A DNA stretch of 64,000 bases from Agrocybe praecox (taxonomy: Eukaryota > Basidiomycota > Agaricomycetes > Agaricales > Agrocybaceae), in assembly GCA_964017145.1 (NCBI GenBank), contig OZ024842.1, positions 1,178,001 through 1,242,000 on the forward strand, given 5' to 3'. A program made the position numbers and the translations under genes. Positions 1-64,000 of this stretch are shown piece by piece. Under the pieces are notes generated by a model that was not told the DNA's origin, did no database searches, and was given only the letters and a program-made list of their open reading frames with translations. Each line of letters opens with the position of its first letter. Position 1 is the stretch's first letter.

Positions 1-1050
1 TGAAACTACCATAACATATCGAGACAGCTAACTTGATGTAGTAGATTACGTGAGTATTGCACTGGATCGCACTTTGATGAGCGAAGCTGATTTGAATGTT
101 GGATACGCTCAATAATACCATAGCGAAGGACGACGAAGAACTAATCGTTAATACCCTTCAAGATAGCCATCCATCGCTCGTTTATATACCAGCTTCTTCA
201 TGGAAGGCTCCGAGCACCAGTGGGATATTCTCAGGGAGTTCAATACAGCAAGTAATGGCCCGCATTTTTCTAAGTCATTGTGTTCGTACCTACCGAGCTA
301 AACGGTCTATTTAGCGCTACCAAAGACTCTAGCGCCATAGCGAAATTTGCCTTTAGAGTGAGTCCCCTTGCTTTCACACCTGTGACTCATATCTTAATTT
401 AAGAAAAGGGCAAGTCAGCCCAGCATCGATCAGTTTTTGTCAAATCCAATCTTGGCTACCCATTCGCAGGAGACGCAATCGCACTTTACGGGCCTGTTGG
501 ACCAAGTTCTACGGAGAGATCTTCTGTTCGAATGGACAATAATAATCCGACTGTGTATTCCGCGAATAAACAAGCCTATAAATCTCCAGAAATACTCTTT
601 CATGCAGGGAATCTGGGTCCAGGGGAACACATGGCACTAGAAATTCAACCGTTTTGGGACAACTAGCCATTGACTATGCTACGGTATACACCACTGTGTG
701 TGTTGGGGGAAGGCAAGCTATACAACATCTTATCAAAACTGTAGAACTGACGCGAAGAACTAACGCAACAGTCTCATTGGTACTGCTGCACCTAATGTGA
801 TCAAAATACAAGAACAGTGAGCTTGATGTATCTCAACTCTCAACTGGATGACTAACATTTGGCATGCTAGTTATTTTAGGATTCCGACATGGAGCAATCG
901 TAGGAACATCGACGCGGCTTGCATGCATATATTTCTTCTAGCGACAAAGAAGACTAATCTACCATGAAAGACAGCCTCATCCTATCCTCCCCGACGCATC
1001 TACGATATATACACATCGAGGTTTCCCCTCCTTTTCGTTGCCCAATGACC
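1..1050 (+). pseudogene. Decayed, edge-truncated copy 1 of the two-repeat membrane-protein array
   Basis: The 5' part lies outside the window. The remains align with copies 2-7. A second-repeat start (DDEELIVN, about 135-170), a 43-nt exon at 315-357, a single-base exon at 409, and the GDAIALYGPVG block from 470 are all recognisable. Reading then fails. The frame runs into TAG at 664-666, while the expected continuation (GQLAIDYATVYT) lies in another frame, so there is a frameshift near 640-655. The transmembrane exon is shortened (GAIVG then LACIYFF), and the Trp before the RQRR anchor is a stop (TAG 939-941). The donor after about 250 is also poor. This is seen directly by comparison with the intact neighbours. 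The 3' boundary is approximate because no PPxY tail can be found. Confidence 0.8.
409..409 (+). other. One-nucleotide exon (G), copy 1
   Basis: Intron 358-408 ends in AG, and intron 410-469 starts GCAAGT and ends GCAG. The single G between them joins GA at 470-471 to make the Gly codon of GDAI. It survives in a copy that is otherwise dead. Confidence 0.65.
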
Positions 1051-1770
1051 CTTCTAAAATCAGGACTTCAATAGTTTCGTTATCGAGCTTTGCGACCAAT
1101 TTGCGACTCCATCCAATCTTTCCTACACTTTAAATTCACTGCCCTATCAAATATCAGTTGGTGCAAATACGCAACATGATGTAAATCAAAATCTCAACTT
1201 CACTGTAGCAGTCATGCTTATATAACCTTTGCAAGTAGATACCGCGCGTCTACGGCCAGTCTCAAGCCAAACGACACGTTGGAGCCCTTGCACTTGGCCC
1301 ATCATGACTAGAGGCAGGGCAAGCTGCCCTACCTCAGTACAGGGCGGGTTTGTAGATGAGTCGGATTTCAGTAGGATTTTTGTCTCACAGGTATACTATT
1401 TGATGGCATGGATCTTGTAATACTTTGATGATGGAAAATTAATCCGGGTCTGCCATTGTCATAGTCTCACAAGGCCCTGGAATACAACATATCTCGGTTG
1501 TACCCTTCCCGCTGATCGTAGACGCTTGATCGCGACGATAGCTCTTCTGCCGATACTTCTACTTGTAGCAGCGGTCTCCATTATGCGGGGCCTTCAAGCT
1601 TTGAGGCGATAGGAATCTAGTGTTGGAAACGGGCGTGTCAAGGTTTCTTGATGTCTCCACTTATATATCGAACAAAGGCAGCTCTCCAGATATCTTTCAA
1701 CCCCGACAATTTCATCCCACTGAACATTGACAGTGGACATACACCTTCTTTTCACTCTTCCTTCTCCAGT
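1051..1770. other. Spacer between array copies 1 and 2
   Basis: It holds no gene I can support. The short open frames here have no resemblance to the neighbouring family, and it probably includes the copy 2 promoter. Confidence 0.5.
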
Positions 1771-3413
1771 ATGCCGAAATTTAACATCACGTTGGAAGAC
1801 ACTTCTCCCATGATTCAATATTCCACAAACTGGCGAGCGGGTACTTCTGCCGACGATTCATCCGCTGACAAGTGAGTACCGAACTTGTTCGACTTCATCA
1901 TAATTTGAGTTCTTATCACGGTCCAAGATACTCCGAGAGTAGCTTCACGCTCACCGCGCAGAAGGGAGAGACCATGGAATTCGACTATTACGGCACAAGC
2001 ATCACATTATTTGGAGCAACGAGGGGGAATCACGGAGTGTATCAAGGACAGTTAGATGGCGGCTCTCTTTTCTCTGCAAATGGGTCAAGCATTACATCCG
2101 CCTTCAATCAGGTTTTATATACCGCCGATTCAACATTAGGCTCTCATAGCATGATAATCACCAATGGCGAAAATAGATTCTTCGACGCTGACTACGTAAG
2201 TAACACAACAAGTAATCTGTCATGCATTCACGAGTAGGGATCTGCGTGCTAAATCGTCGTTCTAGCTCATTTTCGAAACCAGCGTAGGCGGAGACGATGA
2301 AGAGTTGATCATCAACTTATTTGACGATAACCACCCATCTTTTGTCTACACACCGTCTTCTGCGTGGTATACAACGACGGATAAACTGGGGTGGTTTTCT
2401 GGAAGCACAGGGCAGTACGTACTTTACTAGTATTATGTTTTGGTCGGCTCTGCTTACCAAAAAAGAGGTAGTTTTGCAGCTGACTCGTCTGCGATTGCAG
2501 AGTTTACTTTTGAAGTAGGTTTATTGTTGTTTAATTCTTGCCGTTGACTCTAAGCTGCTCCAACTTTTCGTAGGGCAAGTGTCCTATAAAATCGCGATGA
2601 AACTGTTTACATCTTGTTGATATCAGGTTATAACTTCTAGGAGATGCTATTGCACTTTACGGCGCTGTCGGCCCTCAAGGAGCGGACTATTCCGCCCAGG
2701 TTGACTCCAAGAAACCACTCGGTTACTCAACAAAGAAGTCTTTCTACCGACCAAAGGAGGTAATTTTCTATGCCGGAAACCTTGGTAGCGGAAACCACAC
2801 CCTCAGAATCCAGCTCAATAGTACTTCTGCAAATTTTGGCGAACTCGGAATCGACTATGCAAATGTGTACACGACGTCGTCTTTAAGAGGAAGGTAAGTC
2901 ATCGTTGTTTCTCCTTGATGTTGGACTTAAAACAGCAACCTTCTTTATTAGTTTTCTTGGAAGTACATCTCCGAATGTATCCATTGGACGGTGCGTGTCA
3001 TACCCTATCCCGTATATGTACGAAATGCCTAATGCATCAACGCCACACATATGTATAGTGCGACCAAGACCCCAATCGGCATGATAGTCGCGCTGGCCAT
3101 GACCTCAACAATAGCGTTATGTGTGGCTCTGACTTTAATCTATGTGTTCAGGCGCTTCAGTCAGGAAAACTTGCGACTAAAGACTCGGATACACCATGCT
3201 CCGGTGTTACAATCTCCTTTGGGGGGGCTTATGTTGGGTCAAGGTATCTGATTACCCCAGGCTGGAAGTATGTATAGCGAGTACTGACAACCAGTCTCAG
3301 AGTCTGGTTTGTTATTTAGAGATCCTTCGACGTCCAATGGGTCTGCCGAGTTACGTACTGGAGAAAGTATAGACAGGAGTATACGATTACCACCACAGTA
3401 CAGTTTATTTTAG
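1771..3413 (+). CDS. Two-repeat single-pass membrane protein with PPQY tail, array copy 2
   Basis: Function is unknown. Exons are 1771-1871, 1928-2195, 2266-2414, 2472-2514, 2574, 2641-2893, 2952-2990, 3059-3243 and 3301-3413, giving 383 aa. Start MPKFNITLEDTSP matches the start of the sister copies. Repeat 1 (about 34-123) has the signature FYYGTS..LFGA.RGNHG.YQGQLDGG, ending DADY. Repeat 2 (about 124-280) has SSAIAEF, GDAIALYGAVGP, FYAGNLGSGNH and IDYANVYT. Both look like copies of one beta-sandwich, which is reminiscent of galactose-binding-like folds; that is inference. There is no signal peptide. One TM helix at about 290-311 is followed by RR, so the C-terminus should be cytosolic. The tail ends PPQYSLF, a PPxY motif that WW-domain ubiquitin ligases of the Rsp5 class can bind. 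The exon sum is divisible by three only if the single G at 2574 is included. Confidence 0.8.
2574..2574 (+). other. One-nucleotide exon (G), copy 2
   Basis: Intron 2515-2573 ends TAG, and intron 2575-2640 begins GCAAGT and ends CTAG. G plus GA at 2641-2642 gives Gly of GDAIALYG. Confidence 0.75.
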
Positions 3414-3868
3414 CCTACACGATAAATTGAGCGATGGTTTCTGTTGGCAGAACTATAGGCGTCGTGACAGGTACTCTCAGATTTTGAGGCCAATTGCTGG
3501 CAAGGCTGGTAGAAGGTTGGACAGCAATACTTTGCCTTAAGGGGATCGACAAATCTTGCCCCGTCCGGACTCCATTACCAATAAAACGAACGCCCAGAAG
3601 CTATGTAGTCCTGTAGATATGTTCTTAACTTCGGTTCTTCATTTTAGAAATCCCACCAAACAGCCACTATCGAAGAATGAGCGCCCAGATGGATCATGGA
3701 ATGATCCAAGGAATATCTATAATAATATCTTTACTACGAATGGATTGTTGCTCAGCGCAATATCTAGCTCTTTCAATAGTTTCAAGATGATCACGGACAT
3801 CGAAGTTCCCTTGTAATTGAAAGTGGTTGCCCATGATGAGTATGTATGGTAACTTGTACGACCGAGCA
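3414..3868. other. Spacer before LINE insertion
   Basis: No gene is supported. An 86-codon frame at 3556-3816 has no family resemblance and no splice-consistent neighbours. Confidence 0.5.
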
Positions 3869-3885
3869 CAATTGGAGCACAAGGA
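3869..3885 (+). repeat. Target-site duplication, left copy
   Basis: The 17 bases caattggagcacaagga occur here and again directly after a poly(A) tract, flanking the LINE fragment. Confidence 0.85.
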
Positions 3886-4287
3886 ATGTCGTCAGACGTA
3901 TGTGGGTAGCAGCAATGAACAAACGGCTACGAACAGAATGCCTATTGACAGATGTCCGGCGATTTGGAAAGAAAGCCCTAAAGAGGGCGTTGGTGGAAAA
4001 TACATGGTGGGCGGTTCTAAAAGACCGCCGTAACCTAGAGGACGACTGGGTGAGAAATACCGGGGTTTTAGTGGGTATCGACGAACGGCCACCGGGCCGA
4101 AACAGATGAAACCAAGAGTCCCACACTACTCCCTCCTAGGAGTGTGCGTAAATGCATTCCCCCGGTAGGTAGCTGACCAGCAGCGGGGACCCCAAAGTCT
4201 CCGTAAAACAGCTGGGGAAATCGTCTACCGCTGGTAGTCGACGACACCCATAAAAAGCTCCACAAAAAAAAAAAAAAAAAAAAAAAA
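3886..4287 (+). mobile_element. 5'-truncated non-LTR retrotransposon (LINE, probably Tad-like) with poly(A)
   Basis: The insert is 402 bp. It has an open C-terminal reading frame up to the stop at 4107-4109. Motifs such as LTDVRRFGKKALKR, TWW.VL and DDWVR.TGVLVGI look like the extreme C-terminus of basidiomycete LINE polyproteins; I know this from the families and have not searched it. A 3' untranslated stretch of about 155 bp follows, then 24 A residues (4264-4287). It is bounded by an exact 17-bp target-site duplication. Together these are the hallmarks of target-primed reverse transcription with heavy 5' truncation. The perfect duplication and the clean open end suggest a fairly recent insertion. 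Confidence 0.85.
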
Positions 4288-4304
4288 CAATTGGAGCACA
4301 AGGA
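4288..4304 (+). repeat. Target-site duplication, right copy
   Basis: It is identical over 17 bp to 3869-3885 and directly follows the poly(A) tract. Confidence 0.85.
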
Positions 4305-4652
4305 GCTGCGCACTCCTTTGCGGTGGCCGCCGTGCGCTGAAATTGGCATAGCCACAATGGTATCTCTGCAGGAAATCAACATCGACATCAAATCGACACC
4401 AGTTTCATCCAGAATCAACCTGATACAGGGTGCCTGACTCAAAACGAAGATAGCACCTCGCTATTTGGCAATGCAAGGGCTCGGCCATGAAAATCCCTCG
4501 CGTTCCAAGTTCTCTTCGGTTTAACCATCAACTCACTGGTAACAAGCAGCAGGACTGTATTAGCCGGTGTACTTTGGGGAACCAACGTACCGTCAATTTG
4601 TTATCGCTACAGATATATATCTCTTTCTGTGACTCATTTCAACCAGATACTT

Positions 4653-6439
4653 ATGCCCACATTCAACATCACCTTAGAGGACACCTCACCCTTAATTTCC
4701 TATTCCGCGAATTGGTTTCCCGGTACTTCCGGTGATTTATCGTTAGACAAGTGAGCATCGAATTTCATTTGCTCTCAATTAGAAGTACTAATCGACTTCA
4801 AGATATTCTGGTACTAGTTTCTCGGCAACCACATCACAAGGAGAGACCGCCGAATTCGATTTCTACGGGACAAGTATCACAATATATGGAGCGAAGAGGG
4901 CAAACCACGCGACATATACAGGACAATTAGATGACGGCCCTGTATTCACCGGAAATGGTTCGGTCAACCCAGACGCATTCAAGCAACCTTTATATACTGC
5001 GGATTCGACGTTAGGGTCCCATAGAATGACAATAACCAATGCCCAGGATTATTATTTTGACATTGACTACGTGAGTAGTCGATACTGCTAAAGCCTAGAC
5101 TGTTGTACTGAGCGGTTGCCTTAGCTCGTTTTCCAAACCAATGTGGGCCACGATGATGAGGGCTTAGTTGTTAACTCATTTGAAGACAATCATCCTTCTT
5201 TTGTCTATACACCACCTTCCGCGTGGTATACAGCGCTGGATGAAGTGGGGTGGTTTTCTGGAAGCACAGGACAGTATGTATCTTATTTATTCCTTTATGA
5301 ATTACAGTCATTTAAATCATACTTTTGAGTTTCACAAACCAATCTTCTGCCGGAGTACAATTTACTTTCGAAGTAAGTTTCGATTACAGCGAACTGATCG
5401 AGTCGCTTTACCCATTTCTCCCAGGGCAAGTAAATCAGATCCCGAACAAAAAATCCAAGGATCATTAATCCTCAGGGAACAGGCGATGCCGTCATGCTTT
5501 ATGGTGCTGTTGGCCCCCTAGGAGGAGAATACTCCGTGCAGATTGACAACAACAATAGCTTTACCTACTCGACGAAAAAATCGATCTTTCGACCAAAAGA
5601 GGTTATTTTTTACGCTGGAAATCTTGGTGCAGGCAACCATTCTTTACAAGTGCATCTTACTTCTCCAACCTTTGCTCAGCTTTCAATCGATTACGCCACT
5701 GTATATACCTCATCCTCGCTAGGAGGGAGGTAAGCCATCTATCTTCCTTATTTGATTTGAAAATTGACTAAATAAACCTTAATGTCTTTAGTTTTATTGG
5801 AGGCACACTTTCAAATGCTCTCATTAATCAGTACGTTCTCACATTCCGTCTACCTATACTACACATTCAAACGTTACATATAGCAATAGTGGAGAGCTCA
5901 AAATCCCAAATGGCTTCATTGCTGCGCTGAGTGCTACTTCGGGGCTTGCCTTGTTTTCAACGGTGGGGTTCATCTACATGTTTTGGCTCCGAAGACGGGA
6001 TATCTCTTCAAAAAAAGCGGATCCTACACTTCCAGTACGCTATACTTTGACACAAGGTATCTACTCAACTTTCTTTGAGTTACCACCGCTCGACAGTCCG
6101 ACAATTTTCACTAATCCATGATTTTTATTATCCATCAGCGCCGTCTCATTCAATATGGGGTGCCACTTCATCTAGCAGGCCGTCTCAAGCGGCAGTAGAG
6201 CCGGTAAGTTACATTCATGAACCATTACTTCCCACCCGCCGTACGCGAGTGTTAACGTTGACACTGCGTCGTAACAGACACAATCTAGATATTTGCCTCT
6301 GAGTAAACACATCGCTCTCGCAAATGCCCCCCCGCGCGCCCCGACGCGGTTGGAAATGCGCGATGGAGTCAGAATACTAGAAGTTCAAGAAAGAGAAGAA
6401 CCAGAAGTGAGTCCGCCCCAATACAGTGTAGGTCACTAG
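4653..6439 (+). CDS. Two-repeat single-pass membrane protein with PPQY tail, array copy 3
   Basis: Exons are 4653-4750, 4803-5070, 5125-5273, 5330-5372, 5425, 5483-5729, 5792-5830, 5884-6056, 6139-6203 and 6278-6439, giving 414 aa. Start is MPTFNITLEDTSP. Exons 2, 3 and 4 are 268, 149 and 43 nt, exactly as in copy 2. Repeat 1 carries FDFYGTS and YGAKRANHATY. Repeat 2 carries GDAVMLYGAVGP, FRPKEVIFYAGNLG and IDYATVYT. The TM helix at about 291-315 is followed by RRR. The cytosolic tail is longer than in copy 2, and its last exon ends SPPQYSVGH, so the PPxY motif is kept. There is no signal peptide. N-x-S/T sequons sit only in the part before the helix, consistent with an outside N-terminus. 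The ligand is unknown. Confidence 0.8.
5425..5425 (+). other. One-nucleotide exon (G), copy 3
   Basis: Intron 5373-5424 ends CAG. Intron 5426-5482 begins GCAAGT and ends ACAG. G plus GC at 5483 makes Gly of GDAVMLYG. Confidence 0.75.
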
Positions 6440-7546
6440 TACTTAGTTGTTAAGATAACTAAGAGCACTGTTGTTGATACATGATGATCTATTATCTCTA
6501 TGTATGCATAGAGCACTCTTGACTGAGATCCAGAGCCTTGGGAGACCGTGGAACATCAGCGGCCTCGAACTAACTTCTGCCACCATATACACGGTATCGA
6601 ACACGGAAAACAGGATCAGAAACCCGATAAAATTAGCAAGCGTGCTACATAGTAGTAGTAATAGTCCCGTAAATAGCTAAACCCACACCATGCGGGGGTA
6701 ATGGTTGAATGAAGATTTCATTTAGATTTATATTGCGTCGATATGAAGAGGCTGTCAGGACTAACTTCCAAGTGAACCGAAACAAAGACCAGCATCAAGC
6801 GGAGTCTGAAAATTTTTAAACAGTGCTCTCGGCATGCAAATGATTCATTGTTACTTCATGCCACCAAGCGTCTTTTCCTTTCCAAGGACAGCCCGTTCAC
6901 AGTTGAACGTTGAATATCAATGTCAACCGCTATATAATGACTTGCCGAAAATTACGCCAGTTCCACGACCACCCAAGAATAAAGCTTCAGATGGTGTTGA
7001 CATGATGGGCCGATGGCGTTGCTCAAGGTATATGGGAGCATCAGCAGTCAAATTCAAATTCAAAACGCAGGGCAAAATTAACTTCGACGGGCACCCCGGG
7101 CTGTAAATGAAGACCACGATTATCTTGCTACCGAAACATTCAGCCATGCAACATCGACTATTGAACAAAACGAGGTATTCATTACGGTGTATGTGTTCTG
7201 TGTGTTAACTAGGTCGCAAAAATGCGGATGGCTCTTGACGCGCTTGGAAATTGGAATATACTGTAAGCCAATGTTCTCCTGAGCCTGCGGTTTGATGGCG
7301 TTCGTGAGAAAGCCGAACATCGCAGTTTCTTAAAGTTAAAATCATCATATGTCGGTGGACTCTATATGTAGCTACTACAAGGCTGCCACTATCCCCCGTG
7401 CTCTCTTTTCTTGTCCTCGCCTACGATCAACAGCGCTCAGCGGTCAAAAGTCACGGCGCTTGACCTGGCCAACTATTCGCGCGAACGTAGTGTGAAGTCG
7501 AGATACAACATAAAGCCACTTTTCTTCGACTTGTTCCTCGATACTT
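6440..7546. other. Spacer between copies 3 and 4
   Basis: About 1.1 kb with no supported gene. A 90-codon frame at 6834-7106 resembles nothing I know. The sequence gatacttatgcc around the start codon is shared with copy 3, so the proximal promoter was duplicated with the gene. Confidence 0.5.
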
Positions 7547-9348
7547 ATGCCTATATTCAACATCACCCTAGAAGACACTTCGCCATTACTTCGCTATTCC
7601 ACCAACTGGCGAGCAGGTACTTCGGCCGATGATTCATCTGCAGACCAGTGAGCATTGACTTTGATCGGCTTGTGCGGGATTTGAGTACTCACCACCGTTC
7701 AAGATACTCTGAGAGTAGCTTCACGCTCACCGCGCAGCAGGGAGAGACGATGGAATTTGACTTCTACGGCACAAGCCTCACACTATTTGGATCAAAGAGG
7801 GGGAATCACGGAGTGTATCAAGGACAGTTGGATGGCGGCTCTGTGTTCTCTGGAAACGGTTCGGCCAGCACATTTGCGTTCAAACAACCCCTATATACCG
7901 CCAGTTCAACATTGGGTTCTCATAGCATGGTAGTTACGAACCAACAAAATACGTTCTTTGATGTTGACTATGTGAGTAATAAGTAAATGTTAAGAGCAAC
8001 CGTCGTTTTGTTGAACTATTGTGCGGCTAGGTTATTTTCCAAACCTCTGTCGGTCGAGATGACGAAGACTTAATTGTTAACTCGTTTGAAGATGATCATC
8101 CGTCTTTCGTCTATACACCAGCCTCCGCATGGTATACAACAACCGATACAGTGGGATGGTTTTCCGGGAGCACTGGACAGTGCGTATCATACTATCTTAT
8201 TCTATTTCTGTTAAATAATCACGATAACCTTTTAGTTTCACGAACCAAACGTCCGCCATAGCTCAGTTCAATTTCCAAGTAAGTACTGCCTCCATCAGAC
8301 ATCGAAATATCTTAATCTAGTATATCCTAGGGCAAGTTCAGCATAAAGTTATACTCACGTCTTGCTAATGCCCTAAGATTGATAGGTGATGCAGTCGCAC
8401 TCTATGGCGCTGTTGGCTCCAACGGAGCAGAATACTCCGTCCAGGTTGACAAGAATAACAGCCAGATCTACAATGCCAAAAAATCCTTCTTCCGACCAAA
8501 GGAGGTGCTTTTTTACGCCGGAAATCTTGGTTCCGGTAATCATTCTCTACAAGTGCAGATTAATTCTGCAGCTTTGGCTGAGCTATCAATTGATTATGCC
8601 ACTGTGTACACAACGTCTTCATTGGGAGGGAGGTGGGCCCTCTAATCTCCACTATTCTTTGACAATAAATTAACATTCACCGTTGTCTATGTCGATAGTT
8701 TCTTGGGAGTTACACCTCCGAGTATTGATATTATCACTGGACAGTGCGTTTTCATATCGCGTCTGCTTTATTTAAACATTCCGACACTATACACAGCGAG
8801 GCCAAAACCCCGACTGGTATTATAGCAGCGCTAGCCGTCACTTCAGCCCTCGCTTTGATTTCAACACTGGCTTTCATCTTTATTTTTTGGCGACAACGAC
8901 GAGAACGCTCATCACTCAAAGCTATCCCTGTACCTCCCATGGGTCACAATCTGACACAAGGTATTTTACTCAACTTTACCTGGTCTGCACTGCCCAGTGC
9001 TAAGAACAACTTTTAGCACCACCTGTTTCTGTTTTGCCATCCACACAATTTCCCAGTCCTACAACCACTACAGGATTGTCGTATACTTCGCCCTCGGTTC
9101 CTTCGACGGTAGGCCCTTCATCTAGCGTGTCATCTGGCGGGGCAGTAGCAGCAGTGAGTAGTGTCTGATGTTCAAAATAAATCTGTCAGCTCAATATTAA
9201 TTCTACGAAATAGTCGTCGTCTGGATATATGCCCCAAGGTAAACGTAATGCCGCCATGCTTGCGATGTCTGATGCCAATGATGGAGTGTACCCTGGAGAA
9301 AGAAGGATTACGAGAGAAATCAATCCACCACAGTACAGTGTAGGTTAG
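7547..9348 (+). CDS. Two-repeat single-pass membrane protein with PPQY tail, array copy 4
   Basis: Exons are 7547-7647, 7704-7971, 8031-8179, 8236-8278, 8331, 8386-8632, 8699-8743, 8797-8960, 9017-9153 and 9214-9348, giving 429 aa. Start is MPIFNITLEDTSP. Exon 2 is nearly identical to that of copy 2 over long stretches while the adjoining introns differ more, which suggests recent duplication or conversion. Repeat 2 has GDAVALYGAVG, FRPKEVLFYAGNLG and IDYATVYTTSSLGGR. The TM helix at about 291-315 ends in WRQRRER. The tail is Ser/Thr/Pro-rich and then ends INPPQYSVG. The last exon is read in a different frame from the longest open frame of that segment; the PPQY frame is the one that keeps the total divisible by three. 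Confidence 0.8.
8331..8331 (+). other. One-nucleotide exon (G), copy 4
   Basis: Intron 8279-8330 ends CTAG. Intron 8332-8385 begins GCAAGT and ends ATAG. G plus GT at 8386 makes Gly of GDAVALYG. Confidence 0.75.
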
Positions 9349-9643
9349 CAATTACCCAATGTTAATACGTATGGAGCGTGGATAATGGAGGTCCGGAGAC
9401 TCGGGTTTCGAGGTGATAGTGATATTTTTAGACATCATGATCAGCGCATCCCTCAGATGCCCAGCTTATTCTTTACACATATTCATTGAGCCTGAAGTTC
9501 CTTTCATCATTACAATATGGCATGTTTCGAGTTTATATAATCGTACGTATGATTTCAAGCTCAATCGTCGACGGCCACCGCATCTTTCTTTCGTTTCAAC
9601 ATCATATCCAGCATAATAGAGAAGTCCTAACTTATCGAAAGCG

Positions 9644-11480
9644 ATGCCCTCTTTCACAATTACTCTGGAGGATACCTCGCCTCTGATTCGGTATTCCTCA
9701 AACTGGAGTGCTGGCAGTGCTGGGGATAACCAACTTGACCAGTGAGTACCTTTTACAGTTTTTTCAAGTCAGATACTGAGATGACACGAATGGCATATAC
9801 TAGGTACTCAGAGAAAAGCTTTATGCTTACTCAAAAGCAAGGCGAGGCCATGTCCCTTGATTACTATGGTACCGACGTTACTGTGTTCGGCGCGAAACGC
9901 TTCAATCATGGAAAATATCAGGCTCAGTTGGATGGCGGATCCGTATCAACGGCAAATGGGGTATCATCCGACGCTCTCTTCAACCAAGTTATGTATAAGA
10001 GCAGTGGTGCGTCTCTTGGGAAGCATACCGTCACGGTGACGAATGGCGAGAATCTCTTCTTTGATGTGGACTATGTAAGTAATTCAAAAATATTATCACT
10101 ATTTCGTGTCTCTTGCATTCTATCATTTGTGCTAAAGGAAAGGTGTAAAGATCACATTTCAAACCAATATTGGCCAGGACGGCGAAGAGCTTATCGTTAA
10201 TACGTTCCAAGATAATCATCCTTCCTTTACTTACAGTCCTTCGTCATCGTGGGGGCAGCCTGGAGATCGAGTTGGATGGTTCTCGGGCAGCACGGGACGG
10301 TAAGTGCTAGTTGGGCCTGGGGATTGCTTTTCGGGAGTTCTTGTTCTTATACACTTGTCCAGCCTCACCACTGATGCGTCCGCTATCGCCAAGTTTCTTT
10401 TCCAAGTACGTTTTTTTATTATCAGAATTTTTGTAGCTCAGGGATAATTAATAAATCAACAATTTACAGGGTGGGAATCATGTGAGGCCGTATGGATGAA
10501 AGCTAATCAACAGAACAGGGGATGCTATTGCGCTATACGGATCCGTTGGACCAAGTGCAACAGATAAATACTCAGTACAGATCGACAACCAAAGTCCGAC
10601 CGTGTATTCAGCCAAATCACAGTTTTACAAGCCACAAGAGGTATTGTACTACGCCGGAAATCTTGGTACAGGGAATCACACTTTGCAAATACAAATAACC
10701 TCTTCGTCCCTGGGGGAACTCGCAATTGACTATGCGGACGTATATTCGACACCGTCGTTGGGCGGAAGGTGAGATCTTTGTTGAGACATATACTCGAAAT
10801 GTGAACTGATTGTTTACCAGCTTTCAATTCTCGAGCGCCGGCACCGGTACTACGACTGGCACCGGCTCGTGAGTACTGGGTCCTGAGAACATGCCGCGAA
10901 TGTTTTTCTGACTTTTTTTGTCACAGGACAAGCGTAACCGTCAAATCAACGCCCAAAGGTGTTATCGCCGGGCTTGCGGTGACTTCGGCCATTGCTTTAA
11001 TAGCCACGCTGGCTTGTATGTATCTGCTTTGGCGTCAGAGAAGAAACGATTCTGTCACGGAGAAACAGGCCGCAGCTCTTCCGAGTAGTTCGAACATGGC
11101 ACAAAACAATCGTAATAATTTATATACTGCTCATTTTTTTGTCCTAATTTTGACGCGTCAAACAGAAATCTACGCGCCTACAAATGTATCTGCTTCTGCC
11201 ACTGGGAGCAATTATCCTATTGTGAACGTAGGCTCGTCTTATGCACTGTCAGGTCCCCCTTCAAATACAGCTGCGTCAAATGCGTCATTTGCTACTGGTA
11301 CATCTCCGGTAAGGTTTCATCGTACTTCGTTGTCGCGCCATAAGTTTGCTCAAACGATGACAGTCGACCCACTACACATCGGGTTATCTTCCGCAGGGCA
11401 AACGAAACCTGGAAATGAGCAGAAACCTTGCTGCAGAAGGCGAGATCCCCATGGCGCCTCCCCAGTATACGATGGGATAG
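9644..11480 (+). CDS. Two-repeat single-pass membrane protein with PPQY tail, array copy 5
   Basis: Exons are 9644-9741, 9804-10074, 10151-10299, 10363-10405, 10470, 10519-10768, 10821-10868, 10927-11111, 11166-11308 and 11397-11480, giving 423 aa. It is more diverged from copies 2-4 but has the same exon plan. Repeat 1 has LDYYGTDVTVFGAKRFNHG. Repeat 2 has GDAIALYGSVGPS, YKPQEVLYYAGNLG and LAIDYADVYS. A short Thr/Gly linker precedes the TM helix (about 298-320), which ends in LLWRQRRN. The intron 11112-11165 is 54 nt and stop-free, so its retention would keep the frame and add 18 residues. The final exon ends MAPPQYTMG and keeps a GKRN element shared with copy 4. The second intron around the one-base exon is only 48 nt. 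Confidence 0.8.
10470..10470 (+). other. One-nucleotide exon (G), copy 5
   Basis: Intron 10406-10469 ends CAG. Intron 10471-10518 begins GTGGGA and ends ACAG. G plus GG at 10519 makes Gly of GDAIALYG. Confidence 0.75.
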
Positions 11481-12567
11481 TGAATTATGTGTCGGATATT
11501 GCATTTGCGGTATGTAGGTACTTGTATTTTGGACGCGTTTAGGCGTAACGCGTACATGTGACTACGTGTTTGAGGTCACCGCTCACCGCTCATGCATCAT
11601 GATTAATAACTACAAGCCATGCGCCTCGCTTCGCTCCGGCACCAAAAATACGAATAAAATTTGGAGAGCATATGGCAAGGAGTCAGAGCATAGCCGTAAA
11701 GTGTAAGCATCAAAATGATACCAAAATCAAAGGAAGGTGAAGGTGAAGATGACACTGAAAAGGCATGATAATATCTGTAAAATTTGGCGAGGTAAAATGG
11801 AGAGATGGAGGACAAAGGATGGAACATAGCGAGAGCAATAAAAATACGTCATCAAAATGAGAAAAAAAGAGTGAAAAGAACAATAAGATTTACCTAAAGA
11901 GGTGCAAAAATAAACATGTACACACGAACTTACGCGTTTGCTTAATAGTAGAGTATAGTAATGTTGCCGGCGGTCGGAGACCCGGGAGTCGAAGTCGAAT
12001 ACCACCGTGCGGCTCACTTCCGGAACTGAGTACTGCCTAAGTGCTAAGTAACAGCGACACATACCACTCGCAATTTCTGTGGTCCGGTTTTATGTATGAG
12101 ATGTAAAAGTAACAACGCCTCAGCGTCATCTACCAGCAGCGAAAGATGCCTCGATTCCAAATTCCGTCTTTTACAAGCGCAAACGACTCGCAAAACCTGA
12201 ATGTAGTATCCAAGAAAACCAAGGTGACAATTTTACTTCCAAGAATATTGAATTGTCCACTGTATTGGACCCAACAAGAGTCAGCTATTTTCTCTCCAGT
12301 CTATCATTGGGTGTAGTAAGTGGCGTGCTTGTTCTCGAAAACTTTGATTATTTTTGCGGTAACCATCAACTGTCAAGTAGGTCGGCAGACACTGTAAAGC
12401 AACATACCTGGGGCAAACAGAGCCAAGTGCGACACAATCATCAAATCCCACCTGTTCTCACCATTGATAACACACGGTCTCGTTGAAGCTTTACTGACTG
12501 GACTTTTCTATCCACTGGAGCAGGCCTCCCTCTCATTTCGTCTCCTTCGCTATTTGTTAGCAGTCCG
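11481..12567. other. Spacer between copies 5 and 6
   Basis: About 1.1 kb with no supported gene. Open frames on both strands are short and unrelated to any family I recognise. Confidence 0.5.
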
Positions 12568-14421
12568 ATGCCCTCCTTTACCACAGTAGTCAAAGATACT
12601 TCACCCATACTCCTTTATTCGTCAACTCCCCCATGGAAGTCTGGGACATCCGAGTCAGATGCAGCGGCTGATCAGTGCGAAGAACTTTTTGCTCAAGTGA
12701 TACTTTGAGGCTAATAATTCTTTACAAAATGTGTTTAGGTATTCGGAAAGCAGCTTCACTCTTACGAACAATGCCGGGGCATCTATGCGTTTCCCTTTTT
12801 ACGGAAAATCTGTGCAGGTTTTTGGAGCCAAACGTGCCAATCATGGACTATACGCAGTTCAGATGGACAGCAATGTTACTCCTGCAGAGAATGGGTCATC
12901 GAGTAGTCCATTATTCAATCAGATGTTGTTCACCGCAGACCTCACCCTTGGTCCTCATAACCTTACTGTGATCAACAATGAAAACAATTTTTTTGACATT
13001 GACTACGTATGTTCCCTTCTTTAATCTTTCTTACACAAGTGCTCATCATTTTTTCTCTGCAGATTACCTTCGATACAAGTGTTGGGACCGACGAGGAAGA
13101 TCTGATTATCAATTCGTTTCAAGACTCACACCCCGCATTTACATATGAGCCTCCCACAGCCTGGACGCAACCTAGCAGTAATATAGGGTCATTCTCTGGT
13201 TCTTCGGGCCAGTCAGTCATTGTTTGAAGCCTGTCTTTGCGTGATGATGTAGTAACTTATTAACTTGATTTACTAGCGCGACGACATCGCCCTCCGCTGC
13301 GAGCATATTTCACTTCGAAGTAAGTCGCTTGCTTAAAAACCGCGAGACTTTTCTGACCATCCTCCGCAGGGTAAATGGATTCTTCGATAACGACCGAGTC
13401 AAATTTGAATATTTTTCCCGCTCTAGGCGATGCCATTACACTGTACGGACCCGTTGGACCAAATGCTGCCACCTCATATCTAGTGACGATTGATAACGGG
13501 ACAACTCTCCCTTACTCGGCCGACAAACAGTTTTACAGGGCACAACAAATTTTGTATACCGCCTCAGGTCTAGGTCGTGGGCCACATTCGTTAGAAATAA
13601 AACTCGGGGGCAATGGAGAACTCGCTATTGATTATGCAAACGTGTACACGACGAAGTCGCTAGGGGGAAGGTGTGTTCGTCGCAATGAGAATATGGAACC
13701 ATCTAACCATCGTATAATTAGTTTCTTGGACACAGCTCCAATCACCACCAATCAGACGTAAGCTATTTCTGTACTATCTTCCTCTCGAAACGACTTATTC
13801 ATGAGCGTAACCGTTTCATTCTTCTATAGTTCCCTTCCAGGAGGAGCAATCGCTGCTATCGTTATTCTTGCGCTCATTGCCGTGACCTCTAGCTTATACT
13901 GCATTTATCTATTACGACGTCAGACCTACTTCAAGCGGAAGATTGAGAGATCCATGGCCAATGTGGCTGAATCAAAGATTATTCAACCATATATACTACC
14001 TCCTCCTGGGCCTCCGAGTCAATATAGAGAACCAAGTCAAATCGGCAGAGATTATGATATATATGGACGAAATCCGAACGAAAGCGCCTATGCGTTCAGT
14101 ACGCCTGCTCCAAGCACTAATCCACCGAGTACTGCTCCTGCTCTAAGTTACGCCTCTTCTTCAGCACGTTATGTAAGTGAAATTGAATCTTCGAGCTCAG
14201 AGTGTTGTCTTCGTCAAATCTAGTGAGCTACCAGGCTGATCATTCCATTGTTTTCCTAGCCACAAGAAAAAAGAGGCCCCAGTCCTTCTGGTGGTCAATC
14301 AGGTCAGGCATCGGGATATAATACGCGGGGGTACGAAGACGTATACGACGACTTACCTGCGTCTGGAAATAATCCTCCGCCTCAATATATGGCAGGCAAT
14401 TCAAGAGGGCCGACTGGTTAA
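12568..14421 (+). CDS. Two-repeat single-pass membrane protein with PPQY tail, array copy 6
   Basis: Exons are 12568-12674, 12739-13006, 13063-13211, 13277-13319, 13370, 13427-13670, 13722-13757, 13830-14172 and 14260-14421, giving 450 aa. Start is MPSFTTVVKDTSP. Repeat 1 has FPFYGKSVQVFGAKRANHG. Repeat 2 has GDAITLYGPVGPN, QQILYTASGLGRGPH and LAIDYANVYT. The TM helix at about 287-308 is followed by LLRRQTYFKRK. The cytosolic tail is the longest of the array, rich in Pro, Ser and Tyr, and includes PPPQYMAG at about 436-443. As in the other copies there is no signal peptide. Both introns flanking the one-base exon are standard GT-AG here, which removes the doubt that a rare donor type raises in copies 1-4. 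Confidence 0.8.
13370..13370 (+). other. One-nucleotide exon (G), copy 6
   Basis: Intron 13320-13369 begins GTAAGT and ends GCAG. Intron 13371-13426 begins GTAAAT and ends CTAG. G plus GC at 13427 makes Gly of GDAITLYG. Confidence 0.78.
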
Positions 14422-15267
14422 TCAAGTTCCGTTGGGTTACTTCTACTTTTTCTAATAGGCATAGTGGTCAGGCTTTTGCTCCTTCATCTCAAGTCACTCT
14501 TTTAACAGAAAATCTACGTATATATGTATTCATCTGTATTTTCTGAATCCTTTCTCCAACCAACTTTCGTCGTTAAACTTAAAAAGCATGTGTAGTATGT
14601 CACGTGCAGGTATAATGACGGGTCACGGCATAGCATAACCGTCGCATTGGATACAGGACACAACTTTTGACCAACTGTTGACCAACTGTTTCTTGAACTT
14701 GATTTTGACTACGATGGACAAAAACTACCCTTACCTCTGTGAGAATATGTTGTTATCATCTGAATTCTGGTAACCCTCAGGAGGCCAGGAACGTATTTCG
14801 AAAACATCAGGCGATTGTGCCTCAATGGACATCTTAAGCTACATTCCGCCGTACCCTACGATTGTTGTCTAGGAATCGAGGCAAATGACTCATCACCTCT
14901 CCTGTCTTCTGGTGTTGTAAGACGAATGAGCGCACAGCCAGCGAGGCAAGGATAGCACAAGAACTTTTCAACGCAGGCTAATTGATGCATATATCGCTTA
15001 TACCGCATCGTAACGACGTGCTTGAGAACATATCTCGAGAAAAAGGAACAAAGCGTACCTTGGTACCCCTGGAACGATGGCGGTCGCACCTTTCTCGAGG
15101 TGTCGGGACTTGATACTTATAGCTGGATTACCTCGTTGGGTTTCAACTATTGATTCCCGCACATTGTTAAAGGCTGAATGGCCACTTACTTTGATTCAAC
15201 CCACCAAACCAGTATCTCACCTTTTATTTGTGAACTTGGCCGACTCTTGCTTTTTTTCAGCCCGCGA
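14422..15267. other. Spacer between copies 6 and 7
   Basis: No gene is supported. It presumably holds the copy 6 3' region and the copy 7 promoter. Confidence 0.5.
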
Positions 15268-16826
15268 ATGCCTTCACTTTTGTCTCTAGTAGAAGCTAAT
15301 TCACCTATACTCAGCTACTCATCTATTCAATGGGGCACTGGAAGCTCCGAAACCGATGGATTAACTGACGGGTAAGAACTTTCAAGAGTGCAGTGATTCA
15401 ACAGTCGGTACAGTACTGACAGAAAAGCAGTTATACACAGAATAGCTTTCGTCGTACGCGAGATAAAGGAGCGTTTATGTCTTTCAACTTCTACGGCTCT
15501 TCCGTGGAGGTGTTTGGCGCCAATCGCTTCAACCATGGCAATTACAGTGCAAAATTGGATGATATGAGCTCTGTGACGATGAATGGGCTATCGAGCTTGC
15601 CTTTATTTAATCAAACGTTATTTACCGCGGATGCAGACCTCGGTTTTCATACTGTCACGATTGTTAATGAAGACGATCAACAATATTTGGACGTTGACTA
15701 TGTCTGTATTCCGTCCAGCCCTGCAGAAACCATTTCTTACTACCCATGGAAATTATAAACAGGTTACCTTTCGAACGAGTATCGGCGAAGACGATGAACA
15801 GCTAATCACTAATATTTTTGGGGACTCTCACCCTGCATTTACCTACAATCCGTCAACTGCATGGTCAACGCCTGCATATAGGGGCAGTTTCGTAGGCCTG
15901 GGGCAGTTAGTTATTATTTTATAAAATGGTACGCACGAGTCCTGATTTTCCTGATTTCTTTATTAGTGCGACATCAACACTATCGGCCTCATGCGTTTTC
16001 AACTTTGAAGTAAGTGTGTACTTATGTTCCAAGCACCCACCCTTAGAGGCGTTTATTTGTCGTTTGATTAAATATTAGGGTGAGTCCTGTGAATATATGG
16101 CGGCGAAGAAACATTATGAAAAGGTCTGTCTAATTCCCAGGAGACATGGTTACACTGTACGGACCTATTGGGCCAAACTCCACCACTGCATACTCGATAA
16201 AGGTCGACGATAGGAATGCGACCTTCTTTTCTGCTCAAAATCAATTTTATACAGCTCAACAAATACTATTCACTACGGGGGGTCTTGGACCTGGTTCTCA
16301 TTCCCTTCACATCGAGATGTACGGTCCAGGAGAACTAGCTATTGATTATGCCACCGTGTATAGCGTACCATCACTGGGAGGAAGGTTCGCCTGCTAACAC
16401 TATGTTTATTGCTGCGCTACGCTAAACAAGATACCCAAACAGCTTCCTTCTAGCACAACCGGCGTCTCCCCCTTCTGATAATACGCACTGCATTCAACCG
16501 GGATGGTCAATTATTGTCGTTGTCTCGTCCACAATCCTTGCGATAGGTTTGCTACAGGGCTTTGCCTACTATTTCTTGCAGCGACGTAGGAAAAGAAGGC
16601 TCTGTTTAACCACGGGACCGAATACCATTGAACCCTTTACAGAGGAAATTGTATGTTGGTTGCATGAAGCCCTTCTCGCTGTTCTTTTGTTTATTGCACT
16701 CATTCTATTGCTTTGCAGGGCGGAGCAAGGCGCCATTATTGGTATGCTCCTTTTACAAAACGCAGCTATGGCCCGAATCTATCTGCCAACTCAGCAAGCC
16801 GCCCTCCACCACACATGATTTCCTAG
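15268..16826 (+). CDS. Two-repeat single-pass membrane protein lacking PPxY, array copy 7
   Basis: Exons are 15268-15371, 15431-15701, 15763-15905, 15967-16009, 16079, 16141-16384, 16443-16650 and 16719-16826, giving 373 aa. It is the most diverged array member. Repeat 1 is MSFNFYGSSVEVFGANRFNHG, with the usual ESSFTLT stretch replaced by a basic run. Repeat 2 has GDMVTLYGPIGPN, FTTGGLGPGSH and LAIDYATVYS. The exon that normally lies between repeat 2 and the helix is fused into the TM exon. The TM helix at about 289-312 is followed by LQRRRKRR. The tail ends PPPHMIS, so the PPxY tyrosine is missing. Two donors are weak (GTCTGT at 15702, GTTCGC at 16385), so those junctions are less certain, although the frame closes exactly. 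Confidence 0.72.
16079..16079 (+). other. One-nucleotide exon (G), copy 7
   Basis: Intron 16010-16078 begins GTAAGT and ends TTAG. Intron 16080-16140 begins GTGAGT and ends CCAG. G plus GA at 16141 makes Gly of GDMVTLYG. Confidence 0.78.
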
Positions 16827-17930
16827 TATTCCATATAAAAGGTGCTTTGCCCTTATGATTATTTGATTTATTGCTCGCTCCGCTCGCAATTCTGTGGTAT
16901 GAGGGGCCCGGCCTCACACTTGCCCCGAACAAACAAAGCCAGGGTGTGAGTATGAAACCTATCCCTGTGACACTTTTCCTTTGGCTTGCTCTCTCTCGAA
17001 GTTTTCTCATTGTAAAATCATTGTAATACCCCTTTTAAACATAAAAAAAACTACGTGTTTTCGCCTTTTCTGTGTCCTTTTTTTTTTTGTGGTTTTTGTT
17101 TTTTGACTGGCTGGCTTTGCACTGTGTCTGACGCGCTTTATGATTATCATTGACCCTTTTCTGTCTCTCTGTGAGAAATTGCTTACCACCCGCACTGAAC
17201 GAAACCTCAATCAAAAGACTCGGGAACTGTCTGACGACTGTGTTTGCCTTTACACCACTACACTGTGTATACATGATCTGAACACCGCCGAATTACAGGC
17301 CCTGAACAAACCGCACGCACACACACTGCGAAAACTATAAGCAGCCTAGTCACCAGCTAGGATGACGAAGCGAGCCTTCCTCCGCCCTGCGGCGGACCTT
17401 TACTTTTTTTTTTGTTCTCCAAGGTCATGGTCACATGAATAGTAGGCATATCACCATCCCACCTACTTTCTTTGAAATTATTTATGTATGGTATTAAATT
17501 AATTTGAGTCATGTTTTATTGTAAATTGTTAATCACTCCTCACCAGCTACTAATTTTACTCCTTCATCCTCCTCCTTCCTCTAGAAAGAGTCATAGAATT
17601 GTACAGGTATATTATAAATCAGAGGGCGATCGTTGCTTTCAATCGAAAGACAACCACGCCTCAACATCGCCTCGCTTTCGCTTCTGCGCAGGGTGCTAAA
17701 AAAATCCACAGAAATATAAATAAGCACTAATGTAAGATAACGAGAAAATATGGGAGAAGAACAAGACGAAGAAAGGCGTATCGAGAAGATGATTGGGAAT
17801 CTAAACAGTTAAAAATACGAGAAAAGATCCAAAGGGTATTGTGGTATCCGTCCGCAAGATATCAACTGTCCGGTCCACGTTCATCTCGTTCCAGTTTAAT
17901 TCCTTCCTAAGAATCGAGCCGGTGTTGCAT
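16827..17930. other. Convergent intergenic region
   Basis: It lies between the 3' ends of copy 7 (+) and the carrier gene (-). It has T-rich and A-rich tracts and no supported gene. Confidence 0.55.
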
Positions 17931-19737
17931 TTATGGTGGAATTAAGAACTCCTTGACGAGCTCGTAGGTGAAGAATGAGGTGGCGATACTAGGAGCGACT
18001 TTAACTGTTCCAACCGGCGAGGAATAATCAGACAACGTTATCATCGCAAACTACGCGTTGAAAACACTCACGTAAATTGGGCCAGAGACCGCGATATAGC
18101 CCTTGAACTCCTTCGGCACGTACGATGCTAGTCAACGCATCGAACACGCCGTTATACTTGACTAGCGCGCCCTGCATACCCACAACTTGCATCTTGCGAC
18201 GTAGAACATCAAATGGGTAAGTTAGTGTTTGTGAGATCGAACCTAAAGTAAAAATAACAAGTTGTTATAGAACAAGCACTGAGGAATCGTTATAACAAAC
18301 TTACCAGCTAAAGCACCGCAACTCAATTTTCTCCCCACGCTGCTTTTCCCGGGAGGTGTGATGACGCCTCTCAAAAACTCGTATGCAGCAAAGTTGATGC
18401 CTACATACGGCGCAACACCCGCAGAAGTGGTTAACAATCCACGATATAATGCTCTCACGCCGCCTTCTTCGCGCATGATTTTCAGGGTCATGCCCCATAT
18501 CGTAAGGTCCGCTTGGCTATATACGGACGCAGCAACATGCCCAGCAGCAGTCGATGCTGCTTTAACTGTTGACGACGAGGAAGCAACGGAAGATGTGTGG
18601 TATGCAGACGACAATGCATGTTGTTTAGCTGATTGGGCATGCAATAAAGCTGGGGAGGGAGTAGCTGCTTTTGTCGCTGTAGGTAGGGCTGTAAGCGTTA
18701 TTGAGGCTGTTGCTATCGATAGCCGCGATCGCACGAGGTCTAATGGGTATGTAGAGCCTAGGAACACGTAGGTCAGGTTAGGTCGCACAAACTCCACAGA
18801 CAGTACTTACAGACAGAAGTTATACCAGCCAAAGCACCGCTAGCCAGTCTCTTCGGCGTATCAAGCTCTTTTGAACCGTGTTTGGTAAACCACTGAGAAA
18901 AACATCGCGAGAATCATGACGTCAGTAAGAAGACTCGTCGGAAGAAAAGGAGAAATGAGAACAGCAGAACACCCTCATTAAGCGGCTTGGTGGTGATCAT
19001 ACAACCATAAATTAGAGAGGCGGAAAGTTTCCCGTCGGGTGCCGACACAAGACAAGAACGTGGTCGGCAACACCAAGACCCGCCCGTGATGGAAGCGTCA
19101 TGCGCCACAATATTGAACAGGAAAGGTGGAAAGAGCGCAATCCCCCCTACAACGGACAAGACATGCTCACCTTCTTTAACTGCTCGTATGTTGTGAACTG
19201 GACTGCACTAGAGCGGAATCATTCAATAAGTCAGGATATGATGTGCCTAGTACCCGACTCACCTGTAAGGCACAATTCGGATACAATTAATGCCATTCCC
19301 TCTCATGAATCCCCTGAAGCCCTCTTCATTCCACATCCGAAGGAGACTGCGATAGACACCTTTATACTGTGAGTCACTACCGCGGGGCTGGACTTGCCTG
19401 ACCATTGAAGAAAGAAATCAGGGACAAAATTCATGTATGCGTAATAAAACGTACTGAATGATCTTCAACCTCTCTAGAGGACTAACAACCGTCCGCGAGG
19501 TAGCCCCAGCACATCCACCAGCTAATTGATTATATTAACATCAGCGATATAATCAAGCTAGCCTCGAGGGCCTTCGAAAATGCTAAATCACTTACCAATA
19601 AAATATGAAGCAACATCCGGAGTCACTCCTAAGAATGTTTTCTTCTTCGCAGCCGCTACTGGTTCCACTTGTTTGATAATTTTTGAAGCCGCTGCAGCTG
19701 TGGATGAACCACCGGCTTCTGCGTTAACACTGGTCAT
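17931..19737 (-). CDS. Mitochondrial carrier family (SLC25) protein, Ypr011c/SCaMC-like
   Basis: Eight exons on the minus strand (19737-19596, 19521-19455, 19397-19263, 19207-19171, 18892-18811, 18757-18305, 18242-18072, 18004-17931) give 386 aa. The three carrier signatures are present: SPLERLK, YPLDLVRSRL and YPFDVLRRKM, each followed by a GxxGLYRG-like element. The segment NGINCIRIVPYSAVQFTTYE resembles yeast Ypr011c (adenosine 5'-phosphosulfate/PAPS carrier) and ATP-Mg/Pi carriers; the substrate is therefore inference. The protein should sit in the mitochondrial inner membrane. Unusually, about 80 residues rich in Ala, Ser and Thr are inserted in the matrix loop after the second signature (translated from about 18710-18520), which makes it longer than the usual 300-330 aa. 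The fourth intron (19170-18893) is unusually long, at 278 nt. Confidence 0.88.
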
Positions 19738-20745
19738 GATGGTGGTGGTAGTATTCTAGGTTGTGTACTGAGCATTAAAGGGTTCTCGTCTTCTTCTAAG
19801 TTTCTATAGGGGATGACCTGCGGGCAAGAGACGTATGCCAGCCAACAGGGAGCGTGGCGCAAGAGAGGAGGAAAGCGTAAAAAGCAAGCAGTCAAGGAGG
19901 CGAACAGCGCCAAACTTTCATGCTCCCGTTTCATTTTAGTGCCGTATCACGTGCATCATAAATATCTATTTCGGCGCCTTTTTGTTTTTATCTTTTGATC
20001 AACTTCCTTCCTCATCAAGTTCAACTTTTCATCATGGACGCCTGGAATTCCATGAAATTTTCAATGTGCTTCTCAAAAATTTCTCTATCGACAGATTTCT
20101 GCGATAAGACGTAGGGGCCGTCACCATTCTACTCAGGTACCCCGGAGCCCACGGAACGCCTTCTTCATTTGCCTATCTTTCCCTTCCCATCGGGAAACCA
20201 GGCGGGACATATGTTTCGAAGATGCAATATGATGAAAGCTCTTCCCTCCGTTGCAGTATCCAAGTCTTATCAAGTCCCGGTCTCTTCAAACAAAACACTG
20301 GTAATTGCAAATAAATAAACGATAGTCAATTGTTATTAGAAACCAGTGCTCCTAAATATAGAAGGGCTTTTGTCATTATTCAAAGTAGCTTGCTCACTCC
20401 AAGACTAGTGGATGTTAAACTATGACTAGAAACACCCAAGGCAGTTTATATGCCCCAATTCTGAATAATGCATCTGACATCATAATATCGTAGCCACTCA
20501 GACCAGGACGCTGAATCGATGAAAGCACAGCATCAGCCTTGCATCAGCCAGAATTTGTACCCCTTGTCAATTCCAGTGGCGGGAGCTGAGGCTACGCGTG
20601 GGACGAGTCGTAGTCCTAAAGTGGAAGGAGTCACACTAGTCACATCAGCGGCAATTTTCTTGCCGTCCTCTTCCTCCATCGTTTCTCAACGAAAATCGCC
20701 AGAGAAAAAAAATCAAGGCATTCTCAAAAATAACAAAAGTTATAA
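19738..20745. other. Region upstream of the carrier gene
   Basis: No gene is supported. Short frames near 20040-20300 translate to nothing I recognise. Confidence 0.5.
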
Positions 20746-20829
20746 TGACCACCGCAAGACTCGAACTTGCAACCTTTTGGTGCCATCTAGCAATCGAAGC
20801 CAAACGCGCTACCATTGCGCTAGGTAGCC
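20746..20829 (-). tRNA. tRNA-Arg (anticodon UCG) with 12-nt intron
   Basis: The 84-nt gene folds as a full cloverleaf. The acceptor GGCTACC pairs with GGTGGTC (two wobbles), the D stem is GCGC/GCGC, the anticodon stem TTTGG/CCAAA, the T stem GCAAG/CTTGC with loop TTCGAGT, and the discriminator is A. The anticodon loop is 19 nt. Removing 12 nt at 20793-20782, in the usual place one base 3' of the anticodon, leaves CTTCGAA with anticodon TCG at 20797-20795. T-runs just beyond the 3' end fit RNA polymerase III termination. Confidence 0.87.
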
Positions 20830-22092
20830 ATGATGAGTGGAGTGTATTGTACCAGTGTATGGTGGCAAGCGCCGGAGGTGCGTTACGCCTCCGATTTAGC
20901 GACAGGAGCACCGTTATGCGTCTACGGTCTACTTGCATCCAAGAACCTGAAGTTTTCGGTTTTCAATTTGAGCCTTGACTTTGCTTGTTAACAAATGATC
21001 AAATCTTCTCATTCTAATTTCTGAAGATTAAAATAAGGATGTAGGGCGATAGCATGGGGTCTCCCGGAACGGTCGGCCCTGGCGTCCATCCGAGCATTTG
21101 TGACCACAGCTACAACGCGTCGGTACACTATTCTTTTCTGCAGACCGGTCACCCACCCAGCCATGCAAGTGCTCTCCTACTAATTTACTCTATTCAAAAT
21201 CATGGCACTACCACGGCCTCGTTATAAGTAATCACAGTACAAACTTTCGTAGTCATTAAGGCGATACCCTTTCAATTTAGCTACACTCATTACATCCAGA
21301 CATGCACACAACTATCAGATACTACTGTATAATTCAGATCATGGTGAGATGTACGACGGGAATTCGTCGGGCAAAGGAGCCCACCCACCCATAAGCGACT
21401 GGTCTCTTTCTGCTCCGCGTTAAGCTGAGTTCCCCCAGCCCCCGAGCAGTCGTGCATCCGTTCTTCCTCACCATCCCTAACATCGTTGAGCGGTCTATGA
21501 TCACCAGTTGAATACAAGCCCCTGAGATCGACGCTCTCTAGAATATCACGTGGTAGTTTTAATGCGCGCTAAATTAAAATTGATCGCAGCAGTGCCCGCA
21601 GTCGGCAGTGCTGATTCCTGAACATCATTACACTTTGATTACACTAGTGCCTCCTTCCATAATACACGACATCCTAAGGACGAACTTTGCTCATGATCTA
21701 TTTTCCCGACTGTACTCTGGAACCTGGCACGCTTCTCTGCATAGAAAGAAAACGAAAAGACTCGGAATTTGAAGGAAAGAAGGAAAGGAAAGGATCTATA
21801 TTCTTACACCACCTCTGTCAAGGGAACTTCGGAGGTTGGCACGACCAAATGTATGCGAATAGCGTCACAGCCTCGTGAGTGTGGGCATTTACTGATTGGC
21901 CAAAGAATAGATATAGAAGAACCAACAAGAACCGCCTCCTTATGGCAATCGTAGAAGAGAATGTTTCTCGACACACGAGAACCTTTCCTCTTTCTCCTCA
22001 TAAAGTGCGCCGAGACTCCCAGGTCGTGGTGTGGATCCCTTCTCTTTCGCCAACATCGACATTTGGCTACCTAGGGAAATCATTGCGTGTCA
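20830..22092. other. Spacer upstream of copy 8
   Basis: No gene is supported. From about 21489 onward this sequence recurs upstream of copy 9, so the promoter region was duplicated with the gene. Confidence 0.55.
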
Positions 22093-23905
22093 ATGCCTAC
22101 GCTCAGCACGACGATTGAGGATACCTCTCCCGTTATCATGTACTCTGGAATTTCGGGAGGAGATTGGATAACGGGGACATCTGGAAATGACTCCGCAACG
22201 GATCAGTATGCATATTCTCTGCGAATTTGTTATCCGCTTCTGATCATACTGTCATAAATCTGCTATAGGTACTCTCAGAGCAGCTTCATGGTCACAAAAA
22301 AGCCTAATGCGAGCGTATCGTTCTCGTTCTATGGCACTGGCATACAAATATACGGAGCGAAACGTTCGAATCATGGTTTGTTCCAGATCCAGATCGACTC
22401 GACGGTATATCCGAAAGTCAGCGGGAAGGCGAGCAATCCAGAGATTTTTCAGACGGCGCTATTCTCCACGGTTGCGCTCGATAATGGTTTTCATAATGTT
22501 ACGATGAGGAACGTAGGGCCCAGTGGTACAGCGCTAGATATTGATTTCGTACGTTTTCTTGTTTAATCTGACGAACGATTAGCTGAACTTGATATTTATC
22601 CTTTATAGCTCACCTGGCAAACGCCTATAGGATTGATCAATGAACCTCTGGTATCGCTGACGGCACAAGATTCCGACTCGTCATTCAAGTACACACCGGA
22701 GTCCAAATGGAATGCGAATCCGACGAATCTTGGGATGTTCTTAGGTGGTTCCGGGCAGTACGTCGACTTCTTCAATTTAACAATTCGGTTGATAATTTCC
22801 TCGAAGTGCTACAACGACTCCAGGTGCTTCTGTGGAGTACACGTTTTCAGGCGCCGCCGTTGCTGTATACGGTGCCGTAGGCCCCAACTGTGCACCTTAT
22901 TCAGTACAGTTGGACCAAGAACTCCCTGCCAACTATTCCTCGTACAAAAGATTTTACCGACCACAGACCATGTTGTTCCAAGCCGGTAATCTTGCATCGG
23001 GTCAGCACACTATACGGATCGTCTCTGAGGCTTGGGATAATTCAGGAGTGACGCTGAGTATTGACTATGCGGAGGTGTTTACTGTTGCTTCACTACAGAA
23101 AAGGTGTGTTCGCTCGAATTTCGATCGCTTGATCAACGACTGAATAATGGAAACTTAGTTCTGCTGCTGCGTGAGTTGCATTATATGCAAATATTGACGA
23201 AGCGATTTTATACTAAAACCCAAAGGTAGATTATCAACTGGAGTCATTGCAGGTATCTCTATAGGGTCTTTGGCCCTCTTTCTCCTGCTTGTGGTTCTTG
23301 TACTTCTCATACTCCGTTGGCGTGCTGCACCTTTCGTAAACTTGAAAACTGGATTCCTTCGACTAAAGGAAAAGTCCAAAAGGAAGACATCGGTACCAGG
23401 GATTTCCACCTCGCAGGAATTTGATTATCGGCCTATTATTACACCCACTAGTGTCTCAGAAGGCGGACATGTGTGGCTCAATAATTCACAGAATCCCTCA
23501 CATATCCCGTTGAATGGCATCACATCTCCTTCTTCGGGCATGTGGCCTTCATCTGATGACGCATATGGATCGCCTACGGAGATGATACTTTCTGATCATC
23601 CTAGTGTGCGTGTTCTAGTATTAGTATCCCTAATCCCCAACTCGTATTATTATTGTCATTATTATTATTAACGTACAACTCCCCCTTTTTTTTCAGTCAA
23701 CTTCACAAGCGCAAGTAATCCTTATGCCACCCACGTCGGATGAGAAATACCGTCCTGATCTATTTGCAACATCCACGCCGCTACTAATGCCGCCTCCACA
23801 AAGGCAAGGACAGGTGTACCACAGAAGCTCTAGTACGCTATCTGCATCTGCTCGACATCCGGGATTCCTGCCTCCTGGAGCGAGGCCGCCCAGTCCAAAT
23901 CTGAT
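21489..23905 (+). repeat. Direct duplication, unit 1 (carries copy 8)
   Basis: The segment from gagcggtctatga through the copy 8 coding region to the PNL codons recurs at about 25037-27432 with high identity and small indels. Ends are estimated by eye. Confidence 0.85.
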
Positions 23906-23918
23906 TCCGACTCCATAG
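22093..23918 (+). CDS. Two-repeat single-pass membrane protein, copy 8 (tail truncated)
   Basis: Exons are 22093-22205, 22269-22548, 22609-22757, 22807-23103, 23159-23167 (9 nt), 23230-23605 and 23697-23918, giving 481 aa. Start is MPTLSTTIEDTSP. Repeat 1 has FSFYGTGIQIYGAKRSNHG. Repeat 2 has FSGAAVAVYGAVGPN, FYRPQTMLFQAGNL and LSIDYAEVFT. The TM helix at about 287-310 is followed by RWR. Exon 4 is one 297-nt block covering what the array genes split into 43 + 1 + about 250 nt. The tail runs parallel to copy 9 until PNL and then stops at IPTP, about 70 residues early. The divergence point coincides with the edge of the inverted repeat, so the end was probably replaced by the rearrangement and its PPxY motif lost. 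Confidence 0.78.
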
Positions 23919-25015
23919 TTGACGTTCGCATCCATACGCAAGTCCCCGTGGCGGCGGTAAGGCGGGCACTGGTCACCGGTCACTCGGAGTGGACTAACCT
24001 AATTCCAGAACACCACATATGATCATGACCAACGCCACACTTATAATATTTGGGACGTAGTATATAGTACTACTTCATGCATGTCTGTCTATAGGCTCCT
24101 ACTGAAAGAAGCAAAAGAAATATCCAAGCTTGCATATGTGGTGATGGCCTATACTAGTCCTAAGCCAGTAGTACTAGCCATTTCGAAGGCACAAACACGA
24201 ATGTGGAGGTATGATGAAATAGAAATAAACTCGAACAAAATACACCAAGACCGAACAAACAGCGAGACGCCCTAAATGGCGGACTCCATGCATCATGCCT
24301 TTGATAATTGAATGATATAGGAGCTATGATAGGAGTGGGCGCTTAGAGGCCCCAGATACCATCAGGCTGACCAGGAACGGTTCCTGGAACAAATTATGGA
24401 TATTAGCGAGCTCATGCATCATGGTTCGTCCTCAGAGTTAAGCCAATACTTTTTTTGGATCTCTGGCTTGTGGTTCGATACGCGTCTCTGCATGCAGGTC
24501 CAGGATCGACTGTAATCCTGAGCGTCTAATTTGATTTGATTTTGATGAGAAAACGATGATGTCATGCGACAAGGACAAGTTCAAGGTCGCGACTAAAATT
24601 GACAGTGTACTGCCCGATATCTTCCAAGTTCTAATGTGTATGCCGCCTGCCCTGCTTAAAACCTAAAGCTAAAGAGCGGTGGTCGTATTAACCCTTGATG
24701 GGTCCGGCTTATCTTTCTTAGAAGAATCGTGCTTTGTACATGCCTATTTTGTGCGGACTGGGTTGAGCTAATTGTTTTAGAAAGGTATACCGGCGTACAT
24801 ACATCATGATCGTCGACATTCATTTATCCAAGTCTTGTTCCAAAAACCAATGATCGTATACTATACATTCGTTACCAATGTTCTCTATATCATAATATAG
24901 TACAATGAAAAGGGCTCCCCGACAACCAAAATCTAAAAAGTTCATGATCATGATCCCGAGGAAAGCCACTACAAGAAAGGCATCGCCAATCCATCAAGCA
25001 CATCCCATAGAGCAG
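23905..25015 (+). repeat. Inverted-repeat block, left arm
   Basis: It is homologous in inverse orientation to about 27768-29085, except for its middle 373 bp (24403-24775), which matches in direct orientation. It begins within the last codons of copy 8. Limits are estimated by eye. Confidence 0.8.
24403..24775 (+). repeat. Flipped segment inside the inverted repeat, copy 1
   Basis: It matches 28025-28398 in direct orientation although both flanks match in inverse orientation. It starts attagc and ends gctaat, giving short terminal inverted repeats. Confidence 0.75.
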
Positions 25016-25036
25016 TCACATCATCGCGGTTGGACG

Positions 25037-27432
25037 AGCGGTCTATGAACGCCTGTTGAACACAAGCCCCTGAGATCGACGGCGGACGCACTCGAGAGTC
25101 AATATCACATGATAGTTTGTGTTCTAAATTAAAATTGATCGCGGCAGGCAGTGCTGAACATGCACTGGTGCCACCTTCCATGATGTATGTCATCCTAGGA
25201 CGAACTTTGGTCACGACCTATTTTCCCGACGGCAGTTTGTACTCTGGAACTCGGCGCGCTTCTCTGCGTAGCAAGAAAATGAAAGGACTCGGAATTTGCA
25301 AGAAAGAAGGAAACGAAAGGATCTATACTCTTACACCACCTCTGTCAAGGGACCAGACGTTGGTATGACCAAATGTGGGCGATTAGCTTCACAGCCTCAA
25401 AGTGAGGGCATCTACTGATTGGCCGCCCCATGATGTTAAAGAATAGATATAGACGAATCAACAGGGACCGCCTCTTTATGGGAATCGTATTCAAAGAGGG
25501 TGTTTCTCAATGCACCAGAACCTGACTTTCCTCATTCTCCTCATAAAGTGCGCCGAGACTCCCAGGGCGTGATTTGGATCCTTTCTCTGTCGCCAACGTC
25601 GGCACTTGGTTACCTAGGGAGATCATTGCGTCTCAATGCCTACGCTCAGCACGACGATTGAGGATACCTCTCCCGTTATCGTGTACTCTGGAAGTGCGGG
25701 AGGAGATTGGATAACGGGGACATCTGGAAATGACTCCGCAACGGATCAGTATGCATATTCTCTTCAAATTTGCTATCGGCTTCTGATCATACTGTCATAA
25801 ATCTGCTATAGGTATTCTCAGAGCAGCTTCATGGTCACACAAACACCTAATGCGAGCATATCGTTCTCGTTCTATGGCACTGGCGTACAAATATACGGAG
25901 CGAAACGTTCGAACCATGGTTTGTTCCAGGTCCAGATCGACTCGACAGTTTATCCACAAGTCAGCGGGAACGCGAGCAATCCAGAGATCTTTCAGACGGC
26001 TCTATTCTCCACGGTTGCGCTTGATAATGGTTTCCATAATGTTACGATGAGGAACGTAGGGCCTGGTACAGCGCTAGATATTGATTTCGTACGTTTTCTT
26101 GATTGATTTGACGAACGATCAGCTGGACTTGATATTCTTCCTCTATAGCTCACCTGGCAAACGCCTATAGGATTTACCAATGAAGCTCTGGTATCGGTGA
26201 CGGCACAAGATTCCGACTCGTCGTTCAAGTACACACCAGAGTCCGAATGGAATGCGAGTCCGCCGAATCTTGGGATGTTCTCAGGTGGTTCCGGGCAGTA
26301 CGTCGACTTCTTTAATTTAACAATTCGGTTGATAATTTCCACTTAGTGTTACGACGACTGCAGGTGCTTGTGTGGAGTACACGTTTTCAGGCGCCACCGT
26401 TGCTATATTCGGTCCCGTAGGCCCCAACGGTGCACCTTATTCAGTACAGCTGGACCAGGGACCCCCTGCCAACTATTCCTCGTACAAAAGATTTTACCGA
26501 CCACAGACCATGTTGTTCCAAGCTGGTAATCTTGCATCGGGTCAGCACACTATACGGATTGTCTCTGAGGCCTGGAATAATTCGGCTTTGACGTTGGGCA
26601 TTGACTATGCGGAGGTGTTTACTGCTACTTCACTACAGAAAAGGTATGTTCGCTTGAATGTTACTTACTTAATCAACGACTGAATAATGGAAACTTAGCT
26701 CTGCTGCGTGAGTTGCATTTTACGCAAATATTGACGAAGCGGCTTTATACTAAAATCCAAAGGTAGATTATCAACTGGAGCTATTATAGGTATCTCCATA
26801 GGGTCTTTGGCCCTCTTCCTCCTCCTTCTGGTTCTTGTACTTTATATCATACTCCGTTGGCGTGCTGCACCTTTCGTAAACTTGAAAACTGGATTCCTTC
26901 GTTTAAAGGAAAAGTCCAAAAGGAAGACATCGGTACCAGGGATTTCCACCTCGCAGGAATTTGATTATCAGCCTATTATTACACCCACTGGTGTTTCAGA
27001 AGGCGAATATGTGCGGCCCAATAATTCACAGAATCCCTCACACACCCCGTTGAATGGTATCACATCTCCTTCTTCGGGCATGTGGCCTTCATCTGGTGGC
27101 ACATATGCACCGACTACGGAGATGATGATCTCTGATCATCCTAATGTGCGTGTTCTAGTATTAGAGTCCCTAATCCCTGATTCGTATCATTATCATTAAC
27201 GCACAACCCTCTTTTTTTTTCAGTCAACTTCACAAGCGCAAGTAATCACTATTCCATTCACGTCGGATGGGAAATACCGTCCTGATCTATCTGCAACATC
27301 TACGCCGCTGCTAATGCCGCCTCCACAAAGGCAAAGTCAGGTGCACCACAGAAGCTCCAGTACGCCATCTGCATCTGCTCGACATCCGGGACTCCTCAGC
27401 CTGCCTCCGGGAGCGAGGTCGCCCAGTCCGAA
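25037..27432 (+). repeat. Direct duplication, unit 2 (carries copy 9)
   Basis: Second copy of 21489-23905. It includes about 600 bp upstream of the start codon, so regulatory sequence is duplicated too. Confidence 0.85.
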
Positions 27433-27655
27433 TCTGCTTCCACCAGGTGGACTGCAAGCCCAGGCAGTGCTTACACCCGTGAGACGGCCTGGGCAGGCGG
27501 GGTATGTTGAGTCGAGACGACAGAATGTGATGCCGTTTGAGAATGTGGCGATGGGGAGCAGTGCGACGACGACTAGTACCGGTGGTGGAACCAGTCATAC
27601 TGCGGAATCGATGATGTCGCCACTGCCACCTCTGTATCAACGGGACCCTTCTTAG
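25636..27655 (+). CDS. Two-repeat single-pass membrane protein with PPLY tail, copy 9
   Basis: Exons are 25636-25748, 25812-26088, 26149-26297, 26347-26643, 26699-26707 (9 nt), 26767-27145 and 27224-27655, giving 551 aa. It is a close sister of copy 8, with the same exon plan and the same nine-base exon just before the TM exon. Repeat 1 has FSFYGTGVQIYGAKRSNHG. Repeat 2 has FSGATVAIFGPVGPN, RPQTMLFQAGNL and LGIDYAEVFT. The TM helix at about 286-309 is followed by RWRAAPF. The cytosolic tail of about 240 residues is rich in Pro and Ser and ends LPPLYQRDPS, so a PPxY motif is placed as in the array genes despite unrelated surrounding tail sequence. No signal peptide. It appears intact. Confidence 0.82.
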
Positions 27656-27767
27656 TTGTTGATGATGCTGATGTTTTGATTCGGGTCGTAGAGTTGTGTT
27701 GTAGGCACGGGCTGCGCACTATCATGGCCGCGTCGAGGAGTTGCTGTGATTCGGTAATGAACGTTAA

Positions 27768-29085
27768 TGGCTATGGGATGCCATGCTTGATGGATTGGCT
27801 GTTCCTCGCCGTCTTGTGTTGACTTTCCTCGGGATGTGCATGATCATGAACTTTTATTTTTATCTTATTTTGGAAATTTGGTTGTCTTGGACCCTTTTTT
27901 TGTTGCATTATGATATAACGAACATTAGTCACGAATGTATAGTATACGATCATTGGTTTTTGAGATAGGACTTGGACAAATGAATGTAGATGATTATGAT
28001 GTATGTATATACCTCTCTAAATCAATTAGCGATCTCATGCTCAGAGTTAAGCCAATGTTTTTTTTTAAATCTCTAGCCTATGGCCCGATGCGCGTCTCTG
28101 CATGCAGGTCCAGGATTGACAGTCATCGACTGTAGTCCTGAGCGTCTAATTTGGTTTTGATGAGGAGATGATGATGATGATGATGTTGTCACACGACAAG
28201 GTCAAGTTCAAGGTCGCGACCAAAATCGACAGTGTATTGCCCGATAGCTTCCAAGTTCTATGTGTATGACGCCTGCCCAGCTCAATACCTAAAGCTAAAG
28301 TGTGGTGCTCGTATTAGCCCTTGGTGGGAGCTTACCTTCCCCAGAAGAATCGTGCTTTGTACATACCTACTTTGCAGTGCGTGCTGGGTTGAGCTAATAG
28401 CCATGATTTGTTCCAGGATCCGGAACCGTTCACTGAAGCTGGTCAATCAGCTGGTATGTTATATATGCATGGCATATGCGTCATCGTACCCCCAAGTTCT
28501 ACTATTCCATCAGGCCTACACGACACACTTCAAACACCACAGTTAATCATTAAACCATCTCCAATCCGGCTGTCGTTCGCCGGATAAACATAACTCTGGG
28601 GTAGGTGCTACATATATGTTATAACTGTTGGTATCTGGGGCCTCTAAGCTCCCACTCCTATCATAGCTCCTATTTCATTCAATTATCAAAGACATGATGT
28701 ATGGAGTCACTAGTCCTCCATTTAGGGCGTCTCGCGGTTTGTCCGGTCTTGGTGTATTTTGTATTCTATGTCATCATGCCTCCACATTCGTGAATTAAGT
28801 TGTGTCTTCGAAATGGCTAGTACTAGCCTAGGACTAATATAAGCATGCAAGCTTGGATTTTTCTTTTCTTCTTTGAGTAGAAGTCTATAGACAGACATAT
28901 GCATGAAGCTATTGCATACCAGAGTACGTCCCAAATAAGTGTGGCGTTGATCATGGGTGTGGTGTTGTTCTGGAATTAGGTTAGTCCACTCTCGCCGGTG
29001 ACCGCCTTACTGCCGCCACCCGGGGGACTTGGGCATGGATGTGAACGTAAGAAGTTTTGGATCTGGATAAGATTAGATTGGGGGC
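27768..29085 (-). repeat. Inverted-repeat block, right arm
   Basis: Inverse match of 23905-25015. It carries about 160 bp of extra AT-rich sequence near 28455-28620. At its far end (about 29085-29050, minus strand) it keeps a scrap that aligns with the copy 8 PNLI codons. Confidence 0.78.
28025..28398 (+). repeat. Flipped segment inside the inverted repeat, copy 2
   Basis: Direct match of 24403-24775, bounded by aattagc and gctaat. It contains an expanded GAT run near 28165. Confidence 0.75.
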
Positions 29086-30001
29086 TTGAAGATCAAGGAA
29101 GAGAAGAAAGGAAATAGAAAGGAAATGCAAGGGTGGATAATGGCTAGGTGCGGCCGTCTCGTATGTTACGACGCCCAGGTCTGATGCATGGTGCTGAGAC
29201 CATAAGAAAATATGATATCTGAGCAACCGCAAGTGTTTAGTACACGGAATGCTAGATTGAGAATAGTAGGCCGCGATCGCGAGAATAGAAGATATGGATT
29301 TTTCCGTGAGCTCAGCCCAAGAATGACTACCGGTAGTTCGTACGTATGGCTTGTATCGAAACTCGTACTATGATGCATGGTACGGTGGCGATAGCATAGG
29401 TCCAGAGGCTCAGCCTACGTTACAAGCTGGGTTAGTGGTCTACTGCACTTGGATTTTGAATGGGAATACCGAAATGAAAAGGCGCCGTTGGTTGCGCTCA
29501 AGTTACGTTGTGTGAGGTACATAAATAATTACGAGGTATGTTATCAATATGTTATGGTTACGTACGGAAGAAAGAGATCAATTTCAGGGGAGATTCTGTC
29601 ATGATTCGTTGATTCCGGTGGATGAACGCTAATGGGACTCGGGAGGCGTAGGGTGGTCCTGGAGACACGCATGGTTTGACGGTTGTCAGTCTTGTCAGTT
29701 GAATGCTTATCTTAGTGGACCCTGTGACAGAAAACAGCGAGCGTTGATGTCAGAGCACAAGGCGACCTTAAGGCGTGTGTGAAAAGGGATCAGAGTAAAT
29801 AATAGTCCTTTTTGTTTTCATCTTACTTTGTATGTGATCACCTCGAAACACATTATGGCCAGCAGCAGCATGCATCCAGGAGTTCAAGGGAGTCCTAGCA
29901 GCCACCATGCAGCGGCAGGCAACCGCGATGCATTTCATCCTGCAAATAATAATATCGCTCCAGTCCCTCGTTCTTCCTCCCTTCCTCTTTCTTTCCCAAG
30001 A
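29086..30001. other. Spacer upstream of the RhoGAP gene
   Basis: No gene is supported. An in-frame upstream ATG at 29855 would add 49 residues to the RhoGAP, but I prefer the downstream start. Confidence 0.5.
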
Positions 30002-33000
30002 ATGGGTGCCTCTCAGAGCAAGCACGCCCCGTCGTCGTCTGGCACGGCGAGCAAAGGTATCACCAGTGCCGCAGTAGCCGGCGGCATCAAGCTCAAACGC
30101 GCCTTTGCCGCAAAACGGAAGAAGACGGGCGATGGTTCAGCCTCATCTTCCCCTGCCAGTGTTTTGTCTCCTGCTCCATCATTATCATCTGCCGACCAGC
30201 GACCTACGGTGTTGACCACGACCACGACCACTACTACTAGCCCATTAAGCGCATCGTCATCATCATATTATCATCAGGTGCGCAACAAGGTTTCAATCAG
30301 CGATAATTGTAATTTACTTAATATCGTGTGTATGCTAAAAGGCGCAGGCTTCGTCTCAAGAACAACGACAACCGCAGGAGGCTGTTTCATCGCATCGGAA
30401 TCATCCGCCATCAACACCGACGATATCCTTACCGCCTGTGTCCTTGAAAAAACAACTAGGACAGTCACCCACTAGAGTTTCGCAGAGTATTTCCAACGTT
30501 CCTGGAGGACCGTCATCCCCACGCCTAGCCCAAGTCCAACCCTCGCAATCACAATCACAACTACCCCTGACAACCGCTTCTCCTCCTCCTACTGCTACTA
30601 CCGTCACTTCTCCTGGTAGTGCCACCGTGTCACTCTCACCCCCTGGCACAATGAACGTGAATAGAAGCTCTGTGATCCCTCTGAGTCCGGGTATTACATC
30701 TGCGGTTACATATATTTCGATGTTGGATAGACAAGAGGAGGCGATCATGGTGAAGCAGAGGGAGGAGAAGGAGGTTGCGTTGCAGAAGGAAAAGGAGCGC
30801 GAACAAAAGGAGGAGCAGCAGAAGAAACAACTGCCGCAGCAGCCTCAACCACAACGGCGACAGTTGCCCACACCTCCGATGACTGCCGCTGGTCCCAGTA
30901 GTTTGGCGGATATCGATGCATCCTCACCGAGTACAGTACCCACAACAACTATTTCACCTACTCCGACACCTACACCTGAAGCTATACTACCTACACCGCC
31001 CTCATCGTCATCTTCTGCCTCTCCACCCACGACAATTACTACCTCTTCTACTACATCTACATCCCCACCCTCATCTCCACCTTCGAACAAAGACTCATGG
31101 CGGAAAAGCGACTCAACGAACAGCTATCACACCATCCGCCCCCCGCGACCTACTCTGCACACTCTCAACGCATCAACGAACGCAAACAGAGCTTCATACG
31201 CGTCTTCGCACCCCTCATCGCCGTCGTCACCATCACCGACAGCGACATCTCGACCTGTGTCGTGGGCTGAGTCGTTCCAAAGTGCGAGGACCGTTGTGCA
31301 AGGGCAAGGAGCAACACAGGGACAAGGACAAGGAAGGCCGCTCAGTGCGTTGTTCGTCGGTGGGGGTGTTGAGAAGGTTGAAGAGGGTGAGGAAGAGGGG
31401 GCAGGCAGCGACGGCGATGATCATGAGCATGATTATAGTGGGAGACGGCGAAGGAGTGAAGATGATATTGGAGAATCATCTGAGGAGAGCGAAGGAGAGA
31501 GCGATATTGGGCTGGACAACACGGACACGGCGTCGAGCGTGACGAGTGCGAGTGCTGCGTCGAGTTCCAAGGCGGCTAGCTTGGATCATGGGTCGGCGGC
31601 TTCTGGAGTGTCTGAGAGGAAGATCGTGTTGAAGAGACGGTCGATGTCATTGGGCGATGCGAGTCCTAGCCAGTATGTTCCTCGTCTCGTGCCGACTCCC
31701 GCTGCTACTGTGGACACCTTGAGCCCAAAGAAGATCAAGCAGCCTTCATTGTCGATATCCGAAGGCGTTCCTCCTATTTCTGGTCCCCATCCAAATCCAC
31801 AGTCCAAGGCAAGTGGGTCGAACTTGCGTGGGCGATTGGCTGCGTGGGCTTCAGGCAGTGGTACATCCTCATCATCGTCAGCTTCTTCTTCCGCATCGAT
31901 ATCGTTTTCCTCTTCGTCTTCCTCCTCCCTGGCCGAGTCGCAAGAGCGCGATTTGCCTGCACTCCCCGCCACCTCGCCTGCATCCCCGATGATGCACGGG
32001 GCGGTGTTTGGTCCTGGGCCGCAATCTTTGGCAGTGCACATGTGGGCCCAGGGCGCGTCGTCGGCGGCGTCGGCCTCATCACAGGGACAGGGGCCATACA
32101 ATCATCATGCAGAACAACAGATGAATGCCAGCAATGGCACTTCGAATCTGAATTTGATGCAGCAGAGTCAGGGGACAACAGTACCGTCACGTCAGGCACG
32201 GCAAGCCGTATTCCCACAGCAGGCACAACAGCACCAACAGGCGTATTCGTATCCGATTCCTCAAAGACAACAACAACACGTACCTGCTCCTGCCAGCAGT
32301 GCACATACGTATATGCCCCCTCCCCCGCAACAACAACAACAGACTCTGAACGTCCTTCAACCGCACCCGCAGCAGCCTTCGCGATCTCCTGCAATAAGCC
32401 TCACTTCTAGTGGATTTGGACTGGCGAGGAGGGCTGTAGAGAAGATGGGCATGGGCAAATGGGGATTCGGGAGTGGGAGCAGTGGTGGTGGTGGTGCCTC
32501 GAATTCGAATTCGGCTCCGTCAAGTTGGGTGCCCCCGCCGAGCGTGATGGCATCTTCTGCGTCTACGTCCTCTGTGTCTGGCATGATTGGACGTGGGATG
32601 ACGGGTACGCCTCCGCCTCCGCCCCCGCCTCAGCAGACGGGTGGGCAGGGAATGAGCCTTTTTGGGTATGCGATACAGCGCGTTGCGTCTGGGTCGCATC
32701 ATTCTCATTCGGGGAGCACGAGTGGGTATACGAGTTCGTCGGAGGATAAAGTCGGGAAGAAGGAGAGGAAGGAGAGGGAGAAACGAGAAAAGGTGGATAG
32801 GGAGCGGGAGTATGTGCATGCCAAGACCTCTTCGTCGGTTTCTTCGTCTTCGATTGGTGGTGGGTTGTCGGTGCCTGCTTCGCCGTCGAAGCGTTCGCAT
32901 GCGCTTTTTGGACCTGGGCATGGACATGGACACGCACATGGTACTACTGGGGGGAGCATATCCTCAGCGTGGAGTATGGACTCTTCGTCTCGCAATCCCG

Positions 33001-35874
33001 GCGAACATGATTCGCAGCTGGTGCAGCAGCAGCAACAGCAACAAGAAGGCCCTTCACTGGGCCGGCTAGTCCGGATTCCTATGATTCCTGTGTCGAAAGT
33101 GAAGGGTGGGGGAAGTGGGGGAGGCGGTTTGGTGTTTAGGAAGGAGCTGAAGTTGTGCGTTAAGGATACGGGCGTTTGGGTGTCTCCTGCTTCTGCCTCT
33201 AGGGAGGGTAAAGGTGTGAAGGAGAAACGAACGAAGATCGAAGGTGTGGAGGATGCTGTGAGCGAGGAGACGTTGGCGCTCATCAAGGAGTTGGAGGAGC
33301 AGCGGAGGGTTCCTGCACTCGTTGTGAGATGTGCGCAGCATTTGCTGTTGTGGGGTGTTCATGAAGAGGGGCTTTTCAGGTTTGTGTTTTTATTTTTTTT
33401 GTCTTGAGTTGGATGGGTGTTGATGATTGCATTTTTTAGGCTGAGCGGTATGCCTTCGCATGTGTCCAAGTTGAGGGCAGAGTTCGATGCAGGTGTGTTT
33501 TTGTTTCTTTTCTTTTGCTCTGGCGAAGAGAAGGTAAAGAAAGGGAAGATGGGAAGGCTGCAGTTTATTAAATTAAATTATTCAAATGAAAGACTCTCGA
33601 CGTCTTCTCATGCTAAAATCCTCTCTTCCTCCCCTTTTCACTTTCACCTGTCCCTTACCCCCCCTTCTGTCAATTTATTTACTAACTAAACCCGTTTTGG
33701 TGGTTTTTAGGCGCTGATTACGATATGACGGAATGCAACCCGGGCGATTTGGACCCGCATGCTGTCGCTTCGGTTTTCAAAGCCTACTTGCGTGAATGTA
33801 AGTAACCAACTATGCAAAGAAACACCATGTGCTAAACAAAATTATGTTTGTAGTACCTGAACCTTTACTTACGAAAAAGCTCCAGCATGAATTCGACGCT
33901 GCCATCAAGCAAGAGACGGACCTCAACAATGCTTCAGATGCTAAACGAACAAGCTCTTCAACAGCCGCTCCATCCACCAAGTCGGGTCTCCCTTCAGGTC
34001 CAAAATCTGGCCTGCGCAAACCACCCTCGTTGAGCACTTTCGCCATTCCCTCATTCACCGGTATACCCCCCGCGTCTGCGTCGCTCTTGGCCACCCTGCG
34101 TTCATTGATCCAGCAGCTGCCCAGGGAAAACAAGGATCTAGCACGCACGGTCGTCGATCTGATAAAGGCGACGGCGAAGCAGAGCAAGAAGACCAAGATG
34201 CCGCTGAGCAATTTGTTGTTGGTATTTTGTCCGAGCTTGGGCATGATGCCGCCTTTGCTTAAGGTGCTTTGTGAGGGTGAGGGGATTTGGGACGAGGTGG
34301 TGCAGGTGGAGAAGAATAAGGTGGTGGCGCCGGCGAGAGCAGCAACAGTGGAGGAGGGTGGTGTGGATCTGGAGGAGGTCATTGATATCAGGCGGATGAC
34401 TATCAAGCCTGTTCCCCAGAAGGCTAAGGAGGAATTTGAGGATGATAGACGCAGCAGAGTCTCGGTGGATACGACTAGTACGGATAGGTATCATGCGTCT
34501 GAGGAGAGCGCGGCTGAGGAGGATGAGGATGATGTCGCTTCGTCGTCCGCGTCGTTGGTCATGATGCCATCGGGCGCTTCGGCTTCGGTTGATCGACAGA
34601 AGAGGCAACGACAGAGGAGGAGGGACGCCAGTGTCGATATGAAAGCGGCGGAGCTCGAGATGGAGCAGGAGCAGGAGCTGCAGAGGCGAGCGAGGCGACA
34701 GTCGGAAGTACCTACTATTTACATGGACAGTCGGAGTCACCTCTCGTCATCCTCTTCGTTGAGTATTGCGCCTGAGCTCACCCCTGGCGCAGAGTCGTCG
34801 AGTAGATCTTTTGCTCAGATGCAGGCCCCTCCCAGTCCGAGCACAAATTCATCATCGAGTCGAGTGGCCAGCAAGAACTATATGAAGAGGCGCTCCGTTG
34901 GGTTGCTCTCCCTGTCTAGCTTTTCTTCGACGCCGCCTTTGGCCTCGCCCGCGGGCAGCAGTGGTAGTCCCAGTCCTGGACCTAATTCCGCTGGACGAGC
35001 CTCGTTCCCGAGCTTAGGCTATGTTGAAGAGGCAGGCGGCCAACCAGCTAATCTCACACGGACGATGAGGATGAAGAAACCTTCTCTGAAGTTACTCTTC
35101 TCGAAGATGACGGCTGGCTCTCCTACTGTGGGTGGCAAGACGATCTCTGGGCCTATCCTGAACAGCGAAGACGAGGACGAGTACGGACAGTCCTCGATAT
35201 CGACTCCGATATCTGCTGTAACGGCCCCACAATCAAGTATCCCTGGGCCGAATGCAAGCCCTAGATTGAAGCATAAGGAGTCGAAGCCGAAGTCGCTCAC
35301 TGTGAATGTGGGCGATATCGATAATGCCGCTGCGAGGAGTAGATCCTCCAGTACTGCGTCCTCTCACTTTCCGCCTGTGCTGGATACCCCGATTGAGAAC
35401 CCCTCATTGGAAGCTCTGGATGGGATGTTTGGAAGGTTCGATGTGAGCCCGCCTGATACTGCCACCCTCATGTCGACTGGTGCACCTACACCGACGCTGA
35501 CGCTTGCTTCTGCTGTGACGAACCTCGCGAGCCCGCCAGTAATGAGGCGGCCTGTTATTGGGAGAGGAAGGAGACCCCCACAGGCACCCAAGCAGCCACA
35601 GAACGACTCTAAAGTATCCCTCGGCTCAGGATCGTCCTCTGCGTCATCGGGAAACTCGGCATTGACCTCTGCGTCGTCTGCGTCGCTAGCGTCGTCGCAT
35701 CATCTGAGCCTGTTTGAGGATGAGGATGAGGGCGGGCAGCAGGAGACGATGGAGGATTGGACGAGGAGTGTGTTGTTGGCTGCTGCTGATGTGTCGATCG
35801 ATTTGGATGGGTGGGAGGGCGTTGGTGGGGAGGAGAGGATGGAGGAGAGTCCGAGTGAGAAGATGCACAAGTAG
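30002..35874 (+). CDS. Large RhoGAP-domain protein with N-myristoylation signature
   Basis: Exons are 30002-30277, 30348-33379, 33440-33492, 33711-33797 and 33854-35874, giving 1822 aa. Residues up to about 1070 are disordered and rich in Ser, Pro and Gln, with an Arg/Lys/Glu-rich helix near 220-250. The RhoGAP domain (about 1080-1290) shows the arginine finger in EGLFRLSG, then CNPGDLDPHAVASVFKAYLR and LPEPLLT, then LSNLLLVFCPSL. Proteins of this class stimulate GTP hydrolysis by Rho or Cdc42. The 530-residue C-terminal part is again Ser-rich with acidic patches. I chose ATG 30002 because it gives MGASQSK, a classic N-myristoylation start, followed by a basic stretch (KLKRAFAAKRKK) suited to membrane binding. 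The first donor is GTGCGC. Which GTPase it acts on cannot be read from the sequence. Confidence 0.9.
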
Positions 35875-36306
35875 ACTGAGGTTGCTGTCGTCGGGTCGTT
35901 GCTCGGTGTTTTCGAATGGTCTCGACTTGACCTCGCCCCTGTCGACGGCTTGCGACTCGCGTTGCTATGTTCCATTGAATGCCTGGTGCATTCTTCGTTA
36001 TTCCTCCGAGCTACTACATACTATTACCTTGACCGACATTTGACATCCCTCCTCCCTATCACCGCCACGCCGTCGCCGTTGTTTTTAAAAAAATAAAAGG
36101 GGGAAACGCGTTCACTCTTTTGCGTTAGTATCCGTTCGGAAGTTCCTCTTTTTCTTCTTTTTTCTTGTTCAAGTCGTTTGCTTCCTGCATTATCTTTATA
36201 GTCTGTCTGTTTTGTTCTTTGATCATCAACTCTGGGGTTTCTTTTCTTCTCTCTCTTACTTATCAACTGCATTACATCCATCCATCCATCCCATACCAAC
36301 ATTCGT

Positions 36307-36328
36307 TTAGTTAGTTAGTTAGTTAGTT
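36307..36328 (+). repeat. (TTAG)n microsatellite
   Basis: About five tandem copies of TTAG, with no associated gene. Confidence 0.8.
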
Positions 36329-36851
36329 CGCATACCATTTACTTTTAAGTACTACTACCACATATCCATATCCACATTCATGTCATTAGCATTCATTCAT
36401 GTGACTCATTCAACTTCATACCATTATCAACTCAGACTCCAACGGCATTATATTCATGTTCATCTTGGTATACTCTTAATAATTATTGTTTTTTGTCTGA
36501 TTTGATTTTTGGGTGTTGGATAGTGCTTTGGGTCTAAGCAAACCTTTGAGCTCGATGCGATGAAGAACCACTGCTACATATTCTAACGAGTCGGAATCAA
36601 TTGTGGTTGTTTGCCCTTTGTTTATGTGTGGCGTTCATGCCAGTTGCGTTCCCTATTCCAACACAAGTAAAATGTGAGCTATTAGCGCCCATGTGCGAGT
36701 AGAGAATGTCAATATATACATTATATGACCCAGACCACCACGTCTAGCAATATCAGATTAGGCAGAGAAGAATGTTGGAAGCACGCGTAAGAAAGCCATT
36801 CTTCAATATGATCTTATCTTATTTCCTAACGATTCCACTCTTATACTCCTC

Positions 36852-36886
36852 CCACCATCACCACCATCACCACCATCACCATCACC
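36852..36886 (+). repeat. (CACCAT)n-like tract just before the SPO11 start
   Basis: Near-perfect alternating CAC and CAT triplets end about 14 bases before the proposed ATG. It could be promoter or 5' leader sequence. Confidence 0.75.
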
Positions 36887-36899
36887 TACTTTCATCCTC

Positions 36900-39670
36900 A
36901 TGTACCAATTCGAGCTAGAAGACGATGATTTTGACGACGTCGGATTTGAGAAAGACGCGTTTGAACTTAATGATGGCTTAGAACTTGAGCTTGAACATCC
37001 AGACATCCTCGTTGACGATGACTTTGGCTATAATCTTGAACTCGAACCGGACCCCATCTCTATCTCTGAACTAATGCGCATACATGAACCTGAGCTCGAG
37101 CGGGAATTGGAATTCTATCCAGGACAACAGGCAGGAAGTGAACTGGACGTCTACGACTCGGAGCTAGACTTGGACCTTGACGCCACTGACAACGATGAAT
37201 CGCTAGACCTCCCTGATGTTGTTGAGCAGGACCTTGATAGTTTAATCGTCTCTGACGACGACGACTCGATCATGCATACGCATAGATCCAGCATTCCAGG
37301 GGCCCACACCGCCAGCTCTCTCGCTCCTCGTCCTGAACTGGACGCAGCGTCGACTCTATCAGCACGACACACGCTTACCGAGTGGGAGCCTGGAAACGAA
37401 GAGCTCTACATTGACATTGACCTAGATGACGATCTGTACTCCGAGCTTGGAGATGACGATAAAGGGCCTGCGACATCAGAGGATCCAAGGACAGAAAATA
37501 GGGATTTCGTGATGGGAGTTGGACATGGAATGGAAAGTAGCCAAAATAAAATAGTGAGCTGCGGCAAGGAAGAAGAAGTGAAGTGCAGAAGATCTGAGAG
37601 ATACGTCGAAGAACATGAAAACCCACAAAATGAGGAAGAAGATGAACCATCCCAATCCGAGTCCTATCCCGAAGAAGAAGAAGAAGAGGAAATAGAATCG
37701 TTCGTTCATCTCCTTCCTCTCAACGAAAGCATCGCGTAATCAATACTTATACAATTTGATTATTCAGAAACGAATCTCCAGCCATACAATGCATAGAAAA
37801 CATGATAATCTCCTTCCTCACCCAACTCGCCTTTCCCAACGGCGACGCAAAATCACTTAACCACGAGGCTCAGAGTCAGGGTCACTCCAACGAAGAAGAC
37901 TTCAACCCTGAAATTGAAGTCGACGAATCTCAACCCACTGGTAAAACTCAGAAGAAAGCCTCCAAAAATAAACCCAAAATCGAACTCCACCTCGTAGATC
38001 GGACAAAGGAAGAGACGGAGGACGGTACGCTCCCGACTAAATGTCTTCGCTTCCCAAAAAGAGTGAAGACGGGGAGCGCGAGGCCATTTGGTAAGTCTGC
38101 AGTCTGCATACATTCGATTGAATGGGCGAAATTTATGTGTTTTGTTTTAGCCCAGCTCTTCAGAGTGTTGGACCTTGCACACGAGGCTGCGTTGAGTGGT
38201 ATTCCTACGACGAAGCGGTAAGCATCCAAGGTTGAAATCAGGGTGAATAAATGTCGTTTTGATTGAATCATTGGATGGGTGTTCAGTGATATCTATTACA
38301 AAGACGTGAAGCTGTTCAAGTCACAGAAAGTCGTCGATACCGTATGTGGTTTTTTCAATCTTTCAAAAGTTGTGATTGACTACGCGGTGTACGTGTGTAG
38401 CTCGTAGATGACCTGGCGGCAACGTTCAACCTCGAACGCTCCGACTTGAATATAGTATGTTTCCTCTTTTGATAAGCGTCATTGACAGATGAATAAACGA
38501 GACAAAAAATCAACAGCGCTCTTCTTCGAAAGGACTTGTGTGTGGCTCAGGTTTGAGCATAACGTTGCTGTCGGGAGAAACAATCCAATGCAACGACTCT
38601 GAGGGAGCCCTCATACCAGCCGGAGAGGATATTGCAACATTCAGCGTAGACGACGATGTTGATTGGGTTCTGGTTGTCGAGAAAGAGGTACGAGTTCTTA
38701 GAACAGGAAGGGACAAAGAAAGAATACTCACGAAATTGACTGACCCTGAAAGGCAGTATTCCAGACCCTTTGTAAATTGAAGATATGCCGTCGAGATTCA
38801 TTTCCAGGTCCTGGAATATTGATCACTGTAACTGACAATGGTTTTCTCTCAAATGATCGAAGAAATTAAATATATTGAATAGGGAAAAGGTTACCCAGAT
38901 GTAGCGACGAGACACATAGTAAAGTCGCTAGCTGACGCCCTCCCTCGAAGGTGCTCTTTTCATTGATTTCACTTTTGGGAATCTGCATTACTGACAGTAA
39001 TGGCTCTAGCATCCCCGTTATGGGTTTAGTGGACGGGGATCCATTTGGGCTGGACATTTTGTCAGTTTACAAGTATGGCAGTAGGAGCATGCAGCATGAC
39101 AATGACAGACTGGCGGCGAGAAGGATCAAGTGGTTAGGCATATGGGCTAGCGAGCTAGAAAGGTGCTGTTTTACTTTTCAGCCTTGACGTGCATAGACAG
39201 AAGAATGGCGTGTTGACACCTTTTTGTGTCTTTTGGAACAGGTATAACGTGGATAAGGACTGTCTTCTACCTATCACAAAACATGACGAGCGAAAGGCGT
39301 TTTCAATGTTGCGACAAGACAAGGCAAACAAGAAGCCTATTCCGAAGAGGTGGAAGTGGGTGCTGTTCAGCTTTTTGACATGCTGGTGTGAAGCGTTGAT
39401 TTTATCAACAGAAAAGAACTTCAGTACATGTTACACAGCCGTCACAAAGCAGAGATAGAAGCTCTTTACAGTGAACAAACGCAGTGAGTGGACAGCATCT
39501 TCTCCGACTTTCTCCTGTTAATTGTTAACGCTCCTAGTGGTCTCGACTCGAGTTCTTCCAGGGTTCTTGGGACAAGGACGGTTTTGCTATCGTACTTGAC
39601 ATCCAAGATTTTTTACTTTATCAGTTCAGCAAGAGTTCGAGAAAATGGTATAGAAAATGGTATAGAATAA
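36900..39670 (+). CDS. SPO11: Meiotic recombination protein Spo11 (TopoVIA-like)
   Basis: Twelve exons (36900-37699, 37768-38090, 38151-38217, 38287-38341, 38401-38454, 38517-38687, 38753-38827, 38883-38950, 39010-39162, 39242-39355, 39412-39483, 39538-39670) give 694 aa. Spo11 makes meiotic double-strand breaks by a topoisomerase-like transesterification. The winged-helix domain carries the catalytic tyrosine in TTKRDIYYKDVKLF (YY about 400-401). The Toprim domain has the conserved glutamate in VEKEAVFQ (about 487-493), GKGYPDVATRH, and the metal-binding DxD in LVDGDPFG (about 544-551). KAEIEAL marks the usual C-terminal helix. Residues 1-267 form an Asp/Glu-rich extension; joining it needs a GTTCGT donor at 37700, so it is less sure than the core, which could start at 37802. 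The last exon is also tentative: without the intron at 39484 the protein ends at TGA 39485-39487. Confidence 0.92.
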
Positions 39671-39831
39671 GGGCGAAGAACACAGGAATTGAACACAAGC
39701 TGTAAAACGTAAAATAAGAAAAAGAATTTCTCCAAGGCAGTTGACACTCCGATTCAAGTCCGCCAGACAGGCAGGACAAGGACTCCGAACCACCATTACA
39801 CTCAGATAATTGGCATCTCCGGGCAAGACCC

Positions 39832-42515
39832 ATGGCACCAGCTCGCTCTTCTACTCGTCGTGGGCCGCCAGTGCCATTACCGCCTACAGAGCAAAACGAG
39901 GATGTCAACGACCTCAATGTCAACAAGGAGCTATTCCTTGATCCCATGCTTGGGACCCCACTCGCTATCTACGTCGAGAAAGACGTTGATGATAAAGAAG
40001 CAATATCGCAACTCATAACTGTGAGTCATGGAAAATAAGTTGGCGTCAACTTAAACTTTGAGAAGGCATGTAAAGCTTGAGTAATTTGGTGTATCGAATT
40101 CATGTTCCGGAATTCTTTTCTTTTCGAGTTTGTCATTGCGCGATTTGCGATTATGTTGACGCGCGCTCACCCCTCTTTTTTTTCTCCTATGATTAGAAAC
40201 ATGGAGGCTCTGTGTCGCCGGGATATAGTGGCGTACCTTATATTTTAGGTGTGTAAAAATGATTATGGCACACCTTTCTTTATTGAATATGATATAATGT
40301 GCATTCAGTGGATCCGCACAAAGCATCAGGACAAAATCTATGGAGACAGTATGTCGGTAAAAAGAGCAAGATCGTACTTAGTGCGAACTGGGTACATGAA
40401 TGTATTAAGGCCAACCAGCTTCAGACTTTCCACAGCAACTGGGCTGGATGCAAAGTGACTGGGTCTGAAACGTATGCCCTTTTTCTTTTTCTTAATAGAT
40501 CTACGAAACGAAAATAACAAATGTGAAGGATATATCAAACTTCTCAACAACAGCCGCCTGCACCACCTGCTGCTGCTGCTCAACCGCCTCCTGTTGCTGC
40601 TGCTCCCCCTCCTAGGAGACCTGATGAGCCGCCCGCTTCAACAAACCGGGAGATCCAAGGGATTCACCCACATGCTCTACAGGCTGCTATGCCGCCTGTC
40701 AATGGTCTTCATTCATACCCCTTCCAAGTATATACGCCATTACATCCCAATGCTCCTCGGGGCTTAGTCCCGCCGCCTCCTCAACCATGGCAAGTCACGA
40801 TGGGTCCTCCTCAACCACATCTGCACCCCCCTCCTGCACCAGGTAACCCGCACCCACATCTGATACATCGTCCACCGCCGCCACAAGCTCCGCCACCACC
40901 ACCACAGCAACAGCAATACCGAGATGATACCTGGGATCGGTATAACAACCCAGATGACTTGGGTGCTCAGCCGACCGGGTACGACTATCCTCGGTATCGT
41001 GAGGAACAGGCGACATGGGTGTCAGGCGGTACAGGCCCGTATTATGACGCATCATATGAACAGGATTACGGACAGGGCGCGTATATCGATGGCTCTGCCG
41101 CTGCTGACCCGTCTTCTGGACCTGCAGTAGCGGGTCCGCCTGCTCATTTAACTGGTTCGGTTCCACCGAACCCAGAAATGGTAGATAAACCTCGCGGACG
41201 TAAGCGGACGCGCGCCCAGGTATGTTAGCTACTTCTTGTTGGTGTTATATCTATATTCATCTAATAATATTTTGAAGGCCATACCCGCTGCACCTGCATC
41301 GTCATTAGTGGTAAACCGCAATCCTCCCGCACGGTCGCCCACACCTCCCACCAGAGTGATTAAGAGCACTTATGGCGGGAATCTGTTCACTGCAGAAGAC
41401 GTGATATATCTCAAGAAATACATTGACTATTGTCAAGATCAATGTCTCGTTTTGAGCTTACGAGAAATCTGTGAAAGAATTGCAGTTAAAGTGGGTTACT
41501 TGATATCCGCTCTAATCTAAAACTACACATACTGACTTTCCTCTTCCGTAGGCTCCGCATCATACGTTAGTTTGCGTCAACTACAATAATGGCATTCCAA
41601 ACTAATCATTTAACGTAGTTTCTACTCATGGAGACGGTACTGTAACAAACATCAAATACGATTGGGGGGATATACGATGAATAACGACAGATCAGAATCA
41701 CCAGGAATAGGGGATGATATGCAGATTGAAGTGGAAGGCGAAATGGGGGCGAGATCGCAGCCTTCTACGAGGTTGGACATGGGCGCTGCGAGTGCGGCTG
41801 CAGCTGCTGCCCTGCCAAGGGATCGATCACCTACCCCGCCCAGAGCTTTGTATAGAAGCACGACCGGGAAAGGTGTGGCGTTTACGCAGGAGGACGTTAC
41901 TTTTTTGGTTCGGTTCATGGAGTACAGAAAGTGCGCGGTGTCTTTCAACAATTGATGTTTCTGATATGATTTTGAACGATTTCTTTTTTTGATTTTTTAG
42001 ATCACAGGGTGCTTTGGATATGGTCGCTTTTTGGAAAGATGTAGCTACCAAGGTGCGTTCTGTCCATATCTTTTTTCTTCCTTTTTTGTTTGAAAACGAC
42101 CGACAATATTTACTAGGCTCCGCATCATTCTCGTGCTTCGTGGATGAAGTTCTGGAGGCGGCATAAACACGAACTGGCTCGGACGGATGGAGATGAACCA
42201 TTACCTGCACCTCCAGACAAGAAAATGCGGTACAGCAAGGAAGATGATATTCTGTTAGCCAAATTCTTCTTTAATAAACCGGATGGCACTTCGGATAAGA
42301 TATTTCAGGCCTTTGGGCGTCAGGTATGACATCATCTAGTGGTTATCTTTGAATACAAGCTGGTTTGCTGACTATACTACGCCAATTAGCATCCTCATCA
42401 TCCATGGAAAGGGTGGCAAGAACACCATCGGATACATAAAACAAAGATCGAGCATCTCATGCAGCTCCTGGCTAATGGAGAGAACATCGATAATCAAGCT
42501 ATGGAAGAGAGCTAG
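39832..42515 (+). CDS. RAP1: Rap1-like telomere protein with BRCT and three Myb modules
   Basis: Ten exons (39832-40020, 40197-40248, 40309-40471, 40529-41219, 41278-41490, 41552-41565, 41619-41930, 42001-42052, 42117-42323, 42390-42515) give 672 aa. An N-terminal BRCT domain (about 30-130) includes HGGSVS, VPYILVD and KIVLSANWVHECIKA. A Pro/Gln-rich linker (about 140-365) follows, ending in a basic KPRGRKRTRAQ segment. Three Rap1-type Myb modules follow at about 402-455, 526-580 and 600-650. Each has an FT/YS-x-ED start and ends with PHH followed by a Trp (YSWRRY, ASWMKFW, WKGWQEH). Rap1 proteins bind telomeric DNA or shelterin partners and bear BRCT plus one or two Myb-type domains, so three is unusual. 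The acceptor before exon 4 (GTGAAG) is weak. Only 161 bp separates it from SPO11. Confidence 0.85.
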
Positions 42516-45500
42516 TATTAGCTGATTTCCTTCCCGTCATCGTCCTTGGGGAAAATCTGATATCTGAGACTTTTTACTATCGTATATTTTACCCTAATAT
42601 CTCTTCTGTAGGTCGATCGTCTCTGCAGAATATATGTATACACACTACAGTCTGTCATCGTATCTTGATCTTTTTTTGGGTTTCGGTCGGTGTCAGGTGA
42701 CGTGGACCATGTCTCTGGCCTTATATTTGTGGCTCATCCTTGAGCAATTCCCGGGATCGACAAAGAGATGACGCGGACGCGCGACGGCTGACATGACTTT
42801 GAACGACATCACTGAGCTTTGCTGCTGCTGCTGCTGGTAAGTATATGCACTTGCGACGTCCGCCGATATCAAATCATGTTCCCCCCAATGACAGACATTG
42901 ACTCATTTCTGGATACGACTTCATTTGTAGAATGGCGGCGCACCTCCGCTCTCCGCATTCTCACTGTGATGCTGATGATGATAATCTCTTGCTGGTAATG
43001 GTGAGGCCCAAGCTCATCAGTGGACCTGGGTACTATATGATATGATATTATCGTCTGACTAGCTCACAAATCCATCGGCATTTTCTGATAATTGTTTGAT
43101 TTCAGCCTTTGGATTGGCCTTTAGCTGTGAATTTCATATGGACACTCATCCTATGACTTTTTGCGAACTTTGAAGATTATCATTATCTAGTGGCTATTCG
43201 TGTTCATCCCATCTCTTTCTACTAGTCTACCCCACGAACCAAGCCAAGCCATGACACACTCTTTAGACTTCCAGTCCTCCAGTCCTGCTCCCAGATGTCA
43301 TGTTATGCTTATACATATGCTCTGTCAGATGTCGACTGCTCCCTATCTTTTATCTTTTTCTGGATCATATGCCTCGATTGGATTCAGTCTCTGCCATTGC
43401 ATGGTACTTATCTTATCTGCATCTTGTTGTGTCTGTTTATCCCATTCATTTCAAGTTGTAGCTTATGCTGTGCTAACAGATACGTCTGGGATTTCTTCGG
43501 CCCTTCATGAATCATTGTCACGGTCGTTGATAAACTACGGAAACTTTGTGATAGGCGCGTTCAACTTTTCCTTAGGCCCGACGACTTGACATTATTTTTG
43601 TCTTTTATATCTGAAGTACTGTTGTGCGTATTGCATTCGCTAAAGCTCGGTGGTCAAGGAGCAGGCTCCAGAATAGCGGATACTCTTTCATTGTCAAGCT
43701 AGTACTTTTTGTGGGTTATTCTGATATTTTTAAGTGTTACTGGCTTTTCCTACGAGCGGCATTTTCACTCAGAAGGACCACCCACCCACGGAATATCGAG
43801 TGCAGTGGATTATCAGAGAACCCTGAGATAAACCGTACTAAGCTCCCTACCCCAGTCCTCAATTCGCAATTCGAACTGAGCTGCCAACCTGCGATCGCTT
43901 TCGTGTCATTATGTCAAACCACCAATCGAAAAACCGCCTTCAGTACTGTCTGTAAGACGGTTCACGTCCCTTCATCATGTTCGTGATGTCCTCGAGGCTC
44001 CATATGATATGTTTGCCGGAATATGCATCACCGGCACCACCGCCGCATGGTGAAATCGCTCATTCTACATCGGAGAGGATATATGTAACAGCCTACAGGG
44101 CTGTGGTGGGTCATGGTGGTGGTGATCCTCCCACAGAGATAATCTAAATCTACACCTTCGCGTTCGAAGCCGTGTCTACATTTAAATTTGAATCTTCATC
44201 AAGAGGATGTTAAGTTAATGACTAGTCCTAGTACTTCCGTCACGATATCATGTCTGTTTCTTGCATCTTTCTCTCATGATTCATACACCGTGAGCCCCCT
44301 TTTTCTTGTGCTAGACCACACAGAGAATGTGACGAGAGATACTTTGAGTAGTATGCCGAGATTATGAACGCGAGTATGGTATAGACTCGCTCAAAGACCT
44401 CAAATGATGAGGCAATATGTAGCCAGTTAGCTCCTAAGTATATATGCCTGCGGCGTTTCTCAGTTTCTTCGCTGATAATGATAATCTAACTCATTAAAGT
44501 CTGCCTCCTTAACGACAATCTCTGGGAAGGATATCTATTCCGGGTCACTCCATGAGATCGTGATCATGTCAAAATAATATCTACTCGTCTTGTAAAGTAT
44601 TGATGCACTGTCAACGTTCTTTTAATAAGTAGACCTAGGCGTACCCGAGCACCCAGGTAAGCTGTCCTTTCTCCACATGCGCAGCGTCAGGACGCGATGT
44701 ATAGAGATGATCTGTCAAAATTGCAGTAGATCTCTCTTGCTATAATTTATTATCACCAGCGACTTTTTCATGCTTAAAGGGAATAGCGGACTTGCCTGTT
44801 CTGGGAAACCCAGGCATTGAGCAGTGGTCCGACATGCTACATTGCTCTGTAGACTAGTCGGTGACTTGCTAATGGTAGAGATGAATAATCATACACACAC
44901 ATGATTTCCTATCAGACCTGGACCATTTCAAGAAAGGAATGGAAGGATTTTTCTGATATGATATTGCCTAAAAACTGGGGCGGTGATATAGAAAATTTTC
45001 ATCACAATGGAAGAGGACTTGTCCTGGGCACAGGAACGAGTGTGGTGATAGTGGGAATAAATAACTGTGTGTTCCTTCGGGCGGCAGCGGCTTGTTGGCA
45101 TTGCTTCTCTGTATAACTAAATATGCTAAAAATAGCAGGCTGTTCTAATTTTGGACGTCACCCCTCTGCCCTATTCTAGACCTTTTTCGTGGACCGAACT
45201 GCCAATGGCAATCATCATGTCCTGAATGATGTTCTCAACGTCTGCAGTATTGATGTCTTCAGAATGGATTTCTCATCGGATAGCTTGGGTGTTCGCCCTG
45301 GTACATCGACCAAATTGACCTGATCATCCAACTTAATAGAAGGAGATGAATAACTTCATTCCAACATTCATTCTGCTAAGAATTTAGATGAGAGTGGGAC
45401 CTGTTCTTTGACACGATCAAGTCTAGGGACACAGAATATCTGGGGAAATCAACCCACGCAGCTGGGCAAAACGTAAGTCCCATACTAGTTTTCTGCTCGC

Positions 45501-48500
45501 CCCAATGGCCGTTCCCCAGGCCCCTAGTAGGAATGGGGAAATGACATAGGTATATATAGCATGGACATAAATAAAATTCGAATGACGCTGAGCAGCCCAG
45601 CCCAAAGGAAGAAAATGCCTATGTCTACCTATGTCTGCGGATTGGATAATAAAATATGGCGGTCCTTTTATAGTTCTAGCATCAAATCAGGTCGCGTCGG
45701 AAACTTGAATCAACAATATCGCCGAGCAATAGTGACTTACTATACTATTTTACCAGCCGAGGAACCCTTTGAGTACACACTAGGCTGGTTAGTAACACGA
45801 ATCCATGATGGTGGGACCAAGAGAAAGGGTGAACTCACGAAGACTCGGAGTAAGTAACCAGGCGGTTAATTTGATCATGTACTTCAAAGTACTACCTAAC
45901 TAGTAGTAGACTGTAATATTGGTATTTAGACATCATCGATAACGGGTTCATATCCAAGCTATGATGATAACGATAGCAATAACCCTACACAGGTATAGAA
46001 GGTCTACATACCTTTGTGGTTTACTTACTTCAGCATTTAAACAGGGTCTCGGAGATAGCAGACGCTACTATATATACCGCCAGGTACTACTCACTTCGAG
46101 GCATGCGTAGGTATGTAGAATCCAACATGGAGATCCAATCAGTAAAATATTGTTACTATCAAGTACTGAGTAAAACATATGTCCAGTCGGAACGATGGCC
46201 TGAGGCCCAAGGCACCTCAGCCGTGATCGTCAAGTTCCTGAGGTATCCTGAGGCCAGGGCCTACTCGAGAGTGAGCGCTTCACGTGCGCAAGCTCTCCGA
46301 GTCCATCTATCACGAATCAAGCAATGAACATGCTCCTTATTAAACCAAAGGTGATGCACATCTCAGGCTATGCCGTTTGTAAAGTTACAGCTTGGTATGA
46401 GTATATACATATCACATATCAGTTTGCACATCAGTGATTCTGAGAGAGAAGTGGGTAGAACGAAGCAGTGAACGCACGGATAAACACACCCGCCGAAGGA
46501 GTCTTCCATTCTGCTGAATGAATAGATGAATGATAAGCTCAAGTTCTCCTTGATACCGGCCGCGCGCTTGCGACTCAACGGTACTCATCGACATCGCTCC
46601 CTCAGCGCGCCTTCGCACGAGCGCCAGTTTAACGGTGAACTTAGTCCACCCGCCAGTCGCATACGTAGTAGTCCGTGGGCATAGAGTTTCAGCTCTTCCG
46701 GTAAGCGTCGCGCACGCTCAAGGCTCAGGCTGGGTGGCGTCTATTATACTCTACTCAACACTTAATGCGGCAGGAAGTACCGGCCGTGGATTATTTATAT
46801 ATATAAACGACATTCGGCCATTGCCAAGTTGAAAGCGAACTAGTATGTGCTTGATCTGAATTTCTGAGTTCTCAGGCTGTATCCTATCGGCGCTATGTAC
46901 TATGTATCCCCATGACTCGAGCATTACGTTGATGATCATCCGTATGACGGGAACATGGAGGTTCGAAGAAGATGGTAATTTGTAGCATCGTATATGTGTA
47001 CACATAGCACACAGACTTGGATTTAAAGTTGACGGACGCCTGCCATGCTCACTTTGATTGTGGGTGGGCAGTGGGTAGGAGCCTGAGCGAGTCAGAAGAA
47101 TCGTAATGTTCTCTCGGAGTCTATATCATTATCACATACTCAGTACCACCGTCCGATAGGGGCTAGCCTGTTAATAACCATCTAAATCAAGGTCAAAGTA
47201 ATCAGGTTGGCGCCCGCCCGACGTCAACGTTAACCGCCCGTACTCCGGGTTGGCTGAGGCTCCCAGGCTGGGGTGCTCTCACGAGTCTCTTCGTCCCCGT
47301 AGCTAGTGTGAGTCGAGTTGTTACTCATAGCTATATGGGCATGACGTATGTATGGACTCCGGGGGTGGAGGGGGGTTATACGTGTTTTTTAATAGCGTTG
47401 TAGCATATTTGGATGATAGGACAGAGCAGAAATTGATCAGCTGCACCGAAGTTCGTGCTTGGGCTAGTACGTAGTATACGCTAGGTAATGCTCTGTACTG
47501 CTAGTACAGGCTAGTACCGAATGTGTTATTCTGATCGAATAATGATCGAACAACGTAGGAGAACATAGAAGAACGTGGTTATCTTCTGTTTTTGTGAATT
47601 TAAATTTATTTTTGGGTGTTGAGAGAGGTTGAAAGGTTTGTGCTCTGGTGAATTGTCGAGAAATTTAACAACAGAGCTAAAACTTGTTGGTGTGGGCCAT
47701 TGCAAAGCATGGCATGTACGAGTCCTTGTTTCAAATTTAATTTATTCCATTAACTTTTATCCCCTGGCCCAACGGTATATTTTTAGCACGAAAACAACCG
47801 GCAACCGGGTAAACGATTACCCGATATACTTGGTCTCTTAACTGCACTGCAACAAGATCAAAAGTGAACGCAAGCGATAGAAGAACTCGTCCTCCACGGA
47901 GGACTCGTAAAGAGAGAAAAAAGGCTTGGGCTTGCAATGTGCGCATGGGGCTGCGAAGGGAACGCTGACCGGCTGTTCGGATTCAGCGTCGAGCGAGTGA
48001 CTTTTAGGAGATTTTTAGGGACTTTAGTCTTGACTTTGGGGTACGTATACATGTATTAGACTGCATATTTTGATTTTTTGGTGCATTTTATACAAACTTT
48101 ATCGATGGTTGTATTTGTTTTCAACGATGCTATTAGCTATATAGGGTGGTTTCTTGCTCGTACTACTCCTACATACATACGTGCTTTGCCCATAGATGTA
48201 TATGGGCCATATGTAAAGCAATAACGATAACGGCTATCGCATATCGTATCGGTCGTTGTATTCCGATCTCAACAACTGAGCGTCGCGTCAAGGAAGGAGA
48301 TGAAGAAGGTGTATTTGAAAATCAAAATTTGGAGAGCAGCACGCTAGCACACGCGACCGTGACCAAGATCAAACCTGCGCGTTTATTCAAATTGCTGTAT
48401 CGGTCGATCGACCCGGGGGCTCTGATGGGTGTTTGGCGTGTAGGTATGTACTGGTAACTGGATGAAGTAGGCTCTTCTATGTTTTGTGGATACTATGATA

Positions 48501-49158
48501 TGGTTGTGATACGTGCGATGCGTAGTAGGCAGAAGTGAGTAGATGGGCCCGCCGTGCGCTGCATACGAGGTGAGATAAGGGACCAAGAGGTGATGGGAGT
48601 CTGAAGCGAAATTTTTATATTCGTAGTTGTAACACTATATGTAAAGTTTAGTTTTATGACTGGAGCCGTTCCCGTCGTCACCTCTTTTTTTCTGTGTTGA
48701 ATTCAACAAAGCAAATAGCCGATCATCACTAGGCGTAGATACGCACTGGTCTAATCAATTTATTATCTCAATGAAACGCAGCGCAAGGTGTATCTAGCCT
48801 TTGTCGGGCGGTATGTTTGTTGTACGTACAGCGTCGGAGCCTATTAAGGAAAACATCCTTCTAGCTTGTACATGTAACAAGCATGGAAGCGAGCTAATCT
48901 TGAGGCCGTCGTTGTGGTCGACCGAGGATGGACATATACGTGCGGGTAGATGTATACTTGGACAGCGCAACTGTCAGCCCGCTTTGCGCCGTTGTCAGCA
49001 AAGTCGAGGATAACGGGAATCCTTATGTTTGGAGTTACAAGTGAACAATAGAAATAGGAAGGAGGGACAAGCGGAGTTTGAAAGATGAAGCGAGCCAAGT
49101 TGATCTGTCCATATTTCCTTCGTTTCCTTCCACCAGCATCCCTTCCCCCGCGCATACT
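42516..49158. other. 6.6-kb gene-poor stretch
   Basis: I find no coding region I can support. The longest frames (43200-43589, 43624-43986, 46016-46327) have no domain, no biased codon use and no splice-linked partners. A short CTG run lies at 42821-42836. No tRNA, terminal repeats or transposase motif was seen. Confidence 0.55.
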
Positions 49159-52100
49159 ATGGCCTCCGTCGCAGGCCGAAAAAAATCCATCGTATCCACA
49201 ACAGGTCTTCAGATCGACACAACCGCCAATAACACCCTCCTCAACAAGGCCGCCTCCCAGTCCACCTCCCTTTACCAACAATGTTCGTCGCTTAGGGCCA
49301 GGTTGCTCAGAATCCGTGGTTTCGCCCACTATTTCTCTTCTTCATCTTCTCCAGACTCCAGGCAGTCTACAGACCCAGTAACACAGCTATGGGACCTATT
49401 CTCCACAGGAACTCCCCTTTGTTACATTTTCGATCAGCTTCCAGAGGACAAGGGTTTCCAGAAACTCAACCACTCCGAGTTCGATGAGCACCAGTACGAG
49501 AGCAATCCAGACAAGGCAAAGAAGCGGGCCATTGCCCTCTTTGCAATGCAGATAAGGGCAGAGAAAGTGGTGGCAGAGATCCCAGGTTGCGAGCTGTTCA
49601 CAGTGACAGACCTCTGGGACAGAAACTCGACGGATGGGCTTGTCAAGGTGCGTCGATGATCTCTTTTTTCCCTTGCTTTCGGGCCTTCTTACCTCTTTGA
49701 CCAGGTAATAAATACTGTAACCGCCATCGTTGACCATCTTCCCCCTTCCGCCTTTGAGCAAACACCGCCCTCCCCACGCTCCCTCTTAGACAATGCTTCA
49801 ACGGACTCTCTCACAGACACCCTTGTATCCCAACAACCCTCAAATCCCAAAGACTCGGAAAAGAACAACATTATCCGTGAGATGGTGGAGACCGAACGTA
49901 AATACGTACAAGACCTCGAAATCATGCAGGTAAGCCTCATCCGTGTTCCGCTTCTTGCGATTTCCCGCCGACTCCGGATTTTGTAGAAATATTCCAATGC
50001 CTTATCACAAGCAAACCTCATGGATCAGGACACAATCCACCTACTCTTCCCAAATCTGAACAAGCTCCTCAATTTCCAACGTAAATTCCTCATCCGTCTT
50101 GAAAGCACTGCGGAGCTACCATGGCAAGAACAACGATGGGGACAACATTTCCTCGAAAGCGTGAGTGTTTCACCATTTCCCATGTACTCTATCTAGATTT
50201 TCCTTTGTCCGTTGCTTATTCCCTGCTTCTTTCCCCTCTCCCATTATAGGAAGACGAGTTCATCGTTTACGAACCCTACTGCGCTAATTATACAAATGCA
50301 ACCGAACTCATGCTCTTGAACGAACAGAACCTTGTGGTGAGTCTATTTCTCAGTGTTACATCCCCTCCCATCTATTCGTCGCCTATTCTTGGTTCGTTTC
50401 ACACCAACTGCCACAGCCATCACCCTGACAACTTCACACTCGGATACAACCGATGCTGACCAAATATCTGCCAACAGCCACTGAACCACTTGATCAACGT
50501 TAAAGGCGAACTGCCCGGTTTGCTCATCAAACCGATTCAGCGTATCTGCAAATATCCATTACTCCTTGACGTGCGTCTCTTTTCAATGTTGTCAATTTAA
50601 ATCCAAGATACTGACGGTCGTTTAGTCTCTTATCAAAGCATGTTCCCCTTCAACATATGCTCACTATGACGAGTTGAAGCGCGGGTCGGATGCGGCCAAA
50701 CGCATAACAGATAAGATCAACGAGGCACAACGGCGCGCCGAAAACGAACTAACTGTCAAGAGCCTCCATTCTAGAATTGATGACTGGAAAGGTCATCATC
50801 TCGAGAACTTTGGAGAACTCCTCTTGGACGATGTCTTTGTGGTGACCAAGTCCGAAATCGATCGGGAGTATCACGTCTTCTTGTTCGAGCGTATTATTTT
50901 GTGCTGCAAGGAGGCCGGTGCCGTGCCCGCCAAGGGAGGTAAGGCTACCAGCAAAAATGGTTCGATTCTCAAGAAACAACCCACGCCTTTACCGCTTACT
51001 CTGCCTGGCGGCAATGGAGCCACGCAGAAAAACACCCCCCTCCTGTTGAAAGGCCGCATCTTCCTCGGAAATGTCACACAAGCTGTCCCTGCACCTGCTC
51101 GTGCCTCTCCAGGTGCGTATTTTTATTGTTGATCACAGATAGCCGACCATTGACGCAATTTTTTCTTTCTCTTTCATTTATTTATTTCTTAGCGATCGGC
51201 ATTCCTACGCACTATCCCCTCGCTGTGTGGTGGAAAGGAGATGACGACTTAGAGTTCTTCACCTTGCGCTGCCGGAGAGAAGACCAAATGCGTCAGTGGG
51301 AAGCGACGATTAATCGTTTGATCAAAGAGGCAGCTCAGAGACGCGCAACTGAACGAAACACAGGGTCTGGGCTAAGTTCTGGGCTATCTCGTATCGTAAC
51401 TGCGAACAGTACGAATCCTGCAAGCAGGCTCAACTCGTATTATTCGGCAACCTCAACTACCGCTTCCGCTTCGACGTATACCTCCCGGAACCGACCTAGT
51501 TACACAAGTTACGATTACGATGACCAGTCAAGCACCGCAGCCAGCTCTTACAATGGTAATGGTGCAGGGCCCAAGGGTTACCCACCGCATGATGGGTTGG
51601 ATTTCGAGCCTGATGAAGATGACCTCGAGGATTACCCGCCTACTTCTAATTATCCTTCTGGTCGCGGAACACCTATGGGCGGCTCGCGAAGGACGCCAAA
51701 CTCGCTCAGTATGCCTCCGGAACGCGAATCAAGTTCGGGTTATGACAGGCCTAGAGCGCAGACTGAGGGCATGGACGGACCTAACATGTCTCAATGGAGA
51801 AGTAACGGCCTTCCCCCAATGCCCTCCGCTTCTGTCATGTCACCAAATGGCACTATGCGACCGCCTATGGCGAGCCGCATGACTTCGAACATGAGCGCCA
51901 GCAGTTATGCCTCGGACGCGAGTTTTGGTAATTCCGCTCAACCAAAGTCGTCTGCGGCTGTACGTCCTGCGTTGAGGAGCCAGTTTAGCTCAACGCGTCT
52001 GCGGAGTGGGTACGACTCGCCGAGTAGCGCGAGTGGTTCGACGACGGGTGGGGGTGATTATAGACAACGGGCAGCGACGCCTACTTTGAATGGGAATGGA

Positions 52101-52688
52101 CTCGTTGCGCCTCCTGTGAATAGATCACGGAGTCTTAGCCAGCCGAGCGCTTATGTCCCACAACAGAAGCCTTCAGTGCCTCCGCCGCTGCCGCATATGA
52201 GCGTGCAGCCTCAGTGGGCGTCGTCGGCGTCTTTGTCTCGGGATAATCGTATCCCGAATAGCGTTCCTACGAATGTACCGAGCGGGAAGCGCGGTAGTGG
52301 CTCGAGTCAATCGACGGGAGAGAGTTCAGACTATTCGCCGAATAGCTCTTCACCTATCACACCGTTTGGATCGAGCGAGTCGTCGTTGGCGGGTGTTGGC
52401 GTGGGCGGTATGCGTGGTGGTAATTCATCACCGCCGGTCAAGGTCAAGGTGCATTTCCATGAAGATATTTTCGTGATCCAGGTGCCACGGACGACGGAGT
52501 ATGGCGATCTTGTGGAGAAAGTTGGGAGGAAGATTCGGTTATGTGGACCTCGTCGGGAAGATGGACCGTTACGCGTCAAATATAGGGATGAAGATGGTGA
52601 TATGGTTTCGCTGGGCTCGACGGAGGATGTGCAAATGGCATTTGAGCAATATAGACCGGGAGGACAGGTGACACTGTTTGTTACCTGA
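49159..52688 (+). CDS. CDC24: Cdc24-type Rho guanine nucleotide exchange factor
   Basis: Seven exons (49159-49647, 49705-49929, 49987-50160, 50250-50336, 50478-50570, 50626-51112, 51193-52688) give 1016 aa. The order of domains is that of fungal Cdc24/Scd1, the activator of Cdc42 in polarised growth. A calponin-homology-like domain (about 75-190) has LWDLFSTGTPLCYIF and FTVTDLW. The DH domain (about 220-420) has IREMVETERKYVQDLE and LLIKPIQRICKYPLLL. The PH domain (about 450-600) has LLLDDVFVV and EYHVFLFERIILCC, and is interrupted by a Lys/Pro/Gly loop. A Ser/Pro-rich linker follows. The C-terminal PB1 domain (about 935-1016) has an acidic OPCA-like cluster, YRDEDGDMVSLGS, expected to bind a Bem1/Scd2-type scaffold. 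ATG 49159 (MASVAGRKK) is chosen over an in-frame ATG at 49078. All exon junctions keep frame. Confidence 0.95.
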
Positions 52689-54152
52689 ACAAGTGTCATC
52701 CTCCTCCTCTGTCTGTATTTCCTTGTGCTTTTTCGACTTCCATCGTGCTCGTATCGCTGCTCTCTTTCTCTCTCTTCTCATCGGTTCAGCTCTACATACA
52801 CATCATATCTTACCACTCCATCTGTCATCTCAATATTTGGTCTTCGCATTTTTTTACGTCTGTCAATTCACGGCTACCACCACCACCCACACACGTACTA
52901 GCACACGCACGCGTCCTTCCTTCTTCGTATCTCTCGCATTTCTTCGTTGCCTCTCTCTCACCTCGTTACCCAATCAACATCATCTATCTATTCCGTGTTC
53001 TTCAACATTAACGCTATATCCCCCCCCCCACAAAAATCGGACATCCATCCACTGCGCACACCAACACCGCCCATAAACATTCATTAAACCACAAACAGTC
53101 AGTTGAATTGAACCAACCAACCGACCACATTATCCACGGAGCCAATTGCTACTTTCAACGCACTCGCCACGGAATATCCGGTTTTTGCCCACCTTCGTTC
53201 CTATTCCCATTCTCTTTTCCGTTTTGTCTCCTGTGTGTCTATTTCTCCTTCCTCTTCTCATTCTTCTTTATGTATAATAGGCCTTGCCTACGCGTTCATG
53301 GATTTTCTTCCTCCACCCCCCCACCCCCCTCCGTTTTTATTATATTTGATTCGGCGTGTCTTGTCTTGATATAGCAATCCTTTTCCTCTTTCCTCCAATA
53401 CTCGTTATAAACTCCTCTCTTATTATTCCTAGGAGATTTAATTGCACGTATTAGTACATACAACAACCATAACATACACACACAACACATCCCCACCGCT
53501 CCTTTATACGCGTTGTTATTTCTCCTTCCCCTTTTTCCTATGTCTCTCATTCATTCCTTTTGCTACATATCTAACTGTTATTTTTCCTCTTTTTTCATTT
53601 TCCTTTATTGTTTGTTTTGGATTTGATTTTGGATCAATGCCCTGGCAAGGCCGAACACGTATGTGTGTGTGTGTGTGTCCTGTTTGTTTATGGGAGGAAG
53701 TTTCATTGTTTTTTATGTATAACAAACAAATAGAGAATATGCTGTTAAAAACCTCCTTGCGCCACGTGTGAGAATAGAATAGAATAGAGTGAATAGAATG
53801 TAATCGCATATGGAAGTGTGTTTTTGCAATCTCTAGATCTGGTGTTCGTTCAACAAACTGGTTCACTGATTGCGTTTCCCTTCATCTCCGGATGATCAGT
53901 GTTCCTCCGCAAAAGATGCATAATATATAGTATGTAGGTCCATAGACCTAAGGCTATCTAATTGAGTAAAAGTTTGTTGGACAGGTGGGAAGGGATGATA
54001 TTGATCATCATCATCATCGGAAAGCATTAAATAACTCGGTGTTCGTACAAGTAACAAAGTTTTATATTGAAACATATGGAAAGAGTTCAGAGCTACCCAT
54101 GCGTACTAAGTTCCCTTTACGAGGTACAGCAAGTTCTGTTTTTCCTCATTCT
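52689..54152. other. Convergent region after CDC24
   Basis: The first kilobase is strongly C/T-rich on the + strand, probably 3' untranslated sequence and beyond. A GT dinucleotide run lies near 53661-53677. No gene is supported. Confidence 0.55.
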
Positions 54153-56369
54153 TCATTGACTAAAGTTGGTAATGCCCGCGAAATTGGTGATGGGACCTAG
54201 TAAGGAACAAAAGAAAAAATAGCAAAGGTCGTGAAACGTGAATATCTGATGCGATACATACGAAGAAAGAGAAAAACGCACCCGCTGCTCCTCCTGTGAC
54301 CTTCAAGCCCGACCAATTCCATGTACCTAAACGAAACGATCGAAAGAGTTAATTACGAGCAGAAAACGCAAATAGGAAGATCCGACTCCGGATCAGGTAT
54401 GTCGTTACAAGCGCTAAAAAACTTACCTGTACAAGAACCCTTCCCGCAGTTAACCGCAACTCTCTCTGCACCACTGACTACAGCGATGTTACTTGTCGGC
54501 GAGACGAAATTGACCCCCTAGATACCGCAGGGCGGACAGACATAAAATATCAGTAACAGTGTTTTTTTTAAGGCAAGAGCACTAGTGGCGTCCTTACTGA
54601 TATTATCACTCCAGTTCCTGGAGTACCAAGGGTGCTAGGATAACTCTATTGGACAACAGGTTCGTTTAGTCTTCCCCTCGAAAGTATGTCGACGAAAGGA
54701 AAGCTCTCACTTGATCGATTAAGATGCCAAATTTGCGTGTACCCGTAGCAGTATTGCCCTGTTTCGGGAGTCAGGCCAGTCTAAAGAAGCTAATTATAAT
54801 AAACGAAACGAACCGCGTAGGTGACATTGTTGACTGAACTATCTGTAGAGTCGGACTTGGTCTTGATACGGAGTGCTTGATCACTAGCAACGAAGGCTCA
54901 GAAGTGGCGGACGAGTTCAGCTAAACAAACCGCTTACTTGTTCGTGATGGTGTTGCCAGAGATTACGATCCCGGATACAACAACGTCGGAGTCGATAGAG
55001 CCCTGTTTTGAAGGGGATAGGGTCAAGGTCTATATTATAGGAGATAGAATAAAAGAAACAGACAATTGAGATGCCGTGACCATTGACACAGGTATTTCGT
55101 TGGAAAACTATGTTTGAACCTTTGTTAATGGCAAGACAATCATCCTAACACATATATTCGTAAACTGAATACTCGGCCACCGAGAATATGCGACAACTTA
55201 CCTGATTGTGAATGCGACTGTGGGGTATGCGATCAGGGCTACGCATATAACTACTAAGGGTAGTGCTAACCTGTCTTGTATCGTCAGATCCGTTGTACTA
55301 CAGTCGAATCCGTCCGTGTTGTGTCCTAAATATGCGTCAGTTCAAACAACATAAATTAACAGGACAAGATCGTACCCGCAGCGATTCCGTTACTCTGTGA
55401 ATTGGGAACATCACCTTGGGCTGAATACGACTCATCAAACCGGTGTAGAGACATAACTAATGCAGTTGTAACGCACAGTTATCAATGACAAGATTTGACA
55501 TAACCAAAGGAGCAGGGTTGGAGACAGAATAAACCCTTGCAGGAGAGTTGACAACCACGACATTCTAGGCAAGGTTTAGCCTTGCGCTTGAGCAATTGAT
55601 GAGCTACATGGTTACTACTCACAGTATATGTCCCGGATATCTTGATCCTAGTATGAACATTGCAGTAAGTCAAAGGAGCAGATGAGTTTTCATTGACAAA
55701 ATTACTTCATCATCGGTGCAGGCTTTGTGACACCTCCGTTCCCTCCAAGACCGTCCTGATATGAAGTGATGATTAGAGAGCGAAAAAAAAAAATCTTTCG
55801 CGGAAAAAAACACACCCAATAGAAGGGTCCTCCCCCGTCAAACTTGTGTCCGTTACCGTTGACTAGGACCCGTTGGCACATGCTTCAAGCTTAAGATTAA
55901 AAAAATCTAAACCTACAAGTGATGTCTTTCCCACTATAATTTGCCTGTCATGAAAATTTTGAATGGCACACCGAACAATATTCATACCTGACAGTAAATA
56001 AGGGTCCGGCCCAAGTCTTGTTTCCAAAGGATATATCGCCATCTGGTCAAAAAAGTCAGTTTACTATGCCGAGAATTTTTTTCTTTGAAACCCACTCATA
56101 TTGACAGTCGTTCCAGTGGCCAAGCTCAGGGTCAAACCCTGTCCCGCTGGGACAGTAAAGCTATTGAGGTTCACGGTAGTACATTTTACAGCAGCCGCAA
56201 CGTCTGAGGAGCAAGATAAATCAGCATATATTTCTTGTTCGTAGAGCATGAGCTCATAGCACATACCGTCAAGTGAGCTGATCGTTCCTACGCAGGCAGT
56301 TGACGCGGCAGACGACAAGAGAGCAAGATGAGAGAGAGCTAACACAACACAAAGTTTCGCAGAAGGCAT
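54153..56369 (-). CDS. Secreted endopolygalacturonase (GH28), tandem copy 1
   Basis: I traced 19 exons on the minus strand, from ATG at 56369 to TGA at 54155-54153, giving 366 aa. Introns number 18, and two exons are only 16 and 17 nt (55217-55202, 55933-55917). A signal peptide (MPSAKLCVVLALSHLALLSSA) and a mature start at about residue 22-27 point to secretion. GH28 motifs are complete: [14 protein letters not shown] with the catalytic aspartates, NGHGIS with the catalytic histidine, and LRIKTK with the substrate-binding Arg/Lys. FDGGGPFYW and a C-terminal GTWNWSGLKV also fit the family. The enzyme hydrolyses internal alpha-1,4 bonds of homogalacturonan in plant cell walls. It shares orientation and exon layout with the next two genes. 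Confidence 0.93.
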
Positions 56370-57358
56370 ATTGTAACTTCGTTAAATAACAAGAGATCAA
56401 CGAGCCCTCCTTTTATCCATAGTCCTGTGTATCCAGACTCCTCTCATGACCAATGGATGCATATGCATATTACAAGTTTTTCCGCGTTCAAACCATTCAG
56501 GCGTCCATGACAAGCTTATGACCTTGGATAGCGGGTGCAGAAGTAACAGTTCGCGGAATTCAAGAATGTATATCCGTGGAGCATAGCAACTCTGTAATAA
56601 TTATATGCGCCGTTGTTGGCCTAGGACTCGGCACTCAGGCTAGGCGCCAGTAAAACCAGCAGTGTGTACTTGGTGTGTACTCTCGAATTTGCGAATGTTC
56701 ACATTTCCCCACCGATATTCGAGCTTGAAAGACGAGACCATTCGTGTAGGATACAGCGAGGTTTACACGAAGAGCACTTAACAACCCGAAGACCAACAGG
56801 TTGGCCTGAAAAGTTAATTGAAGAAGAAACTCAAAATGACGATCGGATGACTGTCAGTCTGAGGGTAAGAGGTAAGAGGTTACCGGTTATGATGTGACAC
56901 GTGACATGCGAGAACTCGCGCCTGGCTGTTGCCAGCGGAGATTAAACAAACGGCCCGCCAGGTCCGGTGAAGTTTTCGGCAAATTTACCTTCTTTCTTCT
57001 TCAATACCAAAGTTAAAAACCAAGTCTTCCATCGTATACACGTGGTGCATAATACCTAGGTCTGTATCCAAAGATATTGCCTAACCATGATATCGATCAT
57101 TGCCGTCATACAGATTGAAACCGTATTGAAGCCGTAATTCCACCGAACTACAGAAATCCAGAAAGATCTCTCCATCTTATGACGGTTCAGAAGAACGGTC
57201 ATTCAGATATTCAATCAGAAAGCTTATGTTCATTTTTAGGTTCTTAGCTCTGCATGAAACGAACGTAAGGGGCCACGGCCACTTAAAGGCGCAACAGAAG
57301 AAACCGACATAATTTTATGGCAGAGAGATGAACGCGAAAGGATACAATACGTGCTTCA
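56370..57358. other. Spacer between polygalacturonase copies 1 and 2
   Basis: No gene is supported. It contains the copy 1 promoter side and the copy 2 3' side. Confidence 0.5.
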
Positions 57359-59572
57359 TCATTGAGAAAAGTTCACAATACCAGTAAAGTTATTTATGGG
57401 ACCTACAGACAACAATGTCAAAGGGGGACTGCCACGGTCACTGCAACACGGCACGTACCAGACGTTCCTCCGATAACTTCCAAGGCAGACCAATCCCAAG
57501 GACCTAGAACAAAAATATCAGTACGAAGGCCGCAGAAACAGTCCTACGCTGTGGTACCTATACAAGAGCCAACTCCGCAGTTTACCGCAGCTTTCTCTGC
57601 ATCATCGTTCACCGTAAGAGTGCTCGTCGGCGGTACAAAGTTTACAGCCTTCAGGGAATGAAACAGAAATTCTAAGTGAGCAGACACGACCAAGGGCATA
57701 TCCATATTACCGATATGATAATCCCATTCCCTGGCACTGCAAGTGTATCAGGATAGCTCTTCAATTATCAAAGCACTCAGTGATCATGTTCTGTTAAATG
57801 GCGTGTAGGATACGACTTACCTGATCTATTATAATCCCGAACTGTCGGATGCCCGTAGCTGTGTTACCCTTTCGTTGGACCAGGTCAAGTTGGTTTGATA
57901 AGACCATAAAGCGGAGACACGAACCGAGTAAGTGATATTGGTGACTGTGCTATTCGAAGATAGGGCTTTGGTTTTAATGCGGAGGGCTTGATCACTGGGC
58001 CAATAGATGAGGAAACATAGCAATCGTTGTATGTTGAAAGCTCACTTGTTAATGATGGTATTGTTAGAAATGAGGATTCCAGATATAACAACGTCGGAAT
58101 CAACGGAGCCCTAGATATGAATTATTTGATGTCAGAATGCAACGGATGAATCAAATAAATGACGAACAACTGAGATGCCGTGTCCATTGACACAAGTGTT
58201 CCGTTGAAAAACTATATTAGTTCCTTTGTTAATGGCGAGGCAATCGTCCTGTTGGTCAATTTCGATGAGCTCGCTGCGCAATACCTGCGAAATATCGTAA
58301 CATGACTCACCTGATTATGAATAAAGCTCGAGGATTCTTGATTTAGAAATCCTTTAACCAAAGCGAGACATTGTGCCGGGACTAACCTGTCCTGGATAAC
58401 AAGGTCGGTTGTACTGCAGTCGAACCCATCCGTGTTGTGTCCTAAGTAACCATGATTGAGTTTGTGTCACTCTGCTAACGTTGATTTTCTAATTTGTACC
58501 GGCAGCAAGTCCGTTACTTTGTGCGTTCGGCACATCTCCTTGGGCTAGTACGTTTAAGTTCAACACCAGGAGTTTCACAAACACGATGTGACTCACAGTT
58601 GTCGATGACCAAATTTGATATAACTAACGGAGCAGGATTGGAGACGGAATATACTCGCGAGGGTGAGTTAACAACGACCACATTCTAAAAGATGTTTTAA
58701 CGTATGAACGAACAAACGAATGAACAAACCAGGCTACGAGCGTGATCAGGGCAAGAATACTCACTGTATAGGTCCCAGATATTTTTATCCTTCGTTTAGT
58801 AGCCATTTAAAATCTCAGTGACCGCCTTTTATCATTGGCAACTCACTTCATCATGGGTGCAGGCTTCAGTACACCACCATTTCCACCAAGTCCATCCTGT
58901 AAAAATATAGTATAAATTGAACGCCACTGAGGGCAAAAGGAGTAGACACACCCAGTAAAATGGTCCTCCTCCATCGAATTTATGTCCATTACCGTTAACT
59001 ACATAAGTATGAGCAGATCTGATCCAACGAAGAAAAGGTATATCGTACAAGTGATATTTTTCCCGCTACAACCGCATACGAGTAAGTACGCATGCACAGA
59101 GGGAACCCTCAAATAGAAATATAGCCATACCTAACTGTAAAAAGAGGGCCTGCCCAACTCAAATTTCCAAAGGCAATATCACCATCTTTGATAGCACAGA
59201 ATATAGGCCAAAGAATCTATCATTAAGCAATCCGAACAACAAGTTGTGAATGATCCCCCGCACTTACTCATATTGACAGTTGCTCCTGTCACCAAGCTCA
59301 GAGTTAATCCTTGACCTGCTGGAACTGTAAAGCTTTCTAGGTTCACAGTGCTACACTTGACCGCATCCGCGACGTCTACGGTCATGTTCAACAAGAAGTT
59401 ACTTTGCTTAACACCCAGTGATCTCTGTCTGATAAAAAAGTGAATATTACATACCATCAAGTGAGCCAATTGTCCCCACGCAAGGAGCCGTTGCAGCATT
59501 TGACAGCGTCAATGAAGATAGATACACAAAGGTCAGAGGAGAAAAGAGCGTCCGTAATCTCAGAAACGTCAT
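57359..59572 (-). CDS. Secreted endopolygalacturonase (GH28), tandem copy 2
   Basis: It runs from ATG at 59572 (MTFLRLRTLFSPLTFVYLSS, a signal peptide) to TGA at 57361-57359. The layout is the same many-exon one as copy 1, and the introns fall in the same places where I checked: before the GH of GHNTDGFD, between HNQ and DD, and after the first exon. Catalytic and binding motifs are present: [36 protein letters not shown] and the C-terminal [13 protein letters not shown] is conserved. I did not trace every small exon, so exact length is not given, but no stop or frameshift was seen in the motif-bearing exons. An upstream in-frame ATG at 59650 would spoil the signal peptide and was not used. 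Confidence 0.9.
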
Positions 59573-60092
59573 CCTGAGCAACAGAAGGTACCCGTAGGCG
59601 AAATTGTTGGAGCTGTTATATAGGTTGTCCCTCTTAAAGCTAGTACACATGGACTAGTACACCTTCTGACCACTACTCAACCCCTTCATGGAAGAAAACG
59701 CACACGCATAGAAATTCGGAGAGCGGACAGAGAAAGAGATATTATTTTTACAGTCTCTATTTTAATTCGAGAATTACTCTGGCATAGGCTTTCGGATAAA
59801 AATACTAATACTAATCATTTCGGCAAAGCAGGACATATCAAGGATCTAAAGACACACCTGTATGACAGTGGGAGAAAAAACGACAATTGTTGCTCTTGTT
59901 AAAATGGGAGATAGGAGGCGGAGTCCCGAAAATCGCAAGTCAAAATCACTCTGGCCGTTGCCGGCTGAGTCCCAAATATACTCAAAGGTAGATATATTTT
60001 GAAAACTAAGTTTGCACTTCCATTGAAGAAACTTGAACTGGTATTTAATATACATAGTTTTGTGGTAATATTTTTGTCGCCAAGCAAGCAAT
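59573..60092. other. Spacer between polygalacturonase copies 2 and 3
   Basis: About 520 bp, with no gene supported. Confidence 0.5.
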
Positions 60093-62125
60093 CTACTGGC
60101 TGAATCCCGTAATCCCCGCAAAGTTGGTAATGGCGCCTAGATCATAATCTCAGTTTCGTCAACAAGACATTCAGAGCTGATTAAGCAGGTACCTGCGACA
60201 CCTCCAGAAACTTTCAAGTTAGCCCAGTTCCAAGTACCTGAGCGGGATTGTGTGAACCACGAGCAGAATGGTAAAAAAGAGGAGTCAAACCTGTGCAGGC
60301 GTTCTTTCCACAGTTCACGGCAACCCTTTGTGCACCGCTGTTTACGGTAATTGAGGTTGTCGAAGAGACAAAGTTGATGTCCTATCGATGGTAAACGCTT
60401 AATTACAGTGTCTTCCTCATTTGAGAGGCGTTTACTCACAGAGATGATGACTCCGGTTCCGGGAGTTCCAAGGGTATCAGGGTAGCTCTATGTTTATTTT
60501 CGAATTTTGTTATTTGGCAGAAGACAGGGTGTCATCGTACCTCGTCAATGAGAATACCAAACTTGCGAATGCCAGTAGCGGTATTTCCCTTTTATAATGT
60601 CGTGTAAGCATAGATCGTGTGTGTAGGTCAAGTATGGAGGGTATCTCACAGAGTAGGTGACGTTCTTTACTGCACTGCCTGAGGCAGAGGACTTGGTCTT
60701 AATGCGGAGAGCTTGATCGCTATCATGAGCAGAATTGAGCAAAATAGAAAGAATGTCAAAAGGAAGGACCGACTTGTTTGTGATAGTGTTGCCAGAAATG
60801 ACGATACCCGAAACCGTAACGCTAGAGTCGATGGACCCCTGTAGGAATCAAGGTCAATAAATCACTGACTTTTAGCTCAAGAAGAACGTACGATGGAGAT
60901 TCCGTGACCACCGTTGCAGGTGTTGCCCTTGAAGACAATGTTAGTGCCCTTGTTGATGGCGAGGCAGTCGTCCTGGTTGTGGATGTTGCTAGACATCGTG
61001 AAGGTCAGGTCACCGTACTCATGGTAAAGTTAAATTTCAAATACCTGTTTTGGATGGTGACGTCGTTAGCACTGACATCGAAACCATCGGTATTGTGGCC
61101 TTGCGGAAGATTAAAACAAAACAGGAGTAATCATAATGGATGAAAAACACCTGCTGGCTGGCCATCACTCTTCGAGTTTGCAGCATCACCTTGGGCTGGG
61201 GAGCAAAATCATTATTTTTTGTGAGAAACGAAAAGAAAGACTTGCTTACAGTTGTCGATAGTCAAGCCAGTCAAGAGCAACGGGGCGTCGTTTCCGACTG
61301 AGAATACACGTCCTGGAGAGTTGACAACTTTGACGTTCTACATCGTATTCGGAGAAAATAAGGATCTTATTCTCTCCACTGATAAGGATCTCACCTCAAA
61401 GGTACCCGACATCTTGATTCTAATGAAACGACATGAGCACCCAAGGATAGAAAAGATGGGACTTATCCTTACTTCATCATAGGGTCGGGCTTGGTTGTTC
61501 CACCGTTGATTCCTTGACCGTCCTGTGAGCAATTAGTACCAGTTTTATGAATGGAATGTCGTATAAAAGTTCTTACCCAGTAGAAAGGGCCTCCTCCGTC
61601 GAATTTGTGTCCGTTACCATTGACTAACCAGCCGTTTTAAGAACCTTCTTCGTAAGTAAGTGACGTCATGCTCACAGGTAACACCAGTTCCGCTAAAAAT
61701 GGATTCAGATTCATAGAAAAATAAAATTTTATCGAGTGGTACATACCTAAGGGTGAAAAGTGGTCCATCCCAGCTCTTGTTTCCGAACGAAATGTCGCCA
61801 TCTAAATTATGAGGTATGATTAAATAACGAAATCATCGATTTTCATGAAGAGAGTGCATACTCATGGTTAGGGTGGTTCCACTGGCAAGACTCAGAGTCA
61901 AACCCTCTCCAGCGGGTACTGTGAACCCATTCAGGGTAATGGTCGTACACTTGACGGCAGCGGCAACATCTGGAATGAAAACAGTCAGTTAATGTTCATA
62001 TTGTGCTGCAACGGTTGACTCAGACTCAACTCACCAGCAAGAGAACTAATGGTTGCGGAACAAGCAGCATTAGCCAGAATGGCCGAGCTAGAGACAACTA
62101 GGAATACAGAGATAAGTGAGATCAT
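60093..62125 (-). CDS. Secreted endopolygalacturonase (GH28), tandem copy 3
   Basis: It runs from ATG at 62125 ([20 protein letters not shown], a clear signal peptide) to TAG at 60095-60093. Motifs are [30 protein letters not shown] and LRIKTKSSA. The region around [15 protein letters not shown] is conserved, and the C-terminus is [14 protein letters not shown]. Its codons are visibly more C-ending in the core exons than those of copies 1 and 2, which may mean stronger expression or older residence; that is inference from inspection only. It differs from the others by Val for Cys after GFD. It lies at the promoter-proximal end of the cluster, and a 25-bp palindrome sits about 575 bp upstream. 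Confidence 0.92.
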
Positions 62126-64000
62126 TATTGAGAATGTTGAGAATGTTGAGGACTGAAGAGACTCGACGAATCTTACCTCCAATTTATATCTTTGCATAGC
62201 TGGTACTCGACACAATTTTGCCAGCGGGCCGCGCAGAGATGTTGTTTGGTAGCTCGGAAAATTTGGTGAAGGTCAAGTGCAACTAGAACAAGTCAGCGGG
62301 AAAGAGGGTCCCAGTTCTTGGTTACGCATCTAGATGACGAAGCGGGCTCCATTTTTCTGACCACGTCATGATCATGAACGGTTAACTGTTATTTCGATCT
62401 TCATCTTCCCACTGCGGTGCATAACTCAAATCCCTAACGGTAGAAAGTAACAGCTGGCTGCGGACTTCTTGCGTAAGTATTTGTACATCAAATACTCGGT
62501 TGACCAGAGAAAAAATAGCACTAAGCTAAGAGCATCATGGTAAAACGGATCCACTGCCGTGAGGGAGAGGGACGAAGAACCCTCTCGATTCCAGAATAGC
62601 GATGCTGGGTCTGTGAAAAGATTCAATAGTAGTAATATTTTTAGACCACATAAACGAATACGAAGACCGGCTAGTGATGCATCGGGCGCCTTGCGGTACC
62701 CAGTTGTTAGGCCCTAACAACTGGTCACATCTAGTGAATAAGGTCCCGAGATACTCCAATAAAAATTCCGCTCGTGTGCACGTCGTTGAAAACTTGAACG
62801 TGATTGTTCGTTGAATCTTCGGCTAGTAGGACAGTCTGAGATGGAAGCGAAATCCTATAATGTCGGGAATCCTACTGAGAGTAAAGGAAAGACGCTTGAG
62901 GCGCAAATCATTCGAGCAATAACTAAAAAGGCGATACCGGTACCACACTCACGCATGCATGGGTATGTATTTCCTAAATCAAGCAGGTTCCAAGTACGAG
63001 TGATGACCAGACAACCATGGTACGATTTGATAGTACACCGTGTTGTCATTCAGTCCATCTCGTCACGGGTGTTGTCAGTAATTCTTGCGTGAAGATGGCA
63101 TCCTTCTTGACCATCGGCAGAAATCCGTGAAAACAAATGTCGCTCCCTTCCTTGGTTTAAACTTTTCGTTTAACAGAACATCAGAAATCATCGATATAAA
63201 GATAATCTTTGCAAAAAGTTTCGTTGTAAAGTCGTTTGTGGAAGTATAGTTGAAGTTGAATTATTACGCTGGCCTTTCTAGCGAGCTTTTCAGTTGGCGC
63301 TACGTCCATCGTGAAGCATGGGGCGGGTCGATTTTGACTTGGGAGAAGCTGTCAAAGGAAGCCATCTGCATAGAATAAAATAGACCAAAAGAGTCAACTC
63401 CGTGAAAGAAGTCCCTCACTAAAACAGGACCTACGGACAGATGACCAAAGCCCCTGGTAGAGCTAAACCTGTACCAACATGCACTCATGTGCAGGTCCAT
63501 AGTTAATATAATAGATTCGTAGTAGACGCCGCGTGCTGTGGTCCAAAGGCCAACTGCCTCTGAAGAAAGTGCGACGTGGCTAACTGCACCCCGCTCGGGT
63601 TGAAGTAGAGTACCCGAAGCATCTTGAAGCAGAAAAATATGACGCGAATGAGAAACTGCGGTGATCTATAATTGAACAACATATAAGTATAATGAAAGAT
63701 GTAGAATCTACTTGTTATTATTATTACCGGATTGTGCGAGTGATCGCAAATTGAAAGTCATTTTTCTCACTGTCGTTCATTTCTGTTTTGTGAATTGCGG
63801 ATCCGATGAATGTACACCACGAACATAGAGCCACGACTATGTGACAGGCTTTGGGAATGTCGGGTAGTAAAACCCGGGCGGTCCGTTGGAGATCTCTGCG
63901 AGAGGGCTGTGAAGAGTTGTATTGGATGACTTGACCAAGCAGCCTTTGGAAGGTTTGCATTGACATAGTTTGAAGGTATTTTTCGAATACAAAGATCCGA
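62126..64000. other. Region upstream of polygalacturonase copy 3
   Basis: No gene is supported to the window edge. Short frames such as 62811-63092 have no recognisable features. Confidence 0.5.
62700..62724. promoter_or_regulatory. Perfect palindrome (12-bp arms, 1-bp centre)
   Basis: The left arm ccagttgttagg and right arm cctaacaactgg are exact reverse complements around a single C. It lies upstream of the third polygalacturonase. A dimeric regulator site is possible but not shown. Confidence 0.4.

What the first reader, a model, noticed from the sequence alone, without database searches (positions are those of the whole stretch)
358..16140. A one-nucleotide exon conserved in seven tandem paralogues
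Seen: in each array copy an exon ending in Glu, Gln or Arg is followed by an intron, one G, a second intron, and then an exon that needs that G to start the Gly codon of G-D-(A/M)-(I/V). Positions are 409, 2574, 5425, 8331, 10470, 13370 and 16079. The junction is always AG|G|GY. Treating both introns as one shifts the frame; translating the second intron meets stops in the copies I checked (copies 3, 4 and 6). With the G, the full exon sums of all six intact genes are divisible by three. Known: single-base exons are very rare; one was reported in a plant APC11 gene. Fungal 'stwintrons' (intron pairs spliced stepwise) are a related idea. Inference: removal of intron 1 creates the donor for intron 2, so splicing is obligately sequential or at least compatible with it. 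A whole gene family kept this way would be new to me.
Basis: partly seen in the sequence, partly recalled or inferred. Interest (0 to 1): 0.9.

Follow-up and report, generated by a model that had tools for sequence, protein, structure and literature searches.

The report
Single-nucleotide exon in mushroom gene family
In a family of mushroom genes for what look like cell-surface proteins, one lone letter of DNA appears to be a complete exon sitting between two short introns; such exons are already known from a few plant and fungal genes, but here one seems to be shared by at least eleven gene copies and probably by relatives in other mushrooms, and gene-finding software often gets it wrong.

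Summary
Confirmed and extended. At all seven stated positions the DNA reads intron–AG|G|GY–intron. Four more paralogues (two on C12, one on C6, one farther along C3) have the same arrangement: 11 of 14 family members found. Two others in the window (near 22,850 and 26,390) have no intron there and read F-S-G directly; one has a single phase-1 intron. A spliced aligner with no preference for tiny exons put a one-nucleotide exon in 77 of 77 best models against transcript-like proteins. In 44 of 46 transcript-like relatives I found the site, always F-x-G. In 37 of 118 genome-derived gene models Val follows x directly; 17 of these carry the error expected of a predictor blind to one-nucleotide exons. 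This suggests wide spread in Agaricales.

Corrections: a single intron with a donor four bases downstream is in frame in 9 of 11 copies; copy 4's second intron has no in-frame stop; removing intron 1 does not create intron 2's donor, so splicing order is not fixed by sequence. Single-nucleotide exons are already published (plant APC11, VPS55; Fusarium CYP621A), so this is a new, unusually widespread member of a known kind. No RNA of this species was examined.

The parts
409..409 (+). 1-nt exon (G), copy 1 (degenerate copy); intron 1 358-408, intron 2 410-469 (GC donor)
2574..2574 (+). 1-nt exon (G), copy 2; intron 1 2515-2573, intron 2 2575-2640 (GC donor)
5425..5425 (+). 1-nt exon (G), copy 3; intron 1 5373-5424, intron 2 5426-5482 (GC donor); an alternative in-frame acceptor exists here (E-G-T-G-D)
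8331..8331 (+). 1-nt exon (G), copy 4; intron 1 8279-8330, intron 2 8332-8385 (GC donor; open reading frame if retained)
10470..10470 (+). 1-nt exon (G), copy 5; intron 1 10406-10469, intron 2 10471-10518 (GT donor)
13370..13370 (+). 1-nt exon (G), copy 6; intron 1 13320-13369, intron 2 13371-13426 (GT donor)
16079..16079 (+). 1-nt exon (G), copy 7; intron 1 16010-16078, intron 2 16080-16140 (GT donor)
1771..3167 (+). copy 2 modelled coding region (exons 1771-1871, 1928-2195, 2266-2414, 2472-2514, 2574, 2641-2893, 2952-2994, 3069-3167; last exon approximate)
   Evidence: spliced alignment
4653..6004 (+). copy 3 modelled coding region up to the predicted membrane helix (last exons approximate)
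   Evidence: spliced alignment
7547..8905 (+). copy 4 modelled coding region up to the predicted membrane helix (last exons approximate)
   Evidence: spliced alignment
9644..11041 (+). copy 5 modelled coding region up to the predicted membrane helix (last exons approximate)
   Evidence: spliced alignment
12607..13929 (+). copy 6 modelled coding region (start of first exon not reached by the alignment)
   Evidence: spliced alignment
15307..16590 (+). copy 7 modelled coding region (start of first exon not reached by the alignment)
   Evidence: spliced alignment
22832..23098 (+). paralogue with no intron at the site; exon reads straight through F-S-G-A
26372..26638 (+). paralogue with no intron at the site; exon reads straight through F-S-G-A

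Best explanation
A single G is a constitutive one-nucleotide exon between two ordinary short spliceosomal introns (phase 0, then phase 1). It supplies the first base of the Gly codon in the conserved F-x-G-[D/E] turn of the second beta-sandwich domain of a protein family that is probably membrane-anchored. Each intron is probably recognised as a unit (intron definition) with its own donor and AG. Because the acceptor of intron 1 and the donor of intron 2 are one base apart, they probably cannot be used at once, so the introns are removed one after the other; after either is removed the other is a conventional intron, so order is not dictated by sequence. Skipping the G shifts the frame. Likely history (inference): the phase-1 intron is the older one (a distant paralogue has it alone), an intron was gained one base upstream, the pair spread with gene duplication through Agaricales, and two window paralogues lost both. 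Shown here: DNA structure, conservation, frame need, agreement with transcript-like sequences of relatives. Inferred: splicing itself, its order and its history.
For: 11 of 11 copies have AG|G|GY in the right place on intron sequence otherwise nearly saturated. Spliced alignment put a 1-nt exon in 77 of 77 best models (11 genes x 7 transcript-like queries) although it pays for an extra intron and for GC donors; score gain 0.5 to 42.5 units over the best model without one. In the best-scoring model of each of the 11 genes it is this G and the only 1-nt exon; I did not print its place in the other 66. Paralogues read F-S-G with no intron (2) or have one phase-1 intron (1), giving the frame independently. 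F184 and G186 are invariant in 29 aligned sequences, which I chose because their site reads cleanly. 44 of 46 transcript-like relatives show the site and all 44 read F-x-G, none with Val there; eight of the 44 are near-identical (P0029-P0035, P0037). In 118 genome-derived models 37 have Val straight after x; 17 of these have exactly one extra residue and it is R, S, G or W in 17 of 17, as a [+4 base]-G-N codon requires (only Cys, also allowed, is unseen). The control exon 2/3 junction is contiguous by regular expression in 112 of 118 models. For Laccaria bicolor the model P0017 is garbled at this junction while transcript-like contigs that otherwise match it (92% over 357 residues, the garbled stretch included) read F-A-G-D; that they are the same species is inferred from this match.
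Against: No RNA of this species was available. 'Transcript-like' is my label for short contigs with uninterrupted open frames; I did not see that they are RNA. DNA of the other species was not available, so their exon structure is inferred from model errors. Aligner margins are small in copies 2 and 3 (0.5-3.5 units in 14 runs) and in one run of copy 1 (3.0). My aligner charges gaps linearly, which is harsh on long insertions such as retained intron 2 of copy 4. Insertions are also frequent in public models at residues 270-289, so faulty annotation is not unique to this site. 37 of 118 models were called clean, four of them by my script landing on the N-terminal domain; 10 more have G and then another sequence, which may mean that some relatives have only the phase-1 intron.
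Confidence: 0.92

Rival explanations
1. There is one long intron, not two: the donor is the GT at +4 inside the GTRAGT, spliced to the last acceptor, giving x-V-(S/R/G/W)-D and no 1-nt exon.
For: In frame and stop-free in 9 of 11 copies. 17 of 118 public gene models have just this form.
Against: Not available in C12a (no GT there) and C6 (codon becomes a stop). Needs weaker donors and introns of 102-138 nt, against a median of 57.5 nt (range 51-100) for 38 other introns in these models. Loses or displaces the Gly that 44 of 44 transcript-like relatives and the intronless paralogues have in place. Leaves the conserved mid-intron AG|G|GY unexplained.
Confidence: 0.04
2. Intron 2 is (sometimes) coding: only intron 1 is removed and the stretch after the G is an optional exon extension.
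For: Open in copies 1 and 4. Intron 2 is a multiple of three in copies 1-5 (60, 66, 57, 54, 48 nt).
Against: A stop lies inside retained intron 2 in six copies (2, 3, 5, 6, C12b, C3far) and follows by frame shift after it in three (7, C12a, C6); lengths are not multiples of three in copies 6, 7, C12a, C12b, C6, C3far; little similarity between copies; no transcript-like relative has such an insert.
Confidence: 0.02
3. [quoted passage not shown]
For: Two adjacent introns probably removed in succession; removal of intron 1 slightly improves the modelled second donor in 9 of 11 copies.
Against: The base between the introns is exonic and needed in the mRNA; the second donor is complete beforehand; reading the sequences by eye I found no parse that puts the internal intron inside the donor or acceptor (definition in PMC5639578, passages).
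Confidence: 0.02

Closest known systems
Single-nucleotide exon of plant APC11 (Guo & Liu 2015, PMC4674806; Nat Commun 2022, PMC8831610)
   Same: One-nt exon between two spliceosomal introns, missed by annotation, intronless homologues exist (most monocots), conserved over land plants; passages seen.
   [quoted passage not shown] the base is A in Arabidopsis; shown experimentally there, not here. Here G, in at least 11 paralogues of one fungal genome.
1-nt microexon of plant VPS55 (PMC8831610)
   Same: 1-nt exon in one paralogue clade, absent in the other; conserved GTRAGT donor (passages).
   Different: Two paralogue clades rather than an expanded tandem family; no GC donors mentioned in the passages seen.
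Single-nucleotide exon of Fusarium CYP621A (Nelson & Syed 2026, PMC12940212)
   [quoted passage not shown] RNA reads support it (parts 1 and 2 of 3 of the text read).
   Different: One orthologous gene across Fusarium (Ascomycota); there the base is the middle of the Gly codon, here the first. Here a paralogous family in Agaricales, 5 of 11 copies with GC donors.
Stwintrons (PMC5639578, passages; others in the listing)
   Same: Two introns in immediate succession, probably removed one after the other.
   Different: In stwintrons a splice signal of the outer intron is split and nothing between the introns stays in the mRNA; here an exonic base lies between complete splice sites.

Membership tests
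Single-nucleotide exon | One base bounded by acceptor AG and donor GT/GC | tested here: met
   11 of 11 copies
Single-nucleotide exon | The base is needed for the reading frame | tested here: met
   Without it a premature stop follows in 11 of 11 with the first donor and last acceptor; a +4 donor can restore frame in 9 of 11 but loses or displaces the conserved Gly
Single-nucleotide exon | Homologues lacking the introns carry the base | tested here: met
   Two intronless window paralogues and one single-intron paralogue
Single-nucleotide exon | RNA shows the base between the two exons | tested here: inconclusive
   44 of 46 transcript-like relatives show the site and all 44 read F-x-G, but they are other species, not verified as RNA, and their genomic structure was not seen
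Stwintron | Internal intron interrupts donor, branch point or acceptor of the external intron | tested here: not met
   Both introns have complete own donor and acceptor; definition from passages
Stwintron | External intron functional only after the internal one is removed | not testable with these tools
   Needs splicing intermediates; the sequence gives no such dependence
CE2_N (PF17996) domain family | Pfam score above the curated cut-off | tested here: inconclusive
   Copy 2 as modelled: no match. Of 4 relatives scanned, 1 exceeds the cut-off (P0011, 30.3 vs 27.9 bits), 3 fall below

The most novel reading that the evidence does not exclude
The one-nucleotide exon predates the split of the main Agaricales suborders and has been carried through dozens of gene duplications, making it the most multiplied one-nucleotide exon known, and its two-step splicing (with frame-shifting skip products) acts as a built-in control on expression of a receptor-like surface protein family.
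Probability: 0.12. Interest if true: 0.8.

Novelty: new member of a known kind. Interest (0 to 1): 0.6.

Why it matters
It turns a curiosity known from three nuclear genes that I could find in print into a natural series: many paralogues with the same one-base exon but diverged introns and GT or GC donors, plus paralogues with one or no intron at the same codon. That would let splicing order, the minimum exon and skip rates be compared directly in mushrooms. It also explains a recurrent, recognisable error in public mushroom gene models (F-x-V-S/R/G-D in place of F-x-G-D).

Tried and rejected
Tried without yield: DNA relatives in bacterial/archaeal genomes and viral contigs (none); Rfam on 3700-4450 (none); Pfam on copy 2 (none). 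I tried by hand to deduce from the garbled Laccaria model whether it has one or two introns at the site and could not.

Considered and rejected: one intron with the +4 donor; coding intron 2; stwintron parses with the internal intron in the donor or acceptor; sequencing error (the site recurs in 11 genes). The hit L032, which looks like the first rather than the second domain, also has a single phase-1 intron at the matching spot; I did not count it among the 14. For the tree I asked for 46 sequences (14 of this genome, 32 relatives); P0131 and P0133 fell out because my pattern did not find the domain start, leaving 44 rows and 90 columns. It groups the 11 one-nucleotide-exon genes with nine close relatives in one clade (100/98), but leaves the place of the intronless pair and much of the deeper order open, so gain and loss are inference.
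Full report
WHAT IS THERE. The window is C3:1178001-1242000 of a 59 Mb genome in 347 contigs. Its nearest protein relatives are from Agrocybe pediades and other Agaricales (taxonomy), at best about 55% identity for copy 2, so the species itself appears not to be in that protein collection. Searching the same genome with the second-domain peptide gave 14 family members. Eleven have the same arrangement: the seven array copies, two on C12, one on C6, and one at C3:1243001 just beyond the window. Two window paralogues near 22,850 and 26,390 have no intron at this codon and read F-S-G-A straight through; one on C2 has a single phase-1 intron after the G. These three give the reading frame without any assumption about a tiny exon.

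IS IT MORE THAN CHANCE. Shuffling the intervening sequence gives AG|G|GY with two introns of at least 45 nt in 0.32 of 11 copies on average, against 11 seen. The copies are related, but on average their intron interiors are as unlike as shuffled sequence; the C12 pair in intron 2 and two intron-1 pairs with copy 1 exceeded my cut. So the site has been kept while most of the rest decayed. A spliced aligner that I wrote (introns 40-250 nt, GT or GC donors, extra cost for each intron and for GC) was given seven transcript-like proteins and eleven genes: 77 of 77 best models contain a one-nucleotide exon. In the top model of each gene it is this G and there is no other; its place in the other 66 was not printed. 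Margins over the best model without one run from 0.5 (copy 2) to 42.5 (C12a); they are 0.5-3.5 in all 14 runs of copies 2 and 3.

RIVALS IN THE DNA. A GTRAGT donor holds a second GT four bases on. Copy 3 also has an upstream in-frame acceptor (E-G-T-G-D). Skipping the G with the first donor and last acceptor leads to a premature stop in all 11.

EVIDENCE FROM OTHER SPECIES. Three protein searches gave 164 relatives (one search listed 120 of 127, and only about 8000 candidates were scored). I split them into 46 transcript-like (short contigs with long open frames, my label, by source and contig length) and 118 models from genome records. Of the 46, 41 were called F-x-G by script; P0095, P0111 and P0118 are F-x-G by eye; in P0099 and P0150 I found no such site. 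None of the 44 has Val after x. Of the 118 models, 37 were called clean (four of these, P0061, P0139, P0141 and P0163, look by eye like the script landing on the first domain), 37 have Val directly after x, 10 have G then something else, 13 other, and 21 had no recognisable exon-4 end; among those 21, P0104, P0110 and P0128 read F-S-G-E by eye. At a control junction (exon 2/3) 112 of 118 models are contiguous by regular expression. Fisher's test of Val against clean, models against transcript-like (37:37 against 0:41), is 1e-9, though sequences are related. Seventeen models have Val plus one extra residue, and that residue is R, S, G or W in 17 of 17: a codon made of the +4 base of intron 1 and the GN that starts exon 6 can only be S, R, G, C, W or a stop (my derivation). 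These 17 come from Agrocybe, Flammula, Gymnopilus, Mycena, Coprinopsis, Lyophyllum, Collybiopsis, Collybia, Rhodocollybia, Panaeolus and Cyathus (names as listed). I looked up nine of the species: eight fall in the suborders Agaricineae, Marasmiineae and Tricholomatineae, Panaeolus is unplaced in Agaricales. So the same one-base shortfall seems to exist across Agaricales. This is inference from protein models; I saw no DNA of those species. In a first pass of 45 models the bin holding this junction had the most inserted residues of any (168), but residues 270-289 were also poor (182 over two bins).

HOW IT PROBABLY WORKS. Both introns are of ordinary size for these genes (48-77 nt in the 11 copies; median of 38 other introns 57.5 nt) and have their own donor and acceptor. 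Acceptor 1 and donor 2 are one base apart, so simultaneous use is unlikely and the introns are probably taken out one at a time, as Guo and Liu suggest for APC11 (passages). GC donors are enriched at intron 2: 5 of 11 against 2 of 38 other introns, one of these two in a doubtful stretch (Fisher 0.004). Why is unknown. The Gly lies between predicted strands 179-185 and 188-196 of relative P0007 (model mean pLDDT 74.9), and F184 and G186 are invariant over 29 sequences chosen for a clean reading there. The model has two beta-rich domains, matched in a PDB comparison by carbohydrate-binding modules and plant ANX receptor ectodomains (TM-scores by target up to 0.65 for single modules, low by query), a helix at 285-318 that I take for a membrane anchor, and a low-confidence tail.

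ORIGIN (INFERENCE). The phase-1 intron occurs alone in the C2 paralogue, so it may be the older one, with the phase-0 intron gained one base upstream. The alternative proposed for CYP621A, loss of an exon base rescued by a cryptic AGGGT in the intron (PMC12940212), is not excluded. The tree puts all eleven genes in one supported clade with nine near relatives, but does not resolve the deeper order.

PRIOR ART. Published nuclear cases that I found: plant APC11 and VPS55 (passages) and Fusarium CYP621A (parts 1 and 2 of 3 read); a mitochondrial cox1 case in placozoans appears in search listings. Searches for one-nucleotide exons under several names, for microexons with basidiomycete, Agaricomycetes or mushroom, and for stwintrons listed no title or abstract start that reports one in mushrooms (open-licence library only, listings not read through). 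Hence a new member of a known kind, notable for copy number, GC donors and breadth.

Noticed in passing
window 3869-4304: A poly-A tailed insertion (poly-A from 4264) flanked by a 17-base direct repeat at 3869 and 4288, looking like a short retroposed element; no Rfam match.
   Followed up: partly
C-termini of the family (relatives P0007, P0011, P0049 and others): A PPxY motif occurs in the last 60 residues of 35 of 35 transcript-like relatives of at least 400 aa (several near-identical), against 1.2 expected from shuffles; that PPxY binds WW-domain proteins such as Rsp5-type ligases is recalled.
   Followed up: partly
intron 2 of copies 1-5 (410-469, 2575-2640, 5426-5482, 8332-8385, 10471-10518): All five lengths are multiples of three, although three of the five contain in-frame stops; the other six copies are not multiples of three. 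Unexplained, possibly chance.
   Followed up: no
window 105-648: Copy 1 looks degenerate (stop within exon 6) yet keeps the one-nucleotide exon arrangement.
   Followed up: partly
public models P0010, P0015, P0018, P0019, P0036, P0040, P0044 and ten more: F-x-V-(S/R/G/W)-(D/E) in mushroom proteins of this family looks like a recognisable mark of a missed one-nucleotide exon.
   Followed up: yes
L032 (C3:1923067, minus strand): A first-domain-like relative has a single phase-1 intron at the matching F-T-G codon, hinting that the phase-1 intron may predate the domain duplication.
   Followed up: no
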